Of a stretch of DNA of 64,000 bases, positions 1 to 64,000 are shown piece after piece (positions within the stretch are counted from its first letter, which is position 1; every line of letters starts with the position of its first letter). Under the pieces are notes generated by a model. That model was given only the letters and a program-made list of their open reading frames with translations. It ran no database searches and was not told where the DNA came from. Source of the DNA: Vicia villosa (lineage: Eukaryota > Streptophyta > Magnoliopsida > Fabales > Fabaceae). The translations under genes were made by a program, and so were the position numbers. The stretch is from NCBI RefSeq assembly GCF_029867415.1, contig NC_081186.1, positions 24,989,915-25,053,914 on the forward strand, in the 5' to 3' direction.

Positions 1-1005
1 CTTCTTTTCAAACTTCTTTCTGGGATTTTCCCTCTGAAGCTTGGGACATTTATTCTTGAAGTGTCCAGGTTCTTTGCACTCATAGCACACTACCTTCTTC
101 CCGCCACATCTTCTGTGTTCAGAAGATTCTCCCTTTTCAAGTTTCTTGAAGTTCTTGAACCTTCTCTACTTGCTCTTCCAGATTTGATTCACCCTTCTGG
201 ATAAGAGAGACAATTCATCATCTTCTTCTGACTCTGACTGGTCATATCCTTCTTCTTCTGCCTTAAAATTGTTAGCACAATGATTATTTTTAGATTTTAA
301 AGCAATAGACTTACCTTTCTTCTGAGGCTCATTTGCATCAAGATCAATCTCATGACTCCTCAGAGCACTTATAAGCTCCTCAAGAGATACTTCATTCAAA
401 TTCTTTGCAATCTTGAATGCTATAACCAATGGTCCCCATATTCTGGGTAGACTTCTGATTATCTTCTTAACGTGATCAGCTTTTGTGTATCCCTTGTCAA
501 GAACCCTCAAACCAGCAGTCAGAGTTTGGAATCTGGAGAACATTGCTTCAATGTTTTCATCTTCTTCCATTCTGAAAGCTTCATACTTTTGGATGAGAGC
601 CAAAGCTTTTGTCTCCTTGACTTGTGCATTTCCTTCATGAGTCATCTTCAGAGATTCAAAAATATCATGAGCAGTTTTTCTGTTTGTGATCTTCTCATAC
701 TCAGCATGTGAAATGGCATTTAACAATATAGTCCTTGCTTTGTGGTGATTTTTGAACTCTTTCTTTTGCTCATCACTCATAGCTTGTCTAGTAATCTTGA
801 CTCCACGAGTAGTTACCGGATGTGTGTAACCATCCAACACTAAATCCCATAGATCACCATCTTGGCATAGAAAGTAGCTTTCAAGACTATCTTTCCAATA
901 TTCAAAGTTCTCACCATCAAAGACTAGTGGTCTATTGAATCCATTAAAGCTAGAGTTACCATTGTTGCTTTAATCAGTATTAGTTGGTGGAGTAGGAGCT
1001 GCCAT
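1..1005 (-). pseudogene. Ty1/copia gag (family 1), 5' part, broken
   Basis: This is the amino-terminal part of a copia Gag, read right to left from an ATG at 1005. It contains the UBN2-type gag core (about 1-840) and then a CCHC zinc knuckle with the spacing CYECKEPGHFKNKC (about 50-100), which in this family binds element RNA. It matches the gag of the complete copy at 20031-21091. Three breaks are visible. A TAA near 971 replaces a Gln codon that the sister copy keeps. The codon at 166-168 is TAG where the sister copy has CAG. An in-frame stop also separates the start from the main ORF at 166-840. Protease and pol would lie to the left, outside the window. It cannot make full-length Gag without suppression. 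Family assignment is firm; naming the lineage as Sirevirus-like is inference from the related full copy. Confidence 0.85.
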
Positions 1006-1067
1006 AGCTTGTTTTTCTTCCTGAATCTTTTCTCTAACACTGTTAAGTGTTTGCACCTAGAACCGGC

Positions 1068-1079
1068 GCTCTGATGCCA
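1068..1079 (-). other. Primer-binding site (tRNA-iMet type)
   Basis: On the minus strand this reads TGGCATCAGAGC, one base from the standard copia primer site TGGTATCAGAGC. It sits 2 bp inside the LTR edge at 1082, as expected for a 5' LTR on the minus strand. Confidence 0.8.
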
Positions 1080-1081
1080 AT

Positions 1082-2168
1082 TGAAGGAGTGAAAAACACT
1101 TAGAAAGGGAGGATCGAATAAGGGTTGTTTCAAAAAAAGGCAGATAAAAATAATCTCACAGTTATTTTTATCCTGGTTCGTTGTTAATCAAACTACTCCA
1201 TTCCACCCCTTACAGAGTGATTTACCTCAACTGAGGATTTAGTTCACTAATCAACCTTGATTACAATGGTGTTCCACTTAGACAACTTCTAAGTCTTCTA
1301 GAGTATACAGATCACAACTTGATCACTCTAGGAATTTCCTTTTACAAATAGTAAACAATATTACAAGAGTTTAATGTGCTTCTGAATAAGTTATAATCAC
1401 CAAGTGATTTTTCTCTTAAGATTAAGTTCTAACACTCACTAAGATATTACAAGATTTGTGAGGTTTAAGATGAAGTTTCTTTGCTGTTTGTGTGATAGCT
1501 TGTAAATCAATTTGGCAGTGTAAGGTCTCTTAGCATGTGTTATTTTCTTCAGCATCCAAAACTTCTCTTTTATAGGCAATGAGAAAAGTGACCGTTGAAT
1601 AGCATTAAATGCTTTACATGAATAGTACATTGCTGCATTTAATGTTTCACTCTTTTGTCAACTACCTCGAGCATTGTTTCAACTTATCTTGCTGGCTTTG
1701 CCTTTTGTAGCTTCTAACGTTCCTTTTGTCAGTCAGACGGATTTGACGTTGTAGCTTTTTCATCTTGTACTTGATTCTAGACTCATACTATTAGAATGAC
1801 ATTTGAATATCAGACCCTTCAGCGTTGGTGCAGATGTAACTTTAATCATCAGACTTTAGAAATTCTTTGTAGCGTGATACCATCAGATCTTCAGAGCCTT
1901 GCTTCTGATTCCATCTTCTGATGCCTTCCAGATCATGTTCTAATTTTCTCAAGACCATCTTTTGGTGTCTTCCTGACCATGTTCTGATGAAGCCATCCAG
2001 ATCTTCTGGGTCAGAGCTTCTGAACGATGATTTAGAGCATACTCGTTTAGACTTTTCCTGAAATGGAAAACGTGAATAATTAGAGTACCACATTGTCTTA
2101 TACAAAATTCATATATAATGTTATCATCAAAACTAAAAATATTGATCAGAACATTTCATGTTCTAACA
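1082..2168 (-). repeat. 5' LTR of copia family 1 (first copy)
   Basis: This 1087-bp LTR is bounded by TG...CA (plus-strand ends tgaaggag and ttctaaca) and aligns along its length with the LTRs at 11599-12677 and 21168-22247. A TATA-like box lies at 1567-1574 on the minus strand (TATAAAAG). It is the 5' LTR of an element whose body runs left out of the window. The flanking duplication cannot be checked because the other end is missing. Confidence 0.88.
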
Positions 2169-2676
2169 AACCCCACATATCCAATATTATACAATCCCTT
2201 ATAAAGTCAGAACTCCACCCTTACCTAAGATTGGCGGTTCCTAAACCTTAACGATTGAATCTTCAAACCCTAGCCTCTTCTCACTTCCTGGCTTCTCAAT
2301 TTCTCCTCTCTCTGAGCACTCGTCTAAAATGTTACGATTTTCTTTCTCTCTTCTTCCTTTTTACTAAGATAACCCTTAGACCCCTAATATTGTATTTCTC
2401 ATTTACCCTTACTAATCCTCATTGTTCTCACTCTTATTTATCCAACTTAAATATTAAAAATAATCCTAACAATTATTTTTAATTTTTGACAATTATTTAA
2501 ATTATAGTAATTAACTAAATTATTTAAATAAATAATTACTTTTAATTATCATATAATTTTGCCACTACCCCACAACTTATTGTCACGACACACATTATTC
2601 CACAAAATAACCTATATTCACCAATAATGCCTAATTAATCAATTAAATAATTAATTATAATTTTTGGGGTGTAACA
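2169..2676 (-). repeat. Truncated gypsy LTR end
   Basis: The right edge reads ggggtgtaaca, so on the minus strand this begins TGTAACACCCCAAAA and runs into AT-rich sequence. That resembles the left end of the solo LTR at 37524. It is cut on the left by the copia LTR at 2168. Only part of the LTR remains and no coding sequence is attached. Family assignment is by terminal sequence only. Confidence 0.55.
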
Positions 2677-2839
2677 AGATGTACACATGGCAATGCCAGT
2701 GTGATAAATATTTTGACATGGCATGCTACATGGTATTTGACCATTTTATATTTTTAATATTAATTATGTAAATTGCGAGCGTATATTCATCGCAAATATG
2801 AACATCATACTTAAACCCAAAAATAATAGTTAATCAACA
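2677..2839. other. Short AT-rich stretch, nothing recognised
   Basis: I see no coding potential, terminal repeat or recognisable element in this short gap between the gypsy LTR fragment and the LINE fragment. Confidence 0.5.
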
Positions 2840-4205
2840 GCTAATTGTTAACAAATTCAGTCTCTTAAATCTTCAATTTTTTCCATATTAAAGAGAAGCT
2901 TGTAATGATCTAGACTTAGTAGCAAATTTGGATAGCATCTGGTTTCAAAAATTGCCGCCATAGAAGGACTATACATATCTATATAGTACTTGCAATATCT
3001 ATAGAAAGATTTGCTAGTTGTACCTCTACAATTCCAAACCAATATCTTATTTAATGTATTAATCATAAGTAAAATATAGTAAAAAGAACATCCATCCTTA
3101 AACTCCCAAGGGAGATTCCTCAACAACTTCCACTGAAAGTTCAACCTCACTGTCATTTGTGGTTTCTGCAGTATCACTATCATTTGTTTGGCTCTTAGGA
3201 TTTTCATTGCCAAATATAATGATTCTGTCTGTACATGTTGTTGTATCAGGTGGCTTGTCTACTTTGTTATAATCCTTTTTAAGAGCATGCACATTGTCTA
3301 ATGCCAAGTTAACATGTGGATTATCTGAATTGGTGTTTTGAAGGAAAAGGTCTTTGGTCTTCAAAGTGTTATCCCGTGTTTGCAAGTTGTAAAGATTAGA
3401 GTGGCCTTCAGAAAAGTTATTCCACATGCTAGTTTTGCCAAATAAATCCTCTATACCTTTCTTACTAATACTTCTAGCCTTTTCCTTATTATAAATACCT
3501 CCCCGTGAAGACAGAACAATTGTTTTACTTGAAATAATATTCTTCTTTTCTTGGAATTTCGTTTTTGTTTTACTATTTAATTCATCAACTTTGTTACATT
3601 TCTGAGCCTCTTTCCTCCCCTTCATGATTCTCATATTGTTCAAAGATCTAACTAAGTCTTCAACACTTGTCCTCCCTTTTCTGCTCGTGCCTGCATCCTC
3701 TTTATTATTACCCAAAATGGAATTATTCATGGCCATTTTGTCTTTACTGCTTCTATTTATGTCTCTCTCCACTTGGATGGCTGACTTGCTGCCGACATTA
3801 TTATTCTTCATGGCAATTTCATTCTCCATTAAACCCTCCATCTCATCATTCAAAGCATTAAAACGGGATCCTCCTATTTTTGGAACGCTAGTAACTCTCC
3901 TCAGAGATTTGTCGCTCTCTTCATTAATGGCTTCAGAATCTTCTTTCCACCGCTAAGATTTGTACTACCTTCTTTATCTGTTCCTTTCCTCATACGCCTA
4001 GTTTTTGGACAACAACTTAGGGACATTTACTTCCACATCCCAAACCGTTACTTTCGTTTTGATTATTGATTATCGTGGATCTATTTTGGTTACCATTCAC
4101 ATCTGCTTCTTTTCTACCACCTTGGTCATCCTAGATTGTCTCAGCTTTATTTAGACAGCCTTCTTTAAAATGTCCAAATTTTTCACAGTTAGTGAAAATT
4201 CTAGT
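2840..4205 (-). pseudogene. L1-type LINE fragment: end of ORF1 and start of ORF2
   Basis: Read right to left, a gag-like ORF1 tail comes first. A degenerate zinc knuckle (CEKFGHFKEGC) lies near 4150-4190, followed by a long hydrophilic Ser/Asn/Lys-rich tail (3098-3853). ORF2 then starts at an ATG at 3066 with KILVWNCRG, the usual first motif of the plant L1 apurinic-type endonuclease, and continues with FYRYCKYYIDMYSP...ETR. ORF2 is cut at about 2857, so most of the endonuclease, all of the reverse transcriptase and the poly(A) tail are missing. ORF1 is also cut near 4205 and has stops beyond 3853. ORF1 stops within about 60 bp of the ORF2 start, the normal L1 arrangement. It is a dead fragment. 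Confidence 0.75.
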
Positions 4206-4230
4206 AACTCGCGATCGATTTCGTGTCGGA

Positions 4231-5158
4231 TGTTATGACATCCACTTCAGAACTTATTATAGAATTTATGTAGAAAGTAAACAAAACACTAAAGAACACA
4301 GATGATTGTTTACCCAATTTGGAGTATAACAACACCTACTCTGGGGGCTACCAAGCCAGGGAGGAAATCCACTATAACCAGTATTAATCCAGAGCTAAAC
4401 TCCCTCATTTACAACTCTTCACTTAAGACCTACCCAATGAAATTTCAATCTAGTGCTAGACCTGGGTTCCTACTCACTCCCTCTAAATCACAGCAGTGAT
4501 AACAACAATGAAAAATAAAATAGGAAGAAGACACACTTCAAACAAGTCTTGATTTTGCTTCAAAGCTTCAATCAAGGGACACAGCACTCAAGCTTAAAAG
4601 CTTAGAGTGACAAAAACTATTACAACTCAAAAACACCCTATTCCAATACAATCATCAAAGAGACAATTGTTTGGAGTACAATTAACCCTAACACAAAACA
4701 CGTGAACTCAAAAACAATAGAAACACATAATTCTTCACGTTAAAACCCCTGCCTCTGAAACTAGGATTTGCAATCTTCTTATAGGCAGCAGCACTTGGGC
4801 CTTGAGCCTTCCAAACATAAATTAGGGTTAACCAAGTTAACCTAATTTCCACATCATCTGGGTGTTCACATATGTTGTAGTATGAGATATTTTAGCACAA
4901 ATCATACAACACAAAATATAAAGTTTCCTAAATTGTAGCCTGAGATAAATAAGGAAACATAACAACCAAAATGTAACAGCTACTGCTATCAAATACTAAT
5001 GTCATGACATCGAGCATGACATCCAACGAAAACCTGTATTAGCTTAACCATACAATCCTGCACAATTCCACATAGTGTGTCATGACATTAGTCAAGATTT
5101 CACACACACACACAAGAATGTTTTACTACAAAATGCAGCCAATTTAAAAGCATCTACA
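4231..5158 (-). repeat. 3' LTR of copia family 2
   Basis: This 928-bp segment has plus-strand ends tgttatgacatcc and gcatctaca, giving TG...CA on the minus strand. Just right of it (5159-5168) is a C-run that reads GGGGGAGTT on the minus strand, a polypurine tract, so this is the 3' LTR of a minus-strand element. A TATA-like sequence (CTATAAG on the minus strand) lies near 4779-4785. The matching 5' LTR is not in the window. Confidence 0.65.
5101..5114. repeat. (CA)7 microsatellite
   Basis: A perfect CA dinucleotide run lies inside the family 2 LTR. Confidence 0.9.
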
Positions 5159-5669
5159 AACTCCCCCGTTGGTAAATTTTTGGCTAAAACAACCTGTCAC
5201 TACATTCTCAGAGATTCTTTGCAGCAGGAAAACACAAACACACAGCATACAACCAGAGCACACAACCAGATCAACACTTCCATCATATCATCACACATAC
5301 CAACAACATACAATTTCATTCAATAAACCAAAAAAAACTTGTCTTGTTGTCCTAGGGGTGACGCTAAGGAGACATTAAGTTACTCCCCCTTTTTGCTAGA
5401 TATGTTTCCAAAACAACCTTGATATTCAATTAAGTACATGCCAGACTTAAACCAAAAAATACTGAAAATATTAAAATCCACAAAACAACATCACTAGAAA
5501 CAGCTGCTTCAGTCTGCTGATTCAAAGGTACTGAGTTCAGCATCTGTAGTGTCTTCATCAGTGCCATCATCTTGACTAGCTTCTTTCTCAACTTCTCTGT
5601 CTGATTCATCCTGTTCGACTATATCAGCATCAGCAAACTCAGCTCCTTCATCCATCTCAAGGGAGCTGA
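5159..5669 (-). other. Copia family 2 non-coding leader to the 3' LTR
   Basis: This is non-coding sequence between the third ORF and the 3' LTR. It holds a polypurine tract at the LTR edge (5159-5168) and a second purine tract, AAAAAGGGGGAG on the minus strand, near 5383-5396. Two purine tracts in this interval also occur in the family 1 copy. Confidence 0.5.
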
Positions 5670-7475
5670 TCAATTTTCAAGACCCAGTTTTCTGGACTCT
5701 AGCTCCTTACATGTTTCCCCGAGCATTTCAATCACGGCAGCCTTACTTTTAGTTGTGTTGTCTTTGGATGTTCCATCTAATGTTGTGACAATGTCAGAAC
5801 CATGTGTTCCTTGAAACAGTTTGTAGTGGAATGATAAAGCACTTTCTCTCTTGCAAACAACATCATTTTCACTTAGGATATTAGGATACTGATTCACAAT
5901 TATACCACATATGATAGATGGGAAGGCAATAGGACCCTTCACACTATAACTCCTGGTATGCTTCATTGTCTGATCAAATATGTAAGTACCGTAGTCAAAC
6001 TTGGTTTTGGTTCCAACAACATATATAAACTTTCCCAGCACAGTAGCAACAGTTGACTTGTGGTTTGTGGGCACCCAGTTAGCAGCTCCAATCTTGTGTA
6101 GCATTGCATATTTTATGCTGAGCTTGCTTGCAGTAAGTTTTTCTTTCAGGGGCCAGGCTTTCACCTGCTTAGCCATGATAACCTCACATATTTTGTTTTC
6201 AGTCACTTCCAGCTCAGGTTGAGCTTCATTAGATCTTCCAAGAAAGTTGTTGATAACAGTGGAGGAGAAGGTAACACATTTTCCTCTGACATATACTTTT
6301 CTAAAATCCTTTGATTTTATATCAGCACAGTTTTCTGATAGATTCACAATGAACTCTTTAACTAACATTTCATAACACGTAGGAAAATGAACAACAATTT
6401 TCAATAGTCCTGCTTCATGAATCAGGTCCATGATTTCTTTATTCTCAAGGACATTCTTAGCCAACTCCCTTTCCAAAACTAACCTCTTGTGGTAAACATA
6501 TTTCCACCTATTGTCATTGGAAGGATAATGAAAAGGTATATTATCAATGGGTACCTCAGGAACACTAGCAGCCAGCTTGCTAGTTGTTGGTTTCTTCCTT
6601 AGTGGAATGTCTTGAGCATCAATATCAACATCAGGGTCAGAGTCAACTATAGCTTGAGCCTTCCTTTTCCTGGGAATAACTTTGTTCCAAGATTTGGTTG
6701 GACTAACAGAAACACTCTGAGACACAGCTCTGCTCTTTATGGGACCTGTAGAGGTACTTTTCTTCTTGATAAAGTCAGCAGAGGGACTTCTAGGAGCGAC
6801 CTTTCTCTTCGGAGAACTTTGTACAACAGCCTTACCTTTCCTCCTAGTCATAAGCCTCTTGGTTAAGCCAGGGTTCATAGCAGCTACCAGATCATTATCA
6901 GAAAGGTCATCAAGATCCATAACATGTGAGATTGTTTTTGTAGCAGTACCTATACCAGCATCAGTATAAATATTCCCAATGTCATTGACATCCTTTGTGA
7001 CATCACCTTCAAGAGTGTGAGCATCATTATCAGTAATGTGGACATCATTATCATTAGTGGGCTTTCCTATGATGTCTTCCTTGGGTACAGCAGCAGGTTC
7101 AGGGTTCTAAAGGGGGATCATGGATCACAGTTTGGAGAGGAACAAATATCCCAAGGACTTGATGTGTTCATCCAAGATACGAGTGATAATTTTAGCAATG
7201 GCTTTGTGAACATACCTTGATCCTTACTTTGTTAAATCCTCACGAGGAATGGAAGATGAGGGATTGGTCGTTCTGCCGCGAACATCCTTCTTTTGTTGTC
7301 GAACATGTGGAGTGCGCAGTTTCCTTACCTTCAAATTATAAACATGCACCATTCTCTAGGGTGCAACATTCAAAACCTCATTAGGGTTAGTCATATCAGT
7401 GCTTGTAGCAGTGTCATGCACATTGAGAGGATACCCTTCTTTGGGAGAGAAGGAAGCGATTGTTGAGACATCTTG
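5670..7475 (-). pseudogene. Third ORF of copia family 2 (plant-transposon-protein type)
   Basis: A 416-codon open frame at 5670-6920 is the main part. In-frame homologous text continues upstream to a probable start near 7475 (MSQQSLPSLPKKG), interrupted by several stops and one frameshift. The N-terminal third is basic and low-complexity (RRKGKAVVQ, PRKRKAQA), like a nuclear localisation region. The C-terminal half has the Trp- and Tyr-containing fold (NRWKYVYHKR, FPTCYEMLVKEF, WPLKEKLTASKLS, AANWVPTNH) seen in proteins annotated as 'putative plant transposon protein'. It lies between the pol tail and the 3' LTR, the position of the extra ORF in Sirevirus-type copia elements. Its function is unknown, and calling it an envelope protein is not supported. 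I see no clear membrane segment. Confidence 0.65.
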
Positions 7476-7675
7476 ATGAAGAGAGTGAATCTTGAACAAT
7501 ACTCGATGGAGGAGGAAGAGCAATTTGAGTGCACATGACAGTTGTTGTAGACAGACGACAACTGAAAAATCCTTTTGAAAACTAGGGGAACCTTTATATA
7601 AAATCTAATTTTTGCAAATTTTAAATATTGACTATTTAAAAATCCCAAAATATATTCCTCAAATAGCATTAATTG

Positions 7676-7870
7676 CTATAATTCTTTATGGGGGAAAATG
7701 CCTATCTCTCCCTCTAACTCTTCAAATTGATTTACATCTAAGACCTGGGTTAAAATATCAGTAATCTCTAGATCGGCGGCCATATGCTTTAATGTAATAT
7801 TTTTGTTCTCCACACAATCTTTGATGAAGAGATGTTTAATGATGTTACAGAACAATATTACGACATCCTT
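7676..7870 (-). pseudogene. C-terminal end of copia pol (RNase H tail), family 2
   Basis: The end of a minus-strand frame (7676-8212) reads FIKDCVENKNITLKHMAADLEITDILTQ..NQFEELEGEIGI. This corresponds to the last ~50 residues of copia polyproteins, where LADIFTKAL..FEKLR..LGI is usual. About 20 residues normally found just before (the SKNPV..RTKHI stretch) appear deleted. Reverse transcriptase and integrase are absent. It ends just before the third ORF of the same element. Confidence 0.6.
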
Positions 7871-8440
7871 TTTGACATTATGCTTTGAAAACCTTTGTTG
7901 TATCCACCTTAATTGAGACCAGTCTAAGCCTTTCGTGTGAATCACACCCATCATCAGATTTACAACTTCATTTGTGATAAGGAAAATCATGCTCTCCTTT
8001 CTTTCTTGATTTCCCAGGTTGATTTGTGAAGCATTTTCTCTCTCATTCCAGGCTTTTGAAGCTTGGTCTATTGCCAGTGGCTCCTCTCTTAGATGAAATC
8101 CATGATCAATAGATAGCTCCCTTGGTACCATATTCCATACAATACTTCCCTTGAACAGGTAGACTTCTCTTTTCATATCTCTAGTCCATATATCAATAAG
8201 TATAACCATCATTGTCTTCTTTAGGTCAAGGTTGTGAGTACTCCAGGTAGTTGCAGATGATTCCCTTGATCTTCTGATAGCTTTGGTAGTTGGTTCCTAA
8301 CAATAACCTCCCTATGGAGATCATTTTGGATATTGAAAGATGAACCTTTATCAAATTTTTGGGTTTTTTGGGTACGACATTGATCAATCTGATTTTTCCA
8401 CCAATGTAACCATAGAGATCTCACCTTTTTAATTTTTTCA
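7871..8440. other. Unassigned sequence
   Basis: Minus-strand frames are open at 7676-8212 and 8221-8424, but I do not recognise the product outside the pol tail. The frames look like a decayed coding sequence, with charged residues and no repeats. I cannot say whether this is part of the copia element, captured by the neighbouring Helitron, or something else. Confidence 0.3.
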
Positions 8441-8529
8441 TGCCCTCATATTTTAGTTTTTTATTTCTCTATCTTGATCAAATTCGTAAATTGTTTCTTG
8501 ATCAAATTTGAAAAATAGTGCCCTGTTAG

Positions 8530-8542
8530 TATATATATATAT
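8530..8542. repeat. (TA)n microsatellite
   Basis: A short perfect TA run lies near the left side of the putative Helitron. Confidence 0.85.
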
Positions 8543-8753
8543 GTTAATAGAGCTCTTGAGAGTGCTGCTTTTTGGGCCAAAGACTTACCTTTTGTTAAAT
8601 CTTTGTTTGGATATAGGTATAACTCTTTCGCTCTTTCATACACTCTCACAATTGCTTATTACATAATTTCTTTGAAGAACGAATACACTATGAATGAAGC
8701 TTCTAAATCAGTCGACATTGGTTTTATAACGGTAAACATTATTATTTTTCAAG

Positions 8754-8910
8754 GACAGTCAAGACAGCAGGCTACCTGCATAGTTCGAAGTCACCGATTT
8801 CTGTCATCTATGTGGTTCACACCTGAAGAACGTTTTGGCCGTTCTAAGTGTTTATATGGAGTGACGGATGTTACCTTGAGGATCAAGATCATTGGCATTT
8901 TTCTGGAATC
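8754..8910 (+). other. Exon-like segment, gene unknown
   Basis: The segment is preceded by a pyrimidine-rich stretch ending in AG (attatttttcaag) and followed by GTGAGTG, so both ends look like splice sites. One frame is open through it (part of 8603-8998), with residues such as SSMWFTPEERFGRSK, but I do not recognise the protein. A capture by the Helitron is the simplest explanation. Confidence 0.3.
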
Positions 8911-9036
8911 CACTGTGAGTGTTAATATAATGTTGGTTTTATTTGCTGGACATTTGGTTTTATTGATGGAGCTGTCATATTTGGAAAAAAGCTTATAAGA
9001 GAGATGATTTGGAAAACAGGCCATATCTTTGGAGCT

Positions 9037-9205
9037 GTCATGGACTGTTCATCAATTTGATGTATTTTAAAGAGAGAATCCTTGCTGGAGATTTAGATGA
9101 AGCTGAGGAGTACCTAGGTGGCTTTACGAAAATCAGTGAAACCCGTAACTCTATGCAAATGTCCTTTGAGATCAGGAAGCAAAAGTATCTTGAAGCCTTG
9201 GATAG
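9037..9205 (+). pseudogene. TPL-like fragment: Captured TOPLESS-family exon (LisH-CTLH region)
   Basis: The reading frame encodes LFINLMYFKERILAGDLDEAEEYLGGF followed by EIRKQKYLEALDR. This is the CTLH part of the TOPLESS/TPR Groucho-type co-repressors, where the usual pattern is YFEEKVHAGEWDEVEKYLSGFTKV..N..FEIRKQKYLEALDR. The match stops at DR, directly before GTACTG, a plausible splice donor, so one exon is present. The remainder of the co-repressor (WD40 repeats, about 1,000 residues) is absent, and I did not identify neighbouring TPL exons with confidence. It is a gene fragment carried in a mobile element, not a working gene. In intact proteins this domain helps bind EAR-motif repressors. 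Confidence 0.7.
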
Positions 9206-9249
9206 GTACTGATCTTTATCATTATCTTCATTTAGACATCATAATTGTT

Positions 9250-9330
9250 ATCAAGTTAGGATTGGAGATTTGACATATGGTTCGTTATTATTATTGCAGT
9301 AATACCGGCTTCATACACGGAGAGTTCCAG
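9250..9330 (+). repeat. Exon-border duplication, copy 1
   Basis: About 80 bp, including a splice-acceptor-like ttattattgcag and the following coding-like bases, recurs at 9580-9660 with scattered differences. It marks a local tandem duplication of ~330 bp in the captured region. The protein encoded after the acceptor is not recognised. Confidence 0.6.
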
Positions 9331-9579
9331 CAGGACGGTTTCAGTTTCGTCTTCTCCTCCTACTGTGCAGCCGAGTTTCCATGGTGCGCCAGTTCAGCGG
9401 CAGAAGATTGCTAGGAATTAAAGAGTTGAGATGACATAATTTTGCTTTGCAATTTCGCTTTTGTATATTTTGTAAGCTATAATATATTACATTTAGTTTG
9501 ATTCATTAGTCTAATTGACGCATTTACTGGTGCAGCAACGCCAAAGAAAATCAGAGTTAGGATTGAGGTTTATGCGTTA

Positions 9580-9660
9580 TCAAGTTAGGATTGGAGATTT
9601 GATATATGGTTCGTTATTATTATTGTAGAAATATCAGTTTCTTACACGGAGAGATCCACC
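9580..9660 (+). repeat. Exon-border duplication, copy 2
   Basis: This is the second copy of the segment at 9250-9330. The acceptor AG has become ttgtag and the downstream frame differs, so the copies have diverged since the duplication. Confidence 0.6.
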
Positions 9661-11598
9661 TGCAAACGGTAACAAGTCATGGTGTAGTTCTTGGAGGTTT
9701 ATGGATGTCTCAAGAGCCATATAATGATCTTCCAAAGGTAGCAGTTCGCCATTCGGTTCTCCACAAAGTACTCTTCATTTCGGTTTTTTGAACTGATACG
9801 GATTCAGTTTTTTTACTGGTGCAGGTCCGGTTTGAATGTGGATTTGGACGCATAAGCTCGCTTGGGACTATCTACGTTTTTTCGGTGTAGATTCAGTTAT
9901 AGGCAGCGATGCAGGGCTGAAGTTGGCTTCGAATGGTTTAAGGTAATGTGTATGCCCTGTTTTTACTCGACTTTGTTTTGAATAAATTGACGTGAATGTG
10001 GGTATGATTGAATTTGCATTGATTTAATTTTGCAGGTTGGAGTTTTAGTGTATTTGGTATACACAAAATGATGGCAGATGTATATTTATGGTCTGAATTC
10101 AATAATGGCCCGATTTTGGTATCTATGTGCAGGTTTTATATGGTGAACTGGTTTTTTTCTCTTTTCGGTATTTCGTCATATGCTGGACCGGTATAGATAT
10201 GGTGCAGCATGTTCTGGTTTTTCTTGCAGAACCGGTTTAGTGAAGGATTGTTGCGATTTCGATAATGGTTAAATTAGGATGTAGGCCGGTCCTGGTTGAA
10301 CTGAATCGTATGGGTCGGTCTTTACGCCAATATTTTAGGCTCAGGTTGGGTAAATGGATGGCTTTGATTTGGACTGCTACTTCAAACTTGACCTTAACTT
10401 ATTTTTGTTGTTGGTTTTGAACAGATTGAAACAATTTGGGTACATGGTGTTTGTCTTGACATAAAGCAACATGGAATGGTGGAAATCAAACTGAAGTGAA
10501 TGGAATTCTCTTAGGAAATTTGCTAAAACATCAAAATCTTCTTCATGAGACATGGAGATTGAGATACACGAGCTTCTACATCTGTATATTTTATCCTCAT
10601 TTGTATTCTTCTTTGTTACTGTCTATGTGAACAAGTCCACTCTTTTACCAGATAATATACATTCAAGTCCACTATTTTATCCTCATTTGTATTCTTCTTT
10701 GTCATTCAAATTATAATATTTACAGACAATTCTCATGTCTTTAATAATAATGATGATGTAGGTTTGTTATTTATATTATAAGGTACACTTATATGATAGC
10801 ATGATATATTGATAGAACTAAGTCAAGTGTTTTAGTGTTAGATTCTCCTACTGCGTTAGAGGTTATAATAGAACAGTGAATCTATTTATATTACTAAAAG
10901 CAAAAAATGATTTTGGAGATACTCTACGATACATGTTTACTTTGGCATGCTTAAAGTTAAGAGAAAAGAGCTGCTGTGACCATATATCCGATCAGTTTAA
11001 ATTAGGAAATTTTTTGATGCACGGACTGAATTTTAAATGCTCTAATCTCTTTATGCTCCACTTTTTTTTTATATTTAGAAGAAAAAGATGTTTCTATTCA
11101 TTTTGTATTACAAAGTGGTTACATTAATTGCTTAGCTTCTTTTTCACGTATGGATACTAAATTTTTTACTATAAATTTTCTTTAGATCCATGTATAGTTT
11201 TTTGTTGGCTTACTAATTTTATTCCTTTGCATTTCTAAATTTTTTCAACTTTTAATTTTCAATTTTTTAGTATTAAAAATAAAGATTAAATATTAACTGG
11301 GCCATCCCGATAAACCGTATCCCTTAAAGGGTCGGGCTTGGACAACTAAATTGTAGCTCGCTTATAATCTGGGCTTTTTGGCCTGGCCCGCAAAAGGCCC
11401 GAGCCTGTATCGCCCGAACCCGATACGGGCCGGGTAACCTGTTTTTTCAGCTCTACGGGACAGTATCACACCAATACCCGTGTGAACGCACGGGTAACAC
11501 ATCAGTACCGTGTGGCCGCACGGATAACCAGTATTGAGAAATATATTTCATGATAATCTATTTTCCACACCAGTACCAGTTCAAATACAAGAGTAATA
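9661..11598 (+). other. Helitron interior, non-coding; two hairpins at its right end
   Basis: I see no open gene. Possible splice-like borders occur near 9825-9943 and 10034, but no recognisable protein. At 11476-11495 and 11507-11525 are GC-rich inverted repeats (accCGTG...CACGGgt type) that resemble the Helitron 3' hairpin at 22852. Confidence 0.4.
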
Positions 11599-12677
11599 TG
11601 AAGGAGTGAAAAACACTTAGAAAGGGGGGGTTGAATAAGGGTTGTTTCTAAAAAAGGTAGATAAAAAATAATCACACAGTTATTTTTATCCTGGTTCGTT
11701 GTTAATCAAACTACTCCAGTCCATCCCTGACAGAGTGATTTACCTTCACTGAGGATTTAATCCACTAATTAATCCTGAATACAATGGTTTTCCACTTAGA
11801 CAACTTCTAAGTCTTCTAAAGTATACAGATCACAACTTGATCACTCTAGGAAATTCCTTTTACAAAAGTAAACAATATTACAAGAGTTTAATGTGCTTCT
11901 TAATAAGCTATAATCACCAAGTTATTTTTTTCTCAAGATTAAGTTCTAAACACTCACTAAGATATTACAATGTTTGCGAGGTTGAAGATGGAGTTTCTTT
12001 GCTGTTTTTGTGTGATAATGTTAAGAAATCAATTTGGCAGCGTAAGATTACTTGGAGCAAGAGTTTAATGTATTTGCTTCAGCATCAAAAATTCTCTTAT
12101 ATAGGCAGTGAGAAATGTGATTGTTGAGTAGCATTTAATGCTTTGCATGGATAGTATACTGCTGCATTTAATTTTTCACTCTTCTGTCAACTACCTCGAG
12201 CCATGCTTCAAATGCTTTTGCTGACTTTGCCTTTTGTAGCTTCTAACGTTCCTTTTGTTAGTCAGACAGATTTAACGTTGTAGCCTTTTCATCTTGTACT
12301 TGCTTCTGGACTCAGACTATTAGAATAATGTTTGAATATCATAGTCTTCAGCGTTGGTACAGAATATAACTTCAGTCATCAAACTATGGAAGTTCTTTGT
12401 AGCGTGATACCATCAAATCTTCAGAGCCTTGCTTCTGACTGCCATCTTCTGATGCTTTCCAGATCATGTTCTAATTTTCTCAAGACCATGTTCTGATGAA
12501 GTCATCCAGATCTTCTGGGTCAGAGCTTCTGAATGCTGATTTTGTGCATACTCTCTTAAACTTTTCCTAAAATGGAAAACGTGAATAATTAGAGTACCAC
12601 ATTGTCTTATACAAAATTCATATATAATGTTATCATCAAAACTAGAAATATTGATCAGAAAATTTCATGTTCTAACA
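11599..12677 (-). repeat. 3' LTR of copia family 1
   Basis: A 1079-bp LTR with plus-strand ends tgaaggag and tctaaca. A TATATAAG box lies on the minus strand at 12096-12103. The purine tract AAAAAGGGGGAG (minus strand, 12679-12692) adjoins it on the right and primes plus-strand DNA synthesis in this class. Confidence 0.9.
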
Positions 12678-13407
12678 ATCTCCCCCTTTTTGATGATGAT
12701 AAAAACATACAGAATTGATATGAATTTGTATCCAGAATATCAGATGAAAAAGACAATACACAGATATAGCATAAAAGCATATTAATCAGAGTGTGTGAAT
12801 ATGTCTCCCCCTGAGATTAACAATCTCCCCCTGAAATTAATACTAGAAGAATTTATAAATAAAATACTTCCCTGAGTATTTTCCATTTCAGAAGAGACTT
12901 TCACGTTGAACTTTATCTTATGATGATTCAGAGCTTCCTTTCAGAGCTTCCACTGGACAACTTCAAAGCTTTGAATCTTTCTTTAGAGCACTTATCTTAT
13001 CAGAGCATCAAAGTAGATTTTCTTCAAATCTTTGCAATATCTTGTATCAGAGCATAGCTTGCTTCCGATCTTGTAATTTCTTGTATCAGAGCATTAAGCT
13101 TTGTTTGCTTCAAATCTTTGGAAGATTTTCTCAAGATACATTTCTCCCCTTTTTGAGCTTTTTCATATTTGTTAGGAATGTTGAGACTTAAGCCCAACAA
13201 CTGATATAATAAATCAATTCAAATAACATGTTTCTCCCCCTTTTTGTCATAACATCAAAAAGCATAAAAGATTCAGATGAGAGACACAGAGAGTGAAGAA
13301 AGAAACTTTCATCGATAGCCAAAGGGAAGAGTACAATCATATGCAAAAAAACAAAACAGATGCAGGAAACAAAGAAAACTACTAAGACACAAGACTCGGA
13401 CTAAGAA
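12678..13407 (-). other. Non-coding 3' region of copia family 1
   Basis: This lies between the third ORF and the 3' LTR. It holds the polypurine tract at the LTR edge, extra C-runs (purine tracts on the minus strand) near 12805, 12825 and 13230, and no ORF. The extra tracts are similar to the main one. Confidence 0.6.
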
Positions 13408-15802
13408 TGGTTAAGCTTCAAGGCTAAGGCTGCTAGCAGATTCTTGATCTCAGTGGTGTCTTCGGCTTGCTTCTTTGAAGATTCTTCATATCTTTGCATC
13501 CAAGTTCTGAATTCAGCATTGGTGTCATCCTGCTTGTCCAGACGACTGAACACAGAAGCTTGATTCTGCTAAAGTTCCTTTAGAGTTTCCAATAATACAG
13601 AGCTTGAAGGGACATCAGGAGGAGCAACAGGATTTTCCTCAACAGAAGTAGGGACAGCAGAAGGTGGAACCATTTGATCATCAGCAACAAGGTTCTCTAC
13701 AGCAGGATTCTCCTCAAGAGGATTCTCCTTGAACCATTCAAACAGCGTTTGAAAGTCTCCAGTCGGAACTGCATAAGGATAAGTGACCAGAGGCTTCTTT
13801 GGAGTCCAGACAACCAGAGGCAGAGGATTATCAACTTCCATCGTATCAGAATCCAATGCCATGTCATCCACAAATGGCGCTTCTTTTAGAGGCTTCCAGT
13901 CCGAGATGGGATGAAAGTATTGTCCATCACCATACTCCAGAGCCAGTCCAGCAGGGCCAAGAGCAGCAGCAAGACATTCATTATGGAGATCCAGAAAATC
14001 TGTTTGCACATCTTTAGAGAAAGCCTTCTAGAGCTTTCTAGCAGCCACATGATCCAGCTTGGAGTCATGGGCAACCTTCAGATACTCTAACCCTGTTCGT
14101 ACCTTATGTTTTAATAATTCAAAACGCATATCAACAAAAGGTGAAGGTGGGGTAGTTCTGAGAATGGTTATTGGTTCATAGGTTCTTTCAAATAAAAGAG
14201 AAGTGTTTGAAGAGGATGGAGGGGGTGAAAATTCTGCTTCGTTGTCAGAGTCTACGACTACAACAACTGGGTCAGATAATGTTGATGGTGATGAAGGGTC
14301 AGATATTGGTGAGATTGGAGGAGGTTGGTTGAGGTTGAGAAGTGGAGAAGATATATTCAGATGGAATTGTTGGGAAGATAAAATTTAGAGGTTGTGGGCT
14401 CAGAATAGGTGGTTCATAATGAAGTGGGTGTTTTCCTTTTGAGATGGTGGAGGAAGATGGAATTTCAGAGGATGGTGGTTTTTGCTGAGAGGGAAGGCCA
14501 GAATCAGAGTGTAAACTAAAATTGTCTACACTATCAATGTCTTCTATTAACTTCTTAAGTTGTTTAGAAGTTCTAGGGATTTTAAGAGAGAGGACCAGCT
14601 GTTGATACTTGTTCAGAAATATTAATAGGCACAGAATCAGAGATAGTAATACCTAAAGGTTTCTTCTGCTTCTTAGCTTTCTTTGTAGCATGACCTTCGT
14701 CAATAGTCTTTCTCTTCTTCTTTTCTTTCTTCTTCTTTTCTTTCTTCTTCTTATCCCTTTTAATTAATTCATCCAAAGATGGAAGGGTTCTGCCACGAAG
14801 TCAAGCTGGATCAACTTCTGACTTGTCTCTTACACAAGACTCCAGATAGAGGAGGACAGAGTCTGAGAGTTCTTCCTTGAAAATCAGCTGGAAATCAACA
14901 ACTGGATTTCTTCTGGACATAATATCATTGACCATTGTTGGAGGAGAGAGGACCTTTCCAATTAATTTCATTCTCCTCAGAGTATGGGCAGTCAGAGTAC
15001 TCCCATTAATAGTAGTCAAATCTTGAACAGAGCCAGCTGCTTTCAGAGCATCAATCAGACCACTTTCTGTCAGAATGTCTGATATCAACCTTCCCATGGG
15101 AATGGTTTTCTTCTTAATCTTGGGATATTTTAATCTTTTTTCTTCTCTTGATTCCTTCACATGAGTCCTCAGATGATGGAACAGAATATGAGGTAAGTTA
15201 ACTCTCATACCCTTTCCAATGCAATACAGAAGGAACTGCTGGTCTTGAATTATGTAGGTTGCAGAGACATTATATTTTTTGTGGTTGATAGTTCCCAGAA
15301 TGATCTTTGCCCAAACTCTGTATGATGGCTTCATATCCTTGGTGTTTGGTGAACCTTTACCAGAATTAAAGATTTATGGGTAAACTATTTCCCAATCAGT
15401 TCTTTCAGGAATAACGCCAGTTACTCCACCCAAACCTTGGAGATTCAATAACTTCCTTATGAGATTCTCAGTAATTGAAATCTCTTGCCCTAAGATGAAG
15501 GAGATGATAGCATTGGGGGTTAGGGTAGCGTGAGTCCCAAATTCTTTTACTAAATCAGGGTAAACTGGTCCAATGAGACGATCAAAGTAGTTTGCCCAAC
15601 CTTGAGCTAACATGTTCGTCTTGATGTTGAAGTTGTGCGCTTGAAGATTTTCAAAATCTACCAAGAGTTCACAAATAACTTCTAAATCTACATACGAAAT
15701 CAAACATGTTTTCATTGGAGTGAAGACAGTTTGTTGTTGTTGCTGTTGTTGTTGTTCTTGTTATTGAGAAGACGAAGCAATGTTTTGAACAAACAAAGCC
15801 AT
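13408..15802 (-). pseudogene. Third ORF of copia family 1
   Basis: Read right to left, a probable start at 15802 (MALFVQNIASSSQ) is followed by a poly-Gln tract and three good open stretches: 15374-15715, 14801-15334 and 13569-14009. The total is about 800 codons broken by at least four stops. Conserved-looking blocks include AQGWANYFDRLIGPVYPDLVKEF and VSATYIIQDQQFLLYCIGKGMRVNLP, as in 'putative plant transposon protein' domains. Next comes a Lys/Glu run (KKKKEKKKKEKKK, near 14700-14760), then an acidic, Pro-rich tail, and finally a coiled-coil-like end (MQRYEESSKKQAED..IKNLLAALALKL). It lies between pol and the 3' LTR. Its role is unknown. The basic run suggests nucleic-acid or nuclear contact, which is inference. 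Confidence 0.7.
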
Positions 15803-16267
15803 TGAAGAACACTTGAGATTTCTGGGTTTCTTTGATTTAGGGTTTAGATGAAGGCAAAAGAGGACACAGAAATGCATAAATAATGAAGATGATGAAGGAG
15901 TGAAAAGAGAGAAAATGAAGATGTAATGAGTTTATATAGACACGGATTTCAAAATGAAATGCAATGAGATTCTTAATACAACGGTTACAGAATATGAATC
16001 AATCACATTTAATGTTGAGAGACGTTAGTGGAGATGGCGTGTGATTTGAAAAGATTTGCACAGTTACCTAGGGCGGCGTCTCATCAACTGCACGCATGCT
16101 TGTCCCTTCAGATGAGTCATACTTAGGCACATGAAACGTTAGTAATAATAGTTTCAGAGTATTCATATGAATATACATAATCAGAACATCTGATAGGTAA
16201 AACAAGAAAATAAATAAATCAACATCTTCAAACTAATCCACATATCATATCATCTCAACACCTTCAT

Positions 16268-19200
16268 TCTGGGCATAAATCCATACTGATGTTCTTCAGA
16301 ATGAACTTAAACCTATCTTCAGCAAGGGGTTTTGTAAAGATATCAGCCCATTGATGGTCTGTATCAACAAAGTTTAAAGAAAGAACACCCTTCTGAACAT
16401 AGTCCCTAATGAAGTGATGTTTAATCTCTATATGTTTAGAAATAGAAAGTAAAATAGGATTTTTAGATAAACAAATAGCAGAAGTATTATTACAGAATAT
16501 AGGAATGTTACTTTCATATATCTGATAGTCTTCTAGCTAACTTTTCATCCAGAGCATCTGTGTACTACATCCAGTATGAGCTACATATTTTGCTTCTGTT
16601 GTAGAGAGTGCAATAGTTTCTTGCTTCTGGTTGTACCAAGAGATCACGTTACTTCCTAGAAACTGACAACTTCTAGAAGTACTTTTCCTTTCAACTCTAT
16701 CTCCAGCGTAATCAGCATCACAATATCCTACTAAGTTGTATTCTTCAGATCTTCTGTAGACTAAACCAACATTAGTAGTACCTTTCAGATACCTAAGAAT
16801 TCTCTTAATAATAGTTAAGTGAGATTCTCTAGGATCTGATTGGAATCTAGCACACAAGCATACACTGAATTAAATATCAGGTCTAGAAGTAGTCAGATAG
16901 AGAAGAGATCCTATCATACCTCTGTAGATCTTCTGATATACCTTCTTGCTTACCTCATCCTTACCTAATACGCAAGTTGGATGCATTGGAGTTTTTGCTT
17001 CTTTGTTTTCAGATAGTTTGAACATCTTCAGAAGTTCTTTGACATACCTAGTCTGATGAACATAGGTTTCTTCAGAAGTTTAATTGATCTGAATGCCTAG
17101 GAAATATTTGAGTTCTCCCATCATGCTCATCTCATATTCTTCCCGCATAGACTTAGCAAACTCCTTTCCAAGTGTAGCATTAGATATTCCAAAAATAATA
17201 TCATCTACATAAATTTGACAAATTAACATATCCTTTTTATAAGTTTTACAGAAGAGAGTTGTGTCTACTTTTCCTCTTGTGAAACCTTTATCTAGAAGGA
17301 GAGAACTTAATCTTTCATACCAAGCTCTGGGAGCTTGCTTCAAACTGTATTATGATTTCTTTAATTTAAAAACATGTTCTGGATACTTAGAGTCTTCAAA
17401 ACCAGGAGGTTGGTGAACATAAACTTCTTCATCTATATTACCATTTAAAAAGGCACTCTTAACATCCATCTGATACAGAGTGATGTTATTCTGAGTGGCA
17501 AAAGAAATTAATAATCTAATAGATTCTAACCTGGCCACTGGTGCAAAGGTTTTAGTATAGTCAATACCTTGCTGAATATAGCCCTGAGCAACCAGTCTGG
17601 ATTTGTTTCTGACAACTTCACCTTTCTCACTCAGCTTGTTTCTGAAGACCCATTTTGTTCCAATGATATTGATCCCTTTAGGTCTTGGAACTAGATCCCA
17701 GACATCATTCCTTGTAAACTGATTTAACTCTTCTTGCATAGCAATTAACCAGTCAGCATCTTCTAGAGCTTGATCAACAGAAGTTGGCTCAATCAAAGAC
17801 ACTAAACCAAATTGACATTCTGCATTGTTCTTTAGGAATGCTCTTGTGCTAATGGGATCACATTTCTTTCCAATTATAACATCTTCTAGATGGGCAGACT
17901 GTATTCTTGAGGATCTTCTGAGTGTTTGCTCTTCGGATATTCTGAGATTCTCTAAAGAAGCTGCAATTTGATCTTCTGACACTTCCTTTCCTCTGATCTC
18001 TTCATGATCTGGATCATAAATGTCTATATCTGCAAAATTCTCAATCTGCTTTGGCTTTTCAATGCCAAGCTTATCATCAAATCTGATATTAATTGATTCC
18101 TCAACTATCAGAGTTTCAGTGTTGTATACTCTGTAGCCCTTAGAGTGTTCAGAATATCCAAGAAGGAAACACTTCTGAGCTTTGGAATCAAACTTGTTCA
18201 GATGATCTTTAGTATTCAGAATATAACAAACACATCCAAATGGATGGAAATATGAAATGTTGGGCTTTCTGTTCTTCCACAATTCATAAGGAGTCTTATT
18301 TAGAATAGGCCTAATGGAGATTCTATTCTGAATATAACAAGCTGTGTTAATTGCTTCTGCCCAGAAATGCTTAGCCATATTAGTCTCACTGGTCATGGTT
18401 CTGGCCATTTCTTGGAGAGTCCTATTCTTTCGTTCTACAACTCCATTTTGTTGTGGAGTTCTAGGACAAGAGAAATCATGAGCAATACCATTTTCTTTGA
18501 AATAAATTTCAAAGAATCTGTTCTCAAATTCACCACCATGATCACTATTGACTTTTATGATCTTACATTCCTTTTCAGATTGAATCTGATTACAGAAGTC
18601 AAAGAACACAAAATGTGACTCATCCTTGTGTTTTAAGAACTTTACAATCCATATTTCTTGCCTCTGATTGATGCTGTTTTGACTGGGCCAAACAGATCAA
18701 TGGGCAGAAGTTCTAAAGGCCTAGAGGAAGAGACAACATTTTTATATTTAAACGCAGGTTTTGAAAACTTCCCTTTCTGACATGCTTCACAAAGAGAATC
18801 TTATTTATATTTCAGATAAGGGAGTCCTCTGACCAGATTGAGTTTGTTAATCTGAGAAATCTTTCTCAAACTAGCATGACCCAATCTTCTGTGCCAGACC
18901 CACTGCTCTTCGTTAACAGATAGAAGGCAAGTAACCTGTTGGTTTTTAAGATCTAAAAGATCAAACTTATAAACTTTTGTTCTTTCTTTTTCCTGTAAAT
19001 AGGATTGAGCCATCCTTCTGACTAACAACTTTACAAGACTTTTGATTAAAGATTATGTCATAACCATTGTCACTTAATTGACTTATGGACAATAAGTTAT
19101 GAGCTAATCCATCTACTAAAAGAACATTAGTTATAGAGGGATAATTACCAATACATATGGTTCCTAAGCTTATGATTTTTCCCTTCTGGTTCCCTCCAAA

Positions 19201-19300
19201 CTTTACTTCTCCAGCAGATTTAAGTTCCAGACTTTGGAACCTAGACCTTCTTCCCGTCATGTGACGTGAGCACCCAGAGTCCAGGTACCATGATATGTTT
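16268..19300 (-). pseudogene. Copia pol, family 1 (protease-integrase-RT-RNase H)
   Basis: The order on the minus strand is as follows. A retroviral-type protease has an intact WYLDSGCSRHMTG (near 19255-19290). The gag-pre-integrase zinc motif is HRRLGHASLRK (about 18900). The integrase core includes NSDHGGEFENRFF and PQQNGVVERKNR (18400-18560). Reverse transcriptase has GTKWVFRNK, FAPVARLES, LYQMDVKSAFLNG and YVDDIIFG (17190-17700). RNase H has GYCDADYAGD and ALSTTEAKYVA, ending MDLCPE at 16268. Frames are interrupted near 17346, 17080, 16866, 16537, 18620-18800 and 19030. Catalytic motifs that remain are well preserved. It is a dead copy of a once complete polyprotein. Confidence 0.88.
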
Positions 19301-21091
19301 GTTTTTTATGCTGTGAAGGAGATCTGCAACATAAATTATCTTATCCTTAGGTACCCACATTCTTTGGGTCCTTTGGGGTTAGTCCTTCTCATGTTCTGAT
19401 TGACTTGAGATTTTACATAAGATTTTCCAAAATGTGCAACAGCATATTTCTTTGTGTGTGTGAGATGGAAACTGTTAGAGTGTGATGTGTGTTTGATATC
19501 ATGAGAATGACCATACTTGAACTGTTCATACATCGGTTTGTATTTAATGATCATTTCATCAACAGGTTCAAGTCTATATGGGATTTCTCCCTTAAAGCCT
19601 ATACCTATCCTTTTGTTTCAACTAACAACATAGATCATAGAGGCTAACTGTCTTCTGCCTATACCTCTAGATAAGAACTTTCTGAAGCTCACGTCATATT
19701 CTTTCAGAATATTGTTAGTGCTTGGAATAGGTGTGTCTGAACTTGAATATGTTTCAGAGATTCAACATCTTTAGTTAATTTTAAAACTTTTTCTTTGAGT
19801 TCAGATTTTTCTATATCAAATCTCTTAGGTTCAGATGCAAAAATCTCTTTGAGCTTTTTGTATTTGAGACTAAGTTTACTCTTGACTTCCAGAAGTTCTG
19901 ATAAGCTGGAAACTAAATCTTCTCTAGTGAGTTCAGAAAATACCTCATCAGAGTCTGAATCAGAAGTAGATTCTTCTTCAGCATCAACTGTTGCCATGAG
20001 CGCTATGTTGGCTTGCTCATCTTCAGAGTCTTACTCTTGATCAGATGAATCAGAGTCATCCCATGTAGCCATCATGCCTTTCTTCTTTTCAAACTTCTTT
20101 CTGAGCTTCTCCCTCTGAAGCTTAGGACATTCATTCTTGTAGTGTCCAGGTTCTTTGCATTCATAGCACAGTACCTTCTTCTTGCCTGATCTTCTGTGTT
20201 TAGAAGATTCTCCCTTTTCAGGTTTCTTGAAGTTCTTGAATCTTCTCTGCTTGCTCTTCCAGAGTTGATTCACCCTTCTGGATAAGAGAGACAATTCATC
20301 TTCTTCTTCTTCTGACTCTGACTGGTCAGATCCTTCTTCTTCTTCCTGAAAAGCGTTAGTACAGTGTTTATTTTTAGATTTTAAAGCAATAGACTTACCT
20401 TTCTTCTGAGGTTCATTTGCATCTAGCTCAATCTTATGACTCCTCAGAGCACTTATAAGCTCCTCAAGAGATACTTCATTCAAGTTCTTTGCAATCTTGA
20501 ATGTTGTAACCATTGGTCCCCATCTTCTGGGTAGACTTTTGATTATCTTCTTAACATGATCAGTTTTTGTGTATCCCTTGTCAAGAACTCTCAATCCAGC
20601 AGTCAGAGTCTAGAATCTGGAGAACATTGCTTCAATGTTTTCATCATCTTTCATTCTGAAAGCTTCATACTTCTGGATGAGAGCCAGAGCTTTTGTCTCC
20701 TTGACTTGTGCATTTCCTTCATGAGTCATCTTCAGAGATTCAAATATGCCAGGAGCAGTCTCTCTATTTGTGATCTTCTCATACTCAGCATGTGAAATGG
20801 AATTTAAAAATATAGTTCTTACTTTGTGGTGATTTTTGTACTCTTTCTTTTGATCATCACTCATAGCCTATCTAGTGACCTCGACTCCTTGAGCAGTTAC
20901 TGGATGTTTGTAACCATCCAACACTAGATCCCATAAATCACCATCTTGACATAGAAAGTTACTTTCAAGTCTATCTTTCCAATATTCAAAGTTTTTACCT
21001 CAAAGACTGGTGGTCTAGTGAATCCATTAAAGCTAGAGTTACCATTGTTGCTTTGTTCAGTAACAATTGGTGTTGGAGTAGAATTTGTCAT
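19301..21091 (-). pseudogene. Copia gag, family 1
   Basis: The probable start is at 21091 (MTNSTPTPIVTEQ). The UBN2-type gag core (20400-20870) is followed by the CCHC knuckle CYECKEPGHYKNEC (about 20130-20170), then an acidic coiled-coil-like part (19704-19997: LTREDLVSSLSELLEVKSKLSLKYKKLKE). Breaks include TAG near 20874 where the first copy has CAA, TAG near 20610, a stop near 20030, and a small deletion in the 20990-21005 segment, so the frame is lost early. Gag would form the cytoplasmic particle. Comparing with 1-1005 shows that the two copies carry different stops and so decayed independently. Confidence 0.83.
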
Positions 21092-21153
21092 AGCGTGTTT
21101 TTCTTCCTGAATCTTTTCTCTAACACGGTTAAGTATTTGCACCTAGAACTGGC

Positions 21154-21165
21154 GCTCTGATACCA
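21154..21165 (-). other. Primer-binding site (tRNA-iMet)
   Basis: On the minus strand this reads TGGTATCAGAGC exactly, the standard copia primer site, 2 bp from the LTR at 21168. Confidence 0.9.
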
Positions 21166-21167
21166 AT

Positions 21168-22247
21168 TGAAGAAGTGAAAAACACTTAGAAAGGGGGGAT
21201 TGAATAAGGGTTGTTTCTAAAAAAAGGTAGATAAAAAATAATCACACAGTTATTTTTATCCTGGTTCGTTGTTAATCAAACTATTCCAGTCCACCCATGA
21301 CATAGTGATTTACCTCCACTGAGGATTTAATCCACTAATCAATCTTGATTACAATGGTTTTCCACTTAGACAACTTCTATGTCTTCTAGAGTATACAGAT
21401 CACAACTTGATCACTCTAGGAAATTCCTTTTACAAAAGTAAACAATATTACAAGAGTTTAATGTGTTTCTTAATAAGCTATATTCACCAAGTGATTTTTC
21501 TCTCAAGATTAAGTTCTAAACACTCACTAAGATATTACAATGTTTGTGAGGTTGAAGATGAAGTTTCTTTGCTGTTTTTGTGTGATAACGTTAAGAGATC
21601 AATTTGGCAGCGTAAGGTTACTTGGAACAAGGGTTTAATGTATTTGCTTCAGCATAAGAAATTCTCTTATATAGGCAGTGAGAAATGTGACTGTTGAGTA
21701 GCATTTAATGCTTTACATGAATAGTATACTGCTGCATTTGATGTTTCACTCTTCTGTCAACTACCTCGAGCCATGCTTCAAATGCTTTTGCTGACTTTGC
21801 CTTTTGTAGCTTCTAACGTTCCTTTTGTTAGTCAGACAGATTTGACGTTGTAGCCTTTTCATCTTGTACTTGCATCTGGACTCAGACTATTAGAATAACG
21901 TTTGAATATCAGGGTCTTCAGCGTTGGTTCAGAATATAACTTTAATCATCAGACTATGGAAGTTCTTTGTAGCGTGATACCATCAGATCTTCAGAGCCTT
22001 GCTTCTGACTGCCATCTTCTGATGCTTTCTAGATCATGTTCTAATTTTCTCAAGACCATGTTCTGATGAAGTCATCCAGATCTTCTGGGTCAGAGCTTCT
22101 GAATGTTGATTTTGTGCATACTCTCTTTGACTTTTCCTGAAATGGAAAACGTGAATAATTAGAGTACCACATTGTCTTATACAAAATTCATATATAATGT
22201 TATCATCAAAACTAGAAATATTGATCAGAACATTTCATGTTCTAACA
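21168..22247 (-). repeat. 5' LTR of copia family 1
   Basis: A 1080-bp LTR collinear with 11599-12677. The promoter TATATAAG box on the minus strand is at 21666-21673, so the transcript should start a few tens of bases to the left. Confidence 0.9.
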
Positions 22248-22851
22248 TAAGACACCAGTACCCATGCGAACGCACGGGTAACACATCAGTACCGTGTGTT
22301 TCTACTGATTTTCATAAACTTAATTAATTTATATCATTATCTTTTTGGACTTTTATGTAAAATTAAGTTTATACTGATTTTCAATTAATTTTAATTTTGA
22401 ATATTTATTTGTCTCATTTATTAAACTTTATAAATCCTTTTATTATTACTATTGAATCAATCTTTAAAAAATAATTTTTTTCTATTTTTTTACAATTGGT
22501 TTTTTACAAATTTTGTGTTTAATAGTTCTTCTTAATAATAGAAGTTTTTAGAAAACTTATACAATTATTTGAAGTCTATTTTTTTCTTTCTTTATTTCAA
22601 TAATATTTTGATATTTTCTAATTTGTTTGATTTCTCATTACAAACTGGTTACATATCAGCGGTCCACACCAGAACCCTTGCGGATGCACAGGTTTCTTTA
22701 AATATATACTATTTTTAAATTTTTTTCCAATTTACTATTTTTGTTTAAACAAATAAATCATTTATATATTTCAATTTCATATGAAAACACTTTTCGATTT
22801 TTTTACTTTGGACTATATGTATCTGATAAACATAGTCCAACCCACACCAAT
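22248..22851 (+). other. Helitron right arm, AT-rich with two extra hairpins
   Basis: No gene is seen. Inverted repeats of the same type as the terminal hairpin occur at 22260-22279 and 22674-22693, each preceded by a 'cacca(a/g)' motif. Confidence 0.45.
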
Positions 22852-22881
22852 ACCCGTGCGGACGCATGGGTATCCTACTAG
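22852..22881 (+). other. Helitron 3' terminus (hairpin + CTAG)
   Basis: acccgtgcg/gac/gcatgggt can fold into a hairpin with one mismatch in the stem. It is followed by atcc and ta, then CTAG at 22878-22881 with T next. This is the diagnostic end of plant Helitrons (hairpin ~10 bp before CTRR, insertion 5' of T). Confidence 0.7.
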
Positions 22882-22888
22882 TTAAAAA

Positions 22889-23030
22889 AATGCAACCCTT
22901 TCCTCCATGATATTAATTAAAATAAAATGAATTACATGTTTAATATTTATTGAAAAGAAAGAGTATACGTAAACACACCACAAAAACTACCTTCACCATT
23001 CTAATAATAATCATTTTATAATGATTATGA
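22889..23030 (-). pseudogene. Relic of Kunitz-gene 3' flank
   Basis: About 125-140 bp match the 3' untranslated and downstream sequence of the Kunitz gene (34785-34914), including the AATAAA signal region and the bases around the stop codon. The match ends at the stop codon and no coding sequence follows. It abuts the Helitron 3' end. It implies a second Kunitz copy, or a copied 3' end, about 12 kb from the intact gene. Confidence 0.75.
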
Positions 23031-23446
23031 TTTACTCACTCTTTCTGTTTGAATGTTACCTCTACGTGAGTAACGTGCAGGTGATCAAGTTTAGTGCATG
23101 AAGCATAAGAGGTAGTTTCGGAGTGCGCTATTTAGTTTTCGTTTAGTCTAGTGGATCTTGCTCCGATATGTAACATCGCGGTTGGGATCAATTGATTGTG
23201 AACCTTGAGCATTTTATTAAGAAGTTTCTAAGAGATATTTACTCCGCTGCGAAGTTTGAAGTAATTTGATTCATGGCACTAAAGATGCTATTTATGTTTA
23301 AATATTTTACAACCCGTGTTACGGTACAGGATTGATTGTTATATGAAGTTTTATGAAAATGTGACATCCTTGCTTTGTTTTATGTTTATTTATATATTAA
23401 AAATATTCGTGAAAATTGTGGGGTTTTAGAAGGGTGTTACAGTTGC
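23031..23446. repeat. Gypsy LTR end fragment
   Basis: The last ~100 bp (about 23345-23446) end in tttagaagggtgttaca, the same terminus as the solo LTR ending at 39928, so this is a truncated LTR of that family. The part before about 23345 is unassigned. Confidence 0.45.
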
Positions 23447-23659
23447 TCTGTCCTCCAGAGTAGATCGTTTGATTGAACTGGTTAAACAAACTTTCTTCTT
23501 TTTTATCGTCTTACTCTATTATATTATTTGTGTATGAATTATTATTGTTGTAAACTATTTATTTTGGTTGTTACTATTCTTTGCCTCACAAATTGATATT
23601 GAATTTTGTCATAATTCACAACAAGTGGTGCGGTGAGTGTGGAGCAACGAGGATTGTTT

Positions 23660-23800
23660 ACAAATGAGCACCATGGTTAGATGGGAGATCGAGAAATTTT
23701 CCGATATCAATAACTTCGGGTTGTGGAAAATTATAATGAAATTAATTTTATTCAAGAAAAGTGTATCAATGCTTTGAAGAGGAACTGTAAAAATCTAAAG
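23660..23800 (+). pseudogene. Copia gag start remnant (another lineage)
   Basis: A short stretch reads MVRWEIEKFSDINNFGLWKIIMKLILFKK, close to the beginning of Tnt1/Tork-type Gag (KFDIEKFTGSNDFGLWKVKM...). Stops follow within ~40 codons. It lies about 200 bp after the gypsy LTR end. It is a tiny remnant, assigned on one motif. Confidence 0.5.
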
Positions 23801-24886
23801 TCTCATTGTATTGAAATCTTGGCCATGAGCTTATGTGTTAATGTCCTGTAACAATGCTTATAGATGCTATTCTTAATTCAAAACTTATTTACCCAAATGC
23901 AACTCAAACACTCGAAAGAGTAAAATGACAAAATTCCTTATTAGAACTTACTAACATGCATGGCAATTAGGACATGATGATGTATGGTGACAAAATTGCA
24001 ATTTACTTTGAAATTCAAGAAACATAGGATCCAATTTCAAATGTAATTTCAATTTGGATTATAAATTCAAAATGAATCCCAATGAAAGGGTAATTGAATG
24101 AGAATCATACATAAACATGTGATAGTAACCTCTTGCTTAAATTTCAACATCACTTGGATTCAAAATTTGGTTTCCTCCCATGTTAAACTATGGCATAGAT
24201 TCAAACTAAATCAAAGATAAAACCAGATGGCATTTACCACTTTTGAATTCAAATAGAGAAATCACAATTGGACTAATAATAATGCATGAATGAATGATGA
24301 CGCAAGCTAAATGAAATGGTCATGACACTCTGATGCAAATGATCCTAACATATGAAAATAAAAGTTAAATATTAAATAACTAAATCCTTATGATATTTAA
24401 ATAGTAAAGGGCAAAAAGGGGGTATGAAACAATCACCATGTAGTATACATATACTATACAAATTGAAAGAGAAATGGGAGAAAAAGATTATGGAGCTCAA
24501 GGAAGACATCTTATGTTTTATGTTGACTGTTTTATATTTCTTGTGTTTATTGTTTTATGTTACATTTATATTAGTTTGTTAATGTTACTGCATATATTTA
24601 TGTTGTAGGTTGTTTGAGAAAATAATTATATACTCAAAAACTAAGATTTTATGTGATCCTTGGAAGAAATAAGTTTTATTTTAGTTACTGAATTTGATTG
24701 TGTTAATGTTATTGAATTTGGTTCAGTTTGATAGAAATAATAGCTCAATTTTAAAATGATAAATGAGTTTTAATTTAAACTGATTTTAAAGTGATAAATG
24801 GGTTAATTTAACCTAATTTTAAAGTGATAAATGAGTGCAAATAAATCAATTTTAACAAAATGTGAACGTGATAAATGAGTTCAAAT
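23801..24886. other. AT-rich sequence without gene
   Basis: No ORF of note. Near 24740-24890 a degenerate phrase based on 'gataaatgagtt' recurs about four times, a weak local repeat. The L1 insertion at 24898 lies in it. Confidence 0.5.
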
Positions 24887-24897
24887 AACTCATTTTT

Positions 24898-25393
24898 GGC
24901 TCTTATTCCTAAAGTGGAGTGTCTGCAAAGAATTGAAGAGTATAGACCGATTTGTTTGGTTGGTTGTTTGTATCGGTTGATCTCTAAGTTATTAGCAGCA
25001 AGATTGAAGGTGGTTATGGGAAAGTTGATTTCTAAATCTCAATCGGCTTTCATTGAAGGAAGACAGTTGTTTGATGGGGTGCTAGTTCTCAATGAGGTTT
25101 TGGATTATGCTAAGAGGAGGAGAAAGAAGTGTTTAGTGTTGAAAGTAGACTTTGAGAAGGCTTACGATTGTGTTTCATGGGGCTTTCTTAGATCTGTTTT
25201 GGTGCGTATGGGTTTTGGTCCTAAGTGGTTATCTTGGATGGAAGGAACGGTGTTCTCTAGTTCTATCTCCATTTTAGTTAATAGATCGCCTACGGTGGAG
25301 TTTGACGCTTCTAGAGGATTACGTCAAGGAGATCCTCTTTCTCCTTTCCTTTTTCTCTTGGTGGCTGAAGGTTTAGCAGGTATGATGCGTAAT
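24898..25393 (+). pseudogene. L1 ORF2, reverse transcriptase N-terminal part
   Basis: The frame covers typical L1 RT blocks in order: FLALIPKV, EYRPICLVGCLYRLISKLLAARL, SQSAFIEGRQLFDGVLVLNE, VLKVDFEKAYDCVSW (with the first catalytic Asp) and GLRQGDPLSPFLFLLVAEGL. It breaks at 25393 where the LTR element entered, and resumes at 31794 with LQFADDTVLI, which carries the two remaining catalytic Asp residues. Endonuclease and ORF1 are missing by 5' truncation. RT would reverse-transcribe the LINE RNA at a nicked target, but this copy cannot act. Confidence 0.85.
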
Positions 25394-26732
25394 TGATCAG
25401 TGGTTTTCACACATATATTTATCGTTGTTTTTAAGTATGTTTAAGTTATGTTATTGAGTGTTTTATTTCTTTATTCGTCATTTTATGCTTTGGTTGTATG
25501 TTTTAATGTTTTCAGGTTCATATGGAGAAATCGGAGTAAATCAGTGCAAAACTCGGAGTTTCGAAGGAATTTCAAAAACATGCTACAGGAGGCCTGACAC
25601 GGGTGGCCGTGTTGCCCAACACGGGCCGTGTCAGGAAGAGGGCGCAAGAAGTTGGAAAAACAGTGGTGCAACACGGGTGCCCGTGTTGCTCAACACGGCC
25701 CGTGTTGCTAAGCCTGGGGCTTGGATCTTGAAAAATAAATGACAGGGGACCAACACGGGTGCCCGTGTTGCACAACACGGCCCGTGTTGGGTTTGACGCT
25801 GATTTCAGTGATTTTTGTGATTTTGTCTAGTGGTTTGCCTGCAAGGGTGTTTTTGGGATTTCCAACCAACATAAGTGAGTCTGCACTATTTAGGAGAGTT
25901 TTCAAGAGGAATTAGGTATCTTTTTGCCACACGAAGAATTGGAGGATAGAAAAAGGAAGCCTATGCAATTGGAGAAGAACAGAGAACTCTCATGAGCGGA
26001 AGCCATTGAAGATCAAAGTTCATCATCTCTATTGTAATGTCTTTATTTGATATCTTTGTAATTTCTTCGGATGATATGAGTAGCTAAACCCCCCAATGCT
26101 AGGGGGGTGTCCCTGATTAACATTTGTGATGATTTTGAATTCCGAATTTCAATAACATATTTCTCTTTCATGTTCAATTTAATGGTATAAGGTTTTTAAT
26201 GCTTTCCTCGTCGGACCAACTGAATTGAGTTATGACTGACAATTAGGATTGACCTCCATTGTTAGGGTTTTTATACCATTATACTATAGTAGATATCACC
26301 TAGGACTAGGGATACCCTATAGTAACTGGATTGTTCTTGATTATAATAATACTTGATTTGATCACTAATTTCGAAGGACTTTGGGATTAGGATTTCAATG
26401 TTCAAAGGTTTGCTCACTAAGGACTTAGGAGCAAATACCCTTAAGAACCGGTAATTGATAAGTTGAATTTTGTTAATGAAACAAGGGTTCAGAATTGTTA
26501 CATGTTAATGCACACACCTACCCTGGCATGTTACTCATATTTGGCTAAATCAACCTTTTTAAGTTTATTTGCAATTTAATTCGTACTCATAAAAACCAAA
26601 ACCCCAAGGCTTTTTGTTTAATTGAATTCCTACTAACTCTATAATATCACGTAGTCCTTGAGATCGATATTCGGGGAGTTTTCCCTTTATTACTACAGAG
26701 GCAAAATAGTACACTTGCTATTTTACCGATCA
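25394..26732 (+). repeat. 5' LTR of the gag-pro gypsy element
   Basis: Ends are tgatcagtgg and ttaccgatca, with terminal TGATC/GATCA inverted ends. It contains a cluster of CpG-bearing palindromes (25600-25790: caacacggg..cccgtgttg). The open frames seen on both strands here come from these palindromes and are not genes. Confidence 0.92.
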
Positions 26733-26760
26733 AGTTTTTGGCGCCGTTGCCGGGGACTGC
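26733..26760 (+). other. Primer-binding site, probably tRNA-Asp type
   Basis: Immediately after the LTR comes agttt, then TGGCGCCGTTGCCGGGGA, the primer site commonly found in Athila-like and some non-autonomous plant elements and thought to pair with a tRNA-Asp 3' end. Confidence 0.7.
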
Positions 26761-26874
26761 CGAAAATTGTAGAGTTTTTAGTTTTATTTCAATTAGAATT
26801 TTGTTGCTCTGCGACTAAAATCTTATTTTCAAAAAAAAAAAAATTTATTTTATTTTTGTTCCTCATTCTAATAA

Positions 26875-29349
26875 TTGTCTAATCTGTTTATGCGAGGTAA
26901 GGCCTCAGCAGAATTTCTTTTTGACGCAGAAATTGAAAGGACGTTTCACGCAAGGCGCAGACAAACTCGTCAAGCTAAACTGGAATCTGAGGAAGAAGTA
27001 ATTACAGTTCATTCTGGTTCAGACACCAAAAGTGAAGAAGATATCATGGGCGAGGTACCACCACCAGAGAGACTTCTCGGAGACTATGGTGCTAGAAACA
27101 CACCGGGAGGAAGACTTACTATTGTCAACCAACCGGTGAATGTTCCTAATTTTCAATTGCATCCAAGCACCATCACTCAGCTCGAAAGAAAGCCTTTCAC
27201 CGGAAAGGTTAATGAAGATGCAAACAAGCACCTACAGAGGTTTCTGACCATGAGTACATCTTTAAAAATCGAAGGTCATACAGAAGAGGCCAAGAAGCTG
27301 AGAATGATTCCATTCACCTTGGCAGAAGAAGCAGAAGAGTGGTTTTATTCCCTTCCAGCAGGCAGCATTACATCATGGGAAGAGATGGAAAAAGCTTTCT
27401 TAAGTGAGTATTTTCCCGCCTCGGTATTTATAAGGAAGAGGTATGACATTCTGAATTTCAAGCAGAAGGAGGGTGAGCCCTTAGGAGATGCATACAAAAG
27501 ATTCAAAAGAATTCTAGTAGCATGTCCCACTCACAATATGGACAAGACTGAACAGATGCACGTATTTGTCAATGGGCTCAGAATGAAAACAAAACAGTTA
27601 ATTGATACAGCAGCTGGAGGCTCGACAAATTTCACAACAGCCTCAGGCATCATAAAAATCATTGAAGCAATAGCTGCAAATGAGCATTTGGAATTGTATG
27701 ACAGGTGTGCTAGCAAACCGGAAGGAATCATTGATCTCAAGCTGGAGACTTCTAAAACTCGGGTTGAAGATGCGATAGCCGCAGAAGTTGAAAAGAAATT
27801 GAAGGCTATGAATATAGGTAAACAACAAGTGGCTCAAGTTCAACAAGCTCAACCTGTAAGCTGTGAAATCTGTAATGGCCCACACCAAACGGTGTACTGT
27901 TTTGCTACTCCCAAGCAGATTGAAGAAATCAAATTCCTAAGGCAAAATAACCCGTATTCTAACACCTATAATCCAGGGTGGAAGAATCATCCAAATTTTG
28001 CTTGGAAAGATCAACAACAACAAGGTACCCAGAAGGCAGAGTGGGAAGTGGCAATTGAAAGATTAGCTGGGCAGTGTTCTCAGTTCCAAGAAGAAACAAG
28101 AAACAACCACAGAAACACTTCGGCCTTAATTAAAAATCTGGAAGTTCAAGTGGGGCAGATAGCACAACATCTCACTCTACAGGCACAAGGTACCCTACCG
28201 AGCTCAACTGTGAAAAATCCGAAAGACCAAGAGAAGATTAATGCTGTTACTACAAGAAGTAGGAGAGTAGCAGAATCTGAAAAAGAAAAAGATAAAGAGG
28301 AAATAGATGACCCCATAGTAATAGAGGTGGATCTGGAAATAAGAGAGAATCCAAAAGAGCCAGAAGTGGTGGTACCACTGGTTAAACCAATTGAAGAAAA
28401 AATTAAGAAAGACATTGAACCGGTGATAAAACTACCCTTCCCCTCCAGAGTGACAAAGAAGGGTTCAAGAGAGAAAGACTTTGAGAAATTTACTAAATTG
28501 TTCAAAAAGTTAGAGGTAAATCTACCATTCTTTGAAGCCCTTGAGCACATGCCTTTGTATAAAAAATTTATGAAGGAGGTGTTGGCGAAAAAGAGATCAC
28601 TAGGAGGAGAACCAAAAATTGCAACGGAGAAGTGTGGTATAGTCTCAACAGCAAGAAAGATCCCAATAAAGAGGAAAGACCCTGGGGCAGTGGCGATACC
28701 ATGCACTATCAAGAATATAGCATTTAAAAAGGTACTCCTCAATTCTGGGTCTAGTGTGAGTTTAATGCCTTTGTCCATTTTCAAAAAGCTTGAATTAGAA
28801 AAGATTAGTGAAAGTAAGACACAGTTAAGGTTCGCTGATCACACCGTCAAGAAATCCTATGGGGTAGCTGAAGATGTACTAGTGGAAGTTGATAAGTTTG
28901 TATTCCCTGTTGACTTCCACATCATGGATATTCCGGAAGACGAAGAAACTCCTATCCTTCTTGGGAGACCATTTTTGTCGACAGGCCGCTGCAACTTCGA
29001 CATAGAAAAAGGGACACAAACGCTAAAATCATTTGATGAAGAAGTAACCTTGAAGATGTTAGGAGTTAAGAAAAATAGGGCAGGTGTGAATGAGAAAACT
29101 TCATCTGGTATGACAGAAGGTGAAAAAGAAGACAAAAATCCTAAAAATCTCCAAGAAAAAGTTTCAAGCATAGCCTCTCGGTTGGAACCAACTTATGCAG
29201 CTGTCAAAAGTCCTAAGAAAGCTAAGGAAGTCAAGAAGAATGTGGGAAGTAAACTGAAGAGGATGGTTATCCATGCTTTTAATCTTCATGAGTTCACGGT
29301 TGCGGAAGTGATTAGCAACAAGGTTTGGAGAAGGAAATACCCTCCATAA
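26875..29349 (+). CDS. Gag-protease polyprotein of a non-autonomous gypsy element
   Basis: An open frame of 824 codons without internal stop. Residues ~1-60 are basic and Arg/Gln-rich. Residues ~100-280 are the gag core (FTGKVNEDANKHLQRFL, AEEWFYSLP, WEEMEKAFLSEYFP, RFKRILVACP). A knuckle CEICNGPHQTVYC lies at ~330-345. A Lys/Glu-rich linker (~450-560) precedes the aspartic protease at ~600-730 (VLLNSGSSVSLMPLS ... ILLGRPFLSTG). The protease triad position reads Asn-Ser-Gly: codon 28741-28743 is AAT where Asp (GAT) is normal, so the protease should be inactive unless this is a family variant. Gag would assemble particles, and RT and integrase would have to come from elsewhere. The start is the first in-frame ATG, 142 bp after the LTR. 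Confidence 0.85.
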   Translation: MSNLFMRGKASAEFLFDAEIERTFHARRRQTRQAKLESEEEVITVHSGSDTKSEEDIMGEVPPPERLLGDYGARNTPGGRLTIVNQPVNVPNFQLHPSTITQLERKPFTGKVNEDANKHLQRFLTMSTSLKIEGHTEEAKKLRMIPFTLAEEAEEWFYSLPAGSITSWEEMEKAFLSEYFPASVFIRKRYDILNFKQKEGEPLGDAYKRFKRILVACPTHNMDKTEQMHVFVNGLRMKTKQLIDTAAGGSTNFTTASGIIKIIEAIAANEHLELYDRCASKPEGIIDLKLETSKTRVEDAIAAEVEKKLKAMNIGKQQVAQVQQAQPVSCEICNGPHQTVYCFATPKQIEEIKFLRQNNPYSNTYNPGWKNHPNFAWKDQQQQGTQKAEWEVAIERLAGQCSQFQEETRNNHRNTSALIKNLEVQVGQIAQHLTLQAQGTLPSSTVKNPKDQEKINAVTTRSRRVAESEKEKDKEEIDDPIVIEVDLEIRENPKEPEVVVPLVKPIEEKIKKDIEPVIKLPFPSRVTKKGSREKDFEKFTKLFKKLEVNLPFFEALEHMPLYKKFMKEVLAKKRSLGGEPKIATEKCGIVSTARKIPIKRKDPGAVAIPCTIKNIAFKKVLLNSGSSVSLMPLSIFKKLELEKISESKTQLRFADHTVKKSYGVAEDVLVEVDKFVFPVDFHIMDIPEDEETPILLGRPFLSTGRCNFDIEKGTQTLKSFDEEVTLKMLGVKKNRAGVNEKTSSGMTEGEKEDKNPKNLQEKVSSIASRLEPTYAAVKSPKKAKEVKKNVGSKLKRMVIHAFNLHEFTVAEVISNKVWRRKYPP

Positions 29350-30450
29350 TAAAGGGTAATGAACCGTCGAGCCATGCGACGTTAAACGAAGCGCTTCGTG
29401 GGAGGCAACCCACGGTTTTAATAATTAATTTTTCTGTTTGTTTATGTTATTTTCAGGAAATAAAAGAGGACGTCTCTAGTGAAAGCTCGGAAGTGATCAT
29501 TGGAGTGCAATACCCTCTATGAGTCACCTCTCTCGAACTCATTCTGAAACATTGAGGTCGATGTTTAGTTCAAGTTTGGGGGAGGGGCTTCTCTTTGCAT
29601 TTTATATTTTTATGTTATTGGTATGATGTGAAACCATAAAGTAAATTCTGCCCAAATTTTAAATTTTTGTTGAAGAAGTGTTGATCCTAAAGAGCGATCG
29701 GGAATAGTATATAGAGATGAAGCGAGGATTGGTTGAGGACAGAAAGTTCGGAATAATGTGACAAGAAGAGGTTTGTTTTAAATACCCTTGGTTCCCTAAA
29801 AGAGATACGAGTCTAACGTGTAGATTTGCACCATAGTACTTGTCTCCTGAGAAGTACTTCTCGAGTAGTTTATTGATACAGTCTGGCATAATTCGGATTC
29901 ACTTGCATGATGGCTGGTTGAGAAAAAAAAAGAGATATAAAGTTGGCACCAAATGATGAAAAGGCGGTAAAAGGCAATCGGCTCGCTAAGTTGGGTAACC
30001 CTCACCCGGTTATTCAGCCCAAAGGAAATTGATCCCCAAACGTCGTCCAAAAGGACAATATATAACTGCAAAGTTTGAAAATTTCATCGGTAATAAAAAG
30101 TAGCCAATGCTGCTAGTTTGGTGCCAGGAAAAGAAAATAAGAAGCCTTGATTTGTCTCATGCAGGTGATGATTATTATAAGAAATGCAGTGCCTTAATAT
30201 GATTGTCCGAATGAAAGAGGAGGAAAATCGGAAAGAGACTTAAGTGCAAAGCATAGTTGGAGAGGTATCCGAAACGGGAGCTTGAGGTTTAATGTGGTAA
30301 CAAAACTCGTCGCGTCATGTGAATGCCAAACCCACTGTTTCTTGATCAATACAGACGGATATCTCACGTATGAACACCGTGTGCTTTGAAGGTCATTAAC
30401 TTTTGTAATTGTCGCTTGAGGTCAAGCAACGGTTTTAGTTTGGGGGAGTT
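29350..30450 (+). other. Non-coding 3' region of the gag-pro gypsy element
   Basis: No long ORF. It begins with a compact block of three hairpins (29366-29414), and ends with the purine tract tttgggggagtt (30439-30450) adjoining the 3' LTR. A similar gtttgggggag tract is at 29573-29584. The pol genes of an autonomous relative would be expected around here. Confidence 0.7.
29366..29414 (+). promoter_or_regulatory. Three adjacent stem-loops after the gag-pro stop
   Basis: In order: gtcg(agccatg)cgac, then the self-complementary gaagcgcttc, then cgtggg(aggcaa)cccacg. From memory, a similar block (…AAGCGCTT.GTGGGAGGCAACCCA..) follows the coding region of other plant gypsy elements, so it is likely a conserved RNA signal. 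Its role is not known to me. Confidence 0.55.
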
Positions 30451-31788
30451 TGATCAGTGGTTTTCACACATATATTTATCGTTGTTTTTAAGTATGTTTA
30501 AGTTATGTTATTGAGTGTTTTATTTCTTTATTCGTCATTTTATGCTTTGGTTGTATGTTTTAATGTTTTCAGGTTCATATGGAGAAATCGGAGTAAATCA
30601 GTGCAAAACTCGGAGTTTCGAAGGAATTTCAAAAACATGCTACAGGAGGTCTGACACGGGTGGCCGTGTTGCCCAACACGGGCCGTGTCAGGAAGAGGGC
30701 GCAAGAAGTTGGAAAAACAGTGGTGCAACACGGGTGCCCGTGTCGCTCAACACGGCCCGTGTTGCTAAGCCTAGGACTTGGATCTTGAAAAATAAATGAC
30801 AGGGGACCAACACGGGTGCCCGTGTTGCACAACACGGCCCGTGTTGGGTTTGACGCTGATTTCAGTGATTTTTGTGATTTTGTCCAGTGGTTTGCCTGCA
30901 AGGGTGTTTTTGGGATTTCCAACCAACTTAAGTGAGTCTGCACTATTTAGGAGAGTTTTCAAGAGGAATTAGGTATCTTTTTGCCACACGAAGAATTAGA
31001 GGATAGAAAAAGGAAGCCTATGCAATTGGAAAGAACAGAGAACTCTCATGAGCGGAAGCCATTGAAGATCAAAGTTCATCATCTCTATTGTAATGTCTTT
31101 ATTTGATATATTAATAATTTCTTCGGATGATATGAGTAGCTAAACCCCCCAATGCTAGGGGGGTGTCCCTGATTAACATTTGTGATGATTTTGAATTCCG
31201 AATTTCAATAACATATTTCTCTTTCATGTTCAATTTAATGGTATAAGGTTTTTAATGCTTTACTCGTCGGACCAACTGAATTGAGTTATGACTGACAATT
31301 AGGATTGACCTCCATTGTTAGGGTTTTTATACCATTATACTATAGTATATATCACCTAGGACTATGGATAACCTACAGTAACCGGATTGTTCTTGATTAT
31401 AATAATACTTGATTTGATCACTAATTTCGAAGGACTTTGGGATTAGGATTTCAATGTTCAAAGGTTTGCTCACTAAGGACTTAGGAGCAAATACCCTTAA
31501 GAACCGGTAATTGATAAGTTGAATTTTGTTAATGAAACAAGGGTTCAGAATTGTTACCTGTTAATGCACACACCTACCCTGGCATATTACTCATATTTGG
31601 CTAAATCAACCTTTTTAAGTTTATTTGCAATTTAATTCGTACTCATAAAAACCAAAACCCCAATGCTTTTTGTTTAATTGAATTCCTACTAACTCTATAA
31701 TATCACGTAGTCCTTGAGATCGATATTCGGGGAGTTTTCCCTTTATTACTACAGAGGCAAAATAGTACACTTGCTATTTTACCGATCA
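30451..31788 (+). repeat. 3' LTR of the gag-pro gypsy element
   Basis: A 1338-bp LTR collinear with 25394-26732, including the palindrome cluster (30650-30850). The purine tract lies directly left of it. Confidence 0.92.
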
Positions 31789-31793
31789 GTAAT

Positions 31794-33485
31794 GCTGTTT
31801 CTGATGGTTGTTTTAAGGGTTTTAAAGTTTCATCTGATATTTCCTTTGAGATGCTTCAATTTGCGGATGATACAGTTCTTATTTGTGATGGATCTATGGA
31901 GAATTTGTGGTGTGCTAAAGCTATTTTGCGTGGGTTTGAGTTGGTTTCGGGGTTGTGTATTAATCTGAATAAAAGTAAGATTTTTGGTGTGCATTTGGAG
32001 GAGCAGGTTCTCTTGGCGGCCTCGTCTTTCTTGGGGTGTCAAGTTGGAAGGTTTCCTTTTGTTTTTTCGGGTATCCCAATTGGGGGTAACCATCGTCGGA
32101 AAGAGTTTTGGTCTTGCTTAATTTCGAAGCTAAATAAAAGGTTGAGTGGTTGGAGTGGTAAGCATCTTTCGTTAGGAGGTAAAGTTACTTTGCTTAACTC
32201 GGTTCTCAATAGTATTCCTATTTTCATGCTTTCCTTCATTAAAGCTCCCAAGTGTGTTCTTGATGACATTGTCTAAATTCAAAGGGACATTTTATGGGGG
32301 GAAAAGGAAGGTGTGCGCAAGGTGTGTTGGGTTAGTTGGGAGAAGATTTGTCGTCTGCGCATGGAGGGTGGGTTTGGTGTGAAGAACATTGAGATTTTTA
32401 ATCTTTCTTTGATGAGCAAGTGGGGATGGAGGTTTTTGTCAGATAAAGATGCGGTTTGGTTCAAATTTTTGGAGTTTAGGTACGGTGAGGGGATGAAGGC
32501 TCTTTGTGGTGTGATGTCCGATAAGATCTTATTGAAAGCGTCTCTTTGGTGGAGGGATGTGCGGCATGTGTGTGGATTTGAGGTTAACGGTAGACCTTGG
32601 TTTTATGATTGCATATCTCGGAGGCTAGGGGATGGTGATTGCATTCGGTTTTAGGATCATGCTTGGTTGGGACCTACACCTTTGAAGGTACTTTTTTCTA
32701 ACCTTTATGATAAGTGTGTTGCGTATAATTCTATTTCTTCTTCTTCTTCTTCCTCTTCTTGTGTTGCCAATATGGGAGTTTGGGTGGCTAATGTGTGGAG
32801 GTGATATTTGGGGATAGTGGAGGAAACTTTAGAGGAGGATTTAATTTGTGAACGGAATGAGTTGTTGACCCTTTTGGAGGGGGTGTCACCAACTTTGGGG
32901 GTGATTGACAGGTGGATTTGGTGGAGGCATGTAGATGGTTTTTCGGTTAAAAATAGCTATAGGTGGATTTATTTCTTGAGGTGTTCGGAAGTTGTTTTGG
33001 ATTGTGTGAGTTTGTTTGAGTTAAAAAGATTATGGGAAGCTTGTGTGCCTAGTAAAGTGAAAGTATTTGGTTGGAGATTTTTGTTTAATGTGTTACCTAG
33101 CCGTATGGCGCTTTGCTCTCGAGGTATGAAAAGGATTCTTGTTGACAAGTTATGCCCTTTGTGTGGGTTGGAGGCGGAATCGGTGGATCATCTTTTTCTT
33201 TTTTGTGTTCATGCGAAGATTGTTTCAAAGGAGGTGTTTGCTTGGTTGGGTTTGGATGAGGATGTGGGGGTGGCGGTTGGTTTTCAAGGGGGTGAATTGG
33301 GGTTTGGAGTGGTGGAATTCTATCGTGCCAAATTGTGTAGGGTTATTAAACCTACCTTCATTGCTTTCTTTTGGCTTTTGGTTTGTTGGTGTATTTGGTT
33401 GGGTAGAAATAAAGTGGTTTTTAATGATAGTATTTGGAACCCCACCGAAATTTTGATACTTATTAAGAATTTTGGTTGGGATTGA
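31794..33485 (+). pseudogene. L1 ORF2, C-terminal part (RT end and zf-RVT)
   Basis: This is the continuation of the LINE RT after the LTR element. LQFADDTVLICDG is the RT active-site motif. Next come GLCINLNKSKIFGV, PFVFSGIPIGGN and RLSGWSGKHLSLGGKVTLLNSVL. The zf-RVT region has RLWEACVPSKVKVFGWR and CPLCGLEAESVDHLFLFC (about 33151-33215), ending with the usual LVCWCIWLGRNKVVFN. Stops occur near 32274, 32652 and 32801. The 3' untranslated part runs to the A-run at 33671. The zf-RVT domain is typical of plant L1 ORF2. It is a dead copy. Confidence 0.85.
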
Positions 33486-33682
33486 TTTTCTATTATTGCT
33501 AAGGGTAGGAGAATTGGCACGAAAGAGGTTTGGTTTGTCAATCCTTGTGCGTTTTTAGGCGCCTAAGTTTGTTTGCTTGTGGCTTTGTGTGTCGGTTTCT
33601 TTCTTTATTGTTTTGTTCTTTTTTATTGGATTGCACCCCTTGTGCGTTTAATATAAGTGTTTATCGAAAAAAACTCATTTTT

Positions 33683-34276
33683 TTAAATAAAAATAATCAA
33701 TTATTTAGTAACTATGTTTTTAAAAAGTAGAAAAAACAATAAAAGTTCTTGATTGATCTTCATATTAGTCCAATTATAATTGCACTCGAGAAAACTGAAT
33801 TGCAAGCCAAGATCTCAAATAAACCAAAACTAAATATATTGATGGCTGAACCAATCAAAAGTGGGTCAAAACTTCTCAACCGAGGGTTGAGTCAATTTGG
33901 GGTTTTGAATCCAAACCCAAACTGACCCAAATCTATGTTTTCCCCTAATACACACAAGATTGGTGGGCTTAGCATAGTGAAAAACTACATGACATTTATA
34001 ATTATTTTTAGTTGTAGAAAAAATTGAAATCAAACATTATATCTTATTGATTTCACTTACTTACACATTAAAGTGTTAATCTTATAGATGCACTCTCATC
34101 TCCGTCATCTGGAGACTCTTGTCACCTCACCGGAGAAATTCTACACCGAGCTCTATTAGCGCCTCACCAAATTGTTATTTCAAGCAGGAATAACATTTTT
34201 TTAACATGAAGAGGAATAATCATCATTAAGTACGCATTTCTTATATGTCAGAGTCACAAAATATAACGTTTCCTTA
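33683..34276. other. AT-rich sequence without gene
   Basis: I see no ORF, repeat edge or host-gene fragment here. It is the DNA between the LINE target site and the MITE downstream of the Kunitz gene. Confidence 0.5.
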
Positions 34277-34653
34277 GGCTATGTTTGGGAGTTTGGAGGG
34301 GAAGGGATGGGAGTGCTTTGAAAAATAGGAAGAATTGGGTGAAAAGGGTTTTGGATAGGAGAGTTTTGGAGGGTTTGAGTTTATTCATAACACCAAAAAC
34401 CCCATAAAATGGGGGAACTCAAAAATTGTATTGTAGGAGGGTTTTGAAGGGCTTACATAAATTTTTCAAATATGTTTTAGGTTGTTATAGTATTATGAAA
34501 ATTAAAAATTTATTAATGATAATGACTCTTTTATCATTCTAAACAAAATCATTTTTTCAAAAAATGTCAAATATTTTCCTATATTTTTTTAAAATTTTAT
34601 TTTTGGAAACCTTCCCCTCCCCTCCCCTCCCCTCCAAACTCCCAAACATAGCC
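34277..34653. mobile_element. Tourist-like MITE (PIF/Harbinger type)
   Basis: A 377-bp element with near-perfect ~26-bp terminal inverted repeats, ggctatgtttgggagtttgg on the left and its complement on the right. It is flanked by TTA on both sides (34274-34276 and 34654-34656), the 3-bp target duplication of this superfamily. It lies about 255 bp downstream of the Kunitz stop codon and has no coding capacity. Confidence 0.85.
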
Positions 34654-34842
34654 TTAGTGTTGGATTTAAAATAGGAGCATCATTAGAAGATGACGATAAA
34701 TAAACTACACTGGATCCAACTTGTTCATTCTTAATAAAGAGTATACACATACTCAAACGAACCTTTATTCCATGACAGAATACATGCAACCCTACCTCCT
34801 TTCATGATATTAATTAAAATAAAATGAACCACATATTCCATA

Positions 34843-34848
34843 TTTATT
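34843..34848 (-). terminator. Poly(A) signal of the Kunitz gene
   Basis: AATAAA on the minus strand, about 60 nt past the stop codon. It is also conserved in the relic at 22889-23030. Confidence 0.65.
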
Positions 34849-34907
34849 GAAAAGCAAGAGTATACGTAAACACACCACAAAAACTACCTTCACCATTCTA
34901 CTAATAA

Positions 34908-35516
34908 TCATTCTTTCTGGAACACAACAGGAAGTGCACCACCATCCAAGGCCAACAGAATCTTTCCATTCTCACGAATAACACCAACAGTCCCACAGTC
35001 AAACTTACAGCTAGGGCATACTTCTGTAGGACACCATTGAATGTTATAGATACCAACAGTTTGTGTTGGCACAACCCTAAAGAAGTTACCATATGATCCA
35101 GCTGTACTATCATCTCTTCCGGTGACAATTAGCCTCCTTCCACTCGTAGCGTCCTTCTTTCCCAATCTCCAGTCTGTTGATTGTGCACAACCTGAGGAAG
35201 TTTGGAATGTTACTCTCACGTCTCTATTAAACCTTAAGTCATCAAAATCGTGATGGGTGGCAAAAGGAATGAATTTCACAGCGACGCCTACTGCCGAAAC
35301 AGTGTTGTCAAGACCAACTTGCCTAGGGCACAGCGCATTTCCGGTGATCAATGTAGAACCTCCTCCATTGCCCGTGATAGCAGGCCTAATGAAATATTCT
35401 TCATCGCCCTCAACGGGTTCGCCGCTTGTGTCCATCACAAACTGAGCTGTTGGTGTTGTTGCCATCAAAAGCCAGACATGAGCAAGGATGAATACGGTGA
35501 GGAATCTGGTTGACAT
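34908..35516 (-). CDS. Kunitz-type (STI family) proteinase inhibitor
   Basis: An intronless 202-residue protein, the normal size for legume Kunitz inhibitors. Residues 1-25 form a signal peptide (hydrophobic LTVFILAHVWLLMAT), so the product enters the secretory pathway. The family signature follows at 26-45 (FVMDTSGEPVEGDEEYFIRP). Six cysteines are at 63, 110, 162, 167, 170 and 174. Cys63-Cys110 corresponds to the first STI disulphide, and the cluster WCPTEVCPSCKFDCG gives the second plus two extra cysteines typical of one legume subgroup. The reactive-site loop cannot be assigned safely, so trypsin inhibition is not certain; relatives inhibit other proteases or act in defence or storage. The ATG at 35516 is the first, about 70 nt from a TATA box. 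It is the only intact host gene seen in the window. Confidence 0.92.
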   Translation of the reverse strand: MSTRFLTVFILAHVWLLMATTPTAQFVMDTSGEPVEGDEEYFIRPAITGNGGGSTLITGNALCPRQVGLDNTVSAVGVAVKFIPFATHHDFDDLRFNRDVRVTFQTSSGCAQSTDWRLGKKDATSGRRLIVTGRDDSTAGSYGNFFRVVPTQTVGIYNIQWCPTEVCPSCKFDCGTVGVIRENGKILLALDGGALPVVFQKE

Positions 35517-35583
35517 TGTTGTTACTTGTCGTAAGTAATTATGGATTTAGTTGTTGTGTTTTGTAGTTGGTTGCAAGACAAGG

Positions 35584-35591
35584 TACTTATA
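35584..35591 (-). promoter_or_regulatory. TATA box of the Kunitz gene
   Basis: On the minus strand CTCCTATAAGTACC places TATAAGTA 68-75 nt before the start codon, which would give a 5' leader of roughly 40 nt. Confidence 0.65.
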
Positions 35592-35945
35592 GGAGAGGGA
35601 TGTTTCCGTGAATGCATGGAATATTTGTAACTTGTATCTTTTGGGTTAAATACAAGCTATTAAGGATAAACACTTAATTTGTTTGTTTCTAGGGATCGGG
35701 CAAATTTTGTACTCATGGAAAAAATAAAAAGCAAAATGGTGAAATTTTCCTTGTTGCAATCGTCCAATGAAATATGTTTATGACAAAAAAAAACTATTGC
35801 CTTTTCAATTTCTACTCGTACTCTCTCTCCACTTTGGCCAAAATCATACAACATTTTATAATTTTAGTTGCATTTTCAATTCCATGTTATTATTATTATC
35901 GCTGTCATAAGAAGCAAGGAGGAAATAATAAATAATATATTTTTT

Positions 35946-36460
35946 GTTAAATATGTTTTGTTTCCTATAAAATACTAAATTTTGTTTTGGATCCCTATAA
36001 AAACAAATGATTTATTTCGGTGTTTCTACATTATGCATGTAGTTTTAGTCCCTACGGTTAAACTAATAAATATTTTTATTAATTATTTTGCAGACATGTT
36101 TAGAACATTTTAAAAAGTTTCTTGAAAAAAAAAAATTCAAAATTTAATTTCTAAGTCAAGATTTTCATTATTTATATAATTAATTTTTGAAATTTGAAAA
36201 ATTCATATTTAATTCTTCTCATTTTAAAAAATTATAAAGATTGGTAAATAAATATTTTATAGTATTCTAAACATGTATAAAAAAACTATTTAAAAATTTA
36301 AAAATTAAAGGACAATTAAACAGTATTCAAAATTTTAGAAAATAGTAGGGATTAAAACTACATAAATAAAAATTTTAGAAGGATCATTCATTAAAGAAAA
36401 TTTTTTAGAAACTAAAATTAAATATTGGCTTATTTATAGGGACGAAAAACATATTTAACC
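35946..36460. mobile_element. Mutator-type MITE upstream of the Kunitz gene
   Basis: A 515-bp AT-rich element with inverted ends gttaaatatgtttt and its complement, followed inside by 'ccctata' on both arms. The 9-bp sequence atatttttt occurs at both flanks (35937-35945 and 36461-36469), fitting Mutator-like elements, though low complexity weakens this. It has no ORF and lies about 360 bp upstream of the TATA box. Confidence 0.65.
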
Positions 36461-36652
36461 ATATTTTTTTTTTGTTATGTACAATATTAAATTAAAAAAT
36501 ATGAAAAGAAAATAAATATACTCTCTAAAATTAATGTAACCTAACATGATTTATTTTAGTTGCAAATGAACTTTTTTAATGATAAATAAATAATTTTTAA
36601 GTCAAGGCAAATTTAGAATGGTGTGTCACGTTGACAAGGGTTTCTCACATAT

Positions 36653-37047
36653 TTTTTGTGTAAGCAAGATTTTATTAAAACGGAGAACTAAATGTTCTCA
36701 ATATCTGATTACACAGAAAATGGGAAAACCCCGCCAAAAAGAAATTACAAACCAATTAGATTTACGAAAGGAATAACAACGGATCCTTGTTAAACTCCGA
36801 AAAGCTACAAATGGGATGAGTAATTTCTCCAATAAAAGACCATTTACATATCAAAGATTTAATCTTCCATAACGTATTATTCACATCCCAACCTTCATTA
36901 CGAAAACATATCCCATTCCTAGTAATCCAAAGAATCCACATTGTAGCTAACCACACAACACCTAATTTACCCACTTTCACTTTTTTCTTTTTACAAAAAG
37001 AATACCAATCCATGAAACACATTTTTCACTCTTCTTCCATGACCCTC
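36653..37047 (-). mobile_element. Short 5'-truncated LINE with 18-bp target duplication
   Basis: The minus strand encodes the last ~85 residues of an L1 ORF2 (WLATMWILWITRNGICF ... EFNKDPLLFLS) and then a 3' untranslated part ending in a short T-run (A on the minus strand). An identical 18-bp sequence flanks it at 36635-36652 and 37048-37065. It landed inside an older LINE in the opposite orientation. Confidence 0.85.
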
Positions 37048-37065
37048 CAAGGGTTTCTCACATAT

Positions 37066-40000
37066 GTTGGTTTGATCGGTTTGGGGATCGGATTAAAAAG
37101 AGTAAGGTTAGGGAGTTTATTTTGTCTAAATCATTGATTTTTCATGGCAAACCAAAAAACAAAAGTTTTTGAGATCTAATATTCCCTTATCCATTCCTTG
37201 TGGGTAATTATTTACATGGGTGGAGATTTTGTCCAATTATGTTGAAAGTAGTGGTGGTTTATTGTTGATTTGGTGGTTCGAAAGGTAAATCTTTATTCTC
37301 TTTCTTTAGTCTTGATTTCTTAGGTGTTTATTTAGAGGGGAGGCTCCTAACAATTTGTGTTATATTGTTAATGTTTATTCCAAGTGTTCCCTAGCTAATT
37401 GATAAGAGAGTTATGCTGATTGATTTGTCTACTCATAGAGTGAGTTTAGTAAGTGTCAATTGGTGTGTTTTGAGTAATTTTAATTCTCTACGTTCTTCTG
37501 AAGAAAGGGCAAGAGTGGGACACTGTAACATCCCAAAATTTCTTATTTAATTAATTTAATTAAGTTTTAATTAATTAATTTGAATTAGCATTTTATTGGA
37601 ATTATGTTGGGAGAAATAATAAAATGTAGTGTTGGGTCATTGGTGGAGTTAGTAATGTGGGGGTGTTAGTGTGAAGGAGCCCAATACTAAATTATGTTAT
37701 GTTTTCATAAAACAAGAAAATAAGAGGAAATTGAGAAATATAGGAGGTAAATCTAAGAGGGAGAGAAGAGAACTCATGGGCAAAAGCTATTTTCGCAACT
37801 ATTTGGTAGCCTTCACAAAATGGGTCATAACTTCCTGCTCGTAACTCCAAATCAGGTAATTCTCGAGGATTCGGATTCTACACGAAATTTCCTTCGATTT
37901 GATATATTAATTCGTGTCATGGAGGTTCTCGAAGAGGGAGATAAGTGAGTTTGAAGATTGGCGATTCTTGCTGAATTTGGAGAAAAAGGGCTTACGGGTT
38001 TGATGGAGAAGAAGGGGAAAAGTCCATATTCTTGGCTAAGGTAAGGGGGGACTCTTCCGATTAACCTCTATTATCGGGTTGTAGATGATAGGATTAAGAT
38101 TTGTATGGTATTGACTCAATAGAGAAGTATGTTCTAGGTTGGGGTTTTGACATTCAGGCTCAAAATGATAAATTATGTGTAAATGCTTGTTGTGATGTTT
38201 GATTATGTTTGGATGTGTTGTTGAGGCATGAAATAACATGGAATGATTGTGAATTAATTATGTTTTTCGTGTATGGTCGAAATGATTCGATTTGGGTTGT
38301 GTTGGATGGAAATAAGTTGTTGTCAAAAGTGTTTTTTTTTGCTGTTACAGGTGATGTAACTGGTTACGGTCGGACTTGTAACCGGTTACGGCTGTGAGAA
38401 ATGGGGTTTTTGGGCTGGTTACGAGTTCGTAACCGGGTACGGTGTTGTTCGTAACCGGTTACGGCTGAAACTGTTTTTGAAAATTATTTTCGTAACCCGT
38501 TACGCCTTTTCGTAACCCGTTACGGCTGAAGCTTTTTTTGAAAAATTGTTGTTCGTAACCCGTTACGCCTTTTCGTAATCCGTTACGCTGCAGCCTTTAC
38601 GAAAAATATTTATTTTCAAAAATTTGTATCTTTTGAACCGTAAATCCGTTTTAGACGCCGTTTTGGACGTTGTTCCTTAAATTGAATGCTCTACCATATG
38701 AAATAAATAAAACAACAATAACTTGATTTTATTTTGAAAAGTATCGTTTTCTCCAAATGTGGTTTATTCTTGTTTTGCATAATTGATGAGGTGCAATGAA
38801 TTGTTGGTTGCATAATTGAATATGTGCAATGATATGTGTTGTTATAATGTGATTGCTCCTGCTTGTTATGCAAATGGATGTTGTTCATGGTAAATATGGT
38901 TATCATGTGTTTTGATGAATGGTGACGTAAATGCTCTGTTGTTGTTGGGTTGATTTGTTGTACTTGATACACGATTGTGAGAGGTGCTATTGTTGTTGCA
39001 CTGTGTGGTGGATGTTATATCTGTTATGATGTTGTGGTTGTAATTGGTGTTGTTATACATATATTGCTGATGTAAAATATGTATTCTATTTGGTTGGGAA
39101 TAACATAACTGTGTGTGTGGCTATTGATTACTATATTGGTTGATGATTATGACATTGGTTGGTCTATGTGGATGATGAGCATGTTATGGTTGATACATGA
39201 ATTTCATAATCATTATGTGGCTAATCCTTGACGATGGTGGATCAGTGATAGCTAATTCCCATTGTGTGGAATTAGTGAGTGGGTGTCGCTGTATCCTTGA
39301 CGATGGTGGATCGGTGAGATGGGTTCGTCCCATGATTGGTACCACATGCATGTAGTTGCATTGCATTAGGTGTTTGGTTCATTATAACATGAATGGAAGT
39401 TGTCCAATGTTATAATGTTGTGTGTTTGATGTATGTGTGTATAGCCTGAATATATGTCGATGTTGGGTGAATATTATACTGTTGATGTTTTATCGTTTAT
39501 GAACTGATAACATTGTTTAATTGCGAATGAGACTCACCCTTACTGTTGACTATTTTTCAGATTAAGGATTAGCGGCTTGTGCTGGGTGAGGATAACTCGT
39601 AGAGTTACTTCGTTTAGTTCGGTTGTGTCGGTGTCATGCTCTGGTCTTGTAACACTGGGGGACGGGTGTGTCTAGAGTCGGATGATAACTCTAGTTTTGG
39701 TTTTGTTGTTGAATAATGTTGGTTATGCCTTAAACATGGTAGATGATGATTTTGATTATTCAACTAATAAAGTATTCCGCTGTGTTTTAAACATGTTTGC
39801 AATTGTTTATGTTCCTCAGAACAGCATGACAGATGTTTTATTTTATATGAGATAATTGTAACGCTCTTAATTACATGTTTACTCTGAAAATATTATTTAA
39901 TTTATCGGGGGTTTAGAAGGGTGTTACAGACACCATTCCAGTTCCTCTAAGAATGTGGATATCTTGGAGTTTTTTAACTTTATCTCTCAAATGGAGCTAA

Positions 40001-40493
40001 TTAACTTACTTCTCTTAGAAAGAAAATTCATTGGTTTCAACCCAATGGTTGGGATGCTAGCAGACTAATTTTGGTTTCTAACGGGTGGTGGGATCATTAG
40101 GGTGAGGTGTCCCAGTGGGCCCTTAGTAGGGATATTTCACGTTATTGTCTTTTCATCCTTAAGTATGTCAATTAGGTGTGGTGTCCTAAGCCTTTTAGAT
40201 TCAATAATCATTGGTTATCTCATGATAACTTTCTCGAACTAGTATACGCGACTTTGACTGGTTCTGAGATCCATGGTTGGCAAGATTTTAATTTGTTGGA
40301 GAAACTAAAAGATCTCAAATTGGGCCTAAAAGCTTAGAATAAATGGGTGTTTGGTAACCTTTATTCTCGTAGTGACAGTTTAAAAGAGGTGGCAGGTAAT
40401 GTGGATTCTTTGGATGATCTTAGGACCTTATCTCTGGAGGAGATTGAGACTAGATCATGAGTAATCTTGAATTTGCAGTCCTTTTTGTTAGAC
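37066..40493 (+). pseudogene. Older L1 ORF2 endonuclease fragment, interrupted by a solo LTR
   Basis: Before the solo LTR, degenerate frames match the L1 endonuclease (LGVYLEGRL..VILLMFIPSVP; HRVSLVSVNWCVLSNFNSLRSSEERARVG). After it the frame resumes with IHWFQPNGWDASRLILVSNGWWDH type text and FRFNNHWLSHDNFLELVYATLTGSEIHGW, up to SLEEIE, where the copia LTR begins at 40494. The many stops make it ancient. Nearest left sequence (36600-36634) may also belong to it. Confidence 0.7.
37524..39928. repeat. Solo LTR of a gypsy family
   Basis: A 2,405-bp segment with ends tgtaacatccc and gggtgttaca, flanked by a perfect 5-bp duplication GACAC (37519-37523 and 39929-39933). There is no internal region, so it is the product of LTR-LTR recombination. 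Both ends start TGTAACA, so orientation cannot be fixed from the ends. It contains a cluster of gtaaccggttac palindromes (38350-38600). It probably belongs to a chromovirus-type family, judged only by the ends. Confidence 0.85.
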
Positions 40494-42141
40494 GTTTGGC
40501 TTACGTATCTAGAGGGGGGGGGTGAATAGATACTTCAGAATTTATTCGTATTTTTCTTTAAAAATATGGCGAAAGCGTTTAGGGATCGACACGCGTCTAT
40601 TCCGAACCGCTACGGGAAGGATCATATATGTTTTTAAACCACAAACTGATTATGATGTTAAGATGGAAATACTATTAGAGAATCAACAAGTTATGCTACA
40701 ATAAATCGTTTAAGTGTTTAACTTGGATAAGCTTGTTTCCAATGACTTTGATTAATGAAAGAAGCAATATATCAAACACGTGGTGTATAATACTCAAATT
40801 GAGTTGTGGATCAATGTGTGGTGACTTGTGATGTGTTTGCAGAATTTTATCACACAAATTTAACACTTTGATTCGTTAATCAATTTGCGATTATAACCAG
40901 AAATGAGCACAACGTAATCGAAAAGATAAAAGCGATAAAGAACACGATATTTGTTCAGGCAGTTCGTCGATCGTCCTCGCTACGACTACATCTGCCCCCA
41001 ATTCCAAACGGGAATTGGGATGTCTTTCATTATGATTGAAAAGAGTTTATACAAGAAGATAACAAAGCAATAATGATAAACCGAATATGTTGATTCTTTG
41101 TAGCTTCTTCCCCTTGATCTTGAGCCAGATCAAGTATCTTCCAAGAGCTTGTCATTGATTCCTTTTATGCAGTGTTGTGAATTGATTGAAACTTTGTTCT
41201 TCAACTTATACACTCAGCTGAATTATTGATTAAGCCTCTTGACAAAAACCTCCAAAATTCACCAATCTTGGAGGACAAAATCCGCAGATTTTCTTCACCA
41301 ATAACCCCACAAATCTTCACCCACTAGGAACTTTCAATTCCTTTCCATGGACGTTATCAATCTTGATCACAAACCCTCACCATAAGAATTGTTATGTGTA
41401 ATTATGTTGGAGTTGAGAAGAAGATAGAAGATGAGTAGACTTTATGTATCTTTCAGTTGTTGGTGTTGACTTCAATAATTAGCTGAAAATGATATATATA
41501 GGTGCTAGCACAGTTGGCTGAAGGCAGACACATAATTTGGTAAATTTTGGGGTGATAGGTCGACCTACTCGATTGCTTGGGTCGACCCAAATGGAACAGA
41601 TTCAGAAGTTTGCTAGTTGTCTTTAGTTGCGTCGACCTGATGGGACTCTGGGTCGACCTAAAATCAGGTGACTTTGGTTCTTTTGATTTTCATCAGTTTT
41701 AGGTCGACCTAGGCAGTTGGTTGAGTCGACCTAAATGAAGCAGAAGTGAAACCTTTTTGCTTCCTTCAGTTTGCGTCGACCTAGAGACAGAATGGGTCGA
41801 CCTAACTGGACCAATTTCTTCCACAAGATGGATGTAGTATTCTAGGTCAACCTAGGCAGTTGGTTGAGTCAACCTAAATGAAGCAGAAGTGAAACCTTTT
41901 AGCTTCCTTCAATTTGTGTCGACCTAGAGACAAAATGGGTCGACCTAACTGGACCAATTTCTTCCACAAGATGGATGTTGTATTCCAGGTCGACCTAGGC
42001 TTGTGTTGAGTCGACCTAAGATGTCCAAAAGTGCCAAAATCTTGCTTTTCCTTATATCATTCACTTGTAGCTTGATATTTGTTCAATGAAGATGTTTGCC
42101 ATGAATCAAAAACTATTGATGAGTATATTCTTGCACTTACA
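40494..42141 (-). repeat. 3' LTR of copia family 3, first copy
   Basis: A 1648-bp LTR with plus-strand ends tgttagacg and cttaca. Directly to its right the minus strand reads AAAAAGGGGGAGTA, the purine tract, so the element is on the minus strand. A TATA-type stretch is at 41491-41500. GGTCGACC-type palindromes crowd 41560-42020, including a ~140-bp duplicated block. It interrupts the old LINE at 40493. Confidence 0.85.
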
Positions 42142-42415
42142 TACTCCCCCTTTTTGATGATGGCAAACATTGTTTGAATGATGTAATCTGATATAAGCTC
42201 CCTCGTACTTTAATGCGTAAGCTCCCCCGTACTCTCATACTCTCATACTCCCCCTTTGACAACATCAAAAATGAAACAAGGAGGGTAATATGAGAAAGAA
42301 CACAGAATAATAATAATCAAGATAAAAAGAACATACTAGATTATAATGGCCAAAGTTAAAGTAGGTCACAATTACAAAACATCGATATAGTCAAGATAAA
42401 ACAAACATAAGAAAG

Positions 42416-42437
42416 TGATATGATATGATATGATATG
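42416..42437. repeat. (GATAT)4 microsatellite
   Basis: A perfect 5-bp repeat lies just after the third ORF stop of copia family 3, copy 1. Confidence 0.8.
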
Positions 42438-42470
42438 CAATGCTATGGACTAATGGAATGCAATGCTCTC

Positions 42471-43910
42471 CTAACGTCTTCCTCTCCCATTGTAGCGGCC
42501 ACCTCTTCCTCTTTGAAATCGTTGAGGACGATCCTCTTCAACCTGCTCAAGTAGTTCAAGAACACTCCTATTGAGAATGTTGAAGTTTTGACTCAGGTTT
42601 GCATGACGATTGTTTGCCGTTTCCTCAAACATGTTTTGTCTTTCAGTGAGATTGGAAGCAAACGTTTCAAAGTCACTTTTATGCTCCTGAGCTAATCTCT
42701 GCAGATTCTCAAACTAAATTTGTTGCTCATTGTAGCGCTCTTGTTGGAGTTGTTGCATATTCTCAAACTGTAGTTGTTGCGCATCATAGCGTTGTTGTTG
42801 AAGAAGCTGCATATTTTCCAGCATGGTGATGATACTAGATTGATCAGGTTGTGGCGGAGCTGTATACCCCCAAGGGATTTCCTCTTCTTGAGGTGGTACA
42901 TAGTGCCAATTTGAGTTGACATCTTGAGGAACATCTTTCATGACATGATCTACATCAATATTCATGTCTAATTCAGGTTCTTCTTCTTCATTTCCTCCTT
43001 GTGGACCTAATTCAGCAGGATCGTCATAGTTGTAGATGATCTTTTCGGTGCCCTTTTGAATTAGATAGTATGCTTTCTTCATTGGGTCCCAGTGGTACCC
43101 CATAAGAGTTAAGGTGGTTTGGGAGAATTCTTGAGGAGGTTTGATTCTCATGTATGTCAGCCCATCAACTATCATACTGAAGTGATTCACTATCTTCTGG
43201 ATTATAGATCCATAGCATAAAGCAGTGGTTTTCTGCTTGACTTCATAGAATTTGTTGGCCAGAAAGTGTGGCTAGTGAACACGAGTCCTATTTTCCAGCA
43301 AATACATAAATATTATCTCATTCCTTTCAATCCTAGAGTATCCACCCGACCGTGGTCGAATGATACGAGAGATAATCCAATTTAGAAGTCTAGGATTTCT
43401 CTTGAGATTCCCTGCAGTTATGGTTTCATTTGGCTTGTCAAGAACTGTTAGGTCCTTGAGAATTGATCGCATGTAAGCCATATGATCATAATTTGCGGGA
43501 AAATCACCATCCGCTATACAAAACTCATCACCTCTCATGGTAAGACCAAAAATACTCACCCAAACTGGTTTATCAACAAAGTGTGAGCGCGAGCCCATCT
43601 TAAACCGAAAATTACATCCATCAACTGTCTGTAAACCGGCATAGAAAGCATGAACTACATCCTCATTATATGAGGTATCACATTCCAACAGTGGACCAAT
43701 ATTCTGATGTTGAACTAAACTAGTAATTTCTGGAATGTTCATACGGTCGGCTACCTTAGGGTTGTACACATACTGCTTAATAATCTTCCTTTTCAGATGA
43801 TATTTCTCAAATTCAGCCCTACAATCTGGATGAACAAGGGCAAGAGCACTTACCGGTCGAGAGGCGGATCCGGATGCGACTTCTTTTCCTTTTCTTGACT
43901 TGGGAGGCAT
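42471..43910 (-). pseudogene. Third ORF of copia family 3, copy 1
   Basis: The start MPPKSRKGKEVASG is at 43910. The main frames are 43272-43910 and 42714-43190, with text continuing to a TAG at 42471. Domains: a basic N-terminus; a globular part (YVYNPKVADRMNIPEI, RFKMGSRSHFVDKPVWVSIFGLTM, RNPRLLNWIISRIIRPR); an acidic linker; a Gln-rich coiled coil (LLQQQRYDAQQLQFENMQQLQQERYNEQQI); and an RG-rich end (RFQRGRGGRYNGRGRR). Two stops break it: one between 43190 and 43272, and one at 42714 (TAG). It is downstream of where pol should be and upstream of the 3' LTR. The coiled coil plus RG tail suggests an oligomeric RNA-binding protein, which is inference. It is not an envelope protein. Confidence 0.7.
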
Positions 43911-44069
43911 GATGTTGAGATGGATTGAATGAAGATGTTGAAGCAAATGATGTTGATTTAGAATTTGAGAGGTTTGATGCCAGAAGATTTTAGGTTTCTG
44001 TAGGAGAGATTAGGGTTGAGGGAGAGGATGATGTATTATGAATGATTGAATGAAGAATAAAAGTGCATG

Positions 44070-44300
44070 GGTCGGGTCGACCTAAAAGCCCAAATTTGGG
44101 AACTTAAGTCTCAGTGCGTTGACCCAAAGAGAAGTCTGCGTCGACCTAAGCGAAGCAGTAGCTGCATCTTTTAATTGACAGCAGAGTAGGTCGACCTAGA
44201 GATAGATTAGGTCGACGTAACTGGCAATTATTTTCTCCTTTTTAAAAAACAGCTTCAATAGGTCGACGTATAGGCAGTTTGGGTCGACTAAAAATGCATG
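44070..44300. repeat. GGTCGACC palindrome cluster upstream of the third ORF, copy 1
   Basis: Several variants of aggtcgacct lie just 5' of the third ORF start, outside the LTR. The same arrangement is found in copy 2 at 48118-48325. Confidence 0.7.
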
Positions 44301-44521
44301 GATTGCAACAAATACTCAAGAATTGACTATGTATGCTTAATCTATCAAATGCAATGTTAATTGTTGTGATTATTAAACTTGATACATTATGCTCATGATG
44401 AACAATTTATATGTGATTGAGAAATGATGAGAAGCACATAGGATGTCACTATAATCATGTTAATTGATTACATATTATAGAATCAATAATATTTTTGGAA
44501 GTGGACAACAAACATATTACC

Positions 44522-44753
44522 TATAACTCGGTGGGAGAACTGACTTTTTGAAATGTTGCGGATAGCAAGAGTCGCCACCGACTTTTATTTTATCCAATAG
44601 GAAAGGCAAAAAGAACAGGAAAGACCTTTGAAAGAGATTGAGTTCGGGGGGTAAGTTATACAAAGGGAAGGTTTGAGCACCATTTGTATCCATGGTTATC
44701 CATGGGCTCTTAATTGCTTAGCTCACTTTGTTTTCAAAAATGTTTGTAATGTG
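44522..44753. repeat. Orphan fragment related to Ogre LTR/leader
   Basis: This 232-bp piece contains gagtcgccaccgactttta, then a purine-rich stretch and gggaaggtttgagcacc, parallel to the LTR starts at 52360 and 57370. It replaces the rest of copia copy 1 and is cut by copia copy 2 at 44754. Confidence 0.5.
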
Positions 44754-46254
44754 TGTTAGACGCTAGGCTTAAGGATCTAGAGGGGGGTGAATAGATGCCT
44801 TAGAATTTTTCGGATTTAACTCAAGTTTAGGCGAAAGCGTTTCAGGATTGACTCACGTCTATTCCGAACCACTACTGAAAGAATCGAATATGTGATTAAA
44901 GCACAAAATATTTAAGGATTAACGATGAAAAGACAGCTTAAGGATCAATCAGTTAAGCTAATGTAAATCGTTTAACTACTAGCTTGATTAACTTTGTTTG
45001 CAATGACTTGATAATAGTTGAAGCAATATATCAAACACTTGGTGATAATGTCCAAATTGATTATGATTCAAGGTGTGGTGACTTGTGGTGTTTATGCAGA
45101 ATCTTATCACACAAGTTTAACACTTGAAGCTTTGATCAATTTGCAATTATGACCAGAAATAAGGGAAACGTAAACGAAAAGATAAAAGCAATAAGAACAT
45201 GATATTTGTTCAGGAAGTTCGTCAATCGTCCTCGCTACGACTACATCTGCCCCCAATTCCAAAAGGGAATTGGGATGTCTTTCATTATGATTGAAAACAG
45301 TTTATACAAAGAAGATAACAAAGCGATAACGATAAACCGAATATGGTGATCCTTTGAATCATCTTCCCCTTGATCTTGAACCAGATCAAGTGTCTTCCAA
45401 GAGCTTCACTTTGATTCCCTTTTTGCAGTGTTTTGAATTGCTCGAACCTTTGTTCTTCAATCTTCACACTCAGCTGAATCTTTGATGAAGTCTCTTGATA
45501 AAACCCCCCAAAATTCACCAATCTTGGAGGACAAAATCCGCAGATTTTATTCACCAAAACCCCACAAATCTTCACCCACTAGGAATCTTCAATTCCGTTC
45601 CATGGACATTATCGATCTTGATCGCAAACTCTCAACGCAAAAATGATTGTGTGTAATTGTGTTGGAGTTGAGAAGAAGAACGAAGATGAGAAGCCTTTGT
45701 GTATCTTTCATTTGTTGGTGTTGAAAATGAATAATTAACATAAAAAGATATATATAGGTGCTGGTACGTTGATGCAGAGCAAACACACAATTTGGCAATT
45801 TTTGAGGAGATAGGTTGACCTACTTCATTGATTAGGTCGACCAAAGTGGAGAAGATTCAACCAATTTATTATTGTTGCCAGTTGGGTCGACCTGTTGGGG
45901 CTTTAGGTCGACCTAAGATTAGTTGAAACATGTTCTTGAGATTTTTCTTCAGTTTAGGTCGACCTAGGGGCGTGGGTGAGTCGACTTAACTAGGACAGGA
46001 GTGAATCTTCTTTGTTTGCTTTAGTTTGAGTCGACCTAATGATTATCTAGGTCGACCTAACTGATGCAAAACCATATGCTGAGTAACTGAAGCTTTACAG
46101 GCTGACCTAGGCATGTGGTAGGTCGACCTAAAGTGTCTTAGATAGCCAACAACTTGCTTTTCCTTGAGTCATTCACTTGTGCTTTTGTATTTGTTCACTT
46201 ATGATCTTTGCCATGAATCGAAAACTCCTATGTGATTGTAGGCTTGTACTTACA
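44754..46254 (-). repeat. 3' LTR of copia family 3, copy 2
   Basis: A 1501-bp LTR with the same ends as 40494-42141 but without its ~140-bp internal duplication. TATA-type stretch at 45747-45756. The purine tract AAAAAGGGGGAGTA (minus strand) follows at 46255-46268. Extra short purine tracts occur near 46305-46370. Confidence 0.87.
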
Positions 46255-46590
46255 TACTCCCCCTTTTTGATGATGGCAAACATTTGGTTGAATGACGAAA
46301 GCTCCCCCGGACTTGTAAGCGTAAGCTCCCCCGTACTAAGCTCCCCCGTACTCTCAACTTATCTCCCCCTTTGACAACATCAAAAGATAGACAACAAAAG
46401 AGTAATAGAGGAAAATAACAGAATAATCTTAACAAAACAATATCTTACATAAACATAATAATAGAGAAGTAGAATATCCAAGCATATTTAAAATTACAAA
46501 CCAAGCTTAAGTTCAAGTAATAAAGGAAGCAATAACATGATAGAAATGAAATGCAATGCAATGAAATGAGCTACTGAGATGCAATGCTCT

Positions 46591-47983
46591 CTAACGTCTG
46601 CCCCGTCTTCCTCTTCCTCTTTGGAAACCTTGAGGTCGATCCTCTTCAACTTGTTCCAGCAGGTCGAGGACGGATCTATTGAGAATGTTGAAGCTTTGAC
46701 TCAGACTAGCATGCCGATTAGTTGCTGTTTCTTCAAAGCGGTTGTGTCGTTCAGTCATGTTTGAGGCAAAGGTCTCAAAATCGCTTTTGTGCTCTTGAGC
46801 CAAGCGATGAAGGTTTGCATACTGAAGTTGCTGTTCATTATAGCGATCTTGTTGAAGCAGTTGCATATTCTGAAACTGGAGCTGTTGTGCTTCAAAGTTT
46901 TGTTGTTGAAGAAGTTGCATGTTTTCTAGCATAGAAATGATGTTGGATTGTACCGGCTGAGGTGGAGATGTGTATCCCCAAGGGATTTCCTCCTCTTAAG
47001 GAGGAACATATTGCCAATTTGAATCCCCATCATGAGAAACATCTTCCATGGTGTGATCATCATCATTTGGCATGTCAAGATCATGTCCTTCCTCTTCATG
47101 ACCTCCAAGGTGACCAAATTCTGGTTCCTTTTTGGATGAGATAGTAAGCTTGCCTATTTGGATCCCAGTGATAGCCCATGAGGGTCAAGGTTGTTTGAGA
47201 GAACTCTTGAGGATGTTTGATCCTAATGTAAGACATTCCATCAAGTTTCATACCAAAATGGTTCACAATTGTCTGAATGATCGATCCATAACATAGAGCA
47301 GTAGTTTTCTGCTTTACCTCATAGAACTTGGTGGCGAGAAAATTTTGCCAGTTCACACGCATTCTGTTTTGAAGCAGATACATTAACAGAATTTCATTTC
47401 GTTCAACTCTAGAGTATCCTCCCGCTCGTGGTCTAATAATTCTGGAGATGATCCAATTTAAAAGCCTAGGATCTCTCTTTAAGTGCCCTGCTGTAATTTT
47501 TTCATTTGGTTTGTCAATAACGAAAGGGTCTTTGAGGATTGATCTCATGTAGGCCAAGTGATCATAGTTAGCCGGAACACCACCGTCTTCTCAAAGTTCA
47601 TCTCCCACAAGTGTAAGGCCAAAGATGCTGGCCCAAACCTTTTTGTTAACAAGGTGCGATTGAGATCCCATCTTAAACCTGTAGTAACAACCTTCCCCCT
47701 TTTGTAACCCAGTATAGAAAGCCTTAACAGTATTCTCACTGTATGGAGTGTCGCATTCCAATAGTGGATGAATATTTTGATGCTTAATCAGATTAGTAAC
47801 TTCGGGTATATTCATACGGTCGGCTACCTTAGGGTTATAGACGTATTGCTTAATAATTTTCTGTTTCATCTGCCATTTTTCAAAGTTTTCTTTACAATCC
47901 GGATGAACGAGAGCAAGAGCACTTACCAGATGAGATGAAGAGCCGGATGCAATTTCCTTTCCTTTTCTGGACTTTGGAGCCAT
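46591..47983 (-). pseudogene. Third ORF of copia family 3, copy 2
   Basis: It starts MAPKSRKGKEIASG at 47983 and ends at TAG 46591. Its frames are broken near 46930, 47100 and 47550-47590 by small shifts and stops. The architecture equals copy 1: the KVADRMNIPEVTNLI and RPRAGGYSRVERNEILLMYLL blocks, a Gln-rich coiled coil (QLLQQQNFEAQQLQFQNMQLLQQ) and a C-terminus FQRGRGRRGRR. The two copies diverge in sequence but keep the domain order and the RG tail. Confidence 0.72.
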
Positions 47984-48117
47984 TGTTGAAGACGAATTGC
48001 GTGAAGGAGATGAGTTTTGGAGGAATTTGATCTTGGAGGATTAGGGTTAGCCGTAGAGAGAGTGTTTGAGATGGAGCAAGAATGAAAGTGCATGCATAAG
48101 TATGTAGAAGAGTGGGC

Positions 48118-48325
48118 CGGGTCGACCTAAAAACCCAATTTTTGACATTTATGACTCAGTAGGTCGACCTACTCTAAGTCTGTGTCGACCTAACAGAAGC
48201 ATTGAAAAAATGATGCAGAATAGGTCGACCTAAAACAGGTCTAGGTCGATGTAACTGGTCATGTTTTTGTTATTTAAGAAAAAGGCTTCAGCAGGTCGAC
48301 TCAAAAACATAGGAGGTCGACCAAA
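48118..48325. repeat. GGTCGACC palindrome cluster upstream of the third ORF, copy 2
   Basis: Several aggtcgacct variants lie between the third ORF start and the end of pol. Confidence 0.7.
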
Positions 48326-48729
48326 AATGCTTCAAATGCTTGAAATGCAATGGAGTGACTTATGAATGTAAGATATATGCTTGATCTATTATTGGCATGC
48401 CCAAACATGATATATTATGAGTAATGATGAGCAATAGACACATGTAAATGAGATATATGGAGAATCATATATGAAGTCACTATAAACATGTTAATTGATA
48501 TCATATTATAGCATCAAGAATATTTTTGGAAGTGAACAACAAACATGTTACCATTTTCTCAACTTTCAGATATCTTGTCATCATGACGTAACATGAGGTA
48601 TATTCCTCTTGTTAATGTGGCACGATCCTTGATTGATTGCGTACTACCTCCATACTAAGAGAAATGTTATCTTGAGCATAATCAAAGAATAGAGTTAAAA
48701 TAATTAAATAAACAAAAAAAAGAGCATGT

Positions 48730-50220
48730 TTAGCTCAAATTAGAGATATCTAATATCCCTAATTCTCTTCGAATGTTGAAGAACGGCTCGGTTCTAAGAG
48801 GTTTGGTAAAGATATCAGCTAGTTGTTTCTTGCTCTCTACATGTTCAAATATGACTTCCCCTTTTTCTACATGATCTCTTAGGAAGTGATGCCTTATTTC
48901 GATATGCTTGGTTCGTGAGTGTAGAACAGGATTCTTGCTTAAGTTTATGGCGCTTGTGTTGTCGCACATAATAGGTATTCGATCAAGCTTAATGCCAAAA
49001 TCAATAAGCTGCTGCTTGAGCCACAATATCTGAGCACAGCAGCTTCCTGCAGCTACATATTCTGCCTCAGCTGTAGATAATGCAACTGATACTTGTTTCT
49101 TGCTGTGCCAACTTATCAATGAATTTGAGAATAGATGACATGTCCCACTGGTACTCTTTTTGTCAGATTTGCATCCAGCAAAGTCGGAGTCGGAGAATCC
49201 CACCAAATAGCATTCATTTCCCTTAGGATACCATAGGCCATATGTAGTAGTTCCACAGAGATATCGTAGAATTCTTTTTACAGCTTTTAGATGTGATTTC
49301 TTTGGGCATGATTGGTATCTAGCGCACATGCATACGCTAAACATAATGTCCGGTCTTGAAGCTGTGAGATACAATAGTGAGCCTATCATACCTCGGTACA
49401 ATTTCACATCAACTTCTTTACCTTTTTCATCCTTGTCTAGGTTGCTATTGGTTGCCATGGGTGTGTCAATCTCCTTTCCTTCACTCATTCCAAATATCTT
49501 AAGCAATTCCATGCAATACTTGGTTTGACTAACGAAGTTTCCTTGACTAAGTTGCTTGATTTGTAGACCAAGGAAGAAGTTCAATTCTCCCATGAGGCTC
49601 ATCTCAAATTCACTCTGCATAAGCTTAGAAAATTCTTTGACAAGTTTTGCATTAGTCGATCCAAATATAATATCATCTACATAAACTTGAACCAAAAGTA
49701 TATCTTTATCTTTTCTTTTAATGAAGAGGGTAGTGTCAACTTTACCCCTAAAGTATCCTTGACTAAGTAGAAATTTGCTTAAACGTTCATACCAAGCCCT
49801 AGGGGCTTGTTTAAGACCGTATAACGCATGTTTCAACTTATAAACATGTGTTGGATACTTGTAATTTTCAAAACCGGGTGGTTGAGCTACATAGACCTCT
49901 TCATTAATATAGCCATTTAGAAGGGCACTTTTAACATCCATTTGAAAGAGTTTAAAGTCTTTTGAGCAAGCATAAGCAAGTAAGAGAGGAATAGCCTCGA
50001 GACGTGCTACGGGAGCGTACGTCTCTTCATAATCAATACCTTCCTCTTGATTGTAGCCTTGAGCTACCAATCTAGCTTTGTTTCTAGTAATAAGTCCGTT
50101 TTCATCAAGTTTGTTACGAAAAAACCATCTAGTACCAATTACTTGATGTTCTCCCGGATGAGGGACAAGGTCCCAAACATCATTCCGTTTAAATTGGTTT
50201 AATTCTTCTTGCTTGGCCAT
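48730..50220 (-). CDS. Copia reverse transcriptase-RNase H, family 3 copy 2
   Basis: A 496-codon frame. RT motifs: IGTRWFFRNKL, YAPVARLEA, FQMDVKSALLNG (Asp95) and YVDDIIFGS (Asp182-Asp183). RNase H is at ~350-440 (VGFSDSDFAGCKSDKKSTSGTC, VALSTAEAEYVA, CDNTSAINLSKNPV). It ends with the typical EIRHHFLRDHVEKG...LADIFTKPL. All RT catalytic Asp residues are present. It is really the 3' part of one polyprotein: a single TAA near 50268 separates it from the integrase frame, likely replacing a Gln codon. The frame's ATG is internal and not a true start. Confidence 0.85.
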   Translation of the reverse strand: MAKQEELNQFKRNDVWDLVPHPGEHQVIGTRWFFRNKLDENGLITRNKARLVAQGYNQEEGIDYEETYAPVARLEAIPLLLAYACSKDFKLFQMDVKSALLNGYINEEVYVAQPPGFENYKYPTHVYKLKHALYGLKQAPRAWYERLSKFLLSQGYFRGKVDTTLFIKRKDKDILLVQVYVDDIIFGSTNAKLVKEFSKLMQSEFEMSLMGELNFFLGLQIKQLSQGNFVSQTKYCMELLKIFGMSEGKEIDTPMATNSNLDKDEKGKEVDVKLYRGMIGSLLYLTASRPDIMFSVCMCARYQSCPKKSHLKAVKRILRYLCGTTTYGLWYPKGNECYLVGFSDSDFAGCKSDKKSTSGTCHLFSNSLISWHSKKQVSVALSTAEAEYVAAGSCCAQILWLKQQLIDFGIKLDRIPIMCDNTSAINLSKNPVLHSRTKHIEIRHHFLRDHVEKGEVIFEHVESKKQLADIFTKPLRTEPFFNIRRELGILDISNLS

Positions 50221-50268
50221 TCGCCAATGCTCATCAAGTAATGCGTCCTTTGCGTTTTTCGGCTCAAC

Positions 50269-51888
50269 TTATGAAACAAAAGCAAAATGATGACAAAAGT
50301 TACTTATCTTGGAGCGTGTTGTAACGCCCTTTGAGATGTCACTTATTATATTGTCGATTGGATGATCTTTTACGTTTGTCCAGGCCTTAGGAAGTTCTTC
50401 GTTGTTTGAGATGCTTTCTTTTTCAACATTATCATGATATTCATCTTTCTCTTCCTTAGCATCTTCCTTTGCAACAATTTCACTTTCATCTTCCTTTTCT
50501 TTGACAATGTCTTCAGTAGATGGGTCTGCACTATCAAAAGATATACCTTTCTCGACATATTTTGAGTAAGATTCATCAAAGGACACATGAACTGACTCTT
50601 CGACTATAAGTAGTCTTTTGTTGTAGATCCTATATGCTTTACTAGATTGAGAGTAACCAAGAAATATGCCTTCATCAGCTTTAGCATCGAATTTCCCAAG
50701 GTTATCCTTACCGTTGTTTAACACAAAACATTTGCAACAGAATACGTGGAGATGTGACACATTTGGTTTTCTACCATTTAATAATTCATATGGTGTTTTG
50801 TTTAGTATAGGACGTATTAGTATCCTATTCAAAACATAACATGCGGTGCTAATAGCATCAGCCCAAAAATATTTGGGTAGACTTCCCTCATTAAGCATTG
50901 TTCTTGCCGACTCCTCTAGAACACGATTTTTACGTTCAACTACTCTGTTTTGTTGCGGTGTTCTAGGAGCTGAAAAGTTATGTTCAATTCCATGTTTATC
51001 ACAGTATTTTTCAAAAAGATAGTTTTCAAATTCTCCACCGTGATCACTACGGATTGCAACTATCTTAGTGTTCATTTTGTTTTGACATAACCTTGCAAAT
51101 TGAGTAAAGGCTTGAAAAGTTTGATCCTTACTAGGTAGGAAGATTGTCCAACAAAATCTAGAGTAATCATCAACAATGACAAAACCATAGATGTTTCCAC
51201 CTATGCTTTTAGTCCTTGAAGGGCCAAAGAGACCCATGTGAAGAAGTTCAAGAGGATGTGATGTTGAAACCACATTTTTTGATTTAAAAGAAGTTTTTGT
51301 TTGCTTCACCTTTTGACATGCATCACATAGATGATCCTTTGAAAACTTTATTTTTGGTAAACTGATTACTAAGTCTTTTGTGACAACCTTATTAAGTAAG
51401 TCAAAATTTATGTGGGCAAGGCGTCTATGCCAAAGCCATGAGTCTTCGCCTAGAGCAATGAGACACTTGGCACTTGACTTAGATACTTTGTCCAAATTCA
51501 GCATATAGATGTTGTTTACTCTTATGCCATTAAACATAATGTCTCTTTTCTTAGTATGTTCTATTGTGCAACCAGAATTTGTAAAGGTTACTTTGAAGTC
51601 TTTGTCGCACAATTGACTAATACTTAAGAGATTATGTTTAAGACCTTCTACTAGTAACTCATCAGTTATAGTTGTGGTAGAGGGGTTACCTACACTTCCT
51701 TTACCATGTATAGCCCCCCGATTGTTGTCTCCATAAGTGACATATCCCTTTTTCTTTGTGTGGAACTCAACAAAAAGTGATATGTCTCCCGTCATGTGTC
51801 TTGAACATCCGCTATCAAGGAACCACAACCTTTCGGCAATGTCAAGACACTTTTCCTGCAAAATTAATTTAGAGTGGAAGGTCCCCAA
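50269..51888 (-). CDS. Copia protease-integrase, family 3 copy 2
   Basis: A 539-codon frame. The protease active site is LWFLDSGCSRHMTG (Asp25). The integrase HHCC zinc site is His154, His159, Cys188 and Cys191. The core has SDHGGEFEN (Asp282) and RVVERKNR (Glu318), 36 residues apart as expected. The first catalytic Asp, normally in HMDLFGP, is Gly219 here (HMGLFGP; GGT), which should abolish integration. PQQNRVVE also departs from the usual PQQNGVVE. The rest reads cleanly. It ends at the TAA shared with the RT frame. It is a decayed member of a once active polyprotein. Confidence 0.83.
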   Translation of the reverse strand: MGTFHSKLILQEKCLDIAERLWFLDSGCSRHMTGDISLFVEFHTKKKGYVTYGDNNRGAIHGKGSVGNPSTTTITDELLVEGLKHNLLSISQLCDKDFKVTFTNSGCTIEHTKKRDIMFNGIRVNNIYMLNLDKVSKSSAKCLIALGEDSWLWHRRLAHINFDLLNKVVTKDLVISLPKIKFSKDHLCDACQKVKQTKTSFKSKNVVSTSHPLELLHMGLFGPSRTKSIGGNIYGFVIVDDYSRFCWTIFLPSKDQTFQAFTQFARLCQNKMNTKIVAIRSDHGGEFENYLFEKYCDKHGIEHNFSAPRTPQQNRVVERKNRVLEESARTMLNEGSLPKYFWADAISTACYVLNRILIRPILNKTPYELLNGRKPNVSHLHVFCCKCFVLNNGKDNLGKFDAKADEGIFLGYSQSSKAYRIYNKRLLIVEESVHVSFDESYSKYVEKGISFDSADPSTEDIVKEKEDESEIVAKEDAKEEKDEYHDNVEKESISNNEELPKAWTNVKDHPIDNIISDISKGVTTRSKISNFCHHFAFVS

Positions 51889-52334
51889 TTTTCATTGGGT
51901 CCTTGGTAGTGAGTACATAAATTGTTGCACTTAGGCAACCATTGAAATACTCCTTTATGAACTAAAATCCTCCTAAATTTGCATTTTTCAATGGTATGAC
52001 CCTTTTTGCAACAATAGTGACAAGTAATATGATGAAAATATGATGTTTTGCTAGTTGATTCTTTTGGTACAAAAGTGTATTTACTATATAAAGGAGTATA
52101 CGATCTTTTGAACTTATTTGGATCAACCGCAAAAGTCACTTTTGGTTGTAGAGCCTTATCTAATTTGGCCTTTAGATCTCTTACTTCTTTTTGCAAAATA
52201 TGACATGTATCACAGTACTTTTGATTCAAGATATGAAATTTTTTTCTTATTTGAGGCCAAAAGTTTGAAAGCTTCAGTTGCATCTCTATGTAGTTCTTCA
52301 AAAGCTAATTTTAATTGAGCATGAGATACCTTAT
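51864..52334 (-). pseudogene. Copia gag C-terminal part, family 3 copy 2
   Basis: The end of Gag with a CCHC knuckle, CHYCCKKGHTIEKC, and a preceding coiled-coil-like stretch (ILQKEVRDLKAKLDKAL). It overlaps the protease frame slightly. The N-terminal core is lost at the Ogre junction. Confidence 0.75.
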
Positions 52335-52539
52335 TGTAGCAACCTGCCCTAAAAATTAGCTTTTAGAGTCGCCACCTATTCTACCAAGGCGAATAGGAAA
52401 CCTCGTGCAGTTAAGAGATCGGGGTAAGATACTATATTCGGGTCGAGGGAAGGTGTTAGGCACCCTAAACCCTTTCCTAAGGTTCGCATTGTAGAGTCAA
52501 GGTTTGTGGCAAAAAGATAAAGAAAGATGACAAACAGGG
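52335..52539 (-). repeat. Ogre LTR end remnant
   Basis: About 205 bp starting tgtagcaacctgccc are nearly identical to the start of the full LTR at 56624. The match stops abruptly at 'caaacaggg', so the rest of this LTR has been deleted. It is the outer edge of the left Ogre copy. Confidence 0.85.
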
Positions 52540-53620
52540 TAAGATACTATATTCTGTCTTGAAAGTTTAAAAACATTTTTTGAGTAAAGCGAAGTTCTTT
52601 TTTTTTTGTAAGAAAGTGATATCAACTCAAGAGTTATAGTAGACCTTAAGGAGTCGGGATACCTTTTGTAACGGTATGCTTTCAAACTAACCATGCTTCA
52701 GTTAGGACTTTTAAGGGTTTTAACGTGGCCTGGTTCACGGTTTTAAGAAACAAAGGATAGTGGCTCAAAGTTTATTTGTACCCATTCCCATCTTCGTGAT
52801 GTTCTCCATTCCTATGCTCAGTTAACTATGTGTTTGAGCTCCAAAAGACTTTGGGAATACTGATGTTCATGATGGTTTAAAAACCAAAGATTTATTTGCA
52901 AAGGCAGCCATCTTCCTTTCTTGTAATATTTTCCTTTTGTCGAAGGTATATAGTAACCTCTTTTCGACGTTGTTATCCCTAACTTTTGCCTGAACTATTC
53001 GTTTTAAAACTACAGTCAGTGGGATGCCCCAATTTTGCCTAAGTCTCCTTAATAGGTTTTGACTTAGCAGGCCTTTGCATTGCTTTCTCTTTTTCTTTGC
53101 GGATATTGACTGCCGGACTTAATGATGACGGGGGACCATCGGTGATTATGTTCAAAGGAACAACTTGGAATAATTAAGTTAATTGAGCAACTACCCTACC
53201 CCAGGTTATGTATGAAGGGTTTTATTTTATATGAAGGAAAACTCCTACTTCTTTAGGCTCAAAGGGGTTGACGAGGGATTAACATCCTTATATCTCCCTT
53301 ATTTAGGATTTGAAAAAAATGCCTGTACATCGTCAACACGGTCTGTTCGAAAGCGTAATGTATGAAATTGTGGTATCGTTTTCATCATTCTCCCTCTAAA
53401 GGTGTACGACTTTAACAAGAGTTGAATATCACAAAGGAGAAAACCAAGTAAAAACATAGTTTTGAATATAGTGAGAACACTAGGAATAAATCAAGACAAA
53501 CGTAAGCAATGCATTAGTGATTATTGTAAAGTACATAGCATATGTCGTAAGACTAATGTTTAAACAAACGAAAAGAAATTGCGAATGAAAACAAAACTAA
53601 TGATCTACGAAATCCTCCTT
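52540..53620 (-). other. Ogre-associated non-coding sequence
   Basis: No ORF. It lies between the LTR remnant and the gag end, where protease, RT and integrase should be, so a large deletion removed them. A short phrase, 'gtaagatactatattc', recurs at the junction (52425 and 52540), a possible deletion footprint. Confidence 0.45.
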
Positions 53621-55702
53621 CTAGCCACCTATGGCATTAGACTTGCGAGGATCTTCGAACTCAATGAGCCCTTCTTCAATCAAATCTTGGATCTTGTGCT
53701 TCAACGGCCCACAATCCTCTGTATCATGACCGGGACTATCTGAATGATAAGAGCACCCAGCATGATGCTTGTACCCGGGAGCGGGGTTAGCTGGAGCTGA
53801 GTACGGAGGTAGCAGAGTTACCAAGTTCTGACTGAGCAGACGTTGCAAAGCTTGAGACAATGGCATGTACAACGGGGTAAATGATCGTTTTGGCTTGGAC
53901 TTCCAGGGGCGTTGGCCACCCTGTTGCTTTTGCTGATCCCTTTGTTGTGATACTGGGGTTTGATTACCCATGATTGCCCCTAGGCATGGCAACGGGGCGG
54001 GTCGGGGACGGTTTTTACCTCCCCCAAACCCAAACCCGAATCCCCAATCAATCCCCGTTACCCGCCCCAAACCCAAACGGGGATGGGGAATTAAAACCCA
54101 AATCCGTCCTTAACGGGTTCGGGTATCCCCGCACCGCCACCATGTATTTTGTAAAATCAATATTTTTAATAAAAATATTTACTTTTTCCAAAATCAAATT
54201 ACATTATAAATAACAAAATAAAACAATCTCAAAAAATTTCATACATATATTTCAAATATTTAAAATAATAAATACAAATCAAATTATTAAAACATTAGCC
54301 ACATATTTAATAATATAAATTATGAAATATAAATAATAATGTACATATTGAAATAAACGGGGCGGGTTCGGGGACGGGTTCGGGGTGGGTACTAGTGTCC
54401 CCATTACCCGACCCATCCCCATGTTTTTTAATCGGGGAAAACCCAAACCCAAATCCAGTAAAAACGGGTTTTCCCCGTCAACTTCAGGGCGGGTTCGGGT
54501 GGGTACCCGTGGGTCTGGGTTTTATTGCCATGACTAATTGCCCCCACAGTGTTGGGTTCCTTTTTTCCGTCATATGACTTCTTTGTGTGATAGGAACCTG
54601 AGGGTGCCCCTTGTATCTTCCCATTTTTTATTCCATCTTCAATTCTCTCACCAATGACTACCAAGTCCGAGAACCATGGAGATATGCTTCCGACCATCTT
54701 GTCGTAGTACGGTCCTTGCAAAGTGCTCATAAATATGTCCACCAGTTCTTTTTCCATTAGGGGAGGTTGGACTCGGGAAGCCATTTCCCTTCACCTTTGG
54801 GCATACTCCTTGAATGATTCATCCTTCTTCTGTGACATATTTTGTAATTGCATCCGGTTGGGTGCCATGTCCAGGTTGTACTTGTATTGCTTCAAAAATG
54901 TGTTAGCCAGATCATTCCAGCTTCTGATATAGGATTTCTCCAGTTGCATATACCAGTCAATAGATGCTCCGTTTAAACTCTCTTGGAAGAAGTGTATCAT
55001 CAGCTTTTGATCGTGAGCATAAGCAGCCATTTTTCGTACATACATGCGCAAGTGATTCCTCGGACATGTGAGTCCTTTGTATTTCTTGAAGTCGAGAATC
55101 TTGAATTTGTGTGGAATAGTTAAGTCTGAGACCAAGCTCATTTCGAAGGTATCCACGTCAAAGACATCGTATCCTTCTACCACTTTTAGTCTCTCTTCTA
55201 GTGCCTTGATTTGTTCACTGTCCTTGGAGTCTTCCCCAGAGTTAGGAACAGATTGTTGTGCCCGAGGTGCTTGGTCTGTGTTGTCCACCTCTTGTACTCC
55301 GTATTGTAGATCCAGGTAATCTTCATCCTTAGGGACATTGTTAGCAGGAACGCGAACTGTGCGGGTCGTCCCTTTCGTTTGAGGAGGAGGGACAAATCCT
55401 TCTTGAGAGGTCTCTCCTTTCTCTTGGAATTGGATAGCTCTCCTAACAGATCGGACCTGAGGTCTATCCTTAGCCGGGCCAAAGCCTGAAACAAATCCTA
55501 GCGGCGGGTTTTCGTCATTGGGGATCTCATCCTGAACCAGGGTATCCCTAGACTGAACCTCTTTTGCTTTTTCTTGTTTATCCAGGAGGGCCTTCATGAA
55601 CCCTAGCATTTGAGCCATACCTCCTTTAACCACTTCCATATTGACCTTCAGTTGATCCACTTCCTCACGAAGGGCGGCTTGATTCTGTTCCAGCTGATCC
55701 AT
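53621..55702 (-). pseudogene. Ogre gag, split by a MITE
   Basis: The start MDQLEQNQAALREEVDQ is at 55702. The N-terminal coiled coil (about residues 1-45) is followed by an acidic linker and the gag core (FKKYKGLTCPRNHLRMYVRKMAAYAHDQKLMIHFFQESLNGASIDWYMQ). A TGA near 54791 replaces the TGG of the usual YAQRWRE. The frame continues as MASRVQPPLMEKELVDIFM (54428-54784). The hAT MITE at 53981-54536 then interrupts it. The C-terminus has a Cys/His motif (CSYHSDSPGHDTEDC) and ends at 53621. Ogre Gag forms particles in active copies. Protease and pol do not follow, so this copy is inert. The family call rests on gag style, LTR length and the tRNA-Arg primer site. Confidence 0.83.
53981..54536. mobile_element. 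GC-rich hAT-type MITE in Ogre gag
   Basis: A 556-bp element with inverted ends taggcatggcaa and tagtcatggcaa (one mismatch), flanked by a perfect 8-bp duplication attgcccc (53973-53980 and 54537-54544), which is the hAT signature. Both arms are rich in gggcgggttcgggg-type sequence and the centre is AT-rich. It has no transposase. Confidence 0.9.
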
Positions 55703-56600
55703 TGATTTCTTTTGCTGAAATCCTGTTTGATAAGACGGTCGGGATGTTAGGTTATCCTTCCCAATGATCCCTTGTTCTGGAGACAGAAGAGAAATCTTCT
55801 CTTAATGCCATGAAAATGATGTGTATGCCATGAATGATATGCATGATATCCTTTTTTTCTTTCTTTTTTTTTTTGAATAAGATATGATGCAAGAATGCAC
55901 ATGATGTATGATGAATGGAAAAAAGAAATAATAAAAAATAATGATCAACACATATATATACATATAGCACATAATCACATAGGCCCTAGGTTCATAAGTT
56001 CATAGGTTCGACGTAGCGGCTCTAGGGAGCCTACCCTTTTATGGGGGGTTCTAGAAGGTCTCATGGGGTCGTTCGTAGCCTTCGAGACTTTTTGTCTCTG
56101 CGGATTTTAGAACAACTCATTTTATCCAATGAGGTTCGAATTTTTGGGGTAGGTTCTCGGAGAAATCAGCTGACTACCAAGTCCTGCCCTCAACAAGGTC
56201 AAGCCTTGTATTGGACATTTCCGGATACTCAACCCACTCCAAGTGGAGTTATCAATGAGACTCGTCGGCGATTCAAGTCCCCCCTGATCTCAAGGATAAC
56301 TCCCACACTTAGGTTTTAACACTACATAATATACCCAGCAGTGCATATAAAAATATAACAGCAGGCAATAAAATATAAATATATTCACATAAACAAATAA
56401 GTATAAACATATTAACATAAACAATTAAATATTTTTAGATAAAAATAAACAAATTTCAAAAAAAAAATAATAATAATTACAAACCCTAAAAAAGGCAAAT
56501 TAGCCAAACCCTAAAAAGAATTTGCTAAAAACCTAAATGTTTCGCCAAAAACCTAAACCCCGCTAAAACCTATAGGAGCATAGTAATTCACCAATATAGT
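55703..56600 (-). other. Ogre 5' leader, non-coding
   Basis: This lies between the primer site and gag. A T-rich run is at 55850-55875 (A/G-rich on the transcript). No functional ORF is seen. Confidence 0.6.
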
Positions 56601-56623
56601 GTTTCCCCAGCAGAGTCGCCAGC
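56601..56623 (-). other. Ogre primer-binding site (tRNA-Arg type)
   Basis: The minus strand reads TGGCGACTCTGCTGGGGA directly beside the LTR end at 56624. This is the primer site characteristic of legume Ogre elements. Confidence 0.85.
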
Positions 56624-58025
56624 TGTAGCAACCTGCCCTAAAAATTAGCTTTTAGAGTCGCCACCTATTCTACCAAGGCGAATAGGAAACCTCGCGCAGT
56701 TAAGAGATCAGGGTAAGATACTATATTCGGGTCGAGGGAAGGTGTTAGGCACCCTAAACCCTTTCCTAAGGTTCGCATTGTAGAGTCAAGGTTTGTGGCA
56801 AAAAGATAAAGAAAGATGACAAACAGGGTTAAGGCAAATAATTATCATAATAAAAGGTTTACAATTTAAATCGGGAAAATTGAGATTTATGGGGAAGGGG
56901 ACTCGCCTTGTTGCCAAGTGCCTACGTACCTCCTTAGGGAGGATCAGAGTCTACGTAGTTCGGGGGACGGGTTGTACGCCCTTTGAGTTTGAAATTTGAT
57001 TTGATATGGTTTTGGAGGCCTTTGAGTAGCCTATCGTAGTTTTGAATGAGGATGAAAATCCGTAGTTTGATATTGAGGTTTTGAAAGGTTTGAAAAGTAT
57101 TTTAAGGTTTGGGCGTACAACCCGAGTTTAATTTTGCATTATTAACCGCAACGATCAATAGATTCAATCGCCATAGTTAAAAGATTTGAAGTTGCACCAT
57201 TACCAATTTTAATCAATTGATTTGATTATAACTAATAACGAATTAGGATATTTTTTAATGATTAATTTGTATCGTTACCCCTCGTAATCGATTGGTTCGA
57301 TTAAAAAGAATAACGAATTAGGATTTAGAAAAAAAGAAGAGGTTAATCATTGTCGCTACCGCGAAAAATGGAATCAGAGTCGCCACTAATATATTTATCC
57401 CATCGAGGGAAAGGAATACCAGGAAACCTAACTCGAAATAAGAACAAGGTCTTTCGACCAGAGAATAGGGTACGGGAGTCGGTTACGCAAGGGGAAGGTG
57501 TTAGCACCCCTCACGCCCATCGTACTCGATGGTATCTACCTATGTTTGTTTCTATCTAAAGGGTGTATCTATGTCTAAAGCCTAAATGTGAATGAATGCA
57601 AAAGAAATACAGGGAAAAGAAAGATTATTTACAAGTGTGCTCGCTTAGGCCCCGCGACCCAATGCCTACGTATCCCTTAAAAGGAATCAGAGCTACCGTA
57701 GTTCGGCTCCATAGTTTCCATTTGTTTTGTGTTTTTTAGTTGAACAGAGGTTAAGGTCACAATCCACGATGCTCGACCTTTGGAGACTTATACGCCTACT
57801 TTTGGAAAGGACTTAACTTGTTCTTAAGTGCCTAACAAGGCAAAAGAAAAGAATCTTGGGTTTGTGTTTTTTATGTAACTACATGATGAACAAAACCCAA
57901 TACAAGGTTTCGCACCACTTCGTCACTTTGTTTTAATTTGAGCCTTTATTAGATGTTTTAAGTGTTTTTGGTTGGGTATTTTTTAAGGGAATTTACTTTG
58001 CGATTAGAATCACATAAAATGTATA

Positions 58026-58295
58026 ATGATCGAGAAGCAGATTAGGGAATGAATCCCACTCACTTCTATCCCATTATGTAATGATCGAGAAGCAGATTAG
58101 GGAATGAATCCCACTCACTTCTCTCCCATTAATTAATGTTTGAGAAACAGATTAGGGAATGAATCCCACTCATTTCTCTCCCATTAAGTAGTGACCGAGA
58201 AACAGATTAGGGAATGAATCCCACTCATTTCTATGCCACTAAGTGATTGAGAAACAGATTAGGGAATGAATCCCACTCATTTCTCTATCACTTTC
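58026..58295. repeat. 55-bp tandem repeat, five copies, in the Ogre LTR
   Basis: Five units of about 52-55 bp, each with gagaa.cagattagggaatgaatccca..ca.ttct. The unit contains a small inverted repeat (gggaatgaatccc) and arms gagaa/ttctc. Two units are almost identical and the rest more diverged. Confidence 0.85.
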
Positions 58296-60566
58296 TTAAT
58301 GTGATTCGCATCTCTATTTGTTAATGTTTTAATGTTGAAAAAGAAAAATAATGAATAAGGGGACTAACCTATTCTCTAATCTAAGTTATTCTAATCTAAG
58401 TCTAATGTTAACATGGTGACTAAATTCTAAAAGGAGCATTAAAATGGTATTAACAAAGTAGGCCAAAAATATGGCCAAAAACAAGTAACAAAAATCACAT
58501 GACAATTACACAAAAATGATATGGAAATAGTACAAAAGCAATTCAAACATTAGTGCGAAATTAAACTAAAAAATACTACTATTTTTATGGGTTTTTTATG
58601 AGGGAGAATTCAATTAAATGTCAAAATTAGTACTAAAAAACCTAAATGCTACTAAGCCTAAACTAGTATTTATATTATTTTCTATGTCATTTTTATTACC
58701 TAAAATCGAACAAAAATTATGATTCTAAATGTCATTATTATCTAAAAATCTAATGAGAAAATTATGGTTTTTATATGCTTTTTATTATCTAAAAAATGCG
58801 GTAAAACGAATTAAGTAAGACAAAACCTAAAATCTATCAATTACATGTGAAACAGGGGGTGCTAATCAGAAAATATGGTGTAGTCAGCAAAGGCCCAGAA
58901 GGTTATGGCCCAGATTTGTTTTTATGAAGATTTTCAGCCAAAAAGGAAAGTGGTACGCGGGCTCAGGTGGGGTGAGAAAATGAATTTGTGGCCCAAGATT
59001 ATTATTTTCGTTATGATCCAGATTTTGTCCTATGGTGACGTTCATTTCACATTAATCAGACTTTATTTAGTATTTAAACCCAATTAATCTCATATTAAAC
59101 TCACCCATGTTAATTGATGTTTATTCAACTTAATTATCAAATCAAAATTAAATTAAAAAAAGATATTAGGGTTAGAAATGTGACCGTCCCAATTCAATTG
59201 CATCAGGCCCTCTCTTCTTCAAGCTCACGACGGTGCACGAAACTCCTTGCTCCGATCCACAAATTGACGAAGCCACCATGACGTACACAACTCTAATGAC
59301 ACTCTCCTTCTCTCGCGGCTGAAAATGGCGATTCAAGACTCCTGCCGGCGCGATCTCCTTCTTCACGTGAACGGTAGCGACGACACCTCTTTCTTCTCCA
59401 ATCAACCTGTTCAGAATGCCGTGACAGACACACGTGTCTCCGACGTCTCTCCCCTCTTTCGTCCTTCTTTCTTCTGGCTTCCGATTCCGTCTCTCTTTCG
59501 AAACTCACCTCTCAATCTCTCCGCCTCTCGCCGCCATGGACCGCATCGTGAATCAACGTCAACCATTATCTCCGAATCAGAATCTCTCTCAGGTTGTTAA
59601 AATCTCTTCTCCACCGACTCAATCTTGCTCCTTCTCGATCTCCCTTGATTTCATTCTCGTTTGAATTGTTGAAGAGTTGTTCATGGTTGTTGAATTAAGA
59701 TAGGAAGATTGAAGGTTTTGATGTTGTGAGATGACGATGATGATTGAAGAACGAAAGGGAAAGTGATTCTGCTACCAGTTTTCTGTGAATTGAAGCGTGG
59801 AGTGATGAAGAATCAGAGATTCTTGGAGAATTGTAGATGATGAGGCGATGATGAAGACGTAGAAGCAGGTGAATTCAGAGGGAGATATAAAGCTCATTAC
59901 AAAGAATCGGTTAGTTCTCTTTTTTGATTCTGTTATTTTTCTGTTGCAATTTTCTCTTTTGTTTTCTGAATTTTCTGTTGGTGATTTGATGAAGGTTGGT
60001 ACAAAGATGAAGATTGGTGGTGGATGAAGCGTGTGAAGTGGAGATGGAGATGAAGTGAAGGTTATGAAAAATGATGAAGAATGGCTGAGGAATCTGAAGC
60101 TGATAAAAAATGGTGGGCACCCTTGAATGAAGGTGGAGAAGAGAATATATAGGTTGAGGAAATTGATTCTGAAGGTTAGTTCTGATTCCTCTCCTTTGAT
60201 CTCTTCCCCTCTTTCTGTTATATTCTGTTGAATTCTGTTATAAGGCCTGGCAGAATGTTAGTTAGGTTGTTATGAAGTTAGTTAAGGTGGTTAACTCTGT
60301 TGAATTCAGTTAGAAGTTGTTGTTTCTGTTATACTCTCTCCCTCGATTTCAGTTCCTTATTTCTCCTTTGTGCTGCTGCTGGTTAATTTTGTTTGAACCC
60401 GTAACGGTTCGGTTTATTTGCAGGCTGGTTCATGGAGCTGCAAGTCGGTTTATGTTGGTTGAAATTTGAAGATGGAAGTAGGACCATTGGGAAGCTTGAA
60501 TCCTCAGTGGTAAAAAGCATGACATGGAAGAATCAAGATTTTGGATGAGTTTATGATTTTTTTTTA

Positions 60567-60860
60567 GGGTTAATGAACTTTTTGGTCCCTCTAAATATTA
60601 CAGATTTCGTTTTTAGTCCCTCTAAAATTTTCCTTTAAGAAATCGTGCCTCCAAAATTTTTCGTCTAAACTATTGGTCCCTAACGTCAAATTTCGTAGCT
60701 AATCGGTGGCTAAAGTCGTAGCTAATCTCTAGCAAATTTGACGTTAGGGACCAATAGTTTAGACGAAAAATTTTGAAGGGACGATTTCTTAAAGGAAAAT
60801 TTTGGAGGGACTGAAAACGAAATCTGCAATATTTAGAGGGACCAAAAAGTTCATTAACCC
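60567..60860. mobile_element. Foldback MITE (Mutator type) in the Ogre LTR
   Basis: A 294-bp near-palindrome: gggttaatgaactttttgg... on the left and its complement on the right, with arms matching for more than 100 bp. It is flanked by the same 9 bp (eight T and an A) on both sides. No coding sequence. It should give a long hairpin if transcribed. Confidence 0.82.
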
Positions 60861-61754
60861 TTTTTTTTATTGTAATTTTTTTTGTAATGAGCTTGGACCT
60901 TTAGAATGTTATAATGTATCGGACTTGCAATTATAATTGCCTTTCATGGAATCGGAATGTAATAACAGAGATTTGAAAACCAAAGCGAATGCCCTTTTTT
61001 TTCCAATTCAACTTCTTTTCCGATACTTCAAATGAACTTTCAATCCTTTTTTGCAAATTGGATGACTCACTCTTGGATGAAAAGGACAATGTATGATGAA
61101 TCTTGAACGAAACTCTTAGCATTGGTTTAAGCTTGAATCTTCAAATAGATTTTGAACATAATCAAATAGTCCCATGATATTCCATATTCGCCATGCCTTT
61201 TCATTTCAACCCATCTCAACAATAGTGTACTGAAAATAGTTTACTGAAGGAATCTTTGCGGGAGATACGGATTGAAGCGTAAAACAACATCTTACAATGA
61301 AATTCAGTACACCCAATTGACAATTTTTAACGCCATGTATAAGAAATTTTAATTCTCTTACTTTGAGATACACCTTGATGAAAGAGATGAATTGAGAGGA
61401 TGGAAGCAAAGACGTCCAAAGTGTCTTAAGATAAAACCCTAGCCCGATAAACCTTCAGTTGAAAGTCACGCCAAGCTCAAACACAACAAATGAAAATCCT
61501 TGTTAGTCAACTATAGGGAAATAAACCATATCACACTCCTCACTACATGAAGAACCAGAAGAATGATATTTTGTTTGTCATGTACGCCTCAATCTCATTA
61601 TGAAACCCCTAAACTTCCAAGATCCTTGATCCCATGCCAAATTGATTAATTAATGAGTGCATGATATGCTAATGACCTAATGGAAATATACAAATGAAAT
61701 AAGAAGTCTAAGTCAATTATAAATAAATATGTGGGCAAATTTTGGGGTGCAACA

Positions 61755-64000
61755 GTTGCCCCTGTTCAATCTGCTTGGACCTGAATGTACGAACAATACA
61801 AGTTCTGGACATTTGAGGTGTTAGTGGATTGAATACTTGAGAACCCAAAAATTTGTTCTCTGGAGTAACAACTCTGAAGAGACACTTGAAATTGTAATTT
61901 TGAAGGAGGACATCAGTTACTACTGATTCCAAACAAGGGATATTGTTAAATGTTTGATAAAACAAGAAACGCCAGTCAACTGCTGGATCTTTGCCGATAA
62001 CAACCGGTCTTTGAAGGAAAGGACCAATAACAATCGGACCCCACCGAAGAACGCCTGTAACAACAGGACTTTAAGGAAAAGGCTAGTAACCACTAGACTT
62101 GACCAAAGGACGCCTATAACAATAGGACTTTTATTGGTAACGACCAGATTTGAAGGACAGGACTAATAACAATCAGACCTAACCGAAAGATGCCTGTAAC
62201 CACAGGACTTTAAAGGAACAGACTAGTAACAACTAGAACTGACCAAAGGACGCCTATAATAATAGGACTTTTACTAGTAACGACCATATTTGAAGGACAG
62301 GACTAATAACAATCAGACCTAACCGAAAGATGCCTGTAACCACAAGACTTTAAAGGAACAGACTAGTAACAACTAGAACTGACCAAAGGATGCCTATAAC
62401 AATAGGACTTTTACTGGTAACAACCAGATTTTGAAGGAAAGGACCAATAACAATCAGACCTAACCGAAAGATGCCTGTAACCACAGGACTTTAAAGGGAC
62501 AGACTAGTAACAACTAGAACTGACCAAAGGATGCCTATAACAATAGGACTTTTACTGGTAACAACCAGATTTTGAAGGAAAGGACCAATAACAATCAGAC
62601 CTAACCGAAAGATGCCTGTAACCACAGGACTTTAAAGGAACAGACTAGTAACAACTAGAACTGACCAAAGGATGCCTATGACAATAGGACTTTTACTGGT
62701 AACAACCAGAATTCGAAGGATGCCCATAACCATGGGACTTTTAAGGAAAAGGCTAGTAACCACTAGACTCAACCAAAGGATGCCTGTAACAACAGGGCTT
62801 TTGTTGGTAACAACCAGAATTTGAAGGATGCCCATAACCATGGGACTTTTGTAAGAGATGCCAATAATCATTGGACTTGACTGAAAGAAAGGCTAGTGAC
62901 AAATAGAATCAGTCAGGGGATGCCAGTAAATACTGGGCTTTCCAGGAGATATCAATGCTTGCGAAGCATAAGAATTACATGGATCCCTCAGGCCAAAGGC
63001 GGGGTGTACTCTTCAAGGGTGGCAATCACTCGAATTTGCCACACACATAGTATGGATTTCAAATGATTGAAAAATGAGATGGGTTGAATTTCCACCCTCA
63101 TTCGCATTCTATTATGCACGCGACATGCGGGAAAATAACCAAAACAAGACTTGCAAGAAGCAAGAGGTATCTCTTATGCAAAAGGCAGTAAGGGGACTCA
63201 CAAAAAGTGAATACAAAGAGAGGACTGGTGACGACCAGACTCTATTAGATGATGCCAGTAAACACTGGGCTTTGAAGAAGGTATTGATTACTTACGGAAT
63301 ATAAGAACTACATGGTTCCCTCAGGCCAAAAGACGGGGTGTAATTCTACAAGGGTGACAATCATTCGAATTGCCACACACAAAGTATGGGTTATCCAAAC
63401 GATTGAACTCAACAAACGGGAAATAACCAAGGAGACAATGATCTTAATGAAGACTGACTTTGTATTCAATCCACAATGGAGAGAGAAAGTGCGACTTCTT
63501 CTGGGGATATGTTACTTTGTGCCTTGGAAGCACATACAAACTTGGCTTATGCATTGATGCATGTTTGAATTTTTCCATGGCGTAATGCTCCATATTCATG
63601 GAAATGCTACGCGTTTTTGTAGAAGCAATGTGAATGCAATGATTACTATATGTAGAGATAATGAGGGTCCTTTAGAGAATATTCTGTTGACTTGTCGATC
63701 GAGCTTCGTCTCTGACCTCGGGAGAGGTAAACACCAGGGAGAATCCCCTTAGTGTTAAGAACTCTGTGGGGATGCCAATAGACATTGCACTTTGACTTGC
63801 AAGATATACTTATGATTGTTGACTTGAAGAATAATTTCTGACTTCTCACCATGTGCCATTGCTTGGAGAATTTTCAGCTTTGAGGAGATTCCCTCAATTC
63901 ACCATGGTGGGGATTAGAAATTCGGATAAGGAACCCTTTCTAGGGTGAGTGGAATAACTCCAAGGAGAAATAAACTCCTGTGCTTGGGGAGAGAATGAAT
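61755..64000 (-). other. 3' non-coding region of the right Ogre copy
   Basis: Read on the minus strand it ends in the purine tract at the LTR. No pol frame is seen in these 2.2 kb. It contains the stem-loop array (61972-62936) and later scattered stem-loops at 63225, 63255 and 63775. A phrase 'gggtg(g/a)caatca.tcgaa..tgccacaca' occurs twice (63017 and 63353). Hypervariable, tandem-repeat-rich 3' regions are known in Ogre elements. Confidence 0.7.
61972..62936 (-). repeat. Array of ~35 covarying stem-loops
   Basis: Short inverted repeats with five-base arms and a four-base spacer, mostly AACA or AACC, recur every 21-30 bp. From 62193 to 62709 they form a higher-order unit of about 140 bp with five hairpins: stems CCTGT, CTAGT, CCTAT, CTGGT (CTAGT in one unit) and C(C/T)AAT, repeated about four times. 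Stem sequences differ between hairpins yet both arms change together. Outside the unit other paired stems occur (CCCAT/ATGGG, CCAAT/ATTGG, CCAGT/ACTGG). Most plus-strand mismatches become G-U pairs on the minus strand. Confidence 0.88.

Follow-up and report, generated by a model that had tools for sequence, protein, structure and literature searches.

The 64,000-nucleotide stretch of the Vicia villosa genome analyzed here (the window) contains a ladder of 34 small hairpins with covarying arms, counting imperfect units, within positions 61994..62936. The array is located in the 3'UTR of an Ogre-like LTR retrotransposon on the minus strand, and it is common to the family copies examined in this genome. 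We tentatively interpret it, at a little below an even chance, as a repeated RNA structural element that has been kept paired by selection in an Ogre-like 3'UTR.

On the plus strand, the units follow the layout C-NNN-T, a four-base loop (AACA, AACC, and similar), and A-NNN-G; on the minus strand, which is the sense strand of the host element, the form is C-NNN-U / NGUU / A-NNN-G, with UGUU and GGUU as transcript loops. Spacing between units is mostly 30 bp, with intervals of 21, 27, 29, and 32 bp also present. Across 61972-62936 there are 24 perfect 5-4-5 hairpins (23 ladder units and one hairpin in a spacer, at 62738), as compared with a mean of 0.8 and a maximum of 5 in 1000 dinucleotide shuffles, and a mean of 2 and a maximum of 8 in the 63 other 965-bp tiles of the window. 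A ladder of this kind had been proposed in an earlier note on this DNA, and these counts bear out its existence; the seven perfect stems listed there are all present, and perfect ladder units comprise seven different Watson-Crick stems. Variation occurs in step at three of the five stem pairs among 28 distinct rows, while the closing T-A pair is invariant and the terminal C-G pair is retained in 25 of the 28. Because the array consists for the most part of a 141-bp higher-order repeat (61998..62720, not assigned to a strand; 5.1 copies with 93% matches, five hairpins each), its units are far from independent. Two further hairpins on the minus strand, at 63225..63238 and 63255..63268, stand isolated outside the ladder interval, upstream of the array in the sense direction.

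A model built from the ladder units (R1) returned 33 matches in the window, of which 32 are ladder units; the sole exception, at 49952 (E = 0.76), was rejected as another ladder site. No Rfam family matched the window above its gathering score. Open frames cross parts of the array on both strands, and were judged to be a side effect of a repeat spacing that is mostly divisible by three; a coding role was rejected, with no homologue for the 86-aa and 117-aa translations and no Pfam match for the pieces compared. Other repeats occur elsewhere in the window. Another set of palindromes, unrelated to the ladder, comprises CGTAACCGGTTACG and CGTAACCCGTTACG and is repeated at 38360-38600, partly in a 63-bp tandem array, and a 143-bp tandem repeat at 41700-42019 is rich in GTCGACCTA motifs.

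Placement of the array in a minus-strand 3'UTR is based on the LTR ends, a primer-like site, a PPT-like tract, and a fuller copy of the element elsewhere in the genome. The earlier note had assigned the hairpins to an Ogre 3' non-coding region; the region was correctly identified, but the strand is the opposite one, since the Ogre element reads in sense on the minus strand. The PPT-like tract (61755..61772, minus strand) immediately precedes the 3' LTR, and the distance from the array is 227 nt to the PPT core and 239 nt to the LTR in the window copy. The LTR itself (56624..61754, minus strand; 5131 bp by these ends) starts with TGTTGC and ends with GCTACA, and a second LTR end, at 52335-52540, repeats its final 206 bp at 99% identity. 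Two bases past the LTR end is a primer-binding-site-like sequence, TGGCGACTCTGCTGGGGA (56604..56621, minus strand), which may match tRNA-Arg, the type of primer site typical for Ogre. Downstream of the LTR, a gag fragment (PF03732; 54794..55801, minus strand) matches a Vicia villosa protein with 90% identity over 90% of its length. Four of the six minus-strand ORFs of at least 110 aa in the window's own copy were compared in search of pol, and no Pfam match was recovered.

A simple insertion with this LTR at its 5' end was also considered but rejected, as no fitting target-site duplication is present (GCAAC on the 5' side, ATAAG on the 3' side). For this reason we assign 56624..61754 to the array-bearing element as its 3' LTR; recombination would have made it the 5' LTR of the body that follows. 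Across 52335-61754, the LTR is seemingly common to two bodies, one represented by the 3'UTR and PPT-like tract and the other by the primer site and gag; no target-site duplication matching the LTR end at 52335 was found, and this sharing suggests recombination between elements. Within the LTR, a 55-bp tandem repeat of 4.8 copies occupies 58024-58284, and a near-palindromic inverted repeat of about 296 bp, perhaps a MITE-like insertion, occupies 60566-60861. Separately, two 1.34-kb repeats with 98.5% identity surround a gag-protease ORF (26875-29349) at 25393-31788, perhaps representing a young LTR element without pol.

The fuller copy (L050, on C3) encodes, on the same strand as the array and upstream of it, the domains PF24924, PF03732, PF00078, PF17917, PF13456, and PF00665/PF17921, in that order, corresponding to gag, RT, RNase H, a second (archaeal-type) RNase H, and integrase. 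The match to the second RNase H (PF13456) has E = 1e-6 and lies at the ORF end. The integrase ORF ends at 8508 and the first hairpin is at 9775, leaving a gap of about 1.3 kb. No protease domain was found among the six of eight plus-strand ORFs compared with Pfam. This domain order is compatible with Ogre, of the Tat lineage. An extra ORF upstream of gag (ORF1, positions 1-1017) matches DUF7745; this differs from the plant mobile domain reported for Ogre eORFs, a domain found in 57% of Ogre elements (PMC6317226). In a third copy (L051), no ORF reaches 110 aa.

Searching the 2.03-Gb genome with the array, with 40 of 808 candidates scored, returned 59 matches corresponding to 39 places besides the window. 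Of these, 38 were sampled (C4:77262998, beside L021, was left out), giving 39 copies with the window. Units were chosen by their constant positions, with at most one mismatch, and by the presence of a neighbor within 36 bases, ignoring inner pairing; removal of 106 of 1395 first matches as overlapping or misplaced left 1289 units from the 39 copies, window included, with 22-48 units per copy in this set chosen by array similarity. A PPT/LTR junction, allowing up to 5 substitutions, is found downstream of the array in 36 of the 39 copies, at 179-232 nt in 32 and at 532-783 nt in four. Additionally, the ladder is present, with 17-41 units each, in all 29 other loci picked by their LTR/PPT flank and not by the array. 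These are the best-scoring loci (83-87% identical; 40 of 3038 candidates scored), six of them being copies already sampled and some being near-duplicates, and they constitute a non-random sample of the family. The array recurs in related copies of the same genome, at 38 array-found and 29 of 29 flank-found loci, in support of the earlier note. In general structure it consists of tandem repeats of variable copy number between the end of pol and the 3' LTR, with the pol side observed in one copy. Two ladder copies located 10.8 kb apart on C6 (L056 and L057) have identical unit counts and commonest stems, and are probably a recent tandem duplication. No relatives of the array were identified in public viral contigs, and one pattern match in a marine bacterial MAG was rejected as chance, judging from the size of the pattern.

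Covariation was assessed against a phylogeny-aware null in which the observed substitutions are scattered along the tree, with 300 column pairs ranked. With 28 distinct rows and 7-nt flanks, the window copy places the inner stem pairs at ranks 1-3 of 300 (E = 0, 0.01, and 0.95). They also come out on top using the core only (E = 0, 0.075, 0.45), using all 36 rows (E = 0.0025, 0.0375, 1.37), and using 12-nt flanks (E = 0.065, 0.155, 1.03; none below 0.05). The same three pairs rank 1-3 for the 135 haplotypes present in at least two of the 39 copies (E = 0.01, 0.025, 4.5), with E = 0.035, 0.045, and 4.45 under a tree inferred from non-stem positions. E falls below 0.05 for two inner pairs in most settings, and for the third in none. 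The originally claimed change of the arms in step is recovered, beyond such a null, both in the window and across the 39 copies. When pairs are counted directly, minus-strand pairing is seen in 136 of 140 cells of the 28 distinct rows (36 units), and the covariation score of 0.676 compares with 0.256 ± 0.037 in shuffles, none of 500 shuffles scoring as high. In the window copy, neither pairs changed on both sides (3 vs. 2.5 in shuffles) nor further pair types (8 vs. 7.5) are in excess; overall, pair counting exceeds shuffles on three of five measures.

Covariation is also observed among the 370 units that share an identical five bases before and four bases after the hairpin. In this class, pair 3 is C-G in 34 units (expected 4.2) and A-T in 11 (expected 0.5), and pair 4 is A-T in 80 (expected 23.9); pair 2, which includes no T-A, does not covary. 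The occurrence of different Watson-Crick stems within identical flanking bases, and the top ranking of stem pairs under tree-based nulls, argue against chance inheritance, in which a few ancestral hairpins, paired for an old reason or for none, would have been multiplied by tandem duplication, with the covariation mirroring that history. Both the 141-bp higher-order repeat and the same small set of common stems across the copies examined would be expected from such a history, which we nonetheless consider improbable. Because only seven abundant stems are fully Watson-Crick across the 39 copies, we estimate that independent compensated changes are few, about six.

Folding of either strand surpasses that of its 20 shuffles (z = −5.6 for sense, −6.9 for plus), and the core hairpin forms in 30 of 36 units on the sense strand and in 29 of 36 on the plus strand. 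For the five class E units, folding energies are −9.9 to −12.9 kcal/mol in sense vs. −2.1 to −4.6 in plus orientation; an example of this extended hairpin on the minus strand, 62016..62045 (core 62024-62037), has an outer helix in its 8-nt flanks and reaches −12.9 kcal/mol in sense and −4.6 in plus when folded with 13-nt flanks. Outer helices around alternate hairpins covary weakly. For classes B/E, a set of eight related units picked after the folds were seen, the permutation values (40320 permutations) are 0.36% for sense and 2.95% for plus; across all 25 distinct units, they are 0.28% for sense and 11% for plus. Classes A/C/F show no outer-helix covariation on the sense strand (0.84; 0.056 on plus).

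The ability of both strands to fold well, and the lack of a strand bias among one-step variants described below, would be consistent with selection acting on palindromic DNA, through a dimeric DNA-binding protein or a cruciform, in place of RNA. However, a sequence-specific dimer should conserve stem sequence, and three inner pairs vary; the abundant G.U stems, moreover, are broken palindromes when read as DNA. We regard this explanation as very unlikely.

Sense-strand RNA tolerates G.U pairs, which are equal to A.C on the opposite strand. Four non-Watson-Crick stems occur in at least 15 of the 39 loci, and all four are G.U on the sense strand, with none A.C; these abundant stems pair on the sense strand only, which would favor RNA-level selection, but the rarer variants do not follow them. 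Fully paired units number 1138 of 1289 on the sense strand vs. 919 of 1289 on the plus strand, though much of this difference stems from two CTGAT stems. One-step variants of the inner pairs show no strand bias in the 39 copies (14 G.U vs. 12 A.C, p = 0.85), and the comparison of strands, which was set up to separate selection from arm templating, is not significant in this set. A strand bias seen in the window alone (inner pairs with five G.U, no A.C, and one other) vanished in the 39 copies and was discarded; outer-pair events in the window comprise two A.C and one other. One-arm intermediates between Watson-Crick stems sum to 37 G.U and 30 A.C units, and G.U:A.C ratios among haplotypes are 8:4 for those in three or more loci and 3:1 for those in five or more, in the predicted direction but too few. 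Several one-step inner variants are located at CAG/CTG sites, where they presumably may reflect methylation-driven decay after insertion, and would therefore carry little information on the active element. The transition/transversion make-up of stem and flank variants does not differ significantly (p = 0.24 for singles, 0.26 for shared variants). Unpairable variants among shared haplotypes account for 37 of 97 single changes at threshold 1 and 0 of 12 at threshold 3; their depletion was rejected as a signal of selection, the flank control being not significantly different.

Covariation without a clear strand bias also fits templated arm copying, the alternative already named in the earlier note, in which a nascent strand folds back during reverse transcription or replication and one arm is copied onto the other. 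Perfect pairing would then be a mutational by-product, and the stalling and strand transfer involved would also account for the multiplication of units. Hairpins are reported to arise and persist through template switching (PMC8794818); in those hairpins both arms change together, as in the ladder, but they are situated in RNA genes, whereas the ladder is a retrotransposon tandem array with little ongoing correction. Two swaps from U-A to A-U with almost no intermediates (one unit each) are likewise compatible with copying. However, such copying is scarcely visible in genomic copies: only two of 99 rare stems, or three of 227 units, are fully Watson-Crick across the 39 copies, and the flank-picked loci add just three more such stems, of one unit each (60 of 71 stems covered). 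Stems with two G.U pairs (CTGAT/ATTGG) persist uncorrected in 34 of 39 copies, and the outer helices that covary, weakly, across internal loops would demand longer, interrupted copying. The scarcity of perfect rare stems bears on genomic copies and is silent on events during reverse transcription. On balance, arm copying appears unlikely, albeit a serious competitor. The earlier note had named independent divergence of the arms as evidence against covariation. Such divergence is observed in the rare one-arm changes, as 97 of 99 rare stems lack full Watson-Crick pairing, whereas the common stems do not show it.

If RNA-level selection is responsible, a minus-strand transcript would fold into a series of small hairpins, their near-constant loop being UGUU or GGUU, in a constant frame with C-G at the base and U-A beneath the loop, and with an outer helix on alternate hairpins. 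Selection during the active life of the element may have preserved the pairing of the arms while the three inner pairs drifted, partly through G.U intermediates. Close to the 3' end of the genomic RNA, the array could then offer many copies of a landing site to a protein that recognizes shape and loop and not stem sequence; candidate readers include Gag, for packaging, and a host export factor or stability factor. Such a landing site would be the most likely use of the array; other candidate roles, listed in the earlier note, are dimerization, protection of the RNA 3' end, and supply of dsRNA. With slightly more reserve than for selection on pairing itself, we propose that this plant LTR retrotransposon possesses a multi-copy, shape-read RNA element of some 17-48 small hairpins per copy, constant in loop and frame, free in stem sequence, and with its pairing kept by selection in the genomic RNA. 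Retroviral RNA export elements near the 3' LTR offer a parallel in position, as structured RNAs lying just upstream of the PPT and LTR; they are single or paired elements and are not known to form ladders.

Hypervariable 3'UTR tandem repeats of Ogre/Tat retrotransposons were reportedly described by Macas in 2009. In Lathyrus sativus, Ogre elements account for 45% of the genome, and tandem repeats of the Ogre 3'UTR are already known as seeds of satellites (PMC7004042, PMC3305785); 3'UTR tandem repeats are also reported for the lineage Retand (PMC11963269). The Ogre/Tat repeats, like the ladder, are tandem arrays of varying unit number between pol and the 3' LTR, but are described as sources of satellite DNA, whereas the ladder is made up of paired hairpins (PMC7004042); "hairpin" and "palindrom" have no occurrences in the main text of that article. 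Soybean GmOgre/Gmr9 minisatellites A-E are interleaved unit families in an Ogre 3' region, as here (PMC3305785). Their unit lengths are 26-105 bp, and pairing is unmentioned in the available portions of that source, which states that possible functions of these repeats are not known; this comparison is by description. Among the matches listed in open-access literature on Ogre and retrotransposons, titles and the starts of abstracts contained no hairpin ladder.

The ladder provides a testable idea for these repeats: either they are RNA structure, or reverse transcription itself writes palindromes, and either would help account for the repetitive, hypervariable nature of the 3'UTR region. If the proposed reading is true, the ladder would represent a retroelement counterpart of a protein-landing array, and the tandem repeats of Ogre 3'UTRs, hitherto regarded as satellite seeds, would be functional RNA.
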